DNA from: Planctomycetales bacterium
GTDB taxonomy: Bacteria > Planctomycetota > Planctomycetia > Planctomycetales > Planctomycetaceae
Direction of reading: 5' to 3'
Assembly: GCA_026400835.1 (NCBI GenBank)
Contig: JAPLOA010000109.1
Coordinates: forward strand, 1 to 64,000
Length of the DNA stretch: 64,000 bases
The position numbers and the translations under genes are program-made. Below, piece by piece: positions 1-64,000 of the stretch. Under the pieces are notes generated by a model, which searched no databases, was not told the origin of the DNA, and saw only the letters and a program-made list of their open reading frames with translations. How positions within the stretch are numbered: position 1 is the first letter of the stretch; every line of letters begins with the position of its first letter.

Positions 1-1
1 T

Positions 2-2755
2 TCACAATTTGACAATGCCTTTGATTCCGCGACGTCTACGTTTGATAACAGTGACTCAGGCATTACGGCAATCTATGACAACGCCGTCGCGGCCGCCGAA
101 ACTGGCTACACCAATGCCGTCGCAGCAGCCACAACAATTCGCACGAATGCTGAGGCATCCGCACAGTCGACTTTTACAGGCCTGGTTCAGGCAGCCGGTG
201 CAGAATATGCCGGGGCTCTTGCAGGGCTTCAGGCCACTTATGATGCTGCTGCGGCATCTGCGCAGTCGGAGTACAATTCAGCCGCTCAAGCCGCGCAGTC
301 AATATTCGATGCCTCGATGGCCAGTGCCACCGGCATTTACGACTCAGCGGTCGCGGCGGCGGAGTCGGCTTTTACGATCGCAACCACACCGATTAATGAA
401 GCACACACGGCCGCTGTGGCCGGACTCCTGGCGACTTACCAGCAGAACCTGCAACAGTCGGCTTCTCAATATCAAACCGCTGTTCAACCAGCGATTGCCA
501 CGCACACGACAGATGTTTCTGCGGCCAATAAAACTTACAACGATGCCGTCGCGGGGTTTCAGCAGACGAAGAATCAGGCCGACGCACTTTCTTCATCTGC
601 GTATCAGAAGCGAGTTGACGATGCGGCCGATGATTACCATGACGCGGAAAACGCCTATTGGGCATCGATGACCGGAGTTATGGCCGGTATGATGGACATG
701 GGTGATCCATCCATTCTCTACAACGCCGCCAAGCAGTACGCCGTGGATGTCGCGTTTGCCGGCGTAGCGAAAACGGCAGCCGACGGGGCGTCTTCAGTCG
801 CGTTTGTCACCAGCGAGCGGCCTGCGGATACCACACGAGACCAGGCGATCAACTCTGCTGATAACGCATTAGCGGTCGCACAAGCCAACGCGGCAAAAGC
901 TCAGGCGTTGCGCAATGCAGATTTCAAAGCCACTTATCTCCGTGATCTCGCAGCCGAGAATGCCTCATATCAGATCACGATCAATGGCTATCGAGCAATC
1001 GCAGAGATCGCCAAAGCCGGGGCAAAACAGATCTTCGACAAAGCTGCAAATGCGGCCAATGCCACGAAGGCGAGCTCCATGGCCTCCGCAGAAATGAGCC
1101 GGACCATTTCGCTGGTCAATGCCTCCGCAGCCTATGCACTTGGCGATGTAGCGGCATCTCTGACACAGGCGAATTCAATCGCTGATGCTCAGGAAGGATT
1201 GACGAACTCGCTGGCCCGGGCGGAGGCCACGTTTGTGCTCAGTGATGCGGCCGCACTGACGCAAGAATCGAGGGCGATCTCGGCAGCAGGTGCTCAGTTG
1301 TTGATTGGACAAGTGCAGGACGCGATGAGCTTCTTGTCCGCAATCAGCTCTGCCGCTGTGTCGTGGACCAGTTCCATCGCCAACGCCACATTCGCTGCGG
1401 CAACGGCAGGAGAATCGACGTCCGAGGCGACTCTCAATGCAGCCAATGCGTGGAGACAGTTCTCGCTTGACGGATCCGCGGCCGAGTCGACTTCAGCCGG
1501 TTCAGGAATGTCTGCGTTACTGTCATTTGCGACTACTACCATTATGGCTGCGAAGGCCGAGTCTGACGCGAAAGTCGATGCGGCAGAAGCTCAGGTTGGG
1601 GCCGACGTGGGAAATGCTCTGACCGCCACCGCCGACGAAGCTGCTGCTGCGACGACAGCGGCCAAGACTGTCGCAGGAGCCCAGGCTCTGGCTGCCGGTG
1701 CATCGGTCCTGGCAGGACAGGTTCTTACAATTGCCGCTACTGGAGCGGGCAAGGTCTTTGCGGATGCTAACATCGCCGCGTCATTGACAGCATCCAATGA
1801 CGCGGCTGATGCGGTGCATACTTACGTAGTCGCTTCGATCGGCGTTAACCTGATCGCATCCACGGCCGCCACGGGATTTGCTCTGCTGCGTGAGAATTCC
1901 GCCATCACGGCTATGACCACTGCACAGAAGTCAGCGATCAACGCTACTCATACGGCCACGCTGTCCAATCTGGCGGACGATCTCATTGGACGCAATGCCA
2001 GCGAAGCATTGGACGACCCCATTGCCATTGCGGCTGCAGGAAAATCAGCCGCAGACGCTACCAAAGCTGCTTGGGAAAACGTCCGAAATCTTCAGGCCCG
2101 CGCCGCCATCACCTTCGCCGGCACTGGGCCAGGTGCGGGCGGATTTGCCATGGGTTTTGCAGGATTTACGGGATGGGTGGGCGATCAATTCGATGTGGTT
2201 TGGGCTGGCGGTGTGGGACTGGCGCACGGTCTCGCCATCGTTGGTAATTCCTTGACTGCCGGCTATTTTGGATCGCTGGACAGCTACGTTGACGGACTGA
2301 TCGAAGAGAATGGGGGCATGTATGGTGCTTCGGAGAAATTTGCAAACCTTGGTACCTTTGCGTTGTTGCTCGCAGGCGGATACGCCGCAGCAGGTGCGGC
2401 GTCCACGGTTTCCGCCACATTCAATATCCCCATGGGTTTTGCGTTCTTCTCGGAAGGCGGCGCGCTTGCAATAGGTGCAACGGGCAGCATACCCATTACC
2501 ATCACCGGGACCCACGTTCTCCAAGCGGCTGCTGGCGGGTTGTGGATGTTTATGAGCGGTCCGGGCTTCGAAAAAAGCCCTGGTGGGAATAATATATCGG
2601 AGAACCAAAAGGTAAGATATATCTGCCATAAGCTCGGCATTCGGGATCAAAAGAGGATCCAAGAAATCCACCGGCATATCAGTAAGCAAGGTTACACTTT
2701 GGAAGAGATTGAGCATCTTGTTACACAAATTGCTGAAGAAATGGGGCTATTATGA
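2..2755 (+). CDS. Ala-rich giant protein with polymorphic-toxin-like C-terminus (5' partial)
   Basis: The frame is open to the left edge, so the start is missing; 917 residues are visible. About residues 1-700 are extremely Ala/Ser/Thr-rich and predicted helical, with loosely repeated Ala-Tyr/Phe-Asp units (for example IYDSAVAAAESAF), like a long fibre or stalk. About residues 700-860 are Gly/Ala-rich and hydrophobic, with possible membrane or translocation segments. The last ~55 residues change character abruptly to a charged helical module (KVRYICHKLGIRDQKRIQ... GYTLEEIEHLV). A repetitive trunk, a hydrophobic region and a short unrelated tip, with an overlapping small gene immediately downstream, is the architecture of polymorphic toxins. 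No catalytic motif is recognised in the tip, so toxin function is an inference. Codons in the tail look more AT-rich than in the trunk, which would fit tip exchange. Confidence 0.75.
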   Translation, partial: SQFDNAFDSATSTFDNSDSGITAIYDNAVAAAETGYTNAVAAATTIRTNAEASAQSTFTGLVQAAGAEYAGALAGLQATYDAAAASAQSEYNSAAQAAQSIFDASMASATGIYDSAVAAAESAFTIATTPINEAHTAAVAGLLATYQQNLQQSASQYQTAVQPAIATHTTDVSAANKTYNDAVAGFQQTKNQADALSSSAYQKRVDDAADDYHDAENAYWASMTGVMAGMMDMGDPSILYNAAKQYAVDVAFAGVAKTAADGASSVAFVTSERPADTTRDQAINSADNALAVAQANAAKAQALRNADFKATYLRDLAAENASYQITINGYRAIAEIAKAGAKQIFDKAANAANATKASSMASAEMSRTISLVNASAAYALGDVAASLTQANSIADAQEGLTNSLARAEATFVLSDAAALTQESRAISAAGAQLLIGQVQDAMSFLSAISSAAVSWTSSIANATFAAATAGESTSEATLNAANAWRQFSLDGSAAESTSAGSGMSALLSFATTTIMAAKAESDAKVDAAEAQVGADVGNALTATADEAAAATTAAKTVAGAQALAAGASVLAGQVLTIAATGAGKVFADANIAASLTASNDAADAVHTYVVASIGVNLIASTAATGFALLRENSAITAMTTAQKSAINATHTATLSNLADDLIGRNASEALDDPIAIAAAGKSAADATKAAWENVRNLQARAAITFAGTGPGAGGFAMGFAGFTGWVGDQFDVVWAGGVGLAHGLAIVGNSLTAGYFGSLDSYVDGLIEENGGMYGASEKFANLGTFALLLAGGYAAAGAASTVSATFNIPMGFAFFSEGGALAIGATGSIPITITGTHVLQAAAGGLWMFMSGPGFEKSPGGNNISENQKVRYICHKLGIRDQKRIQEIHRHISKQGYTLEEIEHLVTQIAEEMGLL

Positions 2756-3264
2756 GACAAGCAAGAAGCGATGTTTCGATTGAAGGGGAACTGAGTCGAT
2801 GGGGAAACAGCATCACCAATTTGGAATGCTGGGGTGTGATTGCTAACAGCGTGGGATCATGGTTTTCACTTCACCTTGGAGAAAAGATTCTGCGCCCAAA
2901 GCCTATTCCAAATTCACGCTTAACGGCAGACGAGCAAAACTTCGACAGTGCCTTTGGGTTGTTTGTGACGACTTCGCCGTGGATACTGCATTCTGAAGGA
3001 CAATGGGTTGTCGATTCGGGGGCGGACGGATCGATTGGTGGCCCGATCGACAAGGGGCTGGATCTCATTCGTGGCACTCGCGTGCAAGCCGTTATGTTTG
3101 CTGCAGAGTCGAGCGAACTCACGATTCAGTTTAGTCCGGGGACGATGCGATTGCAGATTTTCCCCGATAGGCAATCGGAAACTGAAGGCGGCTACTGTGT
3201 CTTTTTCCCAGACCATTCAGTGTCCATCTTGTTGAACGGACGAGGGGAGATTCAGAATTACTGA
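2752..3264 (+). CDS. Immunity-protein-like small protein
   Basis: A 170-residue soluble protein with no signal peptide or membrane segment. Its ATG overlaps the stop of the upstream gene (ATGA), so the two are probably translationally coupled. The layout is an N-terminal region, then a conserved-looking TSPWILHSEGQWVVDSG stretch, then GTRVQAVMFAAESSELTIQF, GTMRLQIFPD and a final FFPDHSVSILLNG. This order recalls DUF6188-like and immunity-type proteins, which combine a strand-rich 'linear function of a field' core with a C-terminal W/F..PDG segment; this comparison is from memory and not searched. Position directly behind a toxin-like tail supports a cognate immunity role, but biochemical function is unproven. 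Confidence 0.7.
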   Translation: MRQARSDVSIEGELSRWGNSITNLECWGVIANSVGSWFSLHLGEKILRPKPIPNSRLTADEQNFDSAFGLFVTTSPWILHSEGQWVVDSGADGSIGGPIDKGLDLIRGTRVQAVMFAAESSELTIQFSPGTMRLQIFPDRQSETEGGYCVFFPDHSVSILLNGRGEIQNY

Positions 3265-3310
3265 CCAGACGTAAGAAGCTCGGTGACAAAACAAGACTCG
3301 GTTGGAAGGT

Positions 3311-3400
3311 CCGCTGGGTGGCACAGCCAGAATGGGCTGTGTTGCAAAGCAACAAGAAGCAGACGTGTGCGTGTCCAGTTTTCATGGCATGCTTGATTCC
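3311..3400. repeat. Dispersed ~90-bp repeat, copy A
   Basis: This stretch matches 5294-5383 in the same orientation, with about 77 of 90 positions identical by eye and no gaps. It contains a short inverted repeat (CACAGCC/GGCTGTG) and a TTGC/GCAA mini-stem. It ends a few bases before the left inverted repeat of the RAYT element. It looks like a REP-type or degenerate mobile repeat and carries no gene. Confidence 0.75.
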
Positions 3401-3408
3401 AGGCGAGA

Positions 3409-3428
3409 AAAAGGGGTCAGGTCTCTTT
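3409..3428 (+). repeat. Left inverted repeat of the RAYT element
   Basis: Twenty bases starting AAAAGGGGTCAGG, perfectly complementary to 4128-4147. The first 13 bases also occur, again as an inverted pair, in the hairpin at 28893-28970. Confidence 0.85.
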
Positions 3429-3464
3429 GATGGCCCCGCACCGGTCTCCTGCCAAACTTTTGCG

Positions 3465-4139
3465 ATGACACGCACGAAACGCATTTGTCCGGCAGGTGAA
3501 GTCTTCCACGTTCTCAATCGAGCGGTCGCTCGGCTCACGATTTTTGAAAAGCCGGAAGACTATGCCGCCTTCATGCGTGTTGTGGAAGAAACATGGAAAA
3601 TCGTGCCGCTGCCCATTTATGCAATGGTGGCAATGCCGAATCACTGGCATTTTGTGGTCCGCCCCGAGACCAGCGATCAGGTGAGTGAGTTCTTTCGTCG
3701 TCTCACCGTGATGCACACGATGCGTTGGCACGCTCACTACAAGACAGGCGGCACAGGGCATCTTTATCAGGGTCGTTTCAAGTCATTTCCGATTCAAACA
3801 GACGGGCACTTACTGACAGTAATGCGTTACGTGGAACGAAACCCGGTTCGTGCGAGTTTGATTGAACTCGCGGAAAACTGGCAATGGAGTTCCGCGTCTG
3901 CTCGATTGCAACGTGCTGACGAACGCCGCTGGCTGGCGATTCCCGCTGATCCCCCGTTGCCGCGAACTTGGCGTTCCTGGGTGAACAAGGTCGAGACAGA
4001 GGCAGAATTGAACTCGCTTCGCCGCAGTGTCAAACGCGGCTTGCCGTTCGGTGATGACAACTGGACCCGAAGCAGTGTCGTTCGACTTGGGCTCGAACCC
4101 ACAACGCGCCCAAGAGGAAGGCCAAGGAAAGAGACCTGA
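3465..4139 (+). CDS. REP-associated tyrosine transposase (RAYT, Y1_Tnp family)
   Basis: A 224-residue HUH single-strand transposase. The start is placed at the ATG giving MTRTKRICPAGEVFHVLNRAV, because family members begin with this R..G..YH/FHV.NR block; the frame is open further upstream but that part lies across the left repeat. The HUH motif is H60-W61-H62 in AMPNHWHFVV, and the catalytic tyrosine is Tyr122 in MRYVERNPVRA. GHLYQGRFKSF between them is a family signature. The basic C-terminus (RRSVKRGLPFGD, RPRGRPRKET) is typical of RAYTs and probably binds the repeat. All key residues are present, so the enzyme looks intact. Such proteins nick and join REP palindromes as single strands. 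Confidence 0.92.
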   Translation: MTRTKRICPAGEVFHVLNRAVARLTIFEKPEDYAAFMRVVEETWKIVPLPIYAMVAMPNHWHFVVRPETSDQVSEFFRRLTVMHTMRWHAHYKTGGTGHLYQGRFKSFPIQTDGHLLTVMRYVERNPVRASLIELAENWQWSSASARLQRADERRWLAIPADPPLPRTWRSWVNKVETEAELNSLRRSVKRGLPFGDDNWTRSSVVRLGLEPTTRPRGRPRKET

Positions 4140-4147
4140 CCCCTTTT
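4128..4147 (-). repeat. Right inverted repeat of the RAYT element
   Basis: Perfect complement of 3409-3428. The TGA stop of the transposase (4137-4139) lies inside this repeat, so the end of the protein is encoded by the repeat itself. Confidence 0.85.
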
Positions 4148-4629
4148 CTCCTCCAATCTACGATCCATTATCTGGCCTATATGACGCCACTGACCCTACG
4201 CTGCAAACCAGTCAATCGTTGGGTGAGTTTGCCAGAAACACTCTTGCGCTGGCTGGCGGACTAACAGCCATTAACGCCTTAGGATCCATGGCCGCCTCGA
4301 TTGCGGTTCCCGCATTCAGCTGGGGACCAGGCATAAATGGCACTCTAGTGTTAAGCATCGGCACGACTGCGATTCCGACGACGGTTATCCAAGGTCTGCA
4401 GGTCGCGGGAGCCGCCGGTGTCATCTCAGTTTACATGAGTAGTGAAGAGCAACGGTGGCATCAACTCTATAACGAATATCAAGGACTAAAAGCTGACGTC
4501 AAGTCGCAGCTATGGGAACTGCGAAAGCAGCGTCTCCAAGGGACCGAGGAAGCGCACCAACTTCGACTTGCACTTGAGAAAATTGTACGGACACTGAAGT
4601 ATATCGAAGGGCTTTTCCCATTCGGTTAA
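4148..4629 (+). pseudogene. Orphan C-terminal fragment of a toxin/RHS-like protein
   Basis: About 160 codons remain open after the RAYT right end, but there is no start codon near the boundary; the first in-frame ATG is deep inside, at GSMAASIAV. The sequence begins YDPLSGLYDATDPTLQTS, runs through a Gly/Ala hydrophobic region and ends in a charged helical tail with a coiled-coil look (LKADVKSQLWELRKQRLQG...). This mirrors the hydrophobic-then-helical end of the gene at 2-2755 without obvious sequence identity. The best reading is the displaced 3' end of another secreted toxin or YD-repeat-type protein, cut off by the transposon or left as a tip cassette. No function is assigned. Confidence 0.5.
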
Positions 4630-4728
4630 TCGACTCAATGTTTTTGGGGCGAATATCGTTCCGTCTCAGTGCGTTTTTCGCGAGGCGGCCCGCTCTTCCA
4701 ATCGATGTTTGCAATTGGAGTAAAGTTG

Positions 4729-5163
4729 ATGCAACCGGATAATAACCCCAATACCACTGAATTTGGTCAATTGTTGCGGGAATGGCCAACTGATGGGGTT
4801 GTTTCCTTGACCTCGGTGGCAACCAATGTGGCCACAACTATCTCGCCGAAAACGCATGGGTTGCTGATTAGACTTGAAAACGCCGTCGACAATTTTCGTC
4901 GGCACTATGACTGGGAAAGAGTTGCGGCGGCGCGAGCACAGTTCACACGCAAGGAATATGAAAAAGCTATCGTCACATGCACCGAGTTGTTAGAAGATGC
5001 CGGAGAAACCCCCGGCGTCTACTATTGTCGTGGTGCATCGCACGCGATCCTTGGACAGTTCGAACACGCGGTTAAGGATTATACGAAAGCCTTGGCACTC
5101 GCGCCAGATGTAGCAGAGTATTTTGCGGAACGGGCGGCCGCGCAGAGCCACTTGCACACGTGA
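4729..5163 (+). CDS. Small TPR-repeat protein
   Basis: A 144-residue protein. The start is chosen at MQPDNNPNTTEF because GGAG lies 8-9 bases upstream; an ATG at 4705 is also in frame. Residues ~65-140 form at least two tetratricopeptide repeats (ARAQFTRKEYEKAIVTCTELL, then YYCRGASHAILGQFEHAVKDYTKALALAP). It is cytoplasmic by prediction. It follows the orphan toxin-like fragment by about 100 bp, so it could be a leftover immunity or partner gene of that cassette, but TPR proteins are too general to decide. Confidence 0.6.
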   Translation: MQPDNNPNTTEFGQLLREWPTDGVVSLTSVATNVATTISPKTHGLLIRLENAVDNFRRHYDWERVAAARAQFTRKEYEKAIVTCTELLEDAGETPGVYYCRGASHAILGQFEHAVKDYTKALALAPDVAEYFAERAAAQSHLHT

Positions 5164-5481
5164 GGGGGAGCGTAAAAGGTGCCAGGAACGGTTGTTTGCA
5201 ATTTTCCTGGATGAGAATTCCTCAAGAGTAAATCCTGTTCTTGTTAATCGCCATACAACAGCGTAAATCATTACAGCATGAGTCTGCAAACGTACGCTGG
5301 GTGGCACGGCCAGAATACGCTGTGTTGCGAGGCAACAAGAAGCAGAAGTGTGCATGTCCAGATTTCATGACATGCGGAATTCCAGAAGACCGGGGAACGT
5401 CAGACTCGCAATGCATACTCGACAGTCTGAGAAAACATGAATTCCGCCTGTAAAGAAACTAGGGCCCAGGAACTGCGTTGC
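5164..5481. other. Intergenic region with repeat copy B
   Basis: This stretch contains the second ~90-bp repeat and a weak CAGACT...AGTCTG inverted repeat (~5401-5430). No convincing gene or promoter is seen. It lies between the end of the accessory region and the 3' end of the ThiF-like gene. Confidence 0.5.
5294..5383. repeat. Dispersed ~90-bp repeat, copy B
   Basis: Direct copy of 3311-3400, about 85% identical by eye. Here no transposase element is attached, so it shows the repeat without the RAYT element beside it. Confidence 0.75.
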
Positions 5482-6576
5482 TCAGGTGCCAACGTAGCGA
5501 GAATAGAGTGTTCGAGCGACAGCAGGGTCGCTGGTTCCCCGGATGATCGCTCGCCCGTCCGGAAAAATCGTCAGTTCAAACGGCGTCGTATCATTCATCG
5601 CGACGAGATCACCGCCAGGAGATTCGACTTCGGGCTGTTCTGCTGAACGCGGAATTGTAACGCGAATAAGAAATGGATTGGACGTCACACTGCCTGCCAA
5701 AGCCAGCCGAATCGCAAGATCGCTGAGAGAGAGGGCCAGTTTTTCAGGCGGAGTAATCTGCACCGCGTTTCGACCGCAAAGAACCGTTGAGGCCGAACGT
5801 TGACTGCCAGTCAGCCACAGTCGTTCACCGTTCTGGCAGGCCGGGCACTGTTGGGATTCCCGGAGTTTGCTCACATCAACGGCACGAAATGAGCCATTCC
5901 AGACATCGACGATGTGCAGTTTGCGATCAACTTGCTGAGTCTGTCCCACCAGAATTCGTAGAGCGATCGCGGCCTGCAGCGAAGCGACGACATTGACGGC
6001 TGGTCCCAGAACACCCGCCGTATCACATGTTTCCGTAGCTCCCGGCGGAGGTGGTAATGGCATCAAACATCGCAAACAGGCTGACTCATGCGGAAACACG
6101 GGCATGACCTGGCCGACGGCTCCAGTGCATCCCGTGAAGATCCAGGGAATGTTCTTTTCGAGCGACAGGTCGTTGATCAGATAGCGGATTTCAAAATTGT
6201 CCGTGCCATCCAGAACCAGGAACACACCATCCGCAAGTTCAGCGATGTTGGCATAGTCCACATCGGCCACGATCGGTTCGATCGTGACTTCGGAGTTGAC
6301 TCGTCGCAGTCGTCGAGCGGCCGCAATCACTTTGGGCAGATGGTCGGCCACATCCTGTTCATCGAACAGAACCTGACGTTGCAGATTGCTGAGTTCGACG
6401 AAGTCACGATCGACAATGCGCACATGCCCCACGCCAGCTCGCACCATCGCGTCAGCCAGAACGCAGCCTAATGCACCGCAGCCCACCAACAGGATTCGAC
6501 TGTCGCCGAGTTTCTGCTGTCCCTCTTTGCCGATTCCGGCGAACAGCATCTGCTTATGGTATCGGGATGTTGTCAC
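5482..6576 (-). CDS. ThiF/MoeB/HesA-family adenylyltransferase (E1-like)
   Basis: A 364-residue E1-like enzyme that should adenylate the C-terminal Gly of a ubiquitin-like sulfur-carrier protein. It starts at GTG (GTGA overlap with the upstream oxygenase stop), which keeps the family N-terminus RYHKQMLFAGIGKEGQQKL. ATP-binding GCGALG lies near residue 34, followed by DRDFVELSNLQRQVLF and LVLDGTDNFEIRYLIND. Zinc cysteines are CLRC and CPAC. TCDTAGVLGP carries the conserved cysteine. The C-terminal ~80 residues resemble no rhodanese domain. No ThiS/MoaD-like gene is in this window, so the partner, and whether it serves thiamine, molybdopterin or something else, is open. Confidence 0.88.
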   Translation of the reverse strand: MTTSRYHKQMLFAGIGKEGQQKLGDSRILLVGCGALGCVLADAMVRAGVGHVRIVDRDFVELSNLQRQVLFDEQDVADHLPKVIAAARRLRRVNSEVTIEPIVADVDYANIAELADGVFLVLDGTDNFEIRYLINDLSLEKNIPWIFTGCTGAVGQVMPVFPHESACLRCLMPLPPPPGATETCDTAGVLGPAVNVVASLQAAIALRILVGQTQQVDRKLHIVDVWNGSFRAVDVSKLRESQQCPACQNGERLWLTGSQRSASTVLCGRNAVQITPPEKLALSLSDLAIRLALAGSVTSNPFLIRVTIPRSAEQPEVESPGGDLVAMNDTTPFELTIFPDGRAIIRGTSDPAVARTLYSRYVGT

Positions 6577-7184
6577 GAGTCTTCGTTACCTTGCCCGGTG
6601 ATCGGGTGACTATAGAACACGTCAGACCTCAGAACGTATTTTCTTCCGGATGAAACGGATGTTCCTTCGTGCCATCGTTCATGAAGAAAAAGCAATGCTG
6701 AGCCCGTTGTCTGGGAGATTACAAACTCCCGTTTTTCACTCACGCCATCCACATCGGGAAAATCGAGAAAGGTGGTTGATCCGCCAGCGTAATCGTCGTT
6801 GAGGTAAATGAGATAGGACAACTTACTGACTTCGCCGAGATCGTTTGTCACCGAACCATCTTTGTGACGCTTGAACTGCTGTCCCGGATCATAGCGATAA
6901 AATCGCAGATTTGGGTCGACGCTCACAGGTCTGCACGAATCAAGCACCGGCAACAATCGCGAAACTCGCTGCCACATGGTGGTGGCTAACTCCACATCAT
7001 ACAGGTTCACTCGGTCGTTGTTGCGAATGTTTGTCATCATACGCTGGCCAGAGGACGTTTTTACCGAGGCCGCGGAGAAACCGATCGCCTCCGCACGCGC
7101 TATCAATTCCTGGCATTCTTCAGCGGTCATGACACCTGATATCGTGTAGATGCCTTCATCAACAATCTCAATGGTTCCTGACAT
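6573..7184 (-). CDS. 2-oxoglutarate/Fe(II)-dependent prolyl-4-hydroxylase-like oxygenase
   Basis: A 203-residue dioxygenase. The start is set at MSGTIEIVDEGIYTI; the frame is open further upstream but that part overlaps the preceding gene. The iron ligands are H107-x-D109 (FKRHKDGS) and H172 (ERWHEGTSV), with R181/K182 (GRKYVLRSDVFY) for 2-oxoglutarate. YLIYLNDDYAGGSTTF is the core strand signature of the P4Hc family. No signal peptide, so it probably acts on a cytoplasmic protein or small molecule. Its stop overlaps the GTG of the E1-like gene (4 nt) and it lies 23 nt after the kinase-family gene, so all are likely cotranscribed. Confidence 0.9.
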   Translation of the reverse strand: MSGTIEIVDEGIYTISGVMTAEECQELIARAEAIGFSAASVKTSSGQRMMTNIRNNDRVNLYDVELATTMWQRVSRLLPVLDSCRPVSVDPNLRFYRYDPGQQFKRHKDGSVTNDLGEVSKLSYLIYLNDDYAGGSTTFLDFPDVDGVSEKREFVISQTTGSALLFLHERWHEGTSVSSGRKYVLRSDVFYSHPITGQGNEDS

Positions 7185-7207
7185 GAGCCAGCACTCCAAA
7201 AACTCGA

Positions 7208-7807
7208 CTAGCTGCTGATCGACACAAAGCAGCCTGACGAAGATCTCAGATTCAGCCACTCGGTACGAACGTGCCCGACGATCGTTGCAAAAGCCCGGTC
7301 GATCATTCCTAACTGACACAGAGCAGACAGGTTTGTCTCTGGGGCGTCGCAGGATTTTGCCAGAATTATTCGGTCGGCCTGCCATTGTCGAGCGGTCCAG
7401 GCGGCAATGGAATCGCTGGTGATTTCCCAGGAAGCCGGCAGGGAATCTCCAGTGTTGTTTTCGGGCTGGCCGAACAAGAACGAATCGGCATCAAGAACGG
7501 CCGAGTGACCCTCAGACCAGACTCGTTGGGCTTCTCCGTGATTCCGGACGAGTCGCAAGGACTTGTTGAGCCGGCAAAGCAGGGTGGCGTTGTGCGACAT
7601 CGCGGCAATGGCGTCGCGGTGAGCTTTCTCAGGGGCCAATCGCAGTTTTTGATCGAGATTTCGAATGATATTCGCTGCTGCACCACCTCCAGGAACAATC
7701 AGGACAGGCGATGGACGCAGCCGATCAATGACAGCCTCGAGACGCTTCATCAGGTCGGGAATCGTCAGTAGGCTGCCGCCGAACTTCAAGACGACCGGGG
7801 CGGTCAT
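7208..7807 (-). CDS. Amino-acid-kinase-family protein, MfnE-like
   Basis: A 199-residue protein. It starts with MTAPVVLKFGGSLL, and its ATG overlaps the tyrS stop by 4 nt. LKFGGSLL (phosphate-binding) and LIVPGGGAAANIIRN are hallmarks of the aspartokinase/uridylate-kinase fold; the later WEITSDSIAAWTARQWQADRIILAKSCD resembles small kinases linked to tetrahydromethanopterin or methanofuran biosynthesis (MfnE-type) in methanogens and C1-using bacteria. It lacks regulatory ACT or PUA domains. Since fae and an ATP-grasp gene of similar context lie 11-12 kb away, a role in C1 cofactor synthesis is a reasonable inference. The substrate is not shown by the sequence. Confidence 0.75.
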   Translation of the reverse strand: MTAPVVLKFGGSLLTIPDLMKRLEAVIDRLRPSPVLIVPGGGAAANIIRNLDQKLRLAPEKAHRDAIAAMSHNATLLCRLNKSLRLVRNHGEAQRVWSEGHSAVLDADSFLFGQPENNTGDSLPASWEITSDSIAAWTARQWQADRIILAKSCDAPETNLSALCQLGMIDRAFATIVGHVRTEWLNLRSSSGCFVSISS

Positions 7808-9030
7808 CCGAGTTTCACGCGGCAGTATTTCTTCTTCCCGGCCCAAACCAAAAGCCCATCGGTGACAGCAATCTGCTGGTCATGGGATTCGATCGTCGTT
7901 TTCTCTTCACCCAGCTTCGCACCTCCGCCCTGAATCAGGCGACGAGCTTCCCCGTTGCTGGGGCATAAACTGAGGGCCGTCAAAAGCTTGACAGCGGTGA
8001 TCGTGCCGTCGGTCAGATTCGTTGCGGCCAGCACGACGTCCGGAATATCCGTCGGCAAAGCGTCGCCACCAATTTCTGCCTGCCATCGAGCGGCAGCGGC
8101 ATCACCGTCGGCGGCCGAGTGATATTGTCCAATCACCATCCTGGCGAGTGTGACTTTGGCTTCTTTCAAATGGCCGGCCAGCAATCGGTCCACGTCATCC
8201 AGCGGGACCTCTGTCAGAAGCTCGAAATACATCTTCATGACACCGTCAGGAAGCTGCATGAACTTCTTCATCATGTCGTAAGGCGATTCACTGATCCCGA
8301 TATAGTTGCCGAGGCTCTTGCCCATGCGGCGAATACCGTCCAGACCCACCAGGATCGGCGACATCACAGCGATCTGCTGATTCAGGCTCTCCTGAGCCTG
8401 CAGGTCCCGGGCCAGCATAAAACTGTAGAGCTGCTCGGTGCCGCCCAGTTCGACGTCCGATTTGATTTCGACACTGTCCCAGGCCTGCATAACCGGGTAG
8501 AGGCATTCGTGGAGAAAAATGGGCTTCTCTTCGCGATATCGCTTGGCGAAATCGTCGCGGGTCAGCAACTGAGCCACGGTAACTCGTCCGCAAAGCGAAA
8601 GCACATGCGCGAACGACATCTTTCCGAACCAGTCCCCATTGCGATGGACTTCGGCTCTCGACATATCCACGACTTTGCCCACCTGTTCCAGGTAGGTCTT
8701 CGCGTTTGTCTCGACTTCTGCCTCGGTCAGTCGTTTGCTGCGAGCTTCGTCGCGTCCACTGGGGTCACCAACCAGCGCGGTGTAGTTTCCGATAATGATC
8801 ACGGCCTGATGTCCGAGATCCTGAAACTGTCTCATCTTTCGCAGCGGTACCGTGTGCCCCAGATGGACATCGATACCCGTCGGGTCGATGCCGTACTTAA
8901 TTCGCAGGGGCGTTCCCGTGTCTTTGCTGTGCTGGAGCTTCTTACGCAACTCTTCCTGAGGCACGATTTTCTCGATGCCGCGAGTAATAATTCGAAGCTG
9001 ATCTTCAACAGGAGGAAACGAAGCGGTCAT
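7804..9030 (-). CDS. tyrS: Tyrosyl-tRNA synthetase
   Basis: A 408-residue class I synthetase that charges tRNA-Tyr. The HIGH-type motif is VHLGH within GIDPTGIDVHLGHTVPLRKM. The usual KMSKS appears as RRMGKSLGNYIGI, a variant still holding the key Lys-Ser. YPVMQAWDSVEIKSDVELGGTEQ supplies the tyrosine-pocket residues. The C-terminal ~65 residues form an S4 RNA-binding domain (LCPSNGEARRLIQGGGAKLG). Length and the GNYTALVGDPSGRD insert fit the TyrZ-like bacterial group. It leads a minus-strand run with three overlapping or closely spaced genes. AGGAGGA lies upstream of the ATG. Confidence 0.96.
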   Translation of the reverse strand: MTASFPPVEDQLRIITRGIEKIVPQEELRKKLQHSKDTGTPLRIKYGIDPTGIDVHLGHTVPLRKMRQFQDLGHQAVIIIGNYTALVGDPSGRDEARSKRLTEAEVETNAKTYLEQVGKVVDMSRAEVHRNGDWFGKMSFAHVLSLCGRVTVAQLLTRDDFAKRYREEKPIFLHECLYPVMQAWDSVEIKSDVELGGTEQLYSFMLARDLQAQESLNQQIAVMSPILVGLDGIRRMGKSLGNYIGISESPYDMMKKFMQLPDGVMKMYFELLTEVPLDDVDRLLAGHLKEAKVTLARMVIGQYHSAADGDAAAARWQAEIGGDALPTDIPDVVLAATNLTDGTITAVKLLTALSLCPSNGEARRLIQGGGAKLGEEKTTIESHDQQIAVTDGLLVWAGKKKYCRVKLG

Positions 9031-9124
9031 TGGGGCAAGAACTCAAATGGGAGACAGGATGTCTTTTCAAACGGCACAGGCGGCCGCGAGTTTAGCAAAT
9101 CCAGCGTGCCTGCGTAGGGGAGGA

Positions 9125-9164
9125 GTCAAACACAAGAAGCCCGGCTTTTCGAGAACCGAGCTTC
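9125..9164 (-). terminator. Rho-independent-type terminator of the histone-like gene
   Basis: On the minus strand, an 11-bp stem (GAAGCTCGGTT / AGCCGGGCTTC with two G-U pairs) closes a 7-base loop. It is followed by a TTGTGTTT tract, about 30 bp past the stop at 9193. Confidence 0.65.
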
Positions 9165-9192
9165 CAGTTGATCAACAGTTGTTGGCCTCGGC

Positions 9193-9765
9193 CTATTCGC
9201 GAGGTCGGCTGAGAAGTTCCTGAAACTCCAGTGCGAACTCTTCGTCGCCTGTCAGGCAGCGATTATTCATCGCCAGAATCTTACGGATGCGACCAACCGT
9301 CAGCTTCGCCGGACCGGTCAGACGCAGAACGAGTTCGTCTGGATTGAACTGTTCGAGATCGCGAATCGAATGAATGCCCAGGAACATGAAGGCTTCTTTG
9401 GCCTGCATATCGTTCTGGAAAACGACATCCAGCGGAGCGTCGATTGGGATTCGAGACCGGCCAAGCTTGCGAACAGGCTTTGCATCGCGGATGCCAGTCG
9501 TAATGGTGGCTTTGCGAACACCTTTCTTTCGAGCCGGGCTTTCAACTTCTGCGACAACAGGCTTTGGAGCCACGACTTTCGGAGGAGCGGGTTTTGCGGC
9601 CACAGGCTTTGGGGCGGCAGGTTTGCGAGCGACTGACGACTTTGTGACAGGTTTCGCAGCCGGCTTTTTCTTGATGACCTTTTTAACCACTTTGGACGCC
9701 GACGAAGTCCTGGCAACATTTTTGGCCGGACGAGCAGCCTTTTTGACGGCTTGTTTCTTCGCCAT
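9193..9765 (-). CDS. Histone-H1-like Lys/Ala/Pro-rich protein with C-terminal globular domain
   Basis: 190 residues. The first ~75 are a disordered basic tail of K, A, P and V units (KKAARPAKN, KVVKKVIKKKPAAKP, KPAPPKVVAPKPV), like bacterial H1 homologues. The remaining ~100 residues are ordered and mixed: RSRIPIDAPLDVVFQNDMQAKEA, then LGIHSIRDLEQFNPDEL and LTVGRIRKILAMNNRCL, which reads like a helix-hairpin-helix or RpoA-CTD-type fold. A DNA-binding or nucleoid role is inferred from composition. It is transcribed alone with its own terminator. Confidence 0.75.
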   Translation of the reverse strand: MAKKQAVKKAARPAKNVARTSSASKVVKKVIKKKPAAKPVTKSSVARKPAAPKPVAAKPAPPKVVAPKPVVAEVESPARKKGVRKATITTGIRDAKPVRKLGRSRIPIDAPLDVVFQNDMQAKEAFMFLGIHSIRDLEQFNPDELVLRLTGPAKLTVGRIRKILAMNNRCLTGDEEFALEFQELLSRPRE

Positions 9766-9894
9766 GAGTGCGATTCCTCTTGTTCATCCCTTTTTTTCGA
9801 TCCGATTGCTGAACCAGAAACCCTCTTCAGAGCCTGAACTCCAGTCAAAAGGCCACGGCCAGCGAATCACATGATAGTCGTCAGAGCAGCGTTC

Positions 9895-10536
9895 TTACCT
9901 TGCCAGGCCGGGATGTTCCTCAAAAAACGCCCGAAGGATATCCTGTTCATCCTTGGTCAGGAGGCCTTCTGAGCCCAAAATCAGGTCCTTTTGAGCGACC
10001 CAACAACCAACCAGGTCCAGCAATTCTTCTCGATTCTCACACCAGTTGGAACCCATTTCAGACTCCAGCCGGGGGCAAGGATCTTCAATCTGCTGCAACT
10101 CTTGCAAGAATACGGTTTGTCGCGGAGTTGGCCCGGCGATCTGCATACAGCGAGTTTTTGAATGCAGCCAGTGTTCAGGCTCAGCTGAGATAACCCGTGG
10201 TCCGTTCAGGACAACTCGGAGTGAGGCGCTCTGCTTTTCAGAGGTTACGCCGGCCAAAGATTCAAAGGCCGCGTAAACGACGAGTTCGTCCAGCAATATC
10301 GGGGCATCCGTGGAAGCCGCCAGCCTCTGCCAGGTTCTCAGCAGGCATTCCATCTGGATTTGAGGGGCCATGCCATTCAGCATAGGGAAGCACGACATAA
10401 AGCCAGACGAACTTTCCGAGGCCGTGTCTGGGTCCAGAGCATATCTCAGCAAACTGTCGAGCGTGCTGACGAAGGCTGCTCTCATCGCGGTGTAGGTGAT
10501 TTCGCAGTCTTGCGGAGGTCTTGAGTCGGTGGTCAT
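9895..10536 (-). CDS. Hypothetical protein (213 aa)
   Basis: I do not recognise this protein. It is soluble and acidic, mostly helical by eye, with no signal peptide or membrane segment. Visible blocks are ITYTAMRAAFVSTLDSLLRYALD, LLDELVVYAAFESLAG, VVLNGPRVISAEPEHWL and the C-terminal ILRAFFEEHPGLAR. Codon use matches the neighbours and the frame is long, so it is probably a real gene. It lies between the histone-like gene and another unknown gene on the same strand. Confidence 0.6.
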   Translation of the reverse strand: MTTDSRPPQDCEITYTAMRAAFVSTLDSLLRYALDPDTASESSSGFMSCFPMLNGMAPQIQMECLLRTWQRLAASTDAPILLDELVVYAAFESLAGVTSEKQSASLRVVLNGPRVISAEPEHWLHSKTRCMQIAGPTPRQTVFLQELQQIEDPCPRLESEMGSNWCENREELLDLVGCWVAQKDLILGSEGLLTKDEQDILRAFFEEHPGLAR

Positions 10537-10785
10537 TTTGCCAGGCTCGGCGATCCGTTAGGCGTTGGGGGAGGTGAAAGGAGATGCACGCAATCCTGAC
10601 ACACTTTCATCTCGACTCAATATCCCATTCCGGTTTCGGCGGAATTGCGATGTAGCCAAAATGCAACCAATCACTCTGAAAGTTCAGCCGCCAGCAGAAA
10701 ACAGGAGAATCGCTTAAACACCGGTCAATCTCTGCGAGAGGATAGTGTTCGGCGTTCATCGCCCAGCCTCAGTGCTTGATGGGGT

Positions 10786-12354
10786 TCATTCCGGGACCAC
10801 GATCACCTTCCACGGACTTTGGAAAGACACGATCCGCGCCGCGTCGGACGAATCCACAAACACACAGACTTCGGATGCTGAAAACTGCGGAAAGTGGACA
10901 TCGCCAATCGCTCGCCATTCGAGTTCTTCGGAATTGTTCGTGGCCCCACCTGAAGTGGCCTTCTGAAAGAATGGCCGCTTTTCGTCGTCCAAAGAACTCC
11001 AGACTTCATCGTCCCCGTAAACAACAGGTCTGACACCAAGATTAATCAGACTATTTTTTCGGATCGCGATGCCCCACGGTTCGAAATCAAAACGATGCCT
11101 GTGCTTACGGAACACACGACGTTTTCGAAACTCGTGAAGAGGAACGCCGGTAAACGCCACGACAGGAAATGAGCCCCGAATTCCCTCCGAGGATGCTCGC
11201 AAGATGCCCTCCGAGAGAATCCTCAGCAGTGTCGTAACGGCAGAATGATCGGCCGTCTCTGTTCGCAGAATCAACGCATCAAGAAAGTCTTCGGACGTTT
11301 CTCCCGGCCATGGGCCAGCAGCCGCTCGAGTCCAGTGAAGCAGCCAATCGTTGGGGTTCAGTAAAGGATCGTGAATGAGTGCCGGATCTTTGTCGGTTGT
11401 CCTGCTCACCGGACTCAGACTGTTCGAAACCGATGTTCGGGGCTCTGAAGAACCCTCCGCAGTTTCATTCGACTCCTCCGGAAGCATCGCCGGTTGCAGA
11501 ATCCACGGAACCCAGCCGCCGGGAAGTTCGGTGGCAAGTTCGGGGAGCAATCCAAGTTCGTCACACGCCATCAGCAAAGGGGTCTGAGCACGTTCGCGAT
11601 CGAACAGATGAAGGCGGAGCAACTCCGCTATGGTTCCTTTCGAGCGACACGACAGGACCTGAATTCGATCAGCAGCAGCAAACAGGAGACGGTCACCCAA
11701 CGGCAGCGCAGAGAATACCGTTTCGCGATCATCAATCCCCGTCAGGTCGGCGCTGAGTTCCGGTGAGACGATTACGCGATCGACCGTCTCGTCCGGCGGC
11801 TGATCACCAGCAACTCTCGCCAAATCCAGACAGTACGACAACCATGAACGAATGTCGTCTTCGCACCGGCAGAGCGGAGTGGCAGGCAGTTCAAAACGCA
11901 GCAACGCACGCCTGAATAAGCGAGCTGAACGTGATGCTGCAAGAAAGGGTGCCGTCGACTCCACAACAACGATCGATTCCTCCGCTGCGTCACAACGAAG
12001 GATGAGTGTTCGCAGTAGATCGAACCACCAGCGTTCCCGGTCCAGCTGTTGTTTGAGCCTGGAAGAAACCGGGGCGATGCGACGCTTTTGCGGTGGTCCG
12101 CTCAAAAAGCAGAATAGTCGGTCCCCCAGCCAACGGCGGGAATGTTCTCTGTCGCTACCGGGCAAACCTCGATAAAAAAAAGGCGTGCGTGTCCGTTTCA
12201 CCTCTGACAGATTGCTAAGTGCGGTAGGGTCCAGCCCAGTTTTTTCGCGAAGGTCAATTGGCATTTCCCACGCTAAATCGGAATTCCATCCGTGCATCAG
12301 TCGGTTCAGCACGTGTTCTGAGGAATCAGTCATTTTACACTTCATCTTCCCCAC
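10786..12354 (-). CDS. Hypothetical protein (~522 aa)
   Basis: No family recognised. Two starts are possible: MGKMKCK at 12354 or MTDSSEHVLNRL at 12333. The protein is Arg-, Glu- and Ser-rich without a signal peptide or membrane span. Features are FFYRGLPGSDREHSRRWLGDRLFCFLSG, a VIVSPELSADLTGIDDRETVF segment, and a C-terminal part with IAIRKNSLINLGVRPVVYGDDEVWSSL followed by CVFVDSSDAARIVSFQSPWKVIVVPE. The final block could be a small sensor or nucleotide-type domain, but that is only an impression. Same strand as the preceding unknown gene, 250 bp away. Confidence 0.6.
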   Translation of the reverse strand: MGKMKCKMTDSSEHVLNRLMHGWNSDLAWEMPIDLREKTGLDPTALSNLSEVKRTRTPFFYRGLPGSDREHSRRWLGDRLFCFLSGPPQKRRIAPVSSRLKQQLDRERWWFDLLRTLILRCDAAEESIVVVESTAPFLAASRSARLFRRALLRFELPATPLCRCEDDIRSWLSYCLDLARVAGDQPPDETVDRVIVSPELSADLTGIDDRETVFSALPLGDRLLFAAADRIQVLSCRSKGTIAELLRLHLFDRERAQTPLLMACDELGLLPELATELPGGWVPWILQPAMLPEESNETAEGSSEPRTSVSNSLSPVSRTTDKDPALIHDPLLNPNDWLLHWTRAAAGPWPGETSEDFLDALILRTETADHSAVTTLLRILSEGILRASSEGIRGSFPVVAFTGVPLHEFRKRRVFRKHRHRFDFEPWGIAIRKNSLINLGVRPVVYGDDEVWSSLDDEKRPFFQKATSGGATNNSEELEWRAIGDVHFPQFSASEVCVFVDSSDAARIVSFQSPWKVIVVPE

Positions 12355-12638
12355 GCGTTTGTCCGTCTTCCCGGATTCAGGTTCAGCACTTCCCGGTGCG
12401 ATTCAGGAGGAAATCCAGGGTGAGACTACAGGACAACCCTGAAGGAGTTTACAATTTCCCCCAGAGGGAATTCAATTTCGATTCGCAGAAGGTTGGTAGG
12501 GCAGAGCAATTGCCGCTGTCAGACGTTGCGATGAGAAACTGGACCTCAAACAGGCGATGTTAAGTTTCTTTCGCTTGCTTAGGGCCTGAATGAATCGAAC
12601 AGACGAAGTTCCCCCAAACGACGATTGGCCATTAACAA

Positions 12639-13163
12639 ATGTCAAAAACAGTCATCCTGATGCGACACGCCCGAGCTGAAGATGCCCGCATAGGAATGCG
12701 AGATTTTGATCGCTGTCTGACTGGGGATGGTCGCGTGATGACTCACAAAGCTGCGACTCATCTGCAGGCTTTGGGGGTAACGTTTGACAGAATCATCGCT
12801 TCCTCTTCTGCCAGAACAAAAGAAACGGCTGAGATTATGGCGGCCAGCGTGGGTTCGTCGGCCCCGCTGATTCTTCGGGACAATCTTTATAACGCCAGCG
12901 CTGATACGTTTGCCTTATCGATTGGACAGGAGTGCGAAGACGACGAAGCCAGCGTTCTGGTTGTTGGGCATAATCCGGGAATCGGTGGCCTGATGTGCCA
13001 TTGGGCGGAAGAAAGTCTGTTTGTGCCTCCGGCAACTCTGGCGATTTTCGAGGTCGCTGCCGACCAGCAATGGAACGCTGTTCGGCTGCATACACAACCT
13101 CTTCCAAAACGTGTCGGCCTGATTCAGGACGGGGCCATCGTACGTCAACGTAAAGCACCCTGA
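12639..13163 (+). CDS. sixA: Phosphohistidine phosphatase SixA
   Basis: A 174-residue histidine-phosphatase-superfamily (phosphoglycerate-mutase fold) enzyme. The catalytic RHA motif is at LMRHARAED (His9). FDRCLTGDGR, the RTKETAEIM arginine/glutamate block and the second histidine in VVGHNPGIGGL complete the active site. SixA family members remove phosphate from histidine phosphotransfer proteins or PTS components; the substrate here is unknown. dprA starts 30 bp downstream on the same strand, but there is no functional link. Confidence 0.9.
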   Translation: MSKTVILMRHARAEDARIGMRDFDRCLTGDGRVMTHKAATHLQALGVTFDRIIASSSARTKETAEIMAASVGSSAPLILRDNLYNASADTFALSIGQECEDDEASVLVVGHNPGIGGLMCHWAEESLFVPPATLAIFEVAADQQWNAVRLHTQPLPKRVGLIQDGAIVRQRKAP

Positions 13164-13192
13164 CGCCCCCACGAAGGAAAGCCGGACGAGAA

Positions 13193-14326
13193 ATGTCGCG
13201 ACCAGATCCGTCACCAGAATTCGCCGAAGATCTCGTTTCTACAGCTGCTTTGACGTTGGCGGATGGCATCGGTCCTAAGCTTCAGTTGGCGCTTCTTGCG
13301 GAGTTTGGATCGGCCCGGCAGGTGTTGGCTCAGCCATTGGAGGCATTGCTGCGAGTACGCGGCATTGGTGCGAAGACCGCAAATTCACTCATCGATCCGA
13401 CGTTGATGGGTCAGGCCCGACAGATCCTGCAACAGTGCCAGCAACTGTCGATCGATGTAATCCCGCAAACACACGCCGAGTATCCTCGACGACTGCCCGA
13501 GATCTGCGATGCGCCGTCCATTCTTTATCGAAAGGGCGTGTTATTGCCGCAGGATGAGCTGGCCATCGCCATCGTCGGTTCACGTCGCTGCACGGCCTAT
13601 GGGCGTCGCCACGCCGAGCGACTCTCCGCCGGGTTATCTCGAGCCGGGTTTACGATCGTCAGCGGTCTCGCTCGAGGAATCGATGCGGCCGCTCATCGAG
13701 CCGCCTTACAGGCCGGTGGCCGAACTCTGGCCGTGCTGGCCAGCGGAGTCCGCGACATTTATCCCCCGGAACACAAAGAGTTGGCCGCAGAAATTGCCCA
13801 GCAAGGCGCGCTGCTGAGTGAGATGCCGATCGACCAACGCCCGCTCCCCGGCTTGTTTCCGCAGCGAAATCGAATTATCAGCGGGCTGTGTCTGGGCGTC
13901 ATCGTGATCGAAGCCACGCGGAATTCCGGAGCCCTGTATACGGCTCGGCATGCCATGGAGCAGGGCAGAGAAGTCTTCGCTCTGCCCGGACAGGTCGACA
14001 GCATCGCCAGTGAAGGTTGCCATGACCTGATCCGCGATGGCGTGACCCTTGTGCGAGGCGTCGACGATGTGCTTAGTGCGCTGGGGCCGTTGCCGATGCC
14101 AACTTCACCGAACAGTGCGGTCACCATTCATTCCCCGCGAGAACTGGTCCTGAATCCTTTGGAATCGCAGGTCCTGAACCTGATCAGCACGCAACCGATT
14201 TACATCGAAGATCTTCTGCGCGAAGCAGCGATTGAGACTTCGCGAGTTCTGGCGACGCTCACAGTTCTTGAAATGCGTCGGTTGATACGGCGACTGCCCG
14301 GCAACCAGTTCGTCAGGCACGATTAG
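13193..14326 (+). CDS. dprA: DNA-processing protein DprA (Smf)
   Basis: 377 residues. DprA binds incoming single-stranded DNA and loads RecA during transformation. An N-terminal helix-hairpin-helix region (LLRVRGIGAKTANSLI) precedes the Rossmann-like core with GSRRCTAYGRRHAERL, SGLARGIDAAAHRAAL, SGVRDIYPPEH, RNRIISGL and GREVFALPGQVDS. The C-terminal ~65 residues form the winged-helix DprA_WH domain (ILRREAAIETSRVLATLTVLEMRR-type). The gene is complete and of normal length. No competence genes are adjacent. Confidence 0.95.
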   Translation: MSRPDPSPEFAEDLVSTAALTLADGIGPKLQLALLAEFGSARQVLAQPLEALLRVRGIGAKTANSLIDPTLMGQARQILQQCQQLSIDVIPQTHAEYPRRLPEICDAPSILYRKGVLLPQDELAIAIVGSRRCTAYGRRHAERLSAGLSRAGFTIVSGLARGIDAAAHRAALQAGGRTLAVLASGVRDIYPPEHKELAAEIAQQGALLSEMPIDQRPLPGLFPQRNRIISGLCLGVIVIEATRNSGALYTARHAMEQGREVFALPGQVDSIASEGCHDLIRDGVTLVRGVDDVLSALGPLPMPTSPNSAVTIHSPRELVLNPLESQVLNLISTQPIYIEDLLREAAIETSRVLATLTVLEMRRLIRRLPGNQFVRHD

Positions 14327-14555
14327 TCCGGGTTTATCGATCCGCTGGTGCTCAACATGATGCGGATCAGAGAAGTCTCAGGAAACCGTCACAGGCGAAG
14401 GTCGTTGCTTCCGAAACACTCTCATGCATCCCATTCTCGCGCTGCGCACATGGGGTGCCATCTATTTCCGATAACATGGAACGGTTCTCGGGGAGTTACA
14501 GAGTCGACTGGTTTTCACGGAAGAGCTGAACACACCTGTTCTTCGGGTAGATCAG

Positions 14556-15791
14556 ATGGGCTCACAATCTTTCCTAACCTGTCGCATCCCGATGACCTGC
14601 CTGCGCGCAGTTCTGCGTGCCGCAGCGTTCTTTGCCATTGTGCTGATCACTGTTGCGATCCTTCCAGTCAGCGCACTATCCGGAGAAGACCTGCAGTCAG
14701 ACCTTCCGGAAGTTCCACCGCAGTTATCCATTCCTGCAGAAGACACGACAGGATCCGAGGAATCTCCGCAGCCGACAGCGGTTTTCGATGCTTTTCTCTC
14801 CGCGGCGAGGATCGCCACTCCGGAATCAGAATCTTCTCGTGTTCCGCCAGTGCCAGTCGCAGAACCGTCGCATGCAGAACCCGTGGTTAGTGCGCCCGCA
14901 GATGTTGGTGGAGAAAACTACGCTCCTAAGATCCCCGGTTACTGGATCGTGAGTTCCTGGAATTCACCTCAGGAGTTTGAAAACGACCAACTGCGTTTCT
15001 GTCCTCAGGTTCAGCAAGTCGACGAATGCACTGACGGACAACCTTCCGGTATGGAACAACTCACGGGATCACTGATACCCGGAGTTCCGATTTGCATCGT
15101 AATCCATGGCAGCTTCATGGACTCGCCGTCCGTGCTGCCGGATTCGCATCGCACCTATAGTTGGTTAAAAGCAGGTGCCTGCGGACGTCCGTTTCAGATG
15201 ATTTATTTTTCCTGGCCAAGTGATCGTGCTCTGTCACCCTTTGCCAGCATAGATGTGGCGATCCTGGGTTCTCGTGCCAGCCGCAATGGGTTCTATCTGG
15301 CCAGCCTGATCCAAAGTCTTCCTACGGAATGTCCTGTTTGTCTTGTCGGCCACAGCCATGGAACGCGAATCATCTCTTCGGGTCTGCACTTGCTTGGTGG
15401 AGGAGTTGTTGAGGGCCACCGGCACTGCACTCCCGGATGTGCCGGACGTCGAATCCGGGTTGTCTACACAGCCTCCGCGATTGATCATGACTGGCTGAAT
15501 CCGGAAGAGCGATTTGGTCGAGCGTTATGCTGTGTTGAGTGTCTGATCAACCTCCGCAACGTGAAAGATCCCGCGCTGCAGATTTATCCACTGCGACGAA
15601 TCGGTTCCAGTCGAGCACTCGGACTGGCAGGATTCACATCCAAGGATCGTCGAGAACTGGGAACTTACGGATCCCGAGTTCGCGACTGGGATGTGTCCTC
15701 ACTGATTGGCCACGATCATTCCTGGCCGAACTACGTCGCGCACAACTCTCTCTCCAGCAGCCTTCGCAATTATCTGTTTTTTGCGCAATAG
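14556..15791 (+). CDS. Secreted alpha/beta-hydrolase-like protein
   Basis: 411 residues from MGSQSF; MTCLRAVLRAAAFFAIVLITVAIL at 14592 is an alternative start giving a cleaner signal peptide. A Pro/Ser/Glu-rich linker follows. The catalytic part has VIHGSFMDSP (oxyanion-type), IYFSWPSDRAL, and a nucleophile elbow GHSHGTRII with Ser in GxSxG. LIGHDHSWPNY near the end may carry the catalytic His. This fits a DUF900/lipase-like alpha/beta hydrolase acting outside the cytoplasm. Substrate unknown. Confidence 0.75.
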   Translation: MGSQSFLTCRIPMTCLRAVLRAAAFFAIVLITVAILPVSALSGEDLQSDLPEVPPQLSIPAEDTTGSEESPQPTAVFDAFLSAARIATPESESSRVPPVPVAEPSHAEPVVSAPADVGGENYAPKIPGYWIVSSWNSPQEFENDQLRFCPQVQQVDECTDGQPSGMEQLTGSLIPGVPICIVIHGSFMDSPSVLPDSHRTYSWLKAGACGRPFQMIYFSWPSDRALSPFASIDVAILGSRASRNGFYLASLIQSLPTECPVCLVGHSHGTRIISSGLHLLGGGVVEGHRHCTPGCAGRRIRVVYTASAIDHDWLNPEERFGRALCCVECLINLRNVKDPALQIYPLRRIGSSRALGLAGFTSKDRRELGTYGSRVRDWDVSSLIGHDHSWPNYVAHNSLSSSLRNYLFFAQ

Positions 15792-15943
15792 CGAAATGTT
15801 TGCTTCCGCCCCGCGCACGTCTGTCAGCAGCCGTTTGCTCTGACAATTGCGGCCTGACGTGGGACTGGTTAGCTTGCAGCCTGTTTGGAATCACCAGGTG
15901 ATACGGCGTTGTATTGTCGTAGCCTTTCAACAGGAGTCGCAGG

Positions 15944-16150
15944 ATGTCAGAAGTTAAAGTGCTCGTGAAGGATAATGGTCCGTTTCTGGTGACAGGAACT
16001 GTGACCATCACCGATGCCGCCGGCAATACCTTCAATCTCAATGGCAAAGAAACGTTTGCCCTGTGCCGCTGCGGCGCCTCCGCGAAGCGTCCGTTTTGTG
16101 ATGGTGCGCATAAGACTTGTGGATTTGAGTCGGCCGAACGCGCGGTCTAA
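15944..16150 (+). CDS. CDGSH iron-sulfur domain protein
   Basis: 68 residues, preceded by CAGGAG about 7 bases upstream. The CDGSH motif is complete: CRCGASAKRPFCDGAH, with three Cys and one His ligating a [2Fe-2S] cluster. No membrane anchor, so it is a soluble prokaryotic member. Proteins of this family are thought to move electrons or clusters; no partner gene is adjacent. Confidence 0.93.
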   Translation: MSEVKVLVKDNGPFLVTGTVTITDAAGNTFNLNGKETFALCRCGASAKRPFCDGAHKTCGFESAERAV

Positions 16151-16217
16151 AGGCGCAGTGAAGTCGATGGCTCGGTAAAAGTCCCACCTCTACGCTCATT
16201 TTGAATGTGGATCGTCT

Positions 16218-18263
16218 ATGTTTCTGATGCGCGCATCCTCCGGGTTTGGTCTGGCCATTCTACTTTCTGCATTGCTGTGCAGCTCCGAATCGGCCGTTGC
16301 ACAAAATCAGGCCAACGGTCAGAAGGAACCACAGACACCGCCTGAGCCGCCTTCGGCCGAGGTCTTGCAGGCTCTGGCGACAACGCGCGACGAACTCAGG
16401 AAGAGTGTTGAGGATTTGAAGAGCAATCCGGAACTGAGCACTCGTGATGGCGCTGCATTGTTGGCTGATATCGCCGTATTCGAAAAAGCCGCGACATGGA
16501 TGCTGCGGTATCAGGAATTTCCGAAGGCCGACTATCTCGATCAGCTCAAAGGCGTTCTGGCCAAAGGAAAGACTCGAGCGGAACAGTTGGCCAGCGGTCA
16601 GCCGGATTGGGTGCTCAAAACGGGTATCACGATCCGTGGATATGTCAGCAAGGTTGATGGTTCCGTGCAGCCTTATGCGTTAACACTTCCGGCCGGTGTG
16701 AATCCCAACGAGGGCCGTCGCTGGCCGCTCCATGTTGTCCTGCATGGTCGTGCGGATCAGATGAACGAGGTGAATTTCATTCATCGGATGGATGGAAAAC
16801 CTTTGAAGGCGGACGCTGCACAGCCGGAGCAGAACTGGATTCAGCTGGACGTTTACGGTCGAGGTAACAACGCGTATCGGTTTGCCGGCGAGACCGATGT
16901 GTTCGAAGCGATGGACGATGTGAAGCGACGTTTTCGAATCGACGAAGATCGTATCACTCTGCATGGTTTCTCCATGGGAGGTGCAGGAGCGTGGCATCTG
17001 GGAATGCATCATCCGTCGTTGTGGTCGTCAGTTGGTCCCGGAGCTGGATTCGTCGACTTCTACCGTTACCAGAAGAAAGATCCCGACAACCCCGAGCAAC
17101 GGCTGCCAGATCCGCAGCACGCAACACTGGCGATTTATGACAGCGTCAATTACGCAATGAACGCCTTCAATGTTCCTGTCTGCACCTACGGCGGTGAGAA
17201 TGATCCGCAATTGCTGGCAAGTACTTCGATGGCGGAGGCTGCGGAAGTGCTGGATGTTCCCATCATGGTGATTGTTGGTCCAAAGATGGGGCATGCGTTC
17301 GACCCGGAGAGCCAGAAACAATTTATGGCATACCATCTCGAACAGTCAGTCAAAGGGCGTCCTCGCTTTGGCCAGCGGAAAGAGATTCGGTTTACGACCC
17401 ATACCCTGAAGTACAATCAATGCGACTGGCTGGCGATTGAAGAAGTCGAGCGTGTTTATGAGCCCAGTGTGGTCGACGCGAAGATTAATGAATCGGGTGA
17501 TGTCGAAGTCACAACCAGCAATGTCATGGCACTGCGAATCGTTCGGGACGTTGGCACAGATGCGATCATTGATGGCACGACGCTCGAATGTCGCCAGGCG
17601 GCTGATGGACTGTTGCCGGATGTGTATTACGTCAAAGGCAGTTCCGGATGGGAAGTGCTGAGTTACGACGATTCGCGATCGTTTTCGGACAATCAGGAAC
17701 TCCGCAAACGACCAAATCTGCAGGGACCGATTGACGATGCGTTTATGAGCTCGTTCGTTTGTGTCCGAGGTACCTCGACGCCCTGGAATGAGACCGCTGA
17801 AGATTGGTCGAAATGGACATTGTCACGCTTTGAACGAGAGTTCTCCCAGTGGATGCGCGGAGATGTTCATATCGTCGATGATACGGCGGTGACCGAGGAC
17901 ATGATTGCAGGAAATCACCTGGTGTTGTTTGGGGACCCGGGTTCAAACGCGATCTTAAAGCGTGTGCTGGAGCAGCTTCCGGTCGAGTGGACAGAAGAGA
18001 CGATCAAAGTCGGCGATCAGGAATGGCCAGCCAAAGATCATGGTCTGAGTCTTATCTTTCCGAATCCTCTGAATCGATCGAAGTATGTCGTGTTAAATTC
18101 GGGGCATACGTTTCACGACAAGGATTTTCGATCCTCCAATGCCTGGCTGTTTCCGCGACTGGGCGATATCGCCGTGCAGAACATTACGCCACAGAAGGAC
18201 GGCAGCTTTCAGGAAGAGACGGTCTGGTCGGATGTCTTCGGCGAACGCTGGCAGTTGCGGTAA
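16218..18263 (+). CDS. Exported esterase of the prolyl-oligopeptidase/alpha-beta hydrolase type
   Basis: 681 residues with a signal peptide (GLAILLSALLCSSESAVAQ) and a Pro-rich linker. The catalytic domain spans ~residues 140-390: PLHVVLHGRADQMNEV (oxyanion loop), nucleophile HGFSMGGAGAWHLGMHHPSL near residue 250, and MGHAF as the likely His. The C-terminal ~280 residues are a separate strand-rich region without a recognised family (HIVDDTAVTEDM...VLFGDPGSNAILKR). Such proteins are common in planctomycetes and may cleave sugar esters or peptides. The 3' end overlaps the convergent ATP-grasp gene by 55 nt. Confidence 0.85.
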   Translation: MFLMRASSGFGLAILLSALLCSSESAVAQNQANGQKEPQTPPEPPSAEVLQALATTRDELRKSVEDLKSNPELSTRDGAALLADIAVFEKAATWMLRYQEFPKADYLDQLKGVLAKGKTRAEQLASGQPDWVLKTGITIRGYVSKVDGSVQPYALTLPAGVNPNEGRRWPLHVVLHGRADQMNEVNFIHRMDGKPLKADAAQPEQNWIQLDVYGRGNNAYRFAGETDVFEAMDDVKRRFRIDEDRITLHGFSMGGAGAWHLGMHHPSLWSSVGPGAGFVDFYRYQKKDPDNPEQRLPDPQHATLAIYDSVNYAMNAFNVPVCTYGGENDPQLLASTSMAEAAEVLDVPIMVIVGPKMGHAFDPESQKQFMAYHLEQSVKGRPRFGQRKEIRFTTHTLKYNQCDWLAIEEVERVYEPSVVDAKINESGDVEVTTSNVMALRIVRDVGTDAIIDGTTLECRQAADGLLPDVYYVKGSSGWEVLSYDDSRSFSDNQELRKRPNLQGPIDDAFMSSFVCVRGTSTPWNETAEDWSKWTLSRFEREFSQWMRGDVHIVDDTAVTEDMIAGNHLVLFGDPGSNAILKRVLEQLPVEWTEETIKVGDQEWPAKDHGLSLIFPNPLNRSKYVVLNSGHTFHDKDFRSSNAWLFPRLGDIAVQNITPQKDGSFQEETVWSDVFGERWQLR

Positions 18264-19579
18264 AATCTTTCCAGCAGAAGTCGTAATTGCTGGCTGATTT
18301 CCGGCCAACAGAATTGTTGTCCATCGAGTGGCGGCGCGTGGATATCGTGGATGTGATTCAACAACTCGTCTTGTGAACCTGCAGTGACGTGAACGGAGCA
18401 GAGTGGCGAGCCGGCAGGAATCGCGGACCCGGGTTGCGGGGTATCTGCGAAAGTCCACTTTGTATGCGATGACGGACAAAGGGAGTCCGTGAACTGGACG
18501 TCCTGATCCGCCCAGAGAATCAAGCGGGCCTGAACACGGACCTCATTCTCGCCCGCAGAACGAGTTCGCTGCCGCCTGCGGGCAGTACTATCTGCGGATC
18601 GCCAGCCAAAAGCCGCCAGATGCCTGGTAACCAGACTTCGTTCCTCGCGGCTATGGCTGGCCGGGTTTTCGTAAAGCATGTGCGACGCCGTCAGGCGAGG
18701 GTTCACTTCGATGAACCAGGCTTCTCCTTGCCGCAGGACGAAGTCGACACCGAAAACACCTTTGAGACCCGTGTGATGAACCAGTGACTCCGCAGCCAGA
18801 ATGAGCTGCCGGGTGACATCCTCTCCTGGACTGATCGGGCCAACGTTTCCGCAGAAAAGAAAGTCGGAAGCTCCCAGACTGGGCCAGCCGACCAGTTGAA
18901 TCGAAGTGCCGAGCAAACTCAGACCGAGGTGATCGGCGAAAAAAACGGCCGACATCGGAACACCGTCGATATATTCCTGCAGGAATTCCTCCGAGGTTGT
19001 CTTCTGTTGAATTCTGTCCGGCTGGGCATTCATTGGCTGTACAGGTCGGATTCCGAGTCCTCCCGAACCGCTATTCGGCTTTCGCAACCAAAGGCAATCG
19101 GCATTGGCATTATCCGGGGAGGCGAGGCAAGGAACATTCAGCCCGGATTGCGAGAGCCAGCCCGCGAAATTTCGAGGTTGACGCAGCAGATCGACGATTT
19201 TCGGGTCCGGCCCAATCACGGGTCGATGAGCCATGATCTCACGAAGCACAGCGGTATGATTCTCCAGCCCGCCAGCCCAGAGCAGGGGGATATTGCTGCG
19301 AATTTTGCGAACGACAACAGGAAGATCCGCAAAAGTTCGAATCCGGCCCACAAAACGGCCACGTCCGCCGCCCAGCATATGAGTCAGGTCGGCATCCTCA
19401 AAGAAATCCACACAGAGAGGACGCAATCCGGCGGCAATCGCGGACTGAGCCAAACTGCGGACACTGGCTCCGCACAAAATTAACGAACGGACCGTCCGAA
19501 ATCCGCCAGAATGCTCTTGTTCGGGCGAAGTTGAGGACTCCGGCTTCAGGTCAGTTGAAGATGAGGCCAAAAGTCGCAA
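18209..19579 (-). CDS. ATP-grasp-domain protein, C1-cofactor-type candidate
   Basis: Up to 456 residues. The only upstream start in frame is TTG; the true start is uncertain. The N-terminal Rossmann-like region (SLILCGASVRSLAQSAIAAGLRPLCVDFF) precedes an ATP-grasp core: LRKPNSGSGGLGIRPV (ATP loop), VSAVFFADHLG, and FGVDFVLRQGEAWFIEVNPRLTAS with Glu-x-Asn for metal binding. This arrangement matches ATP-grasp proteins encoded near tetrahydromethanopterin genes in methylotrophs. It is divergent from fae, with 290 bp between, and its 3' end overlaps the convergent esterase gene by 55 nt. Confidence 0.8.
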   Translation of the reverse strand: MRLLASSSTDLKPESSTSPEQEHSGGFRTVRSLILCGASVRSLAQSAIAAGLRPLCVDFFEDADLTHMLGGGRGRFVGRIRTFADLPVVVRKIRSNIPLLWAGGLENHTAVLREIMAHRPVIGPDPKIVDLLRQPRNFAGWLSQSGLNVPCLASPDNANADCLWLRKPNSGSGGLGIRPVQPMNAQPDRIQQKTTSEEFLQEYIDGVPMSAVFFADHLGLSLLGTSIQLVGWPSLGASDFLFCGNVGPISPGEDVTRQLILAAESLVHHTGLKGVFGVDFVLRQGEAWFIEVNPRLTASHMLYENPASHSREERSLVTRHLAAFGWRSADSTARRRQRTRSAGENEVRVQARLILWADQDVQFTDSLCPSSHTKWTFADTPQPGSAIPAGSPLCSVHVTAGSQDELLNHIHDIHAPPLDGQQFCWPEISQQLRLLLERFYRNCQRSPKTSDQTVSS

Positions 19580-19869
19580 TCCTGATCAAAGAATGAACAG
19601 TTACAGCAGAGCCTGATCCTCGTCTGGCAGGGCCTTGTGTTGTGTATTGTTCACTTTTTCATGCGACCTTGTCCACAACACAGGCACCCCATTGCAGAAG
19701 CAGGCACAGTTCTGCTTCCGCAGACAACTGCAAAGTGTGGCTCGGAAGTGTTTTCAATCATCGTTCTTTGTGGCCGACGTGCCCCGATAATCGGGAGAAT
19801 GAAGGCACTTCAAATCTGTCTGCGGTCGCTGTTTTCTGGTTTGACTGGTTTTTGTAAAGGAAGTCTGGA

Positions 19870-20367
19870 ATGTCAATGTTTGTAGGTGAAGCACTCGTCG
19901 GTGAAGGTAATGAAGTTTCACACATCGATCTGTTGATTGGTGACAAGAGCGGTCCGGTAGGCGTTGCATTCGCAAACGCTCTCGCTGACCAGAAGATGGG
20001 CCACAGCAATCTGCTGGCCGTTGCGACTCCGAACCTGGCTGTAAAGCCATCCACCGTGATGATCACCAAGGTCACGATCAAGGGTGCTCGCCAGGCGGTT
20101 CAGATGTTCGGCCCAGCTCAGAAGGCTGTTGCGGACGCTGTCACGGACTGTGTTAAGTCCGGAGCAATCCCAAAGGATCAGGTCGAGAAGCTCTGCATCG
20201 TTTGCGGCGTTTTCATTCACTGGGAAGCTGCTGACGACAAGAAGATCTATCAGTACAACTACGAAGCGACCAAGCTCTCTATCGAGCGAGCAATGAAAAA
20301 CGAGCCAAAGGTTGACGATGTGATCGCTCAGCGCGATACAGCGGCTCATCCGTTTTACAAGGGCTAA
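19870..20367 (+). CDS. fae: Formaldehyde-activating enzyme
   Basis: 165 residues of normal Fae length. It condenses formaldehyde with tetrahydromethanopterin to methylene-H4MPT. Diagnostic features are [22 protein letters not shown] (His18 is equivalent to the catalytic His17 of Methylorubrum Fae), [24 protein letters not shown] and [27 protein letters not shown] sits upstream of the start. It ends at a terminator (20418-20455) and stands alone on the plus strand. Presence of fae implies an H4MPT-linked formaldehyde pathway in this cell; its remaining genes are outside the window. Confidence 0.97.
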
Positions 20368-20417
20368 TTTGCCGTCGTGGCAGACGTGGAGATTTCTCTG
20401 CGGAGCTCTGAATTCAA

Positions 20418-20455
20418 AGCGGCCGTGCTGGTCACCCGGTACGGTCGCTTTTTTC
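20418..20455 (+). terminator. Rho-independent terminator of fae
   Basis: AGCGGCCGT and ACGGTCGCT pair with one G-U wobble, and a run of six Ts follows. It sits 50 bp past the fae stop. Confidence 0.8.
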
Positions 20456-20640
20456 GTTAAGCTTTCGACCTCATGCTGAGAGCCGATAGAACGAGAGCAG
20501 ACAGAACGAGAGCCGGGATCGCCAGCGTTGTCGAATCCTTTTTCCGAAGAATTGAATGGACCGGATAAGGCAGTCGACAAACACCGTGAATATCACGATA
20601 GACTTCGCGCTCCGTTGCAATGCAACATAGCCAAAAAGCT

Positions 20641-21531
20641 TTACTGCACCTGAATCTCGACAGTCGTGGAATGACTCGTGTTTGGTGCCAGTTCGATAGC
20701 GTTAATGCCCACATTGGCCGTCTCGATGCAAACCATTTCCGGCCATTCATGATCACCGAAGTCGGGCATGCGCTCACTCTTGGCGACCCAGGGATTCCAG
20801 ATAACGGTTGACTGCGAACCGGACTTTGAAACAACGATCGTCCGATTGCGACCCGGGTCATGCAGGTGACATTCCGAATCGGTCTTCAGATAGACTCGAT
20901 CGGTTTCACCCGTGAACTCAATCGCAGCGCCTGTGGCTGGTTTTTCCTGAGCACCATCGACTTTGTCGATGTACCGAACCTGTTCAAGGCCCGTGATTGA
21001 AATGTTGCGAACGTCAGACACGCTGAAATAAGTGTGCAGAGCATCCTCAAACCTGTGACTTGTGCTGACACCTGACGCTGGTTCTGTGGCCAGAGTCATT
21101 CGCAGCACAGAGCCAAACTCAACAGTAAACCGTACGGTGAAAGGATCGATGCGGGTCTGCAAGGTCATTGAGATCCCGCCTTCTGCCGTAGGCCTGGCTT
21201 CAGCCACTTCCCACATCGCAGTTCGCGCGAAACCGTGAGCCGGCGCGGAAGCATCAGAAGCATGCGGCCCGAACCAGGGAAAGCAAATGGGCACTCCACC
21301 CCGGATTGGCTTGCCGGGCTGGAACAACGACGAGCGGCTCATCCACAGCACCGGCTCATGTCCAGCTGGTTGCCATGCAGTCACGTGAGCGCCATGCAGA
21401 TAGATTTCTCCCGACGCGACGGTGGTGGCGACAACCGCCTTCGTCAGCCCGCCGTGGCCCTCTTCGAAATGAAGTCCAGAAACCTTGAACTGCTCACAAA
21501 GCGATTGCAGAGTCTGCATCAGGGAAACCAT
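20641..21531 (-). CDS. D-hexose-6-phosphate mutarotase (YeaD-like)
   Basis: 296 residues from MVSLMQTLQSLCEQF; a second ATG four codons later is also possible. It interconverts alpha and beta hexose-6-phosphates. GEIYLHGAHVTAWQP, IRGGVPICFPWFGPH, APAHGFARTAMWEV, TYFSVSDVRNISITGL and ERMPDFGDHEWPEMVCIETANV are the family blocks in the usual order. No signal peptide, so cytoplasmic. Upstream, on the same strand, is the ketosynthase-like gene, with which it shares no evident function. Confidence 0.92.
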   Translation of the reverse strand: MVSLMQTLQSLCEQFKVSGLHFEEGHGGLTKAVVATTVASGEIYLHGAHVTAWQPAGHEPVLWMSRSSLFQPGKPIRGGVPICFPWFGPHASDASAPAHGFARTAMWEVAEARPTAEGGISMTLQTRIDPFTVRFTVEFGSVLRMTLATEPASGVSTSHRFEDALHTYFSVSDVRNISITGLEQVRYIDKVDGAQEKPATGAAIEFTGETDRVYLKTDSECHLHDPGRNRTIVVSKSGSQSTVIWNPWVAKSERMPDFGDHEWPEMVCIETANVGINAIELAPNTSHSTTVEIQVQ

Positions 21532-21635
21532 CAACGTCCAGGAGTTATTCAGTGCGCGGCCACGATTGAAGAGATGTCTTGCAACGTATCCCGCGACCAC
21601 GCTGCTCCAATTCAAATCGTGCGGAGAATAAGAGA

Positions 21636-22940
21636 TCAGACCTTAACAACAACAGCACTGGCCTGGCCCATGCGGGTCACACTGGTCTTCAAAAACAGAC
21701 CGTTGGAAGTCGTCAGGTGTTCCCCATGGATCACGTTCAACGGTGATTCGGAATCCGGTGTGGAGAAATTCAGAGTTTTCGGGACGACACCATGCTGCAA
21801 CGCCAGCAATGAAGCCGCCACCTCGCACAGTGCAGAGCCACTACCCGCGCTGCCGGTGTAACTCTTGATCGCTGTGACCGGGACGCTATCGGCACGACTG
21901 CCCAAAACTCTACGCAAACCTTCCGCTTCATATCGGTCGCGGCGAGGATGGCCGGACGCACACGCATTCACGTGGCCCAGATCTTCGGCGGATACACCAG
22001 AGCGAGCCATTGCCGCAGAAGCCGCCTGGTAGATCGCCGTGGCTTCATCCGGATGTCCGTCGCGACTGACAACCGTGCTCGCACCGCAGCCAAGCAAAGT
22101 CCCCAGAATCTTCGCGCCTCTTGCTTCGGCATGTTCGCGAGCTTCCAGAATCAGCGTGCAAGCCGCCTCTGAGAGAGCTTCGCCCGAGCGATTGTTATCA
22201 AACGGGCGAACGCGAGTTTCCGCAGGGCCGTCAGCCAGGACATCCCAGTGATAGGAATGACAGGCCTTGACGGTATGAATACGAGTCCCGGTGACTCCGG
22301 TGATCATCACGTCTGCACGATTGCGGCGAATCGAATTTGCGGCTTCGGCAATGACCAGACCGCCGGAAGCTTCGTCGTGAGTAATTGAGTTATTCGGCCC
22401 ACGGGCGTCCAATGCGATCCCGATATGGCAGCCGGGCATGTTCGGCAAGTACCGCAGAAGCCAGAGCGGCTCCATACCATCAAAGCGTCCGCCACCCCAT
22501 TTGTCGTAGACAAACACTGGCTTCCCGGACGAGCGATCGCTGGCTTTGACGACGGCGTCCAGAAGTGCATCCGGAGGAGTCGACATCAGATTTGCGCCAA
22601 AGTCCACGCCGATCCGATCAGGAGCGACTGAGCCGGCCTGAAGCCCAGCGTCTTCCATGGCCTGCAGCGCTGATGCAACTCCCAACTGGATCTCGCGGCA
22701 CATGACCTTGAGATTTTTGCGGACCGATTTCAGGTGCTGTTTTTTTGCGGTTTCATCGTTGAAGTCGGAGATCTCGCCCCCGATACAACCCGGCGTTCCG
22801 ACGAATGACGCGAGTTCGATCTTCTTCAGGCCGTTGCGACCTTCAGACAGATTCGACCAGAACGCGTCTCGACCGATACCCAGCGGTGAAACAAGACCAA
22901 TACCTGTGATGACAACATCACGAGCAGATGAATTAGACAT
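21636..22940 (-). CDS. Beta-ketoacyl-synthase homologue lacking catalytic residues
   Basis: 434 residues with a full thiolase-fold KAS architecture, starting MSNSSARDVVITGIGLVSPLG. The family Cys site (normally TACAS) reads ITHDEASGG near residue 186, so Cys is replaced by Glu. The first His site (normally VNAHGT) reads VNACASGHP near residue 325, giving Cys. The second (KSMTGH) reads IKSYTGSAG near residue 360; Lys is kept and His is Ser. Hence it cannot condense acyl chains in the usual way. It may act as a chain-length-factor-type partner, a decarboxylating KSQ-like protein or an ACP-binding scaffold. No acyl carrier protein is adjacent. Confidence 0.85.
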   Translation of the reverse strand: MSNSSARDVVITGIGLVSPLGIGRDAFWSNLSEGRNGLKKIELASFVGTPGCIGGEISDFNDETAKKQHLKSVRKNLKVMCREIQLGVASALQAMEDAGLQAGSVAPDRIGVDFGANLMSTPPDALLDAVVKASDRSSGKPVFVYDKWGGGRFDGMEPLWLLRYLPNMPGCHIGIALDARGPNNSITHDEASGGLVIAEAANSIRRNRADVMITGVTGTRIHTVKACHSYHWDVLADGPAETRVRPFDNNRSGEALSEAACTLILEAREHAEARGAKILGTLLGCGASTVVSRDGHPDEATAIYQAASAAMARSGVSAEDLGHVNACASGHPRRDRYEAEGLRRVLGSRADSVPVTAIKSYTGSAGSGSALCEVAASLLALQHGVVPKTLNFSTPDSESPLNVIHGEHLTTSNGLFLKTSVTRMGQASAVVVKV

Positions 22941-23268
22941 GCAGATTCGCTCAGCCTGTATTAAACAACAGAATTCGTCCCCACGAATTCTTCGGTTTTC
23001 CGAGCGAAACAGTCTACCATCAGCCTCCACGCAATACTGCGCGGACCATGGAATTTAGGCGAAGTCGCGGGTAACGACGATAAATCCGTCCACTAAAACC
23101 GTGTTCTGAGAATCCCAGGGGCCGGAAAAGCCAGCAAATTCGTATTTGTTCCCGAGCCTAAGCGTTCGTTGCAGAATGCCTTCACGCCACGGACACCCGC
23201 CACGGAGTCGCTGGCGAGGTGGTTCAGTCTTTGCCGGTAAAATTCTGTCAGGTCGAAACAGCAGTCGC
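22941..23268. other. Non-coding gap
   Basis: Nothing convincing. A minus-strand open frame here overlaps the 3' end of the DUF4870 gene and looks like a shadow. It probably holds the promoter of the ketosynthase-like gene. Confidence 0.4.
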
Positions 23269-23775
23269 TCAGACGACAGAATCAGGGTCAAAGAAGTTAA
23301 TGCTGAGCGGATATCTCCAGAGTTTGCCGCTGCTGGCCTGCAGGGTCCCAATGATCGGGAAGATCACGTGTAGAGCGCCCAGCACGAGGATCATCAGAAT
23401 TCCAATCCCCAGAAAGCTGAGCACGAACGAAACCACGACGTAGACGAGGCTGCTCAGCATCCAGTTAAGGATGACAAGCCCATGGCGATTGGCCTCTTTC
23501 GATTCCTCCTTGCCGATAATCCACATGATCAGCGGCGCCACGACACCGACACCAGTCCATGTCAGCAGTTGCGACGCGTGCATCAGAGTGCACCATAGTT
23601 TTGGATCGAGCCCGCAGATCAGTCCCGACGGCGCCTCGGCATAGCCACTTGGGGGAAAAAAAACAGGCTCGGGTTGCCCACCAAGAACTCGTGATTTGGC
23701 CTGCTGAAACTCTTCTTCGGAGAGTGCCCCGGAGTTGCGAAGCTGAATGAGTCGTTCGATTTCGTCGGAGATCAT
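23269..23775 (-). CDS. DUF4870 membrane protein with SHOCT-like N-terminus
   Basis: 168 residues. The N-terminal ~30 residues form a short SHOCT motif (EIERLIQLRNSGALSEEEFQQAKSRVL), used for oligomerisation. A short linker leads to a DUF4870 domain with about four membrane helices (LMHASQLLTWTGVGVVAPLIMWIIG..., WMLSSLVYVVVSFVLSFLGIGILMILVLGALHVIFPIIG). The end KLWRYPLSINFFDP is the usual family C-terminus. Function unknown. No operon partners are close. Confidence 0.85.
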   Translation of the reverse strand: MISDEIERLIQLRNSGALSEEEFQQAKSRVLGGQPEPVFFPPSGYAEAPSGLICGLDPKLWCTLMHASQLLTWTGVGVVAPLIMWIIGKEESKEANRHGLVILNWMLSSLVYVVVSFVLSFLGIGILMILVLGALHVIFPIIGTLQASSGKLWRYPLSINFFDPDSVV

Positions 23776-24145
23776 GCGGCTCTCAAAATGCTGCGATGGT
23801 TATGCTGGTCAGAATCGGCAGAAGCGGACGGATTATTCGTTCGTCAACTGCGATTCCTGGCAACATTCACGCATTTCTGGATCGAATCCGAAAAACTTCC
23901 GTTGTTCTTCTGCTCAGCTTCTGATCCTCCACCACGAAGGACGACTTTTTGCCTTTGGTGTGAGGTTTTCTGACTAAATGCAAGTGCGGCAGACCAGTCA
24001 AAAACGTAGTCCAGATCTCTGACGCATCAGAAGCCCGATCCCCGAAGAGTCGCGATACTTCGTGGAGCAGCCTCCAATCGTAGAGGCCAGAAAGAATGCT
24101 GACGGGAATCGCATCGAGAGCAGTTGAAAGCGAGGCTAAAGGAAC
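23776..24145. other. Non-coding gap
   Basis: No gene that I can support. Small open frames on the plus strand have no ribosome site and no recognisable composition. The region separates the DUF4870 gene from the TPR lipoprotein gene, both on the minus strand. Confidence 0.4.
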
Positions 24146-24580
24146 TCAGCGAGCTTTCTGAAGTTCTTCCGATAACTTCACAGATGGATTACACCTGCGT
24201 GCTTCCCCAATGGCTTTCTTCGCGGCTGCAGTGTCGCCTTGCTTAAGGGCTAACTCAGCGCTGGCAAGCCAGAAAAGATCCATTTCTGTTGCGCCTTGCT
24301 GCAACTGCTGAAGGTCTTTTTTTGCTTCTTCCAGTTTGCCGAGGTGGATTCTGGCAACAGCAAGAGACCGCATGGCTGACTCCGCCAGATCCGGCTGAAG
24401 TCCGCCATTCCCAATGGCGGACGAAAGCTGTTGTTCGGCTTCCTCCCAGCGACGTTCATCAAAGGCTTTCAACCCTGCATCCACCGAGGCTTCACTCGAA
24501 GCCACCTGACCACTGCCTCCGCTCACGCCGCAGCCTGCAATGGTCAGGATAAGCAAAGCAAGTGTTCCGTGGAATCGCAT
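24146..24580 (-). CDS. TPR-containing lipoprotein
   Basis: 144 residues from MRFHGTLALLILTIAGCG, a lipoprotein signal with the lipobox IAGC. After the lipid-anchored Cys comes a Ser/Gly linker, then TPR-like helices (DAGLKAFDERRWEEAEQQLSSAIG, SAMRSLAVARIHLGKLEEAKKDLQQL, SAELALKQGDTAAAKKAIGEARRCNP). It starts 113 bp past the DUF1559 gene on the same strand, so the two are probably one transcript. Confidence 0.82.
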   Translation of the reverse strand: MRFHGTLALLILTIAGCGVSGGSGQVASSEASVDAGLKAFDERRWEEAEQQLSSAIGNGGLQPDLAESAMRSLAVARIHLGKLEEAKKDLQQLQQGATEMDLFWLASAELALKQGDTAAAKKAIGEARRCNPSVKLSEELQKAR

Positions 24581-24693
24581 TTTCACACTCTGAAGAAACC
24601 GAAATGAGCCTGCAGGAAAGACACGACCACCGAGCGATTTGCCCTTCAGCATTTGACAAACGCCTGAAGTTCCGGGCTCTTTCTGAGCCAAAA

Positions 24694-25818
24694 TCAGAAT
24701 TCGCCAAGGACTTCGCCACCGCCGCGGGTCCCCAGTGCACGCCAGACTCCAAGGTCGACGTTCTCGCTTACGAATCGCACACTGGCATCACCCAGTTGGA
24801 CTTGAGCACCGCCAGTGTGCATGCTGCGGGCCGAGATAATCGCGTATTCACCCGGGGCGTCAGCAATCGCACTCCAGTTGCCGCAGTCAAACCCTCTCCA
24901 ATTCGGTGTCGCTACATGATTGTAGAGAGTTGCGGAGTAGAATCCGAAGGGCCAGCCATTGGAGAAGTCTGAACCTTCGAGCCATCGTCCCATCGAGTTA
25001 AAGTTGAACGTAGATACTGTCGGCACGGCATTAAGGCACTCGTTGAATAAATCATTCGTTACGAGCGGGCCCTGCCGACGATTCGGTGACGTAATAACGT
25101 CTGCCATTCGCACAGGAAGTGTGCCAGCCATGTCTCGTCCACTGCCCTTCGTACGCTCGGAGAACATCGCGGTATTCGACAGGCCGTCCGTGAAGTCCCG
25201 ATCCTTTGTCACAGATCCTATAGAGAAGGCTCCGTTTCCGTCAGCGGCACCGCCTACGACGTTATTTGTCGTGGTGCTGACAGCACCACCGTTCGGCGTC
25301 GATCCACCGAAGTTTGCGCGATAATTATTCTCAGTGATGATGCGGCCTGTGTTCGCATCGGATGGACACAGAAAAAGACCGGCCGCGTTTGCGTACGCAG
25401 TGTAGTTGGCATTCGTAGGAACCCCGCTGGTTGTCATACGAACGGATGTTGGTCGGGCAAAATCGATCAGGTTATAGATGTTGGCCTGCTCCATGTACGG
25501 CAGCAGAAAAGTATGAACCGAGCGGAACCCAGTCCATGCTCCCGACGCCAGCGTGTTTGGGTAGGAAGTATAACTGGCCTGCGCGACACCGCCTACCGAA
25601 TAGTCCGGAGCAAGCCTTGCTGGCGGAAGGCAATTGAAAGTAGACATGTAGTTGTGGATCGCCAACCCCAGTTGCTTCAGATTATTCTTGCACTGAGTTC
25701 GGCGAGCGGCTTCGCGAGCCTGCTGGACCGCAGGAAGCAAAAGCGCAATCAAAATGGCGATGATGGCTATCACCACCAACAATTCAATCAACGTAAAACC
25801 ACGCTTGCGAGCAGGCAT
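24694..25818 (-). CDS. DUF1559 prepilin-like protein
   Basis: 374 residues from [16 protein letters not shown]. The N-terminal class III/IV pilin signal (Gly-Phe-Thr-Leu-Ile-Glu) is cleaved before Phe, leaving a hydrophobic helix. [22 protein letters not shown] is the DUF1559 hallmark. Near the end, [26 protein letters not shown] carries the H-x9-D(G) motif, here DA instead of DG. These proteins are very numerous in planctomycetes and probably assemble into pseudopilus-like surface structures. The TPR lipoprotein gene follows on the same strand. A second DUF1559/lipoprotein pair is just upstream. Confidence 0.93.
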
Positions 25819-26176
25819 GACTGAACCCCCAAAATGAGTGATCAAAACATGGGTTGCAGAAACAGGAGACGCGATTGACAACGCGACTGTTCTTCTCATC
25901 TTCGCAACAGGATCGCGACGTAATAATAAACTCCGGCGAAGATTTCCTGAAAAGAGTAGCTTTTTGAGTCTACTCAACTGCCCCTGCTGGCAAAGCCCTA
26001 TCGTCGGAAATGTCGAAAAAGTCGAGTGCTCTCATCGCTGGGATGCAGTCAGGGTGAAATCTTCGACCACACTTGTGCCTCAACGTTGTGCATAAACGCA
26101 GTTCGTATGCGAGGTTATTCATCACGGTGCGATACGCCCGTCGATCGAGGGGCTGACGGGCAACGGAGAGCCGTCG
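25819..26176. other. Intergenic region between two DUF1559 modules
   Basis: No gene seen. It contains a weak 7-bp inverted repeat (GCCCGTC...GACGGGC, 26136-26161) just past the stop at 26177; it lacks a T tract, so I do not call it a terminator. It probably carries the promoter of the DUF1559 gene at 25818. Confidence 0.4.
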
Positions 26177-26674
26177 CTATTTGGGGCCTGTCGTCGAGCA
26201 ATCGGACTTCAGGTCAAAGTCGAATGTGGTTGTCGACGAGGTTACTTCGACAGTGAGTTTTGACTCTTTGTTGTAACAGGAGGGAACGGTTTCCCCGGCC
26301 GCTTTGGGGGCTTCGCCACCTTCTGAGGAGGACTCGCCTTCTTCAACGCCTTCTTCACCCTTCAGTCCCAGAATGTTGCGAGTTGTGCTGACCTGGACAA
26401 CTTTTTTGCCGGGGATGACGCCATCCATCTGGCTGTCGAACTGCAGCGTATACTCGCCGTCCGAATCTGTTCGTGCGAAGGAGAACGTGCCCTTCTCCGG
26501 GTCCTCAAAAGTGATCACCGCGCCCGGGAGTGGCTTACCATCGAGGGCCACCGTTCCACTGACAGAGACCAAATTCACACTGCCATAGTCAATATCGTTT
26601 GTGGCGCTACATCCTGACAGCCAGGGGAACGCAGTCAAAGAAACTACGAGGAGACAGGCACGGGAACGTTTCAA
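26177..26674 (-). CDS. Carboxypeptidase-regulatory-like lipoprotein
   Basis: 165 residues starting at TTG, with GGAG eight bases upstream. The signal LLVVSLTAFPWLSGC ends in a lipobox. The mature part is an Ig/transthyretin-like fold: VSGTVALDGKPLPGAVITFEDPEKGTFSFARTDSDGEYTLQF, then a Glu/Ser-rich insertion and a strand-rich C-terminus. Such small lipoproteins sit beside DUF1559 genes throughout planctomycetes. It lies 113 bp after the DUF1559 gene at 27723 on the same strand and is probably cotranscribed. Function unknown. Confidence 0.85.
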   Translation of the reverse strand: MKRSRACLLVVSLTAFPWLSGCSATNDIDYGSVNLVSVSGTVALDGKPLPGAVITFEDPEKGTFSFARTDSDGEYTLQFDSQMDGVIPGKKVVQVSTTRNILGLKGEEGVEEGESSSEGGEAPKAAGETVPSCYNKESKLTVEVTSSTTTFDFDLKSDCSTTGPK

Positions 26675-26787
26675 CGGAGATGCTCCAGGAACAACCAGGG
26701 TGATGATGGACTTTACGAATGAAGGGAACCCAGCTTCGAGTGATCCGGGGCATCTGAAAGATAGCCCCGGTCCTGGGATCAGCGGGG

Positions 26788-27723
26788 TTAGAATTCACCC
26801 ACAACTTCACCACCAGCTCGTGTTCCGAGTGCACGATAGACTCCAAGGTCGATGTTCTCAGAGATGAACCTTACCGAGCCATCTGCCAGCGTGTACTGAG
26901 CACCACCGACATGGTAGCTGCCGAAGGCCATTTCCATCAGAACACCATTCACTGTGAGGTCCAGGTTTGCATTCGGTTTGACGACGCATGAGCCGAGACC
27001 TTCTGAATATTCTGTTCCACCAAGGCCATTCAGAACCCATCCACCTGTCTGTGGTGAGCCAAACGCCCAATAATCCATTTGCTGGCCGTCTTTCGAGTAT
27101 TCGGAAGTGCGAGATTCACCGATCATGATCGTGTTGGAAGTTCCATCGATGATGTCCCTCATTTTGATATTGCTGCAGCCATAGAACATGCCATCCAGAT
27201 TATTCTGTTCCAGCGTCAAAAAGGCCGCAGTGTTAAAGCCGGCTGGGCGTGTTGAGGCATCATCAGAAGACACCATTGAGCCAGCACAGGCACGATAGCT
27301 GACAGGAACACGGCCTGGGATATTCTCGTTGTCGCGGGGGCCAAGTGGCATCGATGGGCACATGAAGCCCTGAATAATTGTGCCACAGGCCTTTTCGTTT
27401 GGTGATCCATCGAAGTCCCAGTTTCCAACAGTACCTTCCTGCCAGATGAGTGTGCTGTAGAGATTCGCCTGCTCGATCTGTGGGAGGATCATCGCCGTCC
27501 ACAAAGTTTCTCGTTCATCAAAGCCCCACGGAAACACATTGACCGTGTCGTGATAATTGTGCATTGCGATTCCCAGTTGCTTGAGATTGTTTTTGCACTG
27601 AGTCCTGCGAGCAGCCTCACGAGCCTGTTGTACAGCAGGCAGAAGCAGGGCAATCAAAATGGCGATGATCGCAATCACCACCAGAAGCTCGATCAAGGTA
27701 AAACCACGTTTGCGAATCGGCAT
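26788..27723 (-). CDS. DUF1559 prepilin-like protein
   Basis: 311 residues from [16 protein letters not shown], with the same pilin signal, hydrophobic helix and [16 protein letters not shown] block as its neighbour at 25818. [27 protein letters not shown] carries the intact H-x9-DG motif, and the C-terminus is GGEVVGEF. The body differs from that at 25818, so these are paralogues, not recent duplicates. Surface or pseudopilus role inferred from the family. It leads a transcript with the lipoprotein gene at 26674. Confidence 0.93.
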
Positions 27724-28037
27724 ACAGCACCTCAACAAAAAAACAAAACAAAGTCGGCGGCATCGATGATCCCCTGAGTGAAGGTCTCTGTTGAGGAATC
27801 ATCGATATTCAGTTAAGACAATGAAGAAGTCTTCTTGTTAATCGCTGTTTGTTAAGATTTGGTAAGGGCCCTGTGCAGGAAAAATCATTTCCAAACTCGG
27901 GATTTGCTCGCGAGTGTACCCACGAATATAACGGAGAAAATTCGCATGGCACACCAAATGATTGTGCCGTAAGGGAAGGGCTGCTGGCAACGGCACTTGA
28001 AAAATGCCTGCTCTATGTAAAACCGGCGACCAGGGCG
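27724..28037. other. Non-coding gap
   Basis: Upstream of the DUF1559 gene and past the end of trpC, both on the minus strand. It is A/T-rich near 27730-27850 and likely contains the DUF1559 promoter. No gene supported. Confidence 0.4.
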
Positions 28038-28820
28038 TCAGGTGCCCATCAGAGACCGGACAGCAATTCCGATGTCCGGCTGTCTCATCAGCGATTCGCC
28101 GACAAGCACTGCACCGATTCCTTCTGCTCGAAGACGCTGGATATCGGCGTGACTGGCAATGCCGCTTTCGCTGACCAGCAGAATGTCCTCGGGTACCAGT
28201 TGCTTCACTCGAAAGGTATGTTCCAGTGACGTGACAAACGTGCGAAGATCACGATTGTTGATCCCCAGCAGTTTTGTTCCTGTCGCCAGAACACGCTCTA
28301 CGTTCTCCAGATCGTACAACTCGATTAGAACGTCCATGCCCAGGCTGCGAGCGTAGCTGTACAAGTCGTTCAGCTGAGCATCATCAAGGCATTCAGCGAT
28401 CAACAGCACACAGTCCGCCCCCGCGACTCGCGCTTCGGCGATCTGATAGCGGTCGATGATGAACTCCTTCCGCATCACCGGAATGCGGACGATTTGCCTG
28501 ATCGCCTGCAGGAAATCCAGATGCCCCTGAAAGAAATGTTCGTCCGTCAGCACACTCAGACAAGTCGCTCCGGCAACTTCATACTGGCGAGCAATCGTGA
28601 CGGGATCAAAATCCGCGCGGATCAGCCCGGCCGATGGCGATGCCTTTTTGACTTCCGCGATCAGGCCCGGTTTACTGGCGGCCTTCAGGGCCTCAAGGAA
28701 TCCTCGCACGGGAGGAGCTGCAGACAGACGTCGTTCCAGCGTCGAAAAAGGAATTCGTTCACGCGCAGCGGCGACTTCCCGGTGCTTCTGTTCGAGGATT
28801 TCGTCAAGAATGGTCGACAA
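28038..28820 (-). CDS. trpC: Indole-3-glycerol-phosphate synthase
   Basis: 260 residues, the normal length of monofunctional TrpC. It converts carboxyphenylaminodeoxyribulose phosphate to indole-3-glycerol phosphate in tryptophan synthesis. Starts at TTG with GGAG eight bases upstream. ILDEILEQKHREVAAARERIP, IAEVKKASPSAGLIR (catalytic Lys and phosphate region), VLTDEHFFQG, VMRKEFIIDRYQIAEARVAGADCVLLI, LLGINNRDLRTF and SESGIASHADIQRL are the expected blocks. Other trp genes are not adjacent, so the pathway is dispersed. No leader peptide or attenuator is seen upstream. Confidence 0.97.
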   Translation of the reverse strand: MSTILDEILEQKHREVAAARERIPFSTLERRLSAAPPVRGFLEALKAASKPGLIAEVKKASPSAGLIRADFDPVTIARQYEVAGATCLSVLTDEHFFQGHLDFLQAIRQIVRIPVMRKEFIIDRYQIAEARVAGADCVLLIAECLDDAQLNDLYSYARSLGMDVLIELYDLENVERVLATGTKLLGINNRDLRTFVTSLEHTFRVKQLVPEDILLVSESGIASHADIQRLRAEGIGAVLVGESLMRQPDIGIAVRSLMGT

Positions 28821-28892
28821 GGCTTATGCTCCGCGTTCTGATACCCGAACGGATATTCCGTGCGCGTTCACGATTGAGGCTGACTTCGAGGA

Positions 28893-28970
28893 TCAGAAAA
28901 GGGGTCAGGAACCAATAGTCAGATGGCCCGAAGGGTACTGCGCACGATTGGTTCCTGACCCCTTTTCTGA
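28893..28970. repeat. REPIN-like hairpin with 24-bp perfect stem
   Basis: Bases 28893-28916 are a perfect inverted copy of 28947-28970, around a 30-base loop. Each arm contains AAAAGGGGTCAGG, the same 13-nt core as the inverted repeats of the RAYT element at 3409-4147. It lies between trpC and the CPBP protease gene and encodes nothing. It is probably a non-autonomous element mobilised by that RAYT. Confidence 0.8.
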
Positions 28971-29077
28971 GCTACATCGCGCGGAGAATAGTATTGGCCA
29001 GCATCCGACTGGTCGAGGGTGTGACGGAAATAGCCCATTGCTGGTTTTGAAGTGCTGGTTCTGAAGAATGGCTCACG

Positions 29078-30469
29078 ATGCTTGTGAACAACCTGTTTCC
29101 CGGTCTCTTGGCTGAATTTAATCTGTTGGCTCAGGCCGCCGCTGCCCCGGAGCAGATAACGCCAGGGGCCACCATAGCTGGGTTCCTCGTGCTGGGCATT
29201 ATGGCGTCCAGTGTCTGGATGATCGTCGTCTGGATCGGACGACGGAATCTGACCGGTCATGCTCTTCCGGCTGCTCGCCGAGGCATTCTGCGAGTTCCCC
29301 CGGCTCTGACGTTTGTCGGAATCGGGCTGTCGCTGCTGATGTTTCTCCTGATGACGCTCGTGTCACTTCAGGAAAAGCCCGGAGCCAAAGCGGCCTCCAA
29401 GCCCGTGGCCAATCCTGTTGCCGCCAGCTCTGCCGAGACGTCATCATCCACAGCAGATACATCACCAACTGCCGAGGAATCAACAGCGCCAGAGGTAAAG
29501 CCTACTGAGACAACATCAGCTGAGACAACATCAGCTGAGGCGAACCCCCCATCTGAAAAGTCGGACAAGAAGAAATCCGCAGCTTCTCAGATGACGCCGG
29601 AAGACATGCAGAGCGCACTGATTCAGACCGTTGTCATGGATGCTTTTTTGTTCCTTGTCTTCGGGGTCGTTGTCTTTGTGGCTCGACTACAAGGCCGAGC
29701 ACGCCTGTCCGAGTCCGCAGCACTTTTGCCATCGCCGCAGACTCAAGCTTACCAGACGGTAATGTATTCGCCGGCGAATTTCTGGCCTGATCTGGATGAT
29801 GCTTCCGCTGCACCAATGCCCGGCTACCCGTTGCCTGTCGAACGCGCCGTCACACCGTCGGGAGCCAGTTCAGTTCCTTCTCACTTAGAAGCATCAGAGT
29901 CACCATGGGCTGCTCCTCAGGCCGAGAGCAGTATCAGTTCATCAGCGGAAATGATTTCGCAAGGTGAAACACCAGGCGAAACATCGGGTGAAGTGGATGA
30001 ACCCTTCAGCTTTCTCACGGAGCTGCGATACGCTGCAGAAGTCTTCCTCGCGGCGTACGTTCCCACGGCGATGCTGCGAGTGCTGGTTGTCGCGTTGACA
30101 GCAGGGCTGACCGGGGAAGTTCCGGATCAGCATCCATTTCTTGAGATGATGGAGTCCGACGTAGGAACAGCAGTGCTGGGGCTGATCGCGCTGACAGCCG
30201 TTGTGCTTGCTCCCATCGTGGAAGAATTACAGTTCCGAGTCGTCATTCTCGGTGGCATCGCTCAACTGGGCAGGCCGTGGCTGGCCCTTGGAGTTTCGTC
30301 CGTTCTGTTTGCATTTGCACATGGCTTCCCGGATTCACTGGCGCTGCTGCCACTGGCGTTTGCGCTTGGCTACGCCTATCTCCGGCGGCGAAGCTACATC
30401 ACGGTGATGTTGGTGCATTTCCTGTTTAACGCCTTCAACATGGTGCTGGCTTTTTTGTCCATGTTTTGA
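29078..30469 (+). CDS. CPBP (CAAX-like) intramembrane metalloprotease
   Basis: 463 residues, longer than typical family members. Two N-terminal membrane helices (ATIAGFLVLGIMASSVWMIVVWIG; LTFVGIGLSLLMFLLMTLVSL) are joined by a Ser/Thr/Ala/Glu-rich linker with a short tandem repeat (ETTSAETTSAE). Another helix (MDAFLFLVFGVVVFVARL) precedes the catalytic core. The core has EELQFR (EExxxR), LFAFAHGFPD (FxxxH) and HFLFNAFN, the three CPBP motifs. It is an inner-membrane protease-like protein; bacterial members are linked to bacteriocin maturation or immunity, but the role here is unknown. Confidence 0.88.
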   Translation: MLVNNLFPGLLAEFNLLAQAAAAPEQITPGATIAGFLVLGIMASSVWMIVVWIGRRNLTGHALPAARRGILRVPPALTFVGIGLSLLMFLLMTLVSLQEKPGAKAASKPVANPVAASSAETSSSTADTSPTAEESTAPEVKPTETTSAETTSAEANPPSEKSDKKKSAASQMTPEDMQSALIQTVVMDAFLFLVFGVVVFVARLQGRARLSESAALLPSPQTQAYQTVMYSPANFWPDLDDASAAPMPGYPLPVERAVTPSGASSVPSHLEASESPWAAPQAESSISSSAEMISQGETPGETSGEVDEPFSFLTELRYAAEVFLAAYVPTAMLRVLVVALTAGLTGEVPDQHPFLEMMESDVGTAVLGLIALTAVVLAPIVEELQFRVVILGGIAQLGRPWLALGVSSVLFAFAHGFPDSLALLPLAFALGYAYLRRRSYITVMLVHFLFNAFNMVLAFLSMF

Positions 30470-30506
30470 AAGTCCACTGTCGGCAAACCGTGAGTGAGTT
30501 CCGTCG

Positions 30507-30543
30507 GCGGAGCGACGGGCGTAACGTACACCCGTCTCTCCGC
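30507..30543. terminator. Hairpin between convergent genes
   Basis: GCGGAGCGACGGGCGT pairs with ACACCCGTCTCTCCGC apart from three mismatched positions, around a 5-base loop. It lies between the convergent stops at 30469 and 30562, with no long T tract, so it may be a weak bidirectional terminator or a REP-like remnant. Confidence 0.45.
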
Positions 30544-30561
30544 AGGCGGGATCTTATCAAT

Positions 30562-31170
30562 CTACAACGAGACACCCAACTCCCGCAGCGCGGTGAGCAG
30601 CAGCGGTGTGGTTGTATAAATGCTGGCATTAATGCCGAACGATGCGCCCTTGTGGGTGTAGGCTTCGATATCGTCTGTGTAAAAGCATTCGGTCGGTTCA
30701 CATTGCGCCCTCGAGAGGGCGACTTCGAAAATCCGATCTTCCGGCTTCAGGGCTCGCGCTTCGAATGAAGTGACTCGATCATCCATCAACCGCAGCACAT
30801 CGAAATGCCGTTCAATGAACTGGATGTGGGTGATGCTGGTATTTGACAACAGCACCAGCCGAATCCCGGCGTTCTTCAACCCTTGAAGGACAGGAATAAT
30901 CGAATCGTTCAGCCAGAAGATATCGGCTGCGGCGTGGCGGAGCTGGTCGATATCGATCGTTCGTCCGGTGGCTTCACAGAACTCGGCATGAAACTCTTCT
31001 TCCGAGATATCGCCGCGCTCGAGCTTCCACTGTCGGCCTTCTTCAAGAAGAAAAGTCTTTGTCTGAGGAAGGCTCCAGCCGCATAGCTCGGCGATATTCT
31101 GACACATCCGTTCGTGCGAAAAGAACACGAGCACATTGCCCATGTCGAAGAAGCAGGTTTTGATTGTCAT
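30562..31170 (-). CDS. HAD-superfamily hydrolase, YihX-like
   Basis: 202 residues. The nucleophile motif is FFDMGNVLVF; the usual second Asp is Gly/Asn as in the YihX glucose-1-phosphate phosphatase group. Motif II is LVLLSNTS, and the C-terminal motif is CFYTDDIEAYTHKG with the metal-binding Asp pair. A helical cap is inserted after motif I. It is a cytoplasmic phosphatase of small phosphorylated compounds; the exact substrate is unknown. It is followed by the large disordered-protein gene on the same strand upstream. Confidence 0.85.
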   Translation of the reverse strand: MTIKTCFFDMGNVLVFFSHERMCQNIAELCGWSLPQTKTFLLEEGRQWKLERGDISEEEFHAEFCEATGRTIDIDQLRHAAADIFWLNDSIIPVLQGLKNAGIRLVLLSNTSITHIQFIERHFDVLRLMDDRVTSFEARALKPEDRIFEVALSRAQCEPTECFYTDDIEAYTHKGASFGINASIYTTTPLLLTALRELGVSL

Positions 31171-31201
31171 TGACGTTACAGCCGAAGTCGGGAAATAAAA
31201 T

Positions 31202-31231
31202 CAGGCATGACGCTGAAGGACATCATGCCTG
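31202..31231 (-). terminator. Terminator of the acidic/RG-rich protein gene
   Basis: Perfect 9-bp inverted repeat (CAGGCATGA / TCATGCCTG) with a 12-base loop. On the minus strand it is followed by an ATTTTATTT stretch. It lies ~35 bp past the stop at 31266. Confidence 0.65.
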
Positions 31232-31265
31232 TTTGAGATCAACAGATCGAGAGTGGGACTGCCGC

Positions 31266-33272
31266 TTAGCGTCGGCGAGGAGGTCGGCTGCCGCCACCAT
31301 CGCGTCCACCGCGACCACGACTCTCTGTTCGACGAGCATGGTCTTCTGTCGGAGTTCTCAGCGACAGGGCACCGATCGCTTCTTCCCAGGTCGGGATATC
31401 TGCAAACTCCGGAGCAACTCGAGGTGCTCGCGAGTCACGGCGGTCACCGGAATTTTCGGAGCCTTCACCGCGATCCCGTGGAGCGGGGCGACGTGCAGGA
31501 CGTTCGGCCGCCACTGATTCACGAGGAGCACGCTCAGCTCGTTCTTCACGTGGCTGACGTTCTTCTCGCGGAGCCCGTTCTTCACGCGGTGCGCGTTCCT
31601 CACGAGGAGGGCGTTCTTCGCGTTGAGCACGGGTGTCGCGAGGCTCTCGGTCGCGAGGAGGTCGTGATTCTTCACGTCCGCGTCCACGATCTCGCCCACG
31701 GCTTCGATCACGTCCACGGTCGCTGCGTGGTGCAACAACTTCTTCTTCCGGCTCATCACTGAATTCAGTCAGCTCAGCATCGGAGTCCAGATCGTCGTCT
31801 TCGAAATCATCATCGTCACGTTCTGTCCGACGGGCAGGCGGAGCAGGTCGCTCGCTGCGTGGAGCTTCTTCGCGAGGACCGTTGGGTCCACGTCCGCGTC
31901 CACGTCCTCGTCCCCGACGTCCCCGACCGCGTGGTCGGTCGTCTGATTCTTCAGTAGCAGCAACTTCGGAGTCTTCATCGTCGGCTTCTGCGACGGGTTC
32001 AGGTCTGCGGGCAGGCGGCGAAGGAGGTTCTTCCTTCACACGACGCTGAGCGTTCACGCTGCCAGCGGAAATGCTGACGATATCTTCCTGATCCTCATCG
32101 AAAAGGATTTCGCTGAGATCATCATCAACGTCACCGCCTGAGCCGGAATCCGTGGATTCGGCTGATTCCTTTATTTCGCCAGATTCATCCCGGCGACGAC
32201 GGCCTCGTCCCCGACCGCCACGACGGCGTCCACGACGCTTCTTCTTCGACTGACCATCAGAGTCAGAGTCTTCTTCAAGATCTGCTTCGGCATCGAGCCC
32301 CGGAGCTGTCTCAACAACATCGTCTTCTTCTTCGTCTCCGAAGTCGTCATCGTCATGGGATGACTTCAGAGCAGGAGTTGGCTTCTTCGCCGCAGCTTTG
32401 TCGTCCCAAACCCACTCATCAAGTTCCTGCCAGTATGAATCGTCATCTCCGCCGCCCGGTGCAGAAGCTGCCGGAGCTTCTTTACGTTCGGGACGTTCCG
32501 GGCGAGGTCCTCGTTCAGGACGGGCATCGCTGCGAACATCGCGTCGTTCGTCACTGCGAGCAGGCTTGCGATTGTCTTGTCGCTGAGGCCGACCTTCGTT
32601 GCGATCACGACGACCGTCGGAGCGGCTTTCTTCAGCACGCGGGGTCGCCGGACGCGGATCAGGGCGTCGTTGTGGAGCTGGCTGCTCACGATGCTGACGC
32701 GGGGCTTCAGCACGGGTGTCGCGCGCTGTTACAGGCTTACGGCGAGCAGGAGGGCCATCGATTTCCGCACCGAAGTCATCTTCTTCCTCTTCGTCGTCTT
32801 CCTCATCGTCATCGTCGTCGAATTCGTCATCGTCTTCTTCTTCCTCCTCTTCGTCCTCTTCTTCGTCGAGGTCGTCGTCATCATCGTCTTCGTCCTCTTC
32901 CTCACCGAAGTCGAAGTTTTCATCGTCGTCTTCAGTGACGCTTACGACATCCTCTACCTCGTCGTCCTCTTCGTCTTCGTCGTCGGAGAACACAATCAGG
33001 TCGTCGAGATCATCCTCTGAGACTCTGGAAGAGGCTGATGTGGCGGAACGATGGTCCTGAGCCATTGGGCTTGAATTCGTTGATTCATAGGAGTCCGGCA
33101 CAACCTGGCTGAGGAGTGATGCTGCCGGCTTCTTCACATCGTCGTAGTCGTCGAACAGAACCTCACCACCGACGTCTGCGGGGCTCATGTTGAGTCCGAA
33201 GAAGGATTCTGCGAGGTAGCGGGCGGCTTCATCAGCCTTTTTTTTGTGTGGGTCTTCACTGGGACCTGTCAT
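31266..33272 (-). CDS. Giant disordered acidic and Arg/Gly-rich protein
   Basis: 668 residues. After a short ordered N-terminus (MTGPSEDPHKKKADEAARYLAESFFGLNMSPADVGG) come long Asp/Glu runs (EEEEEDDDEFDDDDDEE), then alternating basic blocks (GRRRGGRGRGRRRR, RGRGRRGRGRGRGRG) and a C-terminal REERAPREERAPREER repeat. A final short ordered patch, PEFADIPTWEEAIGALSLRTP, is the only other globular-looking part. The composition resembles RNA-binding scaffold tails (RNase E, RG-rich proteins), but no enzyme domain is visible. Upstream, at its 5' side, is a 380-470 bp gap. It likely binds RNA or forms condensates; that is an inference. Confidence 0.8.
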   Translation of the reverse strand: MTGPSEDPHKKKADEAARYLAESFFGLNMSPADVGGEVLFDDYDDVKKPAASLLSQVVPDSYESTNSSPMAQDHRSATSASSRVSEDDLDDLIVFSDDEDEEDDEVEDVVSVTEDDDENFDFGEEEDEDDDDDDLDEEEDEEEEEEDDDEFDDDDDEEDDEEEEDDFGAEIDGPPARRKPVTARDTRAEAPRQHREQPAPQRRPDPRPATPRAEESRSDGRRDRNEGRPQRQDNRKPARSDERRDVRSDARPERGPRPERPERKEAPAASAPGGGDDDSYWQELDEWVWDDKAAAKKPTPALKSSHDDDDFGDEEEDDVVETAPGLDAEADLEEDSDSDGQSKKKRRGRRRGGRGRGRRRRDESGEIKESAESTDSGSGGDVDDDLSEILFDEDQEDIVSISAGSVNAQRRVKEEPPSPPARRPEPVAEADDEDSEVAATEESDDRPRGRGRRGRGRGRGRGPNGPREEAPRSERPAPPARRTERDDDDFEDDDLDSDAELTEFSDEPEEEVVAPRSDRGRDRSRGRDRGRGREESRPPRDREPRDTRAQREERPPREERAPREERAPREERQPREERAERAPRESVAAERPARRPAPRDRGEGSENSGDRRDSRAPRVAPEFADIPTWEEAIGALSLRTPTEDHARRTESRGRGGRDGGGSRPPRRR

Positions 33273-33743
33273 GTCATCCGTCTTTCAGGTTTTGGTTTCA
33301 GCCCGCGATTTGCCGGCGAAACGGTTTTTGGCCGCACTGGGAAAACTGTTTGATTGGCGTCCGGATTCGATGCCTCCAACGACCCGGGCACCCCTTTTTC
33401 GATGGGGCGGCAGCAATTCATCGCGAAGGCTACCCCGGCAAATCGTTGAATGCAATTGGGTCTCACGAGGCGACGACGATGTTTCCCTGCTTTGCCCCGA
33501 AACGCCCGCGTGTGGCAAACAATCCCTGGTTATCAGGGCTTCAATCGACGATCGGACGGCCCTGACACTGGCAAAACAGTCTCCTGGACCTAAAGATACG
33601 AAATACTGCCGACAGCCTCTGCCGGTTGAAACTGCTCTGTTTTCCTGCCTCCTTTGCTGTTTCGGAGTTGCCCCGTGACTCGGTCGGCCCTTATTGCTTT
33701 CAGATCCCGATGGTCGTCTGCCGCTGCCTCAAGCGTCTCACCC
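33273..33743. other. Intergenic region between divergent genes
   Basis: Separates the minus-strand disordered-protein gene from the plus-strand PQQ-propeller gene. Overlapping open frames here have no family features or ribosome sites, so I treat them as chance. It probably holds both promoters. Confidence 0.4.
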
Positions 33744-35138
33744 ATGCTGATTTCACTGGCCGCGTCGCTGATATCGATCGGATCTTCCCACAGACTGCAG
33801 GCCGAAGACTGGCCGTGGTTTCTGGGATCTCGTCATACAGGGGAGTCATCTGAAACCCAGTTGAATCTCGATTGGTCCAAAGCAGAGCCACCGACGGTCT
33901 GGAAACAACCAGTCGGGACCGGTTATAGCGCGCCGTCTGTGCTGGGAGAAAGACTTGTTGTTCATCATCGAATGGGAGATGAGGAAATCATATCCTGCCG
34001 CTCCGTCACCGACGGGGCTGAGATCTGGAAGTACGCTTACCCATCCACTTTCCAGGATCCGTATGGTTACAACAATGGGCCTCGGTGTTCGCCCGTCTTA
34101 ACGACGGACCGCTGCTATGCCCTTGGTGCGGAAGGCATGCTGGTCTGTGTCACGATGGCGGATGGCAAGTTAATCTGGGAGAAGGACCTGCGAAAAGAGT
34201 TCAGTCTGCCGGAATGGTTCTTCGGTGTAGGCTGCTCGCCGATCCTTGATGGGAACCGCCTGATCGTGCTCGTTGGCGGACAACCGAATTCCGGCGTTGT
34301 CGCGTTTGACGTGGCGGACGGCAAAGTCTTGTGGCAGGCGGTTGGCAAGAACACCTGGGACGGAACACAGACCGATGAAGGCGACACCTACAAGTGGCTC
34401 GGCGATGAAATGGTTGTCAGCTATTCGTCTCCGGTCATTGCCGAAATTCATGGGAAACGACATCTCCTCTGTCTGGTGCGACAGGGGCTTGTTTCACTGG
34501 ATCCTGAAACCGGCGAACAGAATTTTTCTTACTGGTTCCGTGCTCGAGTTCACGAATCCGTGAATGCGGCCCGCCCGCTGGTCATCGATGATCAGATTTT
34601 TCTGTCAGCCGCTTATCAGGTCGGATCGGCTCTACTGAAAGTGGGAGCCGACGGAAAGTCTTACACTGAAGTGTGGCGAGACAAAAAGAATCTGCTGACC
34701 CACTGGTCCACTCCGATCTATGTGGACGGTTGTATTTACGGATTCAGCGGCCGCCATGAAAACGAAGGGGAATTACGCTGCATTCAGTTGTCAGACGGCA
34801 AAGTGCTGTGGTCATCGACGGGCTTCAACGGCGACTTATCTGATCTGGCTCGTGACCGTACCACGGGAAATATCGTGGAAGCGAAGACAGGGAAAGTGAT
34901 CCCGTATCCGTTCTTCGGACGAGGCTCCAAGATCAGAGCCGGCAACAAGTTCATCGTGCTGGGCGAGCGAGGCACGATCTCGGTCGTGGATGTTGACAAA
35001 GAGAAGTTTGTTGAACGCGGCCGATTCTTTTTGAGCGAGATCGATTATCCAGCGTGGGCCGCGCCGGTGCTGTCGAACGGGCAGATGTACCTGCGGAGCG
35101 AGAAGTGGCTTGTCAGGATAGATCTGTCAAAAAAATAG
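33744..35138 (+). CDS. Exported PQQ-like beta-propeller protein
   Basis: 464 residues from MLISLAASLISIGSSHRLQA, a signal peptide; an earlier in-frame start at 33654 would add 30 residues and spoil it. The mature part begins EDWPWFLGSRHTGESSET. Repeating propeller blades have GKLIWEKDL, GKVLWQAVG, GKVLWSSTG (the W-motif of PQQ-type repeats) and several GxxxYALGAEG-like turns. Planctomycete genomes carry many such proteins of unknown substrate. It is not a quinoprotein dehydrogenase: no PQQ-ligand disulfide or heme domain is seen. Confidence 0.88.
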   Translation: MLISLAASLISIGSSHRLQAEDWPWFLGSRHTGESSETQLNLDWSKAEPPTVWKQPVGTGYSAPSVLGERLVVHHRMGDEEIISCRSVTDGAEIWKYAYPSTFQDPYGYNNGPRCSPVLTTDRCYALGAEGMLVCVTMADGKLIWEKDLRKEFSLPEWFFGVGCSPILDGNRLIVLVGGQPNSGVVAFDVADGKVLWQAVGKNTWDGTQTDEGDTYKWLGDEMVVSYSSPVIAEIHGKRHLLCLVRQGLVSLDPETGEQNFSYWFRARVHESVNAARPLVIDDQIFLSAAYQVGSALLKVGADGKSYTEVWRDKKNLLTHWSTPIYVDGCIYGFSGRHENEGELRCIQLSDGKVLWSSTGFNGDLSDLARDRTTGNIVEAKTGKVIPYPFFGRGSKIRAGNKFIVLGERGTISVVDVDKEKFVERGRFFLSEIDYPAWAAPVLSNGQMYLRSEKWLVRIDLSKK

Positions 35139-35327
35139 GCGCATCGCGGGATTGATGAAGAGGTTGAACGCCATTCCGCGCGAGCGTATGTGGCGATCTG
35201 GTCGAGGATTGTTTCCTGCTATTCATTCCATCAGAAAGTACTGCTCTGGAGCTCAGCATATCAGGACGGGGCAGCCGCTGATCATCAAACGGCAGTCTCT
35301 TAACTGTCGCCCTTGAAGACGTAGAAT

Positions 35328-36515
35328 TCAATCCACCTGAAGTCGTTCGATTGATCGCACCAACTCCACTTCCACACGCGAGATATCTCCGAAGATCTCC
35401 TGAAAGTCACCCAACCGCTCCTTTGCGGAGTAGACGTGCAGTGGGTTTCTGTCCGCGACCTTCTTCAGATACTTCGCGAACTTGCCCGCCCGAGCGGGAT
35501 TGTCTGTGAGAAAGTACGTCAGACTCCAGGCAAGGCTGTACGCATCAAGGGACTGCGACCCAAAGAAGTCGTCGGAAGCAATGACCTTTGCAAGGTCTCC
35601 TGACTTTCGGCGTTGCGAGTAGTCTTCCTGAAACCATGACAGGCGTTCTGCGTTGATCTTGTCTTTTCCGGCTTTTCCTCGCGAGCGAATTCCGGGTGGC
35701 TCAAGAACTGTCGCCAGACCTTCCACAACCCAGCGTGGAGTTGTTCCCAGACGGGAATGGATACCCACGTTGAACCCGACCTGATGTGTGCCTTCGTGAA
35801 TAATGACATCGGCCGTCTGGCCGGTGACCGATGCAAAAAGGTTCTCACTCGTTTGAAGTTCCCGCTCCTCTTCTGAAACACGAGCGGTGACCTTGATGAC
35901 CTGGTTCGGATCTTCGTACATCGCGACACGGTTTGTTTTCGACGAATAGTAACCACGCATCTTTATCATGGTTTGGTCATTCTGAGCCTCACAGTAAGCT
36001 TTGAACTCTGCCTGAGTGCCAAAGACAAAGGCGACCATCGGCATCTGGGGCGGATGAGTGTCAAACCCGCGAACGCTGAAGAACGTGTCGACCTGGCGAA
36101 AAACTTCCTCAAACAGTTTGGCATAGTCGTCCGCTTTGCCTTTTCGTCCCATGACGACGTAGTGGGCGGATGCGGCAATTTCGTAACCCGGGGGCAGCTC
36201 TTTTTTCAGCGACTGCTGCAGTCCGATTGAGGAAACCGGAGAGTAACTCCCGGCTACGACTTTGAATGATTTCAGATTTTTGACTTCCAGAGCTGTCATC
36301 AGACCAAACCGGTCCATGATGCACACATGGCTGGGTGTTTTTGCGATCAGCTTGCCTTCATAAGAAGAGTTCTGATCTGACAGCTCAACCATGCGAGTTG
36401 ATTCGCCAGCCTGAGCCGTCATGGCCAACGGACCGTGGAAGCTCCCTGAAAGAACTCCGCATGCGAGGTTGGCAACGACGACAGCGCAGCGAAGGACGGA
36501 GACAGGTGATTTCAT
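35328..36515 (-). CDS. DUF1570 exported protein, HExxH metalloprotease-like
   Basis: 395 residues with an N-terminal signal region (VLRCAVVVANLACGVLS). The central part has MPMVAFVFGTQAEFKAY and then IIHEGTHQVGFNVGI, an HExxH-type zinc motif typical of DUF1570 (peptidase-like). PRWVVEGLATVLEPPG supplies the third Glu ligand region. SLDAYSLAWSLTYFL and a helical C-terminus complete it. Likely an extracytoplasmic zinc peptidase, but substrates of this family are unknown. Divergent from the PyrK-like gene. Confidence 0.87.
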   Translation of the reverse strand: MKSPVSVLRCAVVVANLACGVLSGSFHGPLAMTAQAGESTRMVELSDQNSSYEGKLIAKTPSHVCIMDRFGLMTALEVKNLKSFKVVAGSYSPVSSIGLQQSLKKELPPGYEIAASAHYVVMGRKGKADDYAKLFEEVFRQVDTFFSVRGFDTHPPQMPMVAFVFGTQAEFKAYCEAQNDQTMIKMRGYYSSKTNRVAMYEDPNQVIKVTARVSEEERELQTSENLFASVTGQTADVIIHEGTHQVGFNVGIHSRLGTTPRWVVEGLATVLEPPGIRSRGKAGKDKINAERLSWFQEDYSQRRKSGDLAKVIASDDFFGSQSLDAYSLAWSLTYFLTDNPARAGKFAKYLKKVADRNPLHVYSAKERLGDFQEIFGDISRVEVELVRSIERLQVD

Positions 36516-36942
36516 GTGGATTGGTTCCTCAGGCAGAGCAGGAAGCGGTTGTCGTCGCGACCAAAGCGGCCTGCGAAATGAGCAGAGAGCCTCGAAGTCC
36601 GGAATATGGCAAGCCTAGTGTGTCACTCTGCCGGCTGCCGGGACTGTTGATCTGGTGGAGGAAGATTTCTTCGGGCCTGTGTGGTTTGTCAGGACCCGGT
36701 GAAGACCGGCAACGGTTTCCATCACGCGCCCAACATGAAGATTGCCGAAAGACAACGGGCGATGTTGCGAAAAAGCAACGTTCCGTAAGTGATGAATGTC
36801 CGCTACCGGATCAATGCATCCGGAAATTCGCTCGGATACGAATAATCCTGAAGTCGAATTCGTCAGACTTCGTCTCGCTGGAGTTTGCGACTAAGATACG
36901 ACACACCGTCTTTCCAGAACGTGACCGGAAACACAAGAAATT
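36516..36942. other. Divergent intergenic region
   Basis: 427 bp between the DUF1570 gene (minus) and the PyrK-like gene (plus), presumably carrying both promoters. An open frame crossing it on the plus strand overlaps DUF1570 antisense and is rejected. Confidence 0.4.
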
Positions 36943-37821
36943 ATGAGTGAGTACTCTTCCACGTTGCCCGGGATGATGCTTTGCGCGAAACAGCATCAGG
37001 CGAAAATTGTGGCCGTTCGGGCGATGGCTCAGGATACCTGGGCTGTGAAAGTCCACGCGCCGGAACTGGCCGCGACGATTACGCCCGGTCAGTTCTTTAT
37101 GATTCGTCCTGCCACAGGCAGTGATCCTCTGCTGGGCCGACCGTTTGCTCTATTTGATATCGTGCGAGACGCCGCTGGTCAGCCGACTGGTGTGGAGTTT
37201 GGGTTCGTCAAGGTCGGCAAGATGACCACGTTGATGAGTCAATGGTCAAAAGGTGATGAAGTCAGTGTTTGGGGACCGCTCGGCAATGGTTTTCCTGTGC
37301 CGGAATGTCGTCACCTGATCTGCGTCGCGGGAGGAATCGGGCAGACGCCGTTTCTGGGGGTCATTCGAGAAGCATTGGGGCTGGAATCTTATGGAATTCC
37401 GCCAAGATCAATCACGACGCGACCTCAACAGGTCTCCTTATGCTACGGAGTAAGATCCGCCGGTTATCTGGCCGGAATTGAGGAGTTCACAATTCCGGGG
37501 CTCGATCTGCAGATTGCGACGGACGACGGAAGCACTGGCCATCAGGGCTATGTCACGCAATTGCTGCAGAATAAGTTGGCACAGAATTCTGACGGCGTTC
37601 ACGTTTACTGCTGTGGTCCGGAACCCATGATGAAGGCTGTGGCGGAGATCTGTAAGGCTGCTGCTGTTCCGTGCTGGCTTTCTCTGGAAACGCCGATGGC
37701 CTGTGGCTTCGGGGCCTGCTTTAGTTGTGTGACAAAAGTTGTCGAGCCGGATGGCTCGTGGGATTATCGCCGGACTTGCGTTGAAGGTCCTGTCTTCAGA
37801 GCCGAACAGCTGGTTCTTTAA
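36943..37821 (+). CDS. Dihydroorotate dehydrogenase electron-transfer subunit-like (PyrK-like)
   Basis: 292 residues. An N-terminal FAD-binding region (GQFFMIRPATGSDPLLGRPFALFD) is followed by a NAD-binding part (LICVAGGIGQTPFLGVIREAL). The C-terminal [2Fe-2S] cluster region MACGFGACFSCVTKV...DYRRTCVEGPVF has the four cysteines of PyrK. The usual catalytic partner PyrD is not adjacent. It starts at ATG 36943. It may serve pyrimidine synthesis or another ferredoxin-reductase-type reaction. Confidence 0.9.
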   Translation: MSEYSSTLPGMMLCAKQHQAKIVAVRAMAQDTWAVKVHAPELAATITPGQFFMIRPATGSDPLLGRPFALFDIVRDAAGQPTGVEFGFVKVGKMTTLMSQWSKGDEVSVWGPLGNGFPVPECRHLICVAGGIGQTPFLGVIREALGLESYGIPPRSITTRPQQVSLCYGVRSAGYLAGIEEFTIPGLDLQIATDDGSTGHQGYVTQLLQNKLAQNSDGVHVYCCGPEPMMKAVAEICKAAAVPCWLSLETPMACGFGACFSCVTKVVEPDGSWDYRRTCVEGPVFRAEQLVL

Positions 37822-37882
37822 CGCATCACGAACACCGGAAAAGTCGATTTCATAAGCTCTTGATGAATTGAAAGTGTGATAC

Positions 37883-39115
37883 ATGCCTCGGATTAAGGCG
37901 TTTCAGGCATTGCGTCCTGTCGAAGAACTGGCGGCTAAAGTTGCCTCTGTTCCCTACGATGTTGTGAACCGTGATGAAGCGGCAGCTCTGGCGGATGGGA
38001 ACCATCTGAGTTTTCTGCACGTCGTTCGACCGGACATTGACTTCCCTCCGCAAAAGAATCCGTACGATGCCGACGTCTACGAAAAGGCGCGGGCCAACTT
38101 CCAGAAGCTGATCAGCGATGGAGTCCTGAAGCAGGATGGCGATGACCACGTCTTCGCGTATCGCCAGATCATGAACGGTCATTCTCAGACCGGAATCGTC
38201 TGCTGCTGCCATATTGATGACTACGAGAACAACCTCATCCTGAAGCACGAGAAGACTCGCAAAAGCAAAGAAGACGACCGCACTCGCCATGTGCTCGCCC
38301 TGAATGCGAATGCTGGACCTGTGTTCCTGACCTACCGAGGTGTTGACGAGATCAACGCGAAGGTTACCGAAGCAACGGCCGGTGCGCCGCTTTACGACTT
38401 TACTGCTGCGGATGGTGTGCGACACACCGTCTGGAAGATTGAAGGCTCACAGCCATTTGTGTCGGCTCTTTCCGCCGTGCCGGTTTTCTACATCGCAGAC
38501 GGTCATCATCGCGCTGCCAGCGCATGGCGAGCTGGAAATGAGCTGCGACGTCGATTGCCAAACGGAGGAACAGGAAATGAAGAATGTAACTGGTTCCTGT
38601 CGGTGCTGTTTCCATCCGACCAGTTGCGAATTCTCGCTTACAACCGGATTTTGAAAGACACACACGGGCTGACGATTCCCAATCTCCTCGAGAAGCTGGA
38701 TGCACTTGGTGATCTGCAACGTACTGACAACCCTGTGCCTGATGCACCTGGATCGTTCTGTTTTCTGATCGATCATGTGTGGTGGAAGCTTACGATTGCT
38801 CCGGATCCGTTGTACGTCAAAGATCCGATCAAGTCGCTGGATGTGTCAATTCTGGAACGCCTCGTGCTGCATCCGATCTTTGGCATCGAAGATGTCCGAA
38901 CAGATTCACGGATCGACTTCGTGGGAGGTATTCGAGGCACCGCAGAACTGGAAAAACTTTGCATTGGCGGAGACTGGGCGGTTGCGATTTCAATGTATCC
39001 GACAACTCTGGATCAGTTGATGGCAGTCTCCGACGCGGGTGAAATCATGCCTCCGAAAAGCACGTGGTTTGAACCCAAGCTGCGCAGCGGACTGTTGGTT
39101 CATACTTTGGAATAG
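37883..39115 (+). CDS. DUF1015 family protein
   Basis: 410 residues, the usual family length. MPRIKAFQALRP at the start, VASVPYDVVNRDEA, ILKHEKTRKSKEDDRTRHV, VFYIADGHHRAASAW and LIDHVWWKLTI are the DUF1015 hallmarks in order. It is cytoplasmic. The fold and role are not settled; some members are annotated as kinase-related, which I do not assert. It follows the PyrK-like gene by 61 bp and may be in the same transcript. Confidence 0.93.
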   Translation: MPRIKAFQALRPVEELAAKVASVPYDVVNRDEAAALADGNHLSFLHVVRPDIDFPPQKNPYDADVYEKARANFQKLISDGVLKQDGDDHVFAYRQIMNGHSQTGIVCCCHIDDYENNLILKHEKTRKSKEDDRTRHVLALNANAGPVFLTYRGVDEINAKVTEATAGAPLYDFTAADGVRHTVWKIEGSQPFVSALSAVPVFYIADGHHRAASAWRAGNELRRRLPNGGTGNEECNWFLSVLFPSDQLRILAYNRILKDTHGLTIPNLLEKLDALGDLQRTDNPVPDAPGSFCFLIDHVWWKLTIAPDPLYVKDPIKSLDVSILERLVLHPIFGIEDVRTDSRIDFVGGIRGTAELEKLCIGGDWAVAISMYPTTLDQLMAVSDAGEIMPPKSTWFEPKLRSGLLVHTLE

Positions 39116-39266
39116 GCGAACGACCTGGTGCTGGTGGTCTCTTGATTCAGGTTATTTGTCAAGCGTTTTAGTTTAACGGCGAGCCGCAGGCGAAAGTGAG
39201 GAACGACGCTTGCGCCTTGCTGTTTAGAGAATGAGTCCTCAACCCGCCTGCGTTCGGCACACTACT

Positions 39267-42227
39267 ATGACGAGCTCAAGAGACCTCCTGTGTGTTCTGG
39301 TGTTACTGTGCCTGGTCAGCACAACAGGTTACTCCGACGAGCAGCCGGAAGTTCTGCCGGCTGAAGAGGCGGCTCGGACAATGATTGTGCCGGAAGGATT
39401 CCGCGTCACGTTGTTTGCCGGGGAGCCCGACGTTCAGCAGCCAATCGGTTTCTGCATAGACGATCGAGGACGGTTATGGGTTGCAGAGGCGTATAACTAT
39501 CCGAATCACGGGACTCGACCGGGTGATCGGATCCTGATCTTCGAAGATACTGATGGCGACGGAAAACACGACAAGCGAACGGTCTTTTATGATCAACTGA
39601 ATTACGTCACAGGCATTGAAGTCGGGTTCGGCGGCGCGTGGGTCATGTCGCCGCCGAATTTTTATTTCATACCCGATCGAGATGCAGACGATCGACCAGA
39701 CAGCGATCCTGTCGTTCTTTTGGATGGCTTCGGCAACCATGCGAACTCTCACAACCTTGCCAACGGCTTTGCGTGGGGACCGGACGGATGGTTGTATGGA
39801 ACTCATGGCCGCACGAACTGGTCTGAGATCGGCAAGCCGGGCTCCCCGGCAAAGGAACGAGTTCGATTCGACGGCGGTGTTTATCGCTATCATCCGGAAC
39901 GACATGTCTGGGAGCCGTTCGCTGACGGCACAACCAATCCCTGGGGAATAGACTGGGACGATTATGGACAGGCGTTTGTCTGCAATTGCGTCGACCCGCA
40001 TTTGTACCACGTGATTCAGGGAGCCCACTATGAACCCTGGCGGAACCGAGAATCCAGTCGCTATGCCTTTCAGCGAATCACCACCATTGCTGACCATTTG
40101 CATTTCATAGGCAAGGGTAACGTCCATGATGGAATCGGCACCGCTGAGGAAGATGCAGCCGGTGGTGGACACGCTCATTGTGGCACAATGATTTATCTGG
40201 GTGATTCATGGCCGGAGAAATATCGCAATACGGTGTTCATGCATAATCTGCATGGACACCGCATCAACAACGATATTCTGAAGCGAGCAGGCTCAGGATA
40301 CTCCGCGTCACATGGTCCGGATCTGATGCGTGCCCGCGATCAGTGGTACATGGGCGTGACGATGCAGTACGGTCCGGATGGTTCCGTCTATTCGCTGGAC
40401 TGGTCCGACACGGGAGAATGTCACAGCGTGGTCAACACGCAAAGAACCACCGGACGAATTTTTCGCATCTCTTACGGCGATCGTTCTCCTGTCAAAACCG
40501 ATCTGGCATCGCGGTCGACAATGGAGCTAGCCGAGCTGCAGTTTCATCGAAACGACTGGTTTGTGCGGCATGCACGACGACTGCTGCAGGAACGAGCCGT
40601 ACGCGGTGACGACATGACTGCGGCCACGATTGAACTCAAACAGCGACTGAAGATGGAGTCGGGCGTTGAGAAAAGACTCCGATGTCTCTGGGCACTGTTT
40701 TCGATCGGAAAGGCTGATGTCGCGTTGCTGACGGAGTTGTTGAGCGAAGAATCGGAACATCTGCGTGGATGGGCGATTCGATTATTAAGCGAAGATCGTG
40801 AGTTATCCGCAGAGATTCTGCAGCGATTTGCGAATATGGCGGCGACTGATCCTTCGGCTCTGGTGTCTTTGCATCTGGCCAGCGCTGCACAGCGGATGGC
40901 GTTGAAGGATCGCTGGTTACTGGCCGAAGCGTTGAGCAGTCGACCGGACTTTGCGGACGACCAGAATATCCCGTTGATGACGTGGTATGCGGTCGAGCCA
41001 TTGGTTGAACAGGATCAGGATCGATTTGTTCAACTCGGGGGAGGTTCAAAGATACCAATCGTGCGACGCCATGTGGCTCGACGAGTTGCCGGAATTCCGG
41101 AAAACGCTTCCGGGATTGATCAGATCATTCGAGTCATTCGGTCGGCTCAAACCGAGACACATCGAAGCGACTTGCTGTCCGGGTTATTGACAGGCCTTGA
41201 GGGAACTCGACGCTTCGATCTTCCCCCAGCATGGTCCGAGACTTACGCGGTCCTGAAGGATTCAAGCGAAGAATCGGTCCGCGAACAGACACAGCGGCTG
41301 GCATTGATTTTTCAGGATCCTCAGGCGATTCAGCAGTTGCGGCGGTTAGCAGGCGATTCCGCGGCAGACAAATCTCTTCGGCAGCGCGCGATCAAAGCCC
41401 TGGCAGGTAGCCGAATCGCAGGTTTTGATGAACAGCTCATTGAACTGACGGCCGATGAACATGTCCGTATGGATGCTTTGACGGGGCTGGCCGAGTATGA
41501 CCATCCAGCGACCGTGAAGACCGTGCTGCAAGTTTATTCTTCGGCCAACGCGATTACTCGACAGGCCGCTCTGCAAACGCTGGCGTCTCGCGCCTCATGG
41601 GCTAAATCACTGATGGCCGCGCTGGAGTCCGGCGAGATTGCTCGCACTGAGATCACAGCATTTACCGCGCGGCAGATTCATAGTCTTGGGGACAAGCAAC
41701 TGTCGAAGGATGTCGAAAGACTCTGGGGGCCGATTCGAGAAACTCCGAAGGATCGAGCGAGACTCATCACAAACTTCAAGCCGCAACTCACCGCCACATT
41801 GATTCAGAGCAGCAGTCGTGAAAATGGCCGGGCGCTGTTTCAAAAAAACTGCGCAAACTGTCATCGCTTGTTTGATGCCGGAACATTGATCGGTCCAGAT
41901 CTGACCGGCGCGCAACGGACAAATCTGGACTATCTGCTGCAGAATCTGTTTGATCCGAGTGCGTCGATTTCGAAGGATTATCAGATGCAGATCGTGGCCA
42001 CGACGAATGGCCGTGTGGTGACGGGTTTGCTGATCGAAGAGTCAGACAATGCGATCACCATCCAGACTGCGACGGAAAAGGTGATTGTGCCTCGAAATGA
42101 GATCGAGGAACAGAAGATCTCCGATGTGTCCATGATGCCGGAAGGGATTTTGCAGAAGATGACTCACGACGAAGTTCGCGATCTGTTCGCCTACCTGATG
42201 GGATCGGAACAGGTTGTATTGCCTTAG
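39267..42227 (+). CDS. PVC-type cytochrome c / beta-propeller protein
   Basis: 986 residues from MTSSRDLLCVLVLLCLVSTTGYS, a signal peptide. An N-terminal membrane-bound dehydrogenase-type six-bladed propeller (MIVPEGFRVTLFAGEPDVQQPIGFC..., RLWVAEAYNYP, FAWGPDGWLYGTHGRTNW, QYGPDGSVYSLDWSDTGE) is followed by HEAT-like helical repeats (~450-830). A C-terminal heme domain has one heme site (NCANCHRLFDAG) plus IGPDLTGAQRTNLDYLLQNLFDPSASISKDYQ and the PEGILQKMT end. This is the planctomycete-specific 'PVC-type heme-binding CxxCH' layout. It is probably a periplasmic oxidoreductase of sugars or polysaccharide fragments, which is inferred from such genes' common neighbours. Confidence 0.93.
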   Translation: MTSSRDLLCVLVLLCLVSTTGYSDEQPEVLPAEEAARTMIVPEGFRVTLFAGEPDVQQPIGFCIDDRGRLWVAEAYNYPNHGTRPGDRILIFEDTDGDGKHDKRTVFYDQLNYVTGIEVGFGGAWVMSPPNFYFIPDRDADDRPDSDPVVLLDGFGNHANSHNLANGFAWGPDGWLYGTHGRTNWSEIGKPGSPAKERVRFDGGVYRYHPERHVWEPFADGTTNPWGIDWDDYGQAFVCNCVDPHLYHVIQGAHYEPWRNRESSRYAFQRITTIADHLHFIGKGNVHDGIGTAEEDAAGGGHAHCGTMIYLGDSWPEKYRNTVFMHNLHGHRINNDILKRAGSGYSASHGPDLMRARDQWYMGVTMQYGPDGSVYSLDWSDTGECHSVVNTQRTTGRIFRISYGDRSPVKTDLASRSTMELAELQFHRNDWFVRHARRLLQERAVRGDDMTAATIELKQRLKMESGVEKRLRCLWALFSIGKADVALLTELLSEESEHLRGWAIRLLSEDRELSAEILQRFANMAATDPSALVSLHLASAAQRMALKDRWLLAEALSSRPDFADDQNIPLMTWYAVEPLVEQDQDRFVQLGGGSKIPIVRRHVARRVAGIPENASGIDQIIRVIRSAQTETHRSDLLSGLLTGLEGTRRFDLPPAWSETYAVLKDSSEESVREQTQRLALIFQDPQAIQQLRRLAGDSAADKSLRQRAIKALAGSRIAGFDEQLIELTADEHVRMDALTGLAEYDHPATVKTVLQVYSSANAITRQAALQTLASRASWAKSLMAALESGEIARTEITAFTARQIHSLGDKQLSKDVERLWGPIRETPKDRARLITNFKPQLTATLIQSSSRENGRALFQKNCANCHRLFDAGTLIGPDLTGAQRTNLDYLLQNLFDPSASISKDYQMQIVATTNGRVVTGLLIEESDNAITIQTATEKVIVPRNEIEEQKISDVSMMPEGILQKMTHDEVRDLFAYLMGSEQVVLP

Positions 42228-42254
42228 CGGGCAGTTGAGTTAAAGGATGTTCAC

Positions 42255-42325
42255 AACCCGACACGTCAGTGAGGGATCAGGTTGCCGCGTTTTTCCTAAG
42301 CGATCCCTCGCTGACGCAGCGGGTT
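42255..42325. repeat. Large imperfect palindrome between convergent genes
   Basis: Outer arms AACCCG/CGGGTT and inner arms CGTCAGTGAGGGATC/GATCCCTCGCTGACG (one G-U) form a ~71-bp cruciform-capable structure with a T-rich loop. It sits between the stops at 42227 and 42360, so it can end transcription on both strands. The core TCAGYGAGGGATC resembles a repeat I recall from other planctomycetes; that is from memory. Confidence 0.65.
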
Positions 42326-42359
42326 GGGATGAAATCAACAACGCGATACCGCCGGGAAT

Positions 42360-43532
42360 CTATCTCACACCGTGCTTTTCGATGGGAGAAGGGCTCCTGA
42401 TACGCAGGTTGGTCGGGGCGTCAATGAACTCGGGTTTGGTATCGTAAATCCCATCGACTTCCGGCACGGGCAATCGTACTCGCCGCTGGGTTTGCTGCGG
42501 GCGGTCTTCGCAATACCAGCCGTTGTTTTCGAAGCGAAAAGTCTCGGGAGCGGTGGCATCGCTGATGTTGACGGCGTCCACCATTTGCTGGCTGTTGAAG
42601 ACCACGATGTTATTTGAAAATGTTCCATTGCGACTGGGGAGAAAACCGGGAGTACGGTTCTCCTGCAGAATTCTCAACGCCCATCTTTCCGGATGATAGA
42701 GGGTATTGTGCCGCACGATCGCCGAGTCGACGCCGACAAAGGCAATTGCTGCCATGCCTCCGATAAACTGACAATCTTCAACCGTGATGTCTTTGGCTTC
42801 GTAGTTGGCATCGGCTGGCCGGAAGAAATCCTTGCCGGTGCTGCCACCGACGTTGACGCCTCGACCTCCGGGATGTTCGAAACGGCATTTCCGGACAATG
42901 ATGCGAGCGCTCCCGCCCTTCATCTGCACGCCGTTTGCCTGTTGTCGGCCTTTGGCATCGTTGGGGTTACGCGAGATCATGCAGTCCGTGATCACGCCAT
43001 CGTGACAGCCAACCATATCGATCGCGGAGCCGCCGGTGCCCCAGTCGACGATACGACAGTTTTCGACTTTGAAGTCGTCAAGTCCCGATAGTTTGATGCC
43101 ATCGCTGTTTCCATTCGGGCCGACATTACTCACCACAAGATTCAGCAGCGTGATTCCGCGTGATGTCGTGGTCTGGGAGCCTCCGTTATCAACGTTGATT
43201 CCATTTCCCGTCGCGCCAGTGAGGTGCAGACCGTCGATTGTCAGATAGGAACATCGCGTGACGTGGACGCCGCTTCCTCCGCCTTCGAACACCGGTGGCT
43301 TCTGTGAATCTGCTGCTCTCAGAATGACCGGGGCCGCTTTGGTCCCGTGGATTTCCCGCAGTTCGAAACCGCCCCGAATGGTGATACCAGAAGCCAGCTT
43401 CAACACGTCGCCGGGCTTTGCGATTCGAGCTGCTTGAAGCAATTCTTCTCGAGACGAGACGGTTTGTTCTCCGGCTCGGAGTGATGTTCCAGCGAGAAGC
43501 AGCAGCAAAGTGATGCCAGGATAAATACGCAT
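42360..43532 (-). CDS. Secreted parallel beta-helix protein, PL6/chondroitinase-B-like
   Basis: 390 residues with a signal peptide (YPGITLLLLLAGTSLRAG). The mature start VSSREELLQAARIAKPGDVLKLASG is the first turn of a right-handed beta-helix. Successive coils show YLTIDGLHLTGATGNGINVDNG, ITLLNLVVSNVGPNGNSDGIKL, CRIVDWGTGGSAIDMVG, VQMKGGSARIIVRKCRFEHPGGRGVNVG. The pattern matches polysaccharide lyase family 6 (alginate/chondroitin lyases). Catalytic Lys/Arg residues are not confirmed. It probably cleaves or binds acidic polysaccharide outside the cell. Confidence 0.82.
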   Translation of the reverse strand: MRIYPGITLLLLLAGTSLRAGEQTVSSREELLQAARIAKPGDVLKLASGITIRGGFELREIHGTKAAPVILRAADSQKPPVFEGGGSGVHVTRCSYLTIDGLHLTGATGNGINVDNGGSQTTTSRGITLLNLVVSNVGPNGNSDGIKLSGLDDFKVENCRIVDWGTGGSAIDMVGCHDGVITDCMISRNPNDAKGRQQANGVQMKGGSARIIVRKCRFEHPGGRGVNVGGSTGKDFFRPADANYEAKDITVEDCQFIGGMAAIAFVGVDSAIVRHNTLYHPERWALRILQENRTPGFLPSRNGTFSNNIVVFNSQQMVDAVNISDATAPETFRFENNGWYCEDRPQQTQRRVRLPVPEVDGIYDTKPEFIDAPTNLRIRSPSPIEKHGVR

Positions 43533-43667
43533 GAAATCCCCACAGGCTCATGGATCAGGTGACGTGAATCAGGTCGACAGGATACCATAGGTCGTGTGAA
43601 AAGTGTCAGCAGGGCTGATCGTGCACTTCGATCCGCTCGGTCTATATGTTCGGCAGAGGATTACCGG

Positions 43668-44558
43668 ATGAAAACAGCATTGCACACCATCAGCTATTCC
43701 GGTTCATGGGGACAGGCGAAGTTGCCGCTGGAAGAGATTGTCCAGCGAGCGTCAATGCTGGGGTATGATGGGATCATGCTGGCTGGAAAGCGACCTCATG
43801 CGTCGTTGCTGGACATGACACCTGACGCCCGACGTGAACTTCGAAGTCGAATGACTGACGCGAAGGTAGAGATGTCCTGTCTGGCCGGATACACGAACTT
43901 CACCGCTGATGCAGAGCATGCGGAGGTGCCTCATCGCGAGATGCAGATTCATTACGTGACCGAGTTGTGCCGATTGGCCGTCGAGCTTGGGGGCCAGATC
44001 GTGCGAATCTTTACGGGCTATGAGCATCCGTTGCTGCCTTATTCAAAAGCGTGGGACTTGACCGTCAGCGCGGTCAAGGAATGTGCTCGTCGAGCAGCGG
44101 ACGTTGGGGCGATTGTCGCCGTGCAGAACCATCACGATCTGGCAGCGCACTCGGAGGCGTTCTTGATGTTTCTGAAGGCTGTTGATGAATCGAACTGTCG
44201 AGCGGCCTTTGATGCGTGGTCTCCGGCTCTGCAGAGTGACAACTATCTGACGGCCGCGAAGAAGCTGGCACCGCTCACCGTTCACACAACGATAGCCGAT
44301 TATGTCCGAGTGCCCCGGTTTCGTTATCAGCCCGAGCTGGTGAATTATCGCCGCGACGAAGACTACATTCAGGCGGTGCCGATGGGAGAGGGTTTTATCG
44401 ACTATCAGGGATTTCTGAAGGCGTTATGTGAACACGGTTTCGATGGCTGCGTAGCCTACGAGATGTGTTCTCCGCTCCGCGATGGAAACAGCCTCGAGGT
44501 GCTGGATCAGTATGCCCGGAAGTTTGTCGAGTTTATGAAGCAGACGGCAGCAAGCTAG
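43668..44558 (+). CDS. Sugar phosphate isomerase/epimerase (TIM-barrel)
   Basis: 296 residues from MKTALHTISYSGSWGQ, with AGAGGA about 8 bases upstream; an earlier frame start at 43596 lacks support. It has the xylose-isomerase-like/AP-endonuclease-2 fold: LGYDGIMLAGKRPHAS, LAGYTNFTADAEHAEVP, VAVQNHHDLAAHSEAFLMFL, AAFDAWSPAL, HTTIADYV and GCVAYEMCSPLRDG supply Glu/Asp/His metal ligands. Typical of enzymes of sugar or inositol breakdown in planctomycetes. The exact sugar is unknown. Divergent from the beta-helix gene, 135 bp away. Confidence 0.88.
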   Translation: MKTALHTISYSGSWGQAKLPLEEIVQRASMLGYDGIMLAGKRPHASLLDMTPDARRELRSRMTDAKVEMSCLAGYTNFTADAEHAEVPHREMQIHYVTELCRLAVELGGQIVRIFTGYEHPLLPYSKAWDLTVSAVKECARRAADVGAIVAVQNHHDLAAHSEAFLMFLKAVDESNCRAAFDAWSPALQSDNYLTAAKKLAPLTVHTTIADYVRVPRFRYQPELVNYRRDEDYIQAVPMGEGFIDYQGFLKALCEHGFDGCVAYEMCSPLRDGNSLEVLDQYARKFVEFMKQTAAS

Positions 44559-44597
44559 ATCGAAGTCAAGGACTGGCGAAAGATGAGGAGGTCTTTG

Positions 44598-45977
44598 CTA
44601 TGGCTTTCCAATCGCAAACAGGTGTTGCTCGCCCCTGATATAAATTCGTCCGTTTGCAATGGCGGGGGAGGACCATGTGTATTCGCCCAGTTCATTTCGG
44701 GAGACGACGTTGAGTTTGTCACCTGGCTTGACGACCGACGTGATTCCATCATCTGCGGTGAAGTAGACCAGACCGTTGGCCGTCAACAGTGACGCGCTGT
44801 AGTGCTTGCCGAGGCGATCCTGCCAGAGACGTTTTCCGGTCGCTGTTTCAAAACAATTGACCGTGCCTCGGTCGTCAGCGACAAACAGATAAGGGCCTGT
44901 CAGCACGGGTGACGGCACGTAGCATTTGGCTTCGTCTGATTGCCATCGCACATGGGATGTTGTCACGTCGCCGGAACCATCCGGACTGATGGCCATGACA
45001 TGATGCGTCGGGTAGCCGGCCGTCAGATAAAAGCCTTGTTCGTCGGCGACCATAGACGAAACAAATTGTTCCGTGGGGCCTTCAATCTTCCAGACTTCCT
45101 GCCCGGTTCGTGGATCGAGGCTCACTACCTGTTTGCTGCCGGACATCACCATTTGAGTTCGGCCCGCGATGTCGCGAATGATGGGCGTGCAATAACTGCG
45201 GATCTTGTGTTCTCGTGGAGTCTTCCAGACCGTTTTGCCGTTTGAGCGATCCAGTGCAACGACATATGAGTCACCATCATGATCACCATTGACGATCAGA
45301 AGGTTTTCGAAAATCACCGGCGAGCTGCAGAATCCATGAGCGCTGATGAAGTCACCGATCGTGACATGCCAGAGTTCATCGCCATTGAAGTCAAAAGCGG
45401 CCACGAGGATTTGACCTGGGGTGACGTTTCGTTCGCTACCGACATTGGGGGCAGGAATTTCATGGCCATCAACGGTCAAAAACGAAACATAAACCGTCTT
45501 GCCATCCGTTGCTGGAGTTCCGGAAGCGTAGCTGTTCAGCTGGTGTTTGGTTTCCAGCTTTGATTTGGCCACCATCTTTTGCCACAGCATCTCACCGTTG
45601 GCTTGATCCAGGCATGTCAGAATTCTTTCGCCTGTGGCTTCGTCGCAGCCGCTCAGAAAGATGCGATCATTCCAGATGACTGGTGACGCGTGACCGGTTC
45701 CTCGCAGTTTCGACTTCCAGACGATGTTCTCCCCGGTTTTCCCATCCCAGACGGTTGGTACATCGGTCTCAACGGACGTACCGTCGCCTCGAGGGCCTCG
45801 CCAGCATGGCCAGTTTTCTGCCATGGCGGCGGAAAAAGGCAGTTGACTGATCAACATCAGCAGGAGCAAGCGAAGACGGCCGGACCTGGGAAGGGCAGGG
45901 TGGTGATAGCCAGCATTCGCCTCAGCGGAGTGCTGCTCAGCGATTTCCGGGAAGACACGCGGGAGTTTCGAAGTCAT
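44598..45977 (-). CDS. Exported PQQ-like beta-propeller protein
   Basis: 459 residues with an internal signal-type segment (RLRLLLLMLISQLPFSAAMA); the true start may be a few codons later. Mature repeats: ENWPCWRGPRGDGTSVETDVPTVWD, GENIVWKSKLRGTGHASPVIWNDRIFL, GEMLWQKMV, GKTVWKTPREH, GQEVWKIEGP, GKRLWQDRLG, the blade W-motifs of PQQ-type propellers. It is related in layout to the protein at 33744 but diverged in sequence. Convergent with the sugar isomerase gene (stops 39 bp apart). Confidence 0.9.
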   Translation of the reverse strand: MTSKLPRVFPEIAEQHSAEANAGYHHPALPRSGRLRLLLLMLISQLPFSAAMAENWPCWRGPRGDGTSVETDVPTVWDGKTGENIVWKSKLRGTGHASPVIWNDRIFLSGCDEATGERILTCLDQANGEMLWQKMVAKSKLETKHQLNSYASGTPATDGKTVYVSFLTVDGHEIPAPNVGSERNVTPGQILVAAFDFNGDELWHVTIGDFISAHGFCSSPVIFENLLIVNGDHDGDSYVVALDRSNGKTVWKTPREHKIRSYCTPIIRDIAGRTQMVMSGSKQVVSLDPRTGQEVWKIEGPTEQFVSSMVADEQGFYLTAGYPTHHVMAISPDGSGDVTTSHVRWQSDEAKCYVPSPVLTGPYLFVADDRGTVNCFETATGKRLWQDRLGKHYSASLLTANGLVYFTADDGITSVVKPGDKLNVVSRNELGEYTWSSPAIANGRIYIRGEQHLFAIGKP

Positions 45978-46242
45978 CGCAAGGCAGCTTTCTTTGGCTG
46001 AATTCTAAGACGGGTCTTCGCCCCGGTAGTTTTCGGTCAGTTTAGAGTTCTCTCACAATGGCCGGTAGCGGCAATCGACTCCGGAATCGTTCCGGATCTT
46101 CAGAAACCCGGTTCTCCCTGTGGGTTTGAGGGCAGTCGCAATCGCGAGTGGTTGAAGCGGTTTCGATGTTGTGTTACCGTCCGAGTTGTCGTGAATGAAG
46201 GTTCCAGACGTCCACAAGGTTCAGGAAAAACGAAGAACAGCA

Positions 46243-47418
<1,176 letters not shown>

Positions 47419-47430
47419 TGCACAATTCAG

Positions 47431-47463
47431 AAAGCCCGGTCTTTAAACGACCGGGCTTTTTTT
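47431..47463 (+). terminator. Strong Rho-independent terminator after the isocitrate dehydrogenase gene
   Basis: AAAGCCCGGTC and GACCGGGCTTT pair perfectly (11 bp) around a 7-base loop, followed by seven Ts. It sits 13 bp past the stop codon. Confidence 0.93.
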
Positions 47464-47785
47464 CTGCGCTGACTTTCTGTGTGTAATCAGTTGAAGATTT
47501 GGTTTCGGCTTTTCACGACCAAAGCCACTGTAAGACGATAGGTGAGGGGTCTCTCACCATCTGTCGTAAGGCTTCTGAATTAGCCAGCGTGAAAACTGAA
47601 CGTACGATCACGCAGAGAGCTGAATTTCCATGCAAAGATGCATCCGTTGGTGTTTTCTTAAAGTTTCCACCGGTTTTTTCGAAATAGGACGTCCGTTCAT
47701 CGGAATCCGTTTGTATTCTACTTGTGAACTTCCGATAGATAACAAATTTGTTTTCCATCACTTACGTGCTTGGGGTTGTTTCATC
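47464..47785. other. Intergenic region upstream of the lipoprotein gene
   Basis: No gene supported; open frames that run through it into the lipoprotein lack a signal peptide at their start. It probably carries the promoter for the lipoprotein/DUF1559 transcript. Confidence 0.4.
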
Positions 47786-48262
47786 ATGCGTAGTTTTTTG
47801 GATAGCCGCCATATTCTGCAGATTTCTCAGTATGCAGCGGGTTTTTGTCTATTGGTTTGGGTTATAGGCTGTGGCGAGAGCGGTCCTCCAAAGCCTTCCG
47901 TGTATCCTGTTTCGGGAACGGTTACTGGTGGAAGCGGGGATTTGGCGGGTTGCATTATTACATTCAACCCGACTGACCCAGCCGGAGTTGGTGCAACGGC
48001 GACAATTGGCGCTGGCGGAAAGTTCGTACTGCAGGCGATTGATGGTCGTGAAGGCTGTGGAGTGGGAAGCTACAAAATCACTTTGTCGATGTCTCCGGAT
48101 GCGACGAAAGCGGCGATGATGAAGGCGATGAGTGCCGGTCCCGGCAAAGGTGGGCCGCCGAAGGCGGAGTCGCCCTATCCAGAGAAGTACCAGAAAATGG
48201 ATACATCTGACAAGACAGTGGAAGTCAAAGCTGAGACCAACGTTATCGATGTAGCGCTCTGA
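47786..48262 (+). CDS. Carboxypeptidase-regulatory-like lipoprotein
   Basis: 158 residues from [33 protein letters not shown], a lipoprotein signal with the lipobox VIGC. The mature part has a transthyretin/Ig-like fold: [52 protein letters not shown], then a Lys/Gly/Pro-rich tail. It lies 53 bp before the DUF1559 gene; the pair repeats the module seen at 26-28 kb in the same lipoprotein/DUF1559 association, but with reversed gene order. Likely cell-envelope protein. Confidence 0.85.
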
Positions 48263-48315
48263 GAATTCAGGGTTTGTGTTTTTTTGCCTTAATTTGTTTC
48301 AGGGGAGGTCCTACC

Positions 48316-49332
48316 ATGGTGAAGTCCAGACTTCGAAGAGCGTTTACGCTCATTGAGTTGCTGGTTGTGATTGCAATCATTGCAATTTTGATCGCGTTGC
48401 TGTTGCCTGCTGTCCAGCAGGCTCGTGAATCGGCCCGAAGAACTCAGTGCAAGAACAACCTCAAGCAGTTGGGGTTGGCATTGCACAACTATCATGACGT
48501 GTTTGGTAGTTTTGCCGCCAATGAGATTACTGTTGACGCTTCTTTTACTGGTGGTGGTTACAACGTACCGACGGGTCCGACCGGGCTTCCAACTCTTAGC
48601 TGGTTGGCTCGCATCCTTCCTTACATCGAGCAGGCCCCTCTGTATCAGTCGATTGACATGAGCGGGTTTGCAGGTGCCAATGCTTACACTCGTATTCTCG
48701 GCGACGCTGCCGGGAGTGCCACTTCTGCTCCAGCCGCAAATGTTAGGGCTCGTCGGACTGTCGTGAATGCATTTCTTTGCCCCAGCAATCCGCAGCCTAA
48801 GCAGGTTACTGGTGCAGTCCAAGGGTATTCCTGGAACGATAACGTTGACGGGGCTCGAACAGACTACGTGGGGAGCATGGGTTTCGGTCAGGGTGCTCAC
48901 CGAGATTGTCCATTCGCAACTTACGCCGGTCAGCAGTGGAGTGGTCCGCAGGAAGTCAATGTGCCTCCGATTTCCAACAACGATGGTATCTTTGGATGGC
49001 ATGGTTGTGTGACCATTGCCAATATCGTTGATGGGACATCGAACACGGTTGCTGTCGCTGAAGACATGCACTGGGTGGAGAAAGAAAGCCCCGAGAGAGT
49101 CGCTGGTGATGCTCTGTGGATGAGCGGATACGCGATTCATAGCATCAAGATGGCGCCCAACACAGACCCTAACGGTGACTTCCGTTGTGACCAGTGGAGC
49201 AGCATGCACACTGGCGGTTGCCAAGTGACACTTTGCGACGGTTCCGTAAGATTCGTCAGTGAGAATATCGATTGGACGATTCGCCGTGCCGTAGCGACCC
49301 GGGCAAAGGGTGAAGTCGTAGGAGAGTTCTAA
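48316..49332 (+). CDS. DUF1559 prepilin-like protein
   Basis: 338 residues from [18 protein letters not shown], with a strong Shine-Dalgarno (GGGGAGGT) 7 bases upstream. The pilin signal has Ala instead of Gly before [27 protein letters not shown] and [25 protein letters not shown] (H-x9-DG) are the family marks, ending GEVVGEF. The body differs from the two paralogues at 24-28 kb. It ends at a strong terminator at 49383-49419, so it is separate from the CRTAC1 operon downstream. Confidence 0.93.
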
Positions 49333-49382
49333 GACTTTTTGGTATTCGATTGTTGCAGGCCTTTGCTGTGACGCGATCATGG

Positions 49383-49419
49383 ATCCCTCGGTTGCGATTT
49401 TCGTGGCCGAGGGATTTTT
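49383..49419 (+). terminator. Rho-independent terminator of the DUF1559 gene
   Basis: ATCCCTCGG and CCGAGGGAT pair perfectly (9 bp) around a 15-base loop and run into five Ts. It isolates the lipoprotein/DUF1559 transcript from the operon beginning at 49589. Confidence 0.88.
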
Positions 49420-49588
49420 CGTTTCAGGTTTTTGAGTTTATTCTGCTTTGCAAGCCGAATGGTCGAGTACACCTCCGCTGATCCGTCGGCAAAAAAAGGT
49501 TTTCCTTGTGAGATGTTGTGTTTTGGCGTACTAGCGTTTGCCATGGTTCTCACCGTTGACCGGCGTGGAAGGATGACCGACGGCTTAC

Positions 49589-51397
49589 ATGAATTCGTTT
49601 CAGCGCAAGGTTCGGAAAGTGACTTCAGCATACGTTTTGACAGTGAGGTGGATCCTGGTCGTTCTTCTGGTGTCTTATTCCTCAGGATGCCAGCCACAAG
49701 TTGCTCAGAAATCGCCCTCGACGACTCAGACCGTTGAAATGAAGCCACAGAAATCTATTGTGGGTCAGGGCATTCCGTTGGAGCGATTGCGAAGGGCTTT
49801 TGAAACGAACGCTGATTCGACCGTTGGAGAGACATTACGCTTTACGCTTCTTTCTAACGACTGTCGGCCGACATTTAACTATGTGAACGGCAGCCGTGGC
49901 CATCGCCTGATGGTTGAGGCGACGGGCGGTGGTTGCGCCTGGCTCGATTTTGATTGTGACGGCGCATGCGACCTCTACCTCGTGCAAGGCGGGGTTCCAG
50001 ATGCGAAACCACCAGGCTCGGAGTTCACGGACAGGATGTGGAGGTGCCGTGAGGGTCGGTTCAGTGATGTAACATCATCGGTTGGTCTCAATGAGAATCG
50101 CTATGGGCAGGGTGTTTCCGCGGGTGACTTTGACAATGATGGTTTTGAAGACATTTTTGTGACTAACATCGGAGGAAATCAGCTTTTCCGGAACCAGGGT
50201 GATGGAACATTGGAACTCGTCGATCATTGGGGGGGCGAGGACAGCCATCTTTGGAGCACAAGCTCGGCCTGGGGTGATATAGATTCGGATGGCGATCTGG
50301 ATCTCTATGTTTGCAACTACGTCGACTTCGACCCGTACGATCCACAGATCTGCCTGAATGAAGCGAAAGAGACGATACAGTGTGGGCCCAATCAGGTGGA
50401 TCCTGTTCCGGATGAAATGTACTTGAACGACGGTGCCGGAGCATTTCATCCATCAGCAGACACACTGGGACTCAGCGGACCAGGCAATCGCGCGCTGGGC
50501 GTTGTCATTGCGGACTTTGTCGGTGACCGTATTCCAGAGATTTATGTAGCCAACGACGCTACGGCAAATTTTTTGTTCCAACGGGGAGCAGATGGTGTGT
50601 ACTTCGACGTTGCCTCAAGACTGGGTTGTGCTCTTGACAGCAATGGTTCGGCGCAAGCCAGCATGGGAGTCGCCCCAGGTGACTTTAATCGTGATGGGTT
50701 GCTGGATTTGTACCTGACCCACTTTGAGGGTGAATGGAACACCTTATATCAGAACCTTGGCGAATTCGGGTTCAGGGATGTGACAGCCGATGTTCAGGCT
50801 GTTCAGCCGACTCTGCCATGGGTTGGGTTTGGTACCGTGATGGAAGACTTTGATCAAAACGGGAATGACGACATCTTTGTTGCTAATGGCCACATTGATG
50901 ACCTCGGACGCAAGCGAGTGCTGGAGATGCCACCTCAGTTAATGAGTTTTGATGGCAGGGTTCTGAGAGACGTCAGTGCTGCATCGGGAGAGTATTTTGC
51001 CACGCGGAAGATTGGCCGGGGATGCAGCCAGGCCGATTTTGATAACGATGGAGACTTCGACCTTGCAGTGATTCATCACAATCGACCGGCCGAAGTGCTG
51101 GTTAATGAGTCGCATCGGGGTCACTGGATATCGATCGACCTGCGGGGGACGATTTCAAATCGCCGGGGCATTGGAAGCAAGGTCATCGTTCGGCAGGGCA
51201 AAGCAACATTGACCCAACAACTCTACGGCGGTGGAAGTTACTGCAGCAGTCGTCAGCCGAGGCTGGTGTTTGGTTTGGGGGAACTGCAGGAGCCTTGTGA
51301 AATAGAGATTCTATGGCCCGGCGGCGCCCGCAGATCTCTGACGAACGTGTCCGTTGATCAGAACATTGTGATCAAAGAAGAACCGCAGCATGAATAG
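49589..51397 (+). CDS. CRTAC1/UnbV-type FG-GAP lipoprotein 1
   Basis: 602 residues. The signal LTVRWILVVLLVSYSSGC ends in a lipobox, so the protein is lipid-anchored outside the cytoplasm. FG-GAP-like calcium-type blades (DFDCDGACDLYLVQGG, DFDNDGFEDIFVTNIGGNQLFRNQGDG, DSDGDLDLYVCNYVDF, DFNRDGLLDLYLTHFEGEWNTLYQN) form a beta-propeller. The C-terminal ASPIC/UnbV domain is SNRRGIGSKVIVRQGKATLTQQLYGGGSYCSSRQPRLVFGLGE...EILWPGG. These proteins are common in planctomycetes and probably bind ligands or polymers. It is the first gene of a five-gene operon; its stop overlaps the next start by 8 nt. Confidence 0.93.
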   Translation: MNSFQRKVRKVTSAYVLTVRWILVVLLVSYSSGCQPQVAQKSPSTTQTVEMKPQKSIVGQGIPLERLRRAFETNADSTVGETLRFTLLSNDCRPTFNYVNGSRGHRLMVEATGGGCAWLDFDCDGACDLYLVQGGVPDAKPPGSEFTDRMWRCREGRFSDVTSSVGLNENRYGQGVSAGDFDNDGFEDIFVTNIGGNQLFRNQGDGTLELVDHWGGEDSHLWSTSSAWGDIDSDGDLDLYVCNYVDFDPYDPQICLNEAKETIQCGPNQVDPVPDEMYLNDGAGAFHPSADTLGLSGPGNRALGVVIADFVGDRIPEIYVANDATANFLFQRGADGVYFDVASRLGCALDSNGSAQASMGVAPGDFNRDGLLDLYLTHFEGEWNTLYQNLGEFGFRDVTADVQAVQPTLPWVGFGTVMEDFDQNGNDDIFVANGHIDDLGRKRVLEMPPQLMSFDGRVLRDVSAASGEYFATRKIGRGCSQADFDNDGDFDLAVIHHNRPAEVLVNESHRGHWISIDLRGTISNRRGIGSKVIVRQGKATLTQQLYGGGSYCSSRQPRLVFGLGELQEPCEIEILWPGGARRSLTNVSVDQNIVIKEEPQHE

Positions 51398-53291
51398 TTG
51401 GCGACATATTTCTTTGGGCAGAGCGAAAGGCATCCCCAAGCCAACAATGATCGTACGCAATGATTTCTCGGGCGGAATGTTGATCGTTTTCCTCTGCCAT
51501 GTCCTGCTGGCTTTCGGCTGCAGTAAAGGAAAGTCCTCCACGCCTGCGGAAGACGAGCCCCAGGAAACCGTTACGGCTAAGCAGGCAGGGGTTCGCATAT
51601 CGAGCGTGTTCTCCAAACTCAGCAGTGGTGACGAGAAATCGAGTCAAACGGGAGAGTCGACGTCTCGGACGATGTCCCACAATTTTGCTTTTCGGGATGT
51701 AACAGCCCGTGTTGGTCTGGACTTTCACTATGACAACGGGGCACGTGGTCAGCAGCTGATGGTCGAAGCGACAGGAGGTGGTTGCGGATGGATCGATTAC
51801 GAACACGATGGGTTCATTGATATCTATTTTCCGCAGGGAGGAGATCCGGCACGCTCTGGTGCGATGGATCAACCGATTGATCGACTCTTTCGCAATAAGC
51901 ACGGGCAGGTCTTTCAGGACGTGACCGAGGCCGCAGGGATTCGGAACCATGATTACGGACAGGGAGTTGCCGTAGGTGACTTCGATAGTGATGGGTTTGA
52001 CGACCTCTTTGTGACAAATGTCGGTCAGAATCAACTCTATCACAATCAGGGGGATGGCTCATTTGAGGTCGTCCCGGCCGAGGCAGGCTTTCAGGAATCA
52101 TTGTGGAGTACCAGCGCGGCATGGGGTGATGTGGACCGGGACGGTGATCTCGATCTGTATGTCTGCAACTATTGCGACTACGACCCGCGGAGACCAATGC
52201 CGTGTGCCGACGAACAGGGAACACCGTCCATTTGTCATCCCAAGGATGTTAATCCGGTTCCCGACCAGTTCTATCGAAATCTCGGAGACGGGCGATTTGA
52301 GGCGTGTGCCAGGTCATTGGGGTTATTCGGACCGGGAAATCGTGGCTTAGGTGTGGTCATCGCCGACTTCAACAACGACCGCTGGCCGGATATTTACGTT
52401 GCCAACGATACGACAGCGAACTTCCTTTTTCTCAGCGAGAACGCCGTGAGTTTTCGAGAAGCGGCTGGTCTGCTGGGATGTGCTGTCAATGCGCAGGGGG
52501 TTGCTCAGGCGAGTATGGGCGTTGGCTGCGGTGATTATGATAACAATGGTTTCCTTGATCTCTATCTGACGCACTTTACAAACGAGTGGAACACGCTCTA
52601 TTCGAATCTCGGTGATAAAGGATTCTATGATACAACGGCAATCGCCGGACTGGTTGTGCCGACGATGAAACGATTGGCGTTCGGAACGATTATGAATGAT
52701 CTGAATCAGGACGGACGCATGGAGTTATTTGTCGCGAACGGACATATCAATCCGCAGGAATCGGGTGGAAGCGGCTATCGCATGACTCCGCAGCTGTTTT
52801 CGTATAACGGTGTCACCTGGGACGATGTCGGAGATTCTGCCGGAGACTATTTCAAGCGTCCGGTTGTGGGACGCGGTATTGGCACCGGCGATTTTGATAA
52901 CGATGGAAAACTGGACCTGTGCGTTGTTCACCATGATTGTCCGATCGTGTTGCTTCAAAATGAATGTCACGAAGGAACCTGGCTTCAAGTTCGGCTGATC
53001 GGTAGGCAATCAGCACGTTCCGCTGTGGGCACTCGGGTCAGCGTGCAGATGGGAAGCGTCACTCAAATGCAGGAGTTAGTGGGGGGGACAAGCTACTGTT
53101 CTGCGGTGCAATCACAGCTTAATTTTGCTTCGGCGGAACCTCTCAAGGTCTGTTCCCTGCGTATCGAGTGGACAAACGGGGAAACCAGTCTCCTGGAAAA
53201 TGTTCCGTTGAATCAGGCAATCGTTGTGACTGAACCATCGCGCCCACAGCAGGCAGCAAAGTGGGCTATTGTCCATGGTGGGGGAGAATGA
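51390..53291 (+). CDS. CRTAC1/UnbV-type FG-GAP lipoprotein 2
   Basis: 633 residues, paralogue of the upstream gene with the same layout: an N-terminal lipobox (LIVFLCHVLLAFGC, with a later ATG at 51447 also possible), a Ser/Glu linker, FG-GAP blades (DYEHDGFIDIYFPQGG, DFDSDGFDDLFVTNVGQNQLYHNQGDG, DRDGDLDLYVCNYCDYD, DYDNNGFLDLYLTHFTNEWNTLYSN) and an ASPIC/UnbV end (RSAVGTRVSVQMGSVTQMQELVGGTSYCSAV...RIEWTNG). The two proteins share motif order throughout, so they arose by tandem duplication. It overlaps the previous gene and is followed directly by the first TPR gene. Confidence 0.93.
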   Translation: MNSWRHISLGRAKGIPKPTMIVRNDFSGGMLIVFLCHVLLAFGCSKGKSSTPAEDEPQETVTAKQAGVRISSVFSKLSSGDEKSSQTGESTSRTMSHNFAFRDVTARVGLDFHYDNGARGQQLMVEATGGGCGWIDYEHDGFIDIYFPQGGDPARSGAMDQPIDRLFRNKHGQVFQDVTEAAGIRNHDYGQGVAVGDFDSDGFDDLFVTNVGQNQLYHNQGDGSFEVVPAEAGFQESLWSTSAAWGDVDRDGDLDLYVCNYCDYDPRRPMPCADEQGTPSICHPKDVNPVPDQFYRNLGDGRFEACARSLGLFGPGNRGLGVVIADFNNDRWPDIYVANDTTANFLFLSENAVSFREAAGLLGCAVNAQGVAQASMGVGCGDYDNNGFLDLYLTHFTNEWNTLYSNLGDKGFYDTTAIAGLVVPTMKRLAFGTIMNDLNQDGRMELFVANGHINPQESGGSGYRMTPQLFSYNGVTWDDVGDSAGDYFKRPVVGRGIGTGDFDNDGKLDLCVVHHDCPIVLLQNECHEGTWLQVRLIGRQSARSAVGTRVSVQMGSVTQMQELVGGTSYCSAVQSQLNFASAEPLKVCSLRIEWTNGETSLLENVPLNQAIVVTEPSRPQQAAKWAIVHGGGE

Positions 53292-53292
53292 G

Positions 53293-54519
53293 ATGTCTCA
53301 ACGTCTGCGAAGCTGCCTGAAAGCCATTTTGCTTCTTGTCGTGGTCATCATTGGGGCTCGACTTTTGCTGTCCGGATGGAATGTGTGGCAGATCCGTTCG
53401 TTGACGGCCGAATGTTCTCGATTGGAACAGACGGGCAGTTGGAGCCGAGTTTTGCGGACAGCTCGCAAGTGGAAAAGCTACGCACCGGAGAGCAGACAGG
53501 CTCGTCAGAAAGGAGCCACCGCTGGTCGAGCGCTTCGTGATGTCAGTGCGGTTAAAGAGTTTCTCGAAGGATATCCGTGCCAGGTTGTTGACGATGTTCC
53601 ATGGCGTTCCATGCTGGCTGATCTGGAGTTCGGACCCCTCAATGATCCGTTTGCGGGTGCTGAGGTGTGCCGAGAAATCCTGAGGGTGCAACCGGACCAT
53701 CGCGATAGTCATCGCAGACTGGTTTTCTTTTATGCAATGACGCAACAGCAAATTGCGATGCACGACCAAATACAGGCGGCTCTGCAGAGCGAGTGTGAGG
53801 TACCGGAGGTTTTCGTCTACAGTTTTCTCGGGCCAGGTTTGCAACTGAGAAACGGGATCCCTACGACAGAGCGATGGCTGACTGCTTTCCCTCAAAGTGA
53901 GCTGCTTCTGGTGGCGCGGGCTCTGCATTTTGCAAGATCTGTTGAAGGTGCCGTTCCGACCAACGATGAGTCTGAAGCGGAAAAAGTTCGGCAGCTGCAG
54001 AGTGAAAGGAGTGAGAAGCTGGAAGAGCTTCTCGTGGCGTTTCCAGAAAATCAGGAGTTACAGGCCTATCATCTCAGCGAATTTATTCAGTCCGGAGATC
54101 TGGTTCGCGCCGGAGAAGTGTTGACACAAGCAACATCTTCTGCCGACCTTGATTTTCGTTTCTGGCACGCTCGAGGCTGGGTCTTTGCGAGGATCAAGGA
54201 GTACGAAGAAGCGGAACGATGTTATCGTCGGGCATTGTCTTTGCATTGTCTGGATTGGCGAACACATTTTCACCTTGCCGAACTTTTGCGTGCGCTAGGT
54301 CGGATGGACGAATCAGTGGTGGTCGGTGAGTTGGCATCGGATGGCCGCAGTCTGGAACGTGAGTTGTTGTTGCAGCCGGATATGTTGTCCGTTTCTCAAG
54401 ACTTGTATGTGCGACTTGCGAAATACTCACAACAATGTGGGGCTGAAAGTTATACAAAGTGTCTGCAGCGATACCTGAACAAATCCGGGGTCTCTCAGAA
54501 GAGCAATGTTGAGAAATAG
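53293..54519 (+). CDS. Membrane-anchored TPR protein 1
   Basis: 408 residues. Start MSQRLRSCLKAILLLVV at 53293 is preferred because GGGGGAGA lies just upstream; an earlier ATG at 53269 overlaps the previous gene. An N-terminal membrane helix (ILLLVVVIIGARLLLSGW) leads to a helical periplasmic domain with TPR units: EVCREILRVQPDHRDSHRRL, FWHARGWVFARIKEYEEAERCYRRALSL, DWRTHFHLAELLRALGRMDES. It is closely paralogous to the next gene. It likely scaffolds a complex with the UnbV proteins or the cytochrome. Confidence 0.88.
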   Translation: MSQRLRSCLKAILLLVVVIIGARLLLSGWNVWQIRSLTAECSRLEQTGSWSRVLRTARKWKSYAPESRQARQKGATAGRALRDVSAVKEFLEGYPCQVVDDVPWRSMLADLEFGPLNDPFAGAEVCREILRVQPDHRDSHRRLVFFYAMTQQQIAMHDQIQAALQSECEVPEVFVYSFLGPGLQLRNGIPTTERWLTAFPQSELLLVARALHFARSVEGAVPTNDESEAEKVRQLQSERSEKLEELLVAFPENQELQAYHLSEFIQSGDLVRAGEVLTQATSSADLDFRFWHARGWVFARIKEYEEAERCYRRALSLHCLDWRTHFHLAELLRALGRMDESVVVGELASDGRSLERELLLQPDMLSVSQDLYVRLAKYSQQCGAESYTKCLQRYLNKSGVSQKSNVEK

Positions 54520-54596
54520 ACCTCGTCGAGTGGATACAGGAATGTTGTCTGAGCCTAATGTTGCCGTCAGGCGTGGGTATTCCAGGGCAGTGATCT

Positions 54597-55850
54597 ATGA
54601 GTGATCAGCAGAGTGATTTTGAACGGCCGCAAACCGAAAACAGCGGGCACAGAATACGAAGTGGCTTTCTGAAACTCCGTCGATACTGGTTTGTTGTTGG
54701 CATGCTGCTTGTGGCGATGGCTTTGTGGGCCGGTTACCATGCAGTGCGGTCGCAAACACAGAAGATGTGCCGCAAAGCTCAGCAGGAGGAACGCTGGGAA
54801 GATCTTGAGACATTGAGTCGAAGGTGGACAGATTGGGAACCGCACGAGGCCGATGCATGGTTGTATCTTGCGGATGCTGTGCAGCACCAGAACCGATTTC
54901 TCGAAGCTGCTGAATACCTTGGCGAAATTCCGGTGACTTCTCCGAAGGCCGCGAAGGCATTTCTGGTTCAAGCTGAACTCCTGTTTGGACCAGCCAACCA
55001 GCCACTTGATGGTGAGGTAGCGTGCAGAAAACTGCTGAAGCTGGAACCTCGGGCCGCGAAGGCGCACGCACTGCTGATTCGCTTCTATGCGTATACATTG
55101 CAGCGAAAAAAGCTGGCGGAACAGTTCAAAGAGGCCATTCGCCTGGGGTTGGAGCCCAAGGATGCCTACATCTACTACCTTCTCACAGACAGCCTGAATA
55201 TGTCGCAGGGGGTCGAGCTGAATACCTTGTGGCTCACAACTTCTCCAGAGGAAGAGGTCTTTCTCGTGGCCCGCGCGCTGCAGTGGCGAGAACAGCATAA
55301 TACACAAGCCGGCGAGACGGCAGATGTTAATGCTGATGCCGTCATGAATGAACGGGAGATGCAGGTTCTGAATCTTTTGGAACGGTTCCCGAATAATGCA
55401 AACCTGCTGGCCGACCAGATAGACGCCGAGATTGTGAAAGGACGACTTAACCGAGTGGTTGAATTGCTGTCTCAGGCTCCGGCTGATGCTGAGACGGATA
55501 ACCGATTCTGGCGATACAAGGGCTGGGTTCACTATGCGAAGCAGGAATTTGGCGAGGCTGAAGAGGCCTATCGTACCGCATTGAAGCTGCATCCAATGGA
55601 TTGGCAGTCCATGAACCGTCTGTTGGAGGTATTGCGTTCTCGACAGGAAACAGCCGAGATCGAACGGATCCAGGCTCTTGTCGCACGAATTCAGGATCTG
55701 CGTACAAGCGTACGTTCCATTGAGACAATCGAAGATTGTCCGTTGGAACTGTTGCGGATTCTCGGACAGGTTGCACGCGATTGCGGAGACAGTCTGGTTG
55801 GAGATGCTTTGAGGCAGCGGTTAGGAAATACTGATGGAGCAAGACCTTGA
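54597..55850 (+). CDS. Membrane-anchored TPR protein 2
   Basis: 417 residues with one N-terminal membrane helix (YWFVVGMLLVAMALWAGYHAV) and a TPR-rich periplasmic domain (EAAEYLGEIPVTSPKAAKAFLV, EVACRKLLKLEPRAAKAHALL, FWRYKGWVHYAKQEFGEAEEAYRTALKLHPMDW). The FWxxxGW...EAExxYRxAL block is shared with the preceding gene, so both come from a duplication. Its last base is the first base of the cytochrome ATG (TGATG) and the whole run is tightly packed, so it is cotranscribed. Confidence 0.9.
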   Translation: MSDQQSDFERPQTENSGHRIRSGFLKLRRYWFVVGMLLVAMALWAGYHAVRSQTQKMCRKAQQEERWEDLETLSRRWTDWEPHEADAWLYLADAVQHQNRFLEAAEYLGEIPVTSPKAAKAFLVQAELLFGPANQPLDGEVACRKLLKLEPRAAKAHALLIRFYAYTLQRKKLAEQFKEAIRLGLEPKDAYIYYLLTDSLNMSQGVELNTLWLTTSPEEEVFLVARALQWREQHNTQAGETADVNADAVMNEREMQVLNLLERFPNNANLLADQIDAEIVKGRLNRVVELLSQAPADAETDNRFWRYKGWVHYAKQEFGEAEEAYRTALKLHPMDWQSMNRLLEVLRSRQETAEIERIQALVARIQDLRTSVRSIETIEDCPLELLRILGQVARDCGDSLVGDALRQRLGNTDGARP

Positions 55851-57226
55851 TGTTAACTTACATACGAAGGCACTCAGTAGTCTTTGCATTGTTCAGTGTG
55901 ATCACGATCGGAGCCATCTATGCTGTTCTGACTTTAGATCAGGTAAGAGTGGGCGAGGGAATTCGTCGCCCACTCAAGGAGTTGAAAGACGGCGTATTCT
56001 TCATTAGTCCCGAAGACTATGCGGGCACCGTTGGACATCTCACCCGAAAGAAAGTTGTTTTTCTGCCAGCTCCGCAACAGAAACTCTCCCTGTCGAAACC
56101 TGCTGTGGCTGCTGCAGACTACCTCGGGCCGGAAAGCTGTCGCGAGTGTCACGCCGCTTATGTCGAGACTTCAGCAGCGACAGCTCATTACAGGACATGC
56201 CGCCTCCCCAGCGAAACATCTCTTCCGGATGATTTTGGTGAAGGTCGCAATATCCTTCGTACAGCAACCCCTGACATGCTGTTTGAGATGTCTCGGTCCG
56301 GCGACAAGTACTATCAGTCAGTGGTGGTGTTGCGTCGAGGCGTGGAGTTCGAACACAAGGAAGAAATCGGCATAGTGACAGGATCTGCAAAGTATGGGCA
56401 GACGTTTCTCTTCTGGAAAGATCAGTGTCTGTATGAGCTTCCCGTGAGTCACTTTACGGAGCTTGGCGAATGGGTTAACAGCCCAGGTTATGTTGATGGT
56501 GTTGCAAACTTTGCCAGACCCATATTCGCACGCTGCCTTGAATGCCATAGTACATGGATCGAACAATCCGGTGTCCCATTGAATCGCTTCAAGGAACAGC
56601 CATCGATACTCGGAATTACGTGCGAAAAGTGCCACGGTCCGGGTCGAGAACATGTTGAATATCACCGGCGTGAGCCTGACGACCGAACAGCCCGGCATAT
56701 TGTGAATCCTGGAAATCTGTCTCGGGAACGTTCGATCGATATGTGTTCATTGTGTCACTCGGGTGCGGGTGAGCCATTGCAGGATCCTTTCAGCTTTCGG
56801 CCGGGCGACCAGCTGGCAGATTTCGTGAAGATACCCCCCGACTCAGAGTCTGGTCCGGGAGGAGTTCATTCAGCCAATCAGCAGGCTCGAATGGCACTGA
56901 GCCAGTGTTTTCAGCAGAGCTCCGATATGCAATGCACAACGTGTCATGATCCACATCATCAGGAGCGTGGAAATGCGAAGCTCTTCATTGAACGCTGCTT
57001 TAAATGCCACGAATCCAGTGACTGCAGAATTGTGAAGGAAATGGGGGTTGCAGCTGAGGGACGATGTATCGATTGCCACATGCCAAGCCGGGCGGATTCG
57101 CAAATGCCGATGCAGAAGGAAAAGGAAACGTTCCGCCCCATGCTGCGAGATCACCTGATCGACATCTGGGATGATAAAACAGCTGAGGTGCTGAAGGAGA
57201 TAGCGTCTGGTGCGAGCAAGCCATAG
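55850..57226 (+). CDS. Heptaheme cytochrome c (cytochrome c554-like)
   Basis: 458 residues; ATG at 55850 overlaps the TPR stop (a TTG one codon earlier is possible). A signal anchor (VVFALFSVITIGAIYAVL) exports it. Seven CXXCH heme sites are visible in order: CRECH, CLECH, CEKCH, CSLCH, CTTCH, CFKCH and CIDCH. The spacing and the FARCLECHSTW and SDMQCTTCHDPHH blocks fit the c554/multiheme electron-transfer group. It probably passes electrons to or from a periplasmic partner. It ends the five-gene operon; no terminal oxidase is near. Confidence 0.93.
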   Translation: MLTYIRRHSVVFALFSVITIGAIYAVLTLDQVRVGEGIRRPLKELKDGVFFISPEDYAGTVGHLTRKKVVFLPAPQQKLSLSKPAVAAADYLGPESCRECHAAYVETSAATAHYRTCRLPSETSLPDDFGEGRNILRTATPDMLFEMSRSGDKYYQSVVVLRRGVEFEHKEEIGIVTGSAKYGQTFLFWKDQCLYELPVSHFTELGEWVNSPGYVDGVANFARPIFARCLECHSTWIEQSGVPLNRFKEQPSILGITCEKCHGPGREHVEYHRREPDDRTARHIVNPGNLSRERSIDMCSLCHSGAGEPLQDPFSFRPGDQLADFVKIPPDSESGPGGVHSANQQARMALSQCFQQSSDMQCTTCHDPHHQERGNAKLFIERCFKCHESSDCRIVKEMGVAAEGRCIDCHMPSRADSQMPMQKEKETFRPMLRDHLIDIWDDKTAEVLKEIASGASKP

Positions 57227-57320
57227 CAGAACGTCAGAACTTGTTCCGGACCAGATACAGCCGAATGCTGCCTTGCAGGATCGCGGGAATGTGAAACCTT
57301 GCTCGGCTGCATGCATGAAG

Positions 57321-58622
57321 TCAATGTGCCTCCGGGCCAGGTTGATTGACCTTGGGTTCGGTGGTCTCAAACACTTCGCAATCCGGATGAGTTTTTCTCC
57401 AACTTGTCCAGAACTCTGCGGGCGACGTTTTTCTCCACATGGCCAGAGCTTTGCCGACATGTGAGTAAAACGTGTAATTCTGATCGATCACAGACTGCGG
57501 CGTTTCATTGACATTGTTGATTAGCCAGTCCGCTGCCTTCAGAATCTGTTCGCGTGGCGGGTGAAGTTCCTGCGGCGCGATGGATAGCCATTCCAGATGA
57601 TGGCCCGTCGCGATGACTCGCTTGTAGCCCTTTTCCTTTGGATCGGCTTTGGCTTCCGCCTCAGCACCGTCTGTCCAGTTTGCTGGCCACGAACCATCCG
57701 GACTCTGTGAGGCAATGATCATGTCTCGACAGGTCTTCAGATAGTCCATAATCTGACTTTGTGTTTCAGCCGTGATCAGATCTCCGCCGTATTGTTCGTT
57801 CAGGCGAAGCAGAAGCATCAGCGAGTACACTCGATGTGTCCCCAGACAAACGCCATCGCGTTTATGGTTCCGCATCAATCGCTCGGCGACCATGTCAAAC
57901 GTGATTCTTCGCCCCTCACCGTTGTGCCAGACGTTGGATTTCTGAGGGGCCAGCCAGAGCGTAAACGCCAGGGCCGACCATTCGGTTTCGCGTTCATCCA
58001 GATGAAAGTCGCGAAGGGCTTCTGCCAGCACGTCACGCACTTGTGATGCTCGTGCAGTCGTGAACACGGGAGCATCGAGCGGCAAGCCTGATTCGGTGAG
58101 GGCCGCGAGCGTATGATCGTGATGAACCGAGCTGGAAGAATCTTCGCCCCAGCGAACATGAACGCCATCCGGGGTAAGCTCCATCAACGGCGGATTGTTC
58201 TTGCCCCACGAGTCCATGTACTTTGCAGTGTCCGTCAGGAAGTCACTCATCTGAGGCCCGGAGATCGCGTCGGGATTTTTAAACTCGATCGATGAACCCC
58301 ATGTTCGTAACGCGTGCTCAACCAGATTCGGACGCAGATGACTGCGACTGAACCGCGGTACGATCTTTTTCAATACGCCTGCCAATTCTTCATCCGACAC
58401 GACCTCTGCATCGTCGTAAAACGGAGCCACGGTGGCCAGCCTGGAGTCGCGAAGGTTTACATCCAAAGCGAATGCTCGATGAGTCACTTTGGCGATGACT
58501 TCCTGCTGGCGAATGCCCGGAATACAGAACCAGGAGGCTGCAAATGCACTGCCGAAGGCCAGTTGGACAGTCAGCCACGTTCGCAGTGAGACTTTTCGGC
58601 GTGAGTTTCGAACGATAATCAT
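57321..58622 (-). CDS. Exported alpha/alpha-toroid-like protein of unknown function
   Basis: 433 residues with an N-terminal hydrophobic segment (TWLTVQLAFGSAFAASWFC), so exported or anchored. Later parts have HRVYSLMLLLRLNEQYGGDLIT, CRDMIIASQSPDGSWPANWTDG and KGYKRVIATGHHLEWLSIAPQE, with the QSPDGSWPANW block recalling terpene-cyclase/prenyltransferase alpha-alpha toroids (QDxDGSW-like). The usual DxDD motif of squalene cyclases is not seen, so cyclase activity is doubtful. It sits 96 bp after the GT-C-like gene on the same strand and may be in one transcript. Confidence 0.75.
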   Translation of the reverse strand: MIIVRNSRRKVSLRTWLTVQLAFGSAFAASWFCIPGIRQQEVIAKVTHRAFALDVNLRDSRLATVAPFYDDAEVVSDEELAGVLKKIVPRFSRSHLRPNLVEHALRTWGSSIEFKNPDAISGPQMSDFLTDTAKYMDSWGKNNPPLMELTPDGVHVRWGEDSSSSVHHDHTLAALTESGLPLDAPVFTTARASQVRDVLAEALRDFHLDERETEWSALAFTLWLAPQKSNVWHNGEGRRITFDMVAERLMRNHKRDGVCLGTHRVYSLMLLLRLNEQYGGDLITAETQSQIMDYLKTCRDMIIASQSPDGSWPANWTDGAEAEAKADPKEKGYKRVIATGHHLEWLSIAPQELHPPREQILKAADWLINNVNETPQSVIDQNYTFYSHVGKALAMWRKTSPAEFWTSWRKTHPDCEVFETTEPKVNQPGPEAH

Positions 58623-58718
58623 TTCAGATCCTGCACAGTCGTTTGAATTCGATGATCTGGGAGATCAGCAGTCGCGTTGAGGCCCGCTGTGATGCTGAGC
58701 GAACGTTCGCGTGAAAGG

Positions 58719-60323
58719 TCAGATCGGGTTGTTTCTCACGAAAACGGCACCCTGTCGGTCTTCATAGTTGGCCTTCCATTCCGTGCTATCCTTGAACCGT
58801 TTCAGCAGAGCTGGCTGACGACTCTTGTCGATTACGGCAAGATTGATTCCATACTCGTTCATCAGTCCGTCCCAGTCGGAAGGGCCGTTGATAATCCGGA
58901 TATAATCGTTCCAGACTTGCACCGGGGTCACATGCACATGCAGGTTCACCATCGGTTCCAGTGACTTAGGGCCTCGATTCATCACGTACCCGGCCCACTC
59001 TGCTGGAACGAACGAGATACCTCGCGGAATGGTTTCCATGGAATCCAAAAACGCCACAGTCGCTAGTGGCGTTTCGACAGAGACCAGTCGATTGGCTTCA
59101 GGTACGCGGCTATGAACCAATTGAATCCCGAACGGAGTCAATGCAAACAAAATCCACAGAATGCCGCCATTGACCAGGGTCATCAGGCCGGTTCCTTTGC
59201 CTGGCTGAGGATTCTGCAACCACGTCGTTGTTTGTCTCATTCCGGCAATCAGATGAGTTCCGGTAATGATTCCAGCCAGAGGAGCCCACCAATTCAGCAT
59301 TCGAGCAGACCATGCGGCGAGCAGCCCTGTGGCGACAAAAGCCAGCATCTCCCCGCAGTGCATTCGTCGTGGACTCAGTTTGATGGCGAAGCATGCCAGC
59401 AACGCGGCGGCGGCCGCTGATTGCCCCTGAGCCGTTCGCAATGTCAGCGCGTCCCATTCGAACATGGATTCGATGTTAGGATTGCCAGCGACATTCATGA
59501 CTTCAGGATAGACGCCAATCCCGGCTGGATTCAGCAATACCGCGGCTGCACAAAGTTGAGTCAGGAGAATAGTGCGATGAAACTCTCGATCAAGCAGGGC
59601 AATTCGCAGAGATTTGGAGATCGCAAGGACATCACCGAAGCGACCAATTCCTGCAAATCCCATCAGCAGCAAGCCCATTGAGAAAGATCCATGGATGTTG
59701 GCCCAGACAGCAAACAGGATCGGCAGACCAATCCATGAGGCTCGATTATGTTTATTGCGTCCCAACATCCAGGCAACGATTACACAGTAGAAGACTACTC
59801 CAGCGAGCTGGGGTCGGATCACCAGCAGTTGATCGAGGTTGACCTTAAAGAAGATGCTCGCCGCAAGAATGCCGCCGAGCGTCGACTTACTCATTTTGAC
59901 TGTTCGCCATGAGACCAATGCCAGGCTCAACGCAATCATGAGAGCATAGACAAACTGAAGAGAGGTCAACCCGAAACGTGCGTTCAGGGTGGCCAATCCC
60001 ACCTGAGCCAGCCAGGGAATATTGACCATGGAAACGCCACGGCAGAGCCGCATCAGAGGTTCCGTCGACGAGACCACACCAGTTTTCAGAATCTGATCCC
60101 CGTAGTTCAGGTGATCCCACAGATCGGTGTGCCACAGAGGTCGACTGGCCATCATAATGAAGACCAGACCGATCAGAGTCGTGAAGATTACGGAGGCCGG
60201 GGTACATCGCATCCATTCCGGAGTTTTGTCCTCCAGAACTCGGGCATCAGGAAGTTCTGGCGAGGGAAGTGGCTGCGGAGGCTCTGTCATTTCCGGCTTT
60301 TCTGCAACAACGGACATACTCAT
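58719..60323 (-). CDS. Polytopic membrane protein, GT-C-like
   Basis: 534 residues with ten or so membrane helices, beginning after a Pro/Glu-rich cytoplasmic tail. The first loop, LWHTDLWDHLNYGDQILKTGVVSSTEPLM...VNIPWLAQVGLATL, has the Asp-His-x-x-x-Gly/Trp-Leu-Ala-Gln pattern of GT-C glycosyltransferase-like proteins. Several helices follow (VIFTTLIGLVFIMMAS, WIGLPILFAVWANIHGSFSMGLLLMGFAGIGR), ending in a soluble domain with VQVWNDYIRIINGPSDWDGLMNEYGINLAVIDK. A lipid-linked sugar transferase role is inferred from the fold, not shown. Confidence 0.75.
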   Translation of the reverse strand: MSMSVVAEKPEMTEPPQPLPSPELPDARVLEDKTPEWMRCTPASVIFTTLIGLVFIMMASRPLWHTDLWDHLNYGDQILKTGVVSSTEPLMRLCRGVSMVNIPWLAQVGLATLNARFGLTSLQFVYALMIALSLALVSWRTVKMSKSTLGGILAASIFFKVNLDQLLVIRPQLAGVVFYCVIVAWMLGRNKHNRASWIGLPILFAVWANIHGSFSMGLLLMGFAGIGRFGDVLAISKSLRIALLDREFHRTILLTQLCAAAVLLNPAGIGVYPEVMNVAGNPNIESMFEWDALTLRTAQGQSAAAAALLACFAIKLSPRRMHCGEMLAFVATGLLAAWSARMLNWWAPLAGIITGTHLIAGMRQTTTWLQNPQPGKGTGLMTLVNGGILWILFALTPFGIQLVHSRVPEANRLVSVETPLATVAFLDSMETIPRGISFVPAEWAGYVMNRGPKSLEPMVNLHVHVTPVQVWNDYIRIINGPSDWDGLMNEYGINLAVIDKSRQPALLKRFKDSTEWKANYEDRQGAVFVRNNPI

Positions 60324-60670
60324 TTCCTCAGCCTTAACGACGCAAGATCACACCTGATGTTGCGAAAACTCTACATCACTCCGAATCCTGCCTGAGACAC
60401 CTTCTTTTTGACGACAGGAGTGCAGGCGAACATGCAGTAAGGGTTTTCCGGTTGGGGCGAAATATCTGATTGTGCGGGGCTCTGCGATTGTGCCGGGGGT
60501 TTCGTGAATAGAGGATTGACCTCTTGACCAGAAACGTTGTGCAGTCAAGATTTCCTGGCCGTTGACAGATATTGACGCCGGTTCAGAATCCGAGCGAACC
60601 CCAGGGTTCCAGTGGGACAATGATCCTGGCTGGCGGTTTGAGTTCGTCGGACAGTCACTGAGGAGAAACG
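60324..60670. other. Divergent intergenic region
   Basis: 347 bp between the GT-C-like gene (minus) and the amidohydrolase (plus). A minus-strand open frame that spans it also crosses the amidohydrolase antisense and is rejected. It probably holds two promoters. Confidence 0.4.
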
Positions 60671-61942
60671 ATGCGAGAGATTTCCGATATGGGTTGGCGA
60701 GTATCTCCGGCGGATGTTGAACGAATCGTTCCGTTTGAGCTGCTGCTGGACAGGATGGCCGAAAGTCGTCAGGCTGACTGGATCCAGCACCGTCGCGCGC
60801 TGCATACGAGGCCTGAGCCCAGCGGACAGGAACGCGAAACGACCGCCCATATCGTCTCACGGCTTAAGGAACTGGGGATCTCTGGAAGAGTTCCGGACCG
60901 CGGAGTGGGCGTGATCGCTGATCTGGTTTTGGGTTCGCCGGCGGCCAATGCTCCGCTGATAGTGGTCCGTGCCGACATTGATGCGTTACGAATGCAGGAT
61001 CGCAAGACGACACCGTACGCGTCGGCCTGTTCGGGCCTGGCCCATGCCTGTGGCCACGATGTTCATACGACGATTGTTCTGGCTGTTGCCGAAATGTTGT
61101 CGAATCTGAAAAAACGGCTGCCGGAGTCAGAAGTACCCTCCGCGCGGCTGCGTTTTATTTTCCAGGCCGCCGAAGAGACGGCCGAAGGCGCGGCCTGGAT
61201 GGTCGAAGATGGCGCACTGAAGGATGTGTCCGCAATCCTTGGCCTTCATGTAGACCCTACAATTCCTGTAGGCAAAGTTGGAATTCGTTATGGGGTTTTG
61301 ACGGCTCAGGTGGATGAAGTCGAAATCAGTGTTCGAGGCAAAGGAGGACATGCCGCGCGGCCGCAGCACACGACAGATCCTCTGGCCGCCGCTGCTGCAC
61401 TGGTATCCACGTTGTACCAGACGGTGCCTCGTCGAGCCGATGTATTGTATCCGACGGTGTTTACGATGGGCACGATTCATGGAGGATCCGCGTCAAACGT
61501 TATTCCGGATGTCGTGGAGATCATGGGAACTCTAAGATCGACCGATCGAGTCAACCGTCAGGCGGTAATGGATACAATTCAAAGAACCTGCGACGGCTTG
61601 GCGGCAGCCACGGGAAATACGATTGACGTCCGTTTTTTGTGTCCGCTCGGTTCCGTCGTGAACGACGTCACTGTCACGTCAGCTTACGAAGCATCTGCCA
61701 TCCAGGTTTTGGGTGGGCAGAATCTGACGATCATCGATAAGCCGAGTATGGGTGGCGAAGACTTCGCGGTTTACCTGGACCATGTGCGAGGCTCTCAGTT
61801 TCGACTGGGTTGTGCCTCGGGTGAAGGGGAGTGGCCGATGTTGCACTCGCCGATTTTCGATGTGGATGAGAGAGCGATCTCGATAGGGGCCAGAATTATC
61901 TCGCGGGCTGCTCTGATACTGTCATTGATGGCCCCGGAGTGA
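60671..61942 (+). CDS. M20-family amidohydrolase
   Basis: 423 residues, soluble, starting MREISDMGWRVSPADVERI. The metal-binding HACGHDVHTT and EETAEGAAWMVEDG (catalytic Glu and ligand) motifs are intact, followed by GLHVDPTIPVGKVGIRYG and the lid/dimerisation region (RGKGGHAARPQHTTDPLAAAAAL). MGGEDFAVYLDHVRG carries the last ligand region. It resembles hippurate/N-acyl-amino-acid hydrolases; the acyl group preference is unknown. It lies 109 bp before the YbdK-type ligase, so they may share a transcript, but no functional link is evident. Confidence 0.93.
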   Translation: MREISDMGWRVSPADVERIVPFELLLDRMAESRQADWIQHRRALHTRPEPSGQERETTAHIVSRLKELGISGRVPDRGVGVIADLVLGSPAANAPLIVVRADIDALRMQDRKTTPYASACSGLAHACGHDVHTTIVLAVAEMLSNLKKRLPESEVPSARLRFIFQAAEETAEGAAWMVEDGALKDVSAILGLHVDPTIPVGKVGIRYGVLTAQVDEVEISVRGKGGHAARPQHTTDPLAAAAALVSTLYQTVPRRADVLYPTVFTMGTIHGGSASNVIPDVVEIMGTLRSTDRVNRQAVMDTIQRTCDGLAAATGNTIDVRFLCPLGSVVNDVTVTSAYEASAIQVLGGQNLTIIDKPSMGGEDFAVYLDHVRGSQFRLGCASGEGEWPMLHSPIFDVDERAISIGARIISRAALILSLMAPE

Positions 61943-62051
61943 TTGAGCGGTTGTCTGAAGCGGCTTGTTTTCTTTAGCTGTTCTCTGCTGATTTTGTTCT
62001 GTTACGGCGACCACACTTCACAGTGCAAACGTTGTTCAGGAAAGAGTTCTG

Positions 62052-63167
62052 ATGACGGTGATGCGATTTACACCCAACGCCAGCCCGACGATCGGCGTGG
62101 AAATTGAACTGCAATTGATTGATTCTCGAGAACTGGGGCTCACCAGTTGTATCGACCAGTTGATGACCGCGCTGCCTCCTCACATGCGCGAGTCAGTCAA
62201 GCCGGAACTGATGCAGTGCTATGTGGAGATCAACACTCGGATCTGTCGGACCGTGAAAGAAGCGGGGGATGACCTGCGTCAGAAACTGGCGGATCTGGAA
62301 GCCATTATTCATCCGATGGGAATTCGTCTGCTGTGGGCCGCGACTCATCCGTTTTCTTCGTGGCGCAATCAGAAGATCACGGTCCATGAACGTTACCATC
62401 GTCTGGTGACGTTGATGGAAGATGTGGTTCGTCGACTGGTGACTTTTGGTCTGCATGTTCATATTGGCGTGGACTCCGGCGACAAGGCCGTCATGATTTG
62501 CGATCGCATGTTGCACCATCTGCCGTTACTGCTGGCGTTGTCAGCGAACTCGCCATTCTGGGAAGCTCGCAGTACAGGTCTTCAATCAAATCGATCCAAG
62601 ATTATGGAGGGGCTGCCAACAGCGGGTTTGCCGTATCAGATGCGAAACTGGAGCGAGTATGTCTGGCTGGTGAAGCACCTGATGTCGACGGGCTTTATAA
62701 ACTCCATCCGGGAAATCTGGTGGGACATTCGTCCTCATCATCACTTTGGGACAGTCGAAGTTCGTGTGTGCGATATGCCTCCGAGCCTTGATCATGTTCT
62801 GGCTTTGACATCGCTGATTCAGTGTCTTGTGCATACGATTTCGCATGACATTGACGAAGGGACGTTTTTGCCCGAGTATCATCCGATGATGGTGGAACAG
62901 AACAAGTGGCGGGCGACTCGCTACGGTGCGGACGCTTCCTTGGTTAGTTCCAAAGATTTCCAGCAGCGATCGGTGCCACAGATCGTGGATGAGATGATTC
63001 AGCGGCTGACGCCGACGGCGATCGAGCTGAACTGTCTGGCGGAGCTGGAGTCGGTTTCGTTGCTGCCCATGAGCAGCGGTGCGCGGCGGCAAACGGAGAT
63101 CTATGAAGCGACTGGCAGTCGTCGGAAGGTCGTGGAGAAGTTGCTGGAAGTTCCCGCATGGCGGTAG
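62052..63167 (+). CDS. YbdK-type carboxylate-amine ligase (GCS2 family)
   Basis: 371 residues. PTIGVEIELQLID near the start is the family Glu-x-Glu metal motif, and HVHIGVDSGDKAVMICDRML and SANSPFWEARSTG follow. The arrangement matches the glutamate-cysteine-ligase 2/YbdK group, which joins amino acids to amines; the actual pair is unknown. The stop overlaps the start of the small gene at 63158 by 10 nt. It is intact and of normal length. Confidence 0.92.
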   Translation: MTVMRFTPNASPTIGVEIELQLIDSRELGLTSCIDQLMTALPPHMRESVKPELMQCYVEINTRICRTVKEAGDDLRQKLADLEAIIHPMGIRLLWAATHPFSSWRNQKITVHERYHRLVTLMEDVVRRLVTFGLHVHIGVDSGDKAVMICDRMLHHLPLLLALSANSPFWEARSTGLQSNRSKIMEGLPTAGLPYQMRNWSEYVWLVKHLMSTGFINSIREIWWDIRPHHHFGTVEVRVCDMPPSLDHVLALTSLIQCLVHTISHDIDEGTFLPEYHPMMVEQNKWRATRYGADASLVSSKDFQQRSVPQIVDEMIQRLTPTAIELNCLAELESVSLLPMSSGARRQTEIYEATGSRRKVVEKLLEVPAWR

Positions 63168-63499
63168 TTCGACTTCCGGCGGACTTCGTGAATGACTCCC
63201 AGGACGCTGTGGCCTGCGTTTGTCGTCGGCTTAATGAACTGGCGCCAGTGATTGATCTGGATGTCTCGGACTTCGATTCGAAGGCTCAGATTGATTCGTG
63301 TGAAATACTTTCTGTGAGGTCTACTGAAGGCTCCATCGAAATCTGTTACCAGCTCAAATTCTCTGCCAGCTACACCTGCAGCGATATCGAGTTCGCGGGG
63401 GCTCATCATCGGACGTTACGTGGGGTACGAGAAGGCGATTTCTGGGTTTTCGAGTCGCTTCCATCGGTTGAATCCAGATCAACGGTTGACGAGTTCTAG
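63158..63499 (+). CDS. Small hypothetical protein
   Basis: 113 residues overlapping the YbdK stop by 10 nt, which suggests coupling. No family recognised. It has no signal or membrane segment, and contains VDLDVSDFD-like strands (APVIDLDVSDFDSKAQIDSCE) and SIEICYQLKFSASYTCSDIEF, so a strand-rich fold is likely. It may be a partner of the YbdK-type enzyme, but this is only positional. Confidence 0.6.
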   Translation: MAVVRLPADFVNDSQDAVACVCRRLNELAPVIDLDVSDFDSKAQIDSCEILSVRSTEGSIEICYQLKFSASYTCSDIEFAGAHHRTLRGVREGDFWVFESLPSVESRSTVDEF

Positions 63500-63664
63500 C
63501 CGGGCGGCTTTTTCTGCACCATTGGGGATCGACGCGTCTTTGCGGTGTTTTGGGCGATAGTGACGGTGTTTTGCAAAGTAGAATTCAGCCAGTATGCTCT
63601 CGGACCGGCGCGGGAATTTTTCATCCATTGCATCTACTACGGTACACAGCTCCGGAGGCATTCG

Positions 63665-64000
63665 ATGTCGCAATTGTTGGCGTTCCCCCTGTTGCTGATG
63701 GCTCTGTTTGTGATCACGTTTGAGGATGTCGGAGCACACGCGTCGGAACAGGATCAGCAGCAAACAGATCGTCCCAACATCGTCTTTATTCTGGCTGATG
63801 ATCTGGGATATCGGGAACTCGGCTGTTACGGTCAAACGAAAATCAGGACGCCCCATCTGGATCAGCTTGCGGCAGAAGGTTTGCGTCTGACTCAGCATTA
63901 TTCCGGCAATGCCGTATGTGCGCCGTCTCGCTGTGTTTTGATGACGGGACGAGATCCCGGGCATGCGTGGATTCGCAATAACAGCGAGATGCAGCCGGAA
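63665..64000 (+). CDS. Sulfatase, 3' partial
   Basis: 112 codons before the window edge, starting [26 protein letters not shown], a signal peptide, with GGAGG six bases upstream. [21 protein letters not shown] binds calcium with the Asp pair, and CAPSR is the formylglycine site (Cys-x-Pro/Ala-Ser-Arg). Planctomycetes encode very many such sulfatases, which desulfate algal polysaccharides outside the cell. The specific sugar is not visible from this part. Confidence 0.95.

Follow-up and report, generated by a model that had tools for sequence, protein, structure and literature searches.

A planctomycete gene cluster joining paired UnbV and TPR proteins to a heptaheme cytochrome: a candidate envelope redox complex

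Gene layout and the upstream limit of the cluster

A cluster of genes in a Planctomycetales bacterium (contig JAPLOA010000109.1; the window analysed is a single stretch of 64,000 nucleotides) raises the question of whether two tandem UnbV lipoproteins, two tandem TPR proteins and a multiheme cytochrome belong to one system and, if so, what that system might do. The features that bear on this question are the following:

47786..48262, + strand: small lipoprotein without a Pfam family (inferred start codon; the ORF is listed as 47630-48262)
48316..49332, + strand: prepilin-like DUF1559 protein (from ATG; the ORF is listed from TTG 48274)
49381..49417, + strand: terminator-like hairpin with a 17-pair stem, between the DUF1559 and UnbA genes (pattern match only)
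49589..51397, + strand: UnbA, FG-GAP/UnbV_ASPIC (CRTAC1-like) lipoprotein, 602 aa (ORF, Pfam)
51390..53291, + strand: UnbB, FG-GAP/UnbV_ASPIC lipoprotein, 633 aa (ORF, Pfam)
53293..54519, + strand: TprA, 408-aa TPR protein with a single hydrophobic segment at the N-terminus (ORF, Pfam)
54597..55850, + strand: TprB, 417-aa TPR protein with a single hydrophobic segment at the N-terminus (ORF, Pfam)
55850..57226, + strand: heptaheme c-type cytochrome with an N-terminal hydrophobic anchor, 458 aa (seven CXXCH, AlphaFold2 model)
56249..56509, + strand: cytochrome domain of beta strands separating heme motifs 1 and 2 (approximately residues 135-221, from the secondary structure of the model)
56534..56548, + strand: CXXCH motif 2 of the cytochrome, predicted open substrate-binding heme (residues 230-234, aligned with OcwA heme motif 2)

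The five reading frames from UnbA to the cytochrome lie on the plus strand and overlap or stand 1-77 bp apart, as the preliminary description of the locus had stated. The UnbA and UnbB frames overlap by 8 bp; TprA most likely starts at the ATG at 53293, 1 bp past the UnbB stop (the listed start is TTG 53269); 77 bp separate TprA from TprB, and the cytochrome ATG at 55850 shares a single base with the stop codon of TprB. This spacing suggests that the five genes may be read as a single transcript. Pfam places FG-GAP_3 and UnbV_ASPIC in both UnbA and UnbB, above the curated cut-off, TPR in TprA and TprB, and several multiheme c models in the cytochrome. The DUF1559 protein matches PF07596 (1.2e-50) and N_methyl and carries H-X9-DG at its C-terminus, while the small lipoprotein has an N-terminal VIGC, lipobox-like as judged by eye. 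Lipobox-like cysteines recognised by eye, N-terminal hydrophobic segments and the CXXCH motifs together predict that all parts lie outside the membrane. The search against PHROGs returned no match for the three proteins tried.

The hairpin at 49381-49417 had been taken as the upstream boundary of the unit. That limit does not hold, the conserved unit beginning further upstream and including the lipoprotein and DUF1559 genes (see below). The hairpin scan as a whole gave 12 sites against 9.1 expected, so this one is backed by its stem length alone.

Conservation of the paired genes and of their linkage

Both gene pairs proved to be true paralogues, as first proposed: UnbA and UnbB are 45% identical over 600 aa, TprA and TprB 31% over 337 aa. 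In a phylogenetic tree, each of the four proteins clusters with its own counterpart from L167 and L168, the loci of two genomes from another genus of the same family; support for these groups is 100/100 for UnbA, 100/99 for both TprA and TprB, and weaker, 90/96, for UnbB. A first tree, built without these closest relatives, had placed UnbA and UnbB as sisters (100/97), as in a recent local duplication; this interpretation was dropped when the addition of L167 and L168 resolved them into separate orthologue groups. The findings support the conclusion that the pairs arose by duplication and have been retained as pairs since ancient times. The earlier suggestion that the locus builds a paired complex is thus borne out as far as duplication and retention are concerned; a two-plus-two assembly is plausible, each paralogue grouping with its own counterpart.

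The order lipoprotein-DUF1559-UnbA-UnbB-TprA-TprB is the same, strand included, in L167 and L168, with one-to-one orthologues throughout. Identities to the L167 and L168 counterparts are, respectively, 38.5% and 33% for the small lipoprotein (compared with the gene in the same place), 57% and 52% for UnbA, 53% and 51% for UnbB, 38% and 37% for TprA, and 47% and 43% for TprB. A weak match to the type A DUF1559 (33%) had raised the idea that the DUF1559 gene is a chance neighbour; this was rejected on the grounds that the protein is 56% and 51% identical to its L167 and L168 counterparts and at most 39% identical to the seven other DUF1559 proteins at UnbV loci of its own genome, to which the within-genome comparison was limited. 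In both L167 and L168 a heptaheme cytochrome follows the block, but one that is inverted, fused to TPR repeats and 27-28% identical to that of the window; other heptaheme genes of the same genomes are closer to it (35%) and located away from the module. Because of this inversion and fusion, the exact UnbA-UnbB-TprA-TprB-cytochrome order was found in the window and nowhere else among the loci read. The search for gene order in other genomes therefore gave a mixed answer, positive for the six-gene block and negative for the five-gene order. The most variable component of the module is the cytochrome, which differs in strand and subclass.

Linkage was also assessed more widely. Among 31 UnbB-like matches in 24 related genomes (from the set G001-G048), 17 lie no more than 5 kb from a heptaheme cytochrome, about 0.4% being expected, and in 16 of these 17 pairs the two genes share a strand, with UnbV upstream. 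The remaining 14 have no cytochrome match within that distance; three of them start no further than about 110 bases from the end of a contig. In 20 UnbB-like neighbourhoods, DUF1559 occurs in 19, a TPR protein of the TprA/B family in 19, and a cytochrome with at least seven CXXCH motifs in 14 (11 of 17 once L182-L184, chosen with a known nearby cytochrome, are omitted). The organism's own genome holds 13 UnbV and 65 DUF1559 matches. Five of its six Cytochrome_C554 matches (four of five loci) adjoin one of 11 UnbV loci (binomial approximately 2e-7), and DUF1559 lies within 4 kb of seven of these 11 (approximately 1e-6), values that treat the genome as one line, use some 62 DUF1559 genes estimated from the 65 matches and rely on distances read by hand. 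TPR sequences adjoin or are fused to UnbV at 10 of the 11 loci.

These data bear on the possibility that UnbV, TPR, DUF1559 and cytochrome genes are simply abundant planctomycete families, loosely clustered and with no joint function. The 65 DUF1559 matches in the genome would fit such a view, as would the differences in gene order between loci and the many family cytochromes found without UnbV. Of 42 short-class cytochrome loci, 22 have no UnbV within 3 kb (11 of 23 where 3 kb is visible on both sides), including some Gemmatimonadota, Stieleria, Acidobacteriota and tandem-cytochrome loci, and in the same scan UnbV is within 3 kb of only two of 17 long-class loci. Against this stand the orthologous six-gene block, kept in the same order in two genomes of another genus, a linkage far above that expected from gene density, and the existence of fusions joining TPR to both partners (cytochrome-TPR and TPR-UnbV). 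We regard loose clustering as very improbable. The close class of cytochrome itself is rare: at 1e-60 its profile matches eight of 392 genomes sampled across the phylum, the present one included.

A heptaheme cytochrome with an OcwA/MccA-like predicted fold

The count of seven hemes given in the preliminary description is confirmed by CXXCH motifs at residues 98, 230, 259, 300, 363, 384 and 407 (residue numbers follow a 459-aa version of the protein, starting at TTG 55847). By sequence alone the identity of this cytochrome is not settled. Its best Pfam model is MtrC/MtrF domain II/IV and its best NCBIfam model the GSU2203 decaheme family, the latter under its cut-off; in a profile search OcwA scored 3.2e-22 and MccA 2.2e-15, with 6r2q_A level with MccA.

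The AlphaFold2 model used here was built from a 65-row alignment (pLDDT 86.5, pTM 0.85); an earlier one from 15 rows (pLDDT 55) was discarded. Foldseek with the predicted model returned OcwA, the nonaheme outer cell wall cytochrome of Thermincola potens (PDB 6i5b), at 4.2e-10 and MccA, the octaheme sulfite reductase (PDB 4rkm), at 1.1e-3. OcwA was also the best match of the predicted model in VIA (Z 16.5, 298 residues, 3.2 A), followed by the undecaheme S-layer cytochrome 6qvm (Z 11.1) and MccA (Z 9.7 over 300 residues), with NrfA (5.6) and c554 (5.2) both low in the same list. Matches such as those to lipocalins and penicillin-binding homologues were set aside, as they align mainly to the beta domain. 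In the model, the heme-domain fold and the beta domain (strands 136-221, between the motifs at 98 and 230) fit the OcwA/MccA branch of the NrfA multiheme superfamily; according to one report, an extra beta-sheet domain is common to OcwA and MccA (PMC6703420). Alignment with OcwA, whose beta domain is likewise between hemes 1 and 2, pairs heme motifs 1-4 and the CHMP motif in the same order; CHDPH and CHMP align with MccA. The protein departs from both in having seven CXXCH motifs, where MccA has eight and OcwA nine: no eighth heme motif was seen, and judging from motif order OcwA hemes 5 and 9 would have no counterpart. The model ends in one helix (residues 442-454) and lacks the C-terminal three-helix bundle of OcwA; the genes linked to it (UnbV, TPR, DUF1559) also set it apart from OcwA. 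With seven hemes and no counterpart of hemes 5 and 9, it is a relative of these proteins and not an MccA or an OcwA. The electron-transfer side of the earlier proposal gains support from these comparisons, since the predicted fold is that of multiheme terminal reductases.

Histidines conserved outside the CXXCH motifs in the 65-row alignment, window included, are those at 114, 269, 273, 341, 370 and 436, the least conserved being H273 (51 of 65 rows). Six histidines for seven hemes leave at least one heme with no conserved histidine ligand. Heme 2 would be open, being the only one predicted to lack a histidine as distal ligand. OcwA has an open heme 2, and for both OcwA and MccA this heme is described as the active site (PMC6703420). 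The alignment also contains Cys354 (65 of 65 rows) and Cys393 (61 of 65). These two might form either a metal site or a disulfide. An MccA-like copper site is a candidate only, as the aligned MccA segment has no cysteine opposite Cys393.

The same evidence can be read differently: the cytochrome might simply conduct electrons or act as a terminal reductase outside the cell, the module carrying respiratory electrons over a pilin-based fibre to the surface, with no small-molecule catalysis. The closest fold, OcwA, is indeed a cell-surface terminal reductase and the next, 6qvm, an S-layer cytochrome; the DUF1559 protein is prepilin-like, and the hydrophobic N-termini and the cysteines judged lipobox-like by eye are compatible with such a route. 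We consider it improbable, given that the cytochrome has an N-terminal hydrophobic anchor, that one or more of the hemes have no conserved histidine ligand, a trait more enzyme-like than wire-like, and that in the window genes scanned Pfam recognised neither a porin nor another conduit cytochrome. No outer-membrane beta-barrel was named above cut-off in ten window proteins (46195-60323), three of which have no family above that cut-off; a barrel might be encoded elsewhere.

A proposed envelope redox complex

Our preferred reading, to which we give about an even chance, is that the seven genes (lipoprotein, DUF1559, UnbA, UnbB, TprA, TprB and cytochrome) specify one planctomycete cell-envelope redox complex, with the cytochrome as redox subunit and a paired UnbV/TPR scaffold. 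Gene content, paralogy, ancient retention of the pairs and conserved linkage are its direct basis, together with the predicted cytochrome fold; from these we infer a physical complex, an open heme 2, catalysis, a scaffold role and a pilin role. The redox subunit would be a membrane-anchored OcwA/MccA relative devoid of heme 5, heme 9 and the C-terminal three-helix bundle, in which electrons may travel along the row of hemes and be delivered to, or drawn from, a substrate at heme 2 that is small or extracellular. The beta-propeller lipoproteins UnbA and UnbB, with TprA and TprB, would make up a paired scaffold on which the cytochrome is held in position; the prepilin-like DUF1559 protein might extend or anchor the scaffold or the cytochrome.

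The preliminary description had offered polymer handling as a second possible function. In a version of this idea, UnbV propellers on pilin-like fibres would bind polysaccharide, the TPR proteins acting as scaffolds and the cytochrome performing an oxidative step or being incidental. Planctomycete pili-like fibres bind dextran, according to one study (PMC5394234), and UnbV, TPR and DUF1559 genes occur together at C68 and C73 in the genome analysed here, where the stretch read contains no heptaheme cytochrome. A relative of the cytochrome from one Bacteroidota genome sits among SusD and glucoamylase genes, and polymer handling gains little support beyond this. The strong redox fold and the repeated linkage of cytochrome to UnbV speak against it, and no glycoside hydrolase or binding module was named by Pfam above cut-off in the ten window proteins; we find it quite improbable.

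A parallel to the proposed redox complex is found in non-anammox bacteria, where CRTAC1-family FG-GAP genes adjoin hydrazine-synthase-like heme-protein genes in clades I-III; clade I includes heme proteins with c554 domains, and the FG-GAP gene is absent from clade IV (PMC12758564, in the part available). That part of PMC12758564 mentions neither a TPR pair nor DUF1559, and Pfam named no hydrazine synthase subunit in the five window proteins. UnbA and UnbB share FG-GAP repeats and an ASPIC-UnbV domain with human CRTAC1 (PDB 9etn; E 2.1e-13 for UnbB), from which they differ in being bacterial, in their lipobox-like N-termini, in their tandem arrangement and in their tie to TPR and cytochrome genes.

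In the literature searched we recognised no description of the module, though full texts may hold one. Somewhat unlikely, in our estimate, is the further step of regarding the locus as a new class of envelope redox machine, in which a heteromeric CRTAC1-type propeller pair, a heteromeric TPR pair and a prepilin-like protein would carry a heptaheme reductase of the MccA/OcwA type, located at the inner membrane or outside it, duplication having produced a two-fold asymmetric scaffold, retained thereafter.

Bacterial DUF1559 proteins bear an older solute-binding annotation, as given in PMC2754498, and no tested function for bacterial UnbV or DUF1559 members was met in the passages of the literature consulted. 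Characterised members of the OcwA/MccA group serve nitrogen and sulfur chemistry and extracellular respiration, according to PMC6703420, and this group would gain a heptaheme, bundle-less branch. By tying UnbV and DUF1559 to a reductase-type cytochrome, the proposed complex would give two orphan families a testable role at once.

Composition and extent of the gene set

The window belongs to C30, a contig in a genome of 7.58 Mb whose closest kin among named records are planctomycetes. Open reading frame analysis placed the five genes of the preliminary description at the positions claimed there, on a single strand and with overlaps or short gaps between them. The genes considered here are:

47786..48262, +, small lipoprotein
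48316..49332, +, DUF1559 prepilin-like protein
49589..51397, +, UnbA, FG-GAP/UnbV_ASPIC lipoprotein
51390..53291, +, UnbB, FG-GAP/UnbV_ASPIC lipoprotein
53293..54519, +, TprA, TPR protein
54597..55850, +, TprB, TPR protein
55850..57226, +, heptaheme c-type cytochrome

Domain scans detected FG-GAP repeats and a UnbV_ASPIC domain in both UnbA and UnbB, and TPR repeats in both TprA and TprB; the last gene carries seven CXXCH motifs, as originally counted. Pairwise comparison showed that the suspected duplications, UnbA/UnbB and TprA/TprB, are real paralogue pairs. Each of the five proteins has a single N-terminal hydrophobic segment, with lipobox-like cysteines, judged by eye, in UnbA and UnbB. 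A hairpin with a 17-pair stem followed by T lies at 49381-49417.

The small lipoprotein and DUF1559 genes adjoin the set directly upstream. They initially gave the impression of chance neighbours because the genome has 65 DUF1559 matches, an interpretation rejected on comparison with two loci of genus g76, L167 (genome G169) and L168 (G182). There, lipoprotein, DUF1559, UnbA, UnbB, TprA and TprB occur in the order and strand of the window, with identities (L167/L168) of 39/33%, 56/51%, 57/52%, 53/51%, 38/37% and 47/43%, respectively. In trees, each paralogue groups with its own counterpart from both loci (support: UnbA 100/100, UnbB 90/96, TprA 100/99, TprB 100/99); the duplications therefore predate the divergence of these genera, with both copies retained afterwards. 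Judged from these sequences, the pairs are old. The original observation was right as to the five genes, but the real unit is larger, the two upstream genes included, and its conservation is beyond what could be known from the window. At 1e-110, UnbB has matches in 75 members of a family set of 170 genomes, counting its own.

In both L167 and L168, TprB is followed on the opposite strand by a heptaheme cytochrome of 656-695 aa with fused TPR repeats, 27-28% identical to that of the window. Other heptaheme genes, closer to the window's (35%), are located elsewhere in these genomes.

Distribution and linkage of the cytochrome

The cytochrome query matched 43 of 79 genomes at 1e-20 and, within the family, 21 of 170 at 1e-80 (own included in both). 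Outside the window, the 170-genome search gave nothing above 43% identity; one of its matches, the paralogue on contig C53 of the same genome, stands at 40%. At 1e-60, a close-class profile hit 8 of 392 genomes sampled across the phylum, the window's own being one of the eight. Scanning named genomes yielded 59 loci, some of them near-duplicates, at no more than 46% identity: mostly Planctomycetota, with some Gemmatimonadota, Acidobacteriota and Bacteroidota and one other. Two arrangements are prominent: type A, TPR-cytochrome-UnbV-DUF1559-UnbV-TPR, complete or partial, and type B, closer to the window, with a single cytochrome and UnbV and TPR genes in differing orders (L092, L098, L099). Loci L080, L084 and L088 carry a tandem pair of heptaheme cytochromes, with no UnbV detected. 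A Clp ATPase gene (Clp_N, AAA_2) lies near the cytochromes of L088 and likewise that of L092. In L117 (Flavitalea sp. BT771, 5705-14062) a family heptaheme cytochrome sits in a locus that also encodes SusD, a laminin-G protein and three members of the glucoamylase family.

Among the 59 loci, UnbV lies within 3 kb of 20 of 42 short cytochromes (<600 aa, fragments counted in) and 2 of 17 long ones; where 3 kb is visible on both sides, the figures are 12/23 and 1/10. UnbB-like genes also pair with another long cytochrome class. Comparing the cytochrome and UnbB searches in genomes G001-G048 placed a cytochrome within 5 kb of 17 of 31 UnbB-like hits, against about 0.4% expected from a rough density estimate; 16 of the 17 pairs share a strand, with UnbV upstream. 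In 20 UnbB-like neighbourhoods, DUF1559 and a TprA/B-family TPR gene were each present in 19, and a cytochrome with at least seven CXXCH motifs in 14. TPR-cytochrome fusions occur in some relatives, L167 and L168 among them.

The window's own genome has 13 UnbV hits at 11 loci. TPR genes or fusions occur at 10 of these (at the remaining one, on C74, none was seen among the part of the neighbours scanned) and DUF1559 within 4 kb at 7; one locus has a TPR-UnbV fusion, and 5 of 6 Cytochrome_C554 hits adjoin UnbV genes. This co-occurrence, with the fusions, identifies UnbV, TPR and DUF1559 as the recurring set, joined by a multiheme cytochrome at part of the loci. One locus on C53 (L144, 5620-15688) is a complete type A module, TPR-heptaheme-UnbV-DUF1559-UnbV-TPR, whose cytochrome is 39-40% identical to the window's. 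Another, on C40 (L146, 9741-18874), has two short heptaheme cytochromes (23-26% identical), with UnbV, a TPR protein, DUF1559 and a 744-aa protein of no Pfam family in between. A further cytochrome-TPR-UnbV link is seen on C11 (L139, 4326-9684), where the gene directly upstream of a UnbV gene encodes a protein of 1049 aa that combines c554 and TPR domains with five CXXCH motifs.

Predicted fold and role of the cytochrome

By sequence alone the cytochrome is ambiguous among multiheme families: the best Pfam model is the MtrC/MtrF domain, and the best NCBIfam model, the GSU2203 decaheme family, scores under its cut-off. Profile searches against solved structures rank OcwA, the nonaheme cytochrome of Thermincola potens, first. 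A good structure model, built from a 65-row alignment, has as top solved matches OcwA, the undecaheme S-layer cytochrome 6qvm and the octaheme sulfite reductase MccA, the rest being well below. As modelled, the protein has a reductase fold, its beta domain predicted to sit where MccA and OcwA carry theirs. Excerpts of PMC6703420 describe this extra domain as common to those two and absent from other NrfA-family proteins. By motif order, heme motifs 1-4 correspond to OcwA hemes 1-4, and the last motif, CHMP, corresponds to heme 8; motifs 5 and 6 would, by order alone, be hemes 6 and 7. The CHDPH motif of MccA is matched. Heme 5, heme 9 and the helix bundle of OcwA are missing. The alignment shows six conserved extra histidines versus seven hemes. 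Taken together, these features are consistent with a single open heme, most probably heme 2. According to the same excerpts, hemes 2 and 5 are open in OcwA, heme 2 is also the MccA active site, and OcwA can reduce nitrite and react with hydroxylamine, though it did not reduce sulfite. Outside the heme motifs, Cys354 (459-aa form; 56906-56908) is kept in 65 of 65 rows and Cys393 (57023-57025) in 61 of 65; the pair may form a disulfide or a metal site.

The simplest reading, to which we give an even chance, is a predicted envelope-anchored oxidoreductase complex, in which the cytochrome would be the catalytic or terminal part and the paired UnbV and TPR subunits would provide the scaffold. Against it, the strand, subclass and presence of the cytochrome vary, and many family cytochromes occur without UnbV. 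That the set is purely an electron conduit, rather than a catalytic complex, seems unlikely. A polymer-capture system is improbable, although one cytochrome relative, from Bacteroidota, is found amid SusD and glucoamylase genes and planctomycete fibres bind dextran, as stated in an excerpt of PMC5394234. As a published parallel to the oxidoreductase complex (PMC12758564), hydrazine-synthase-like genes are adjoined by a CRTAC1-family gene in clades I-III, not IV. The literature searches listed no description of such a set of partners for what is otherwise a known kind of multiheme system.
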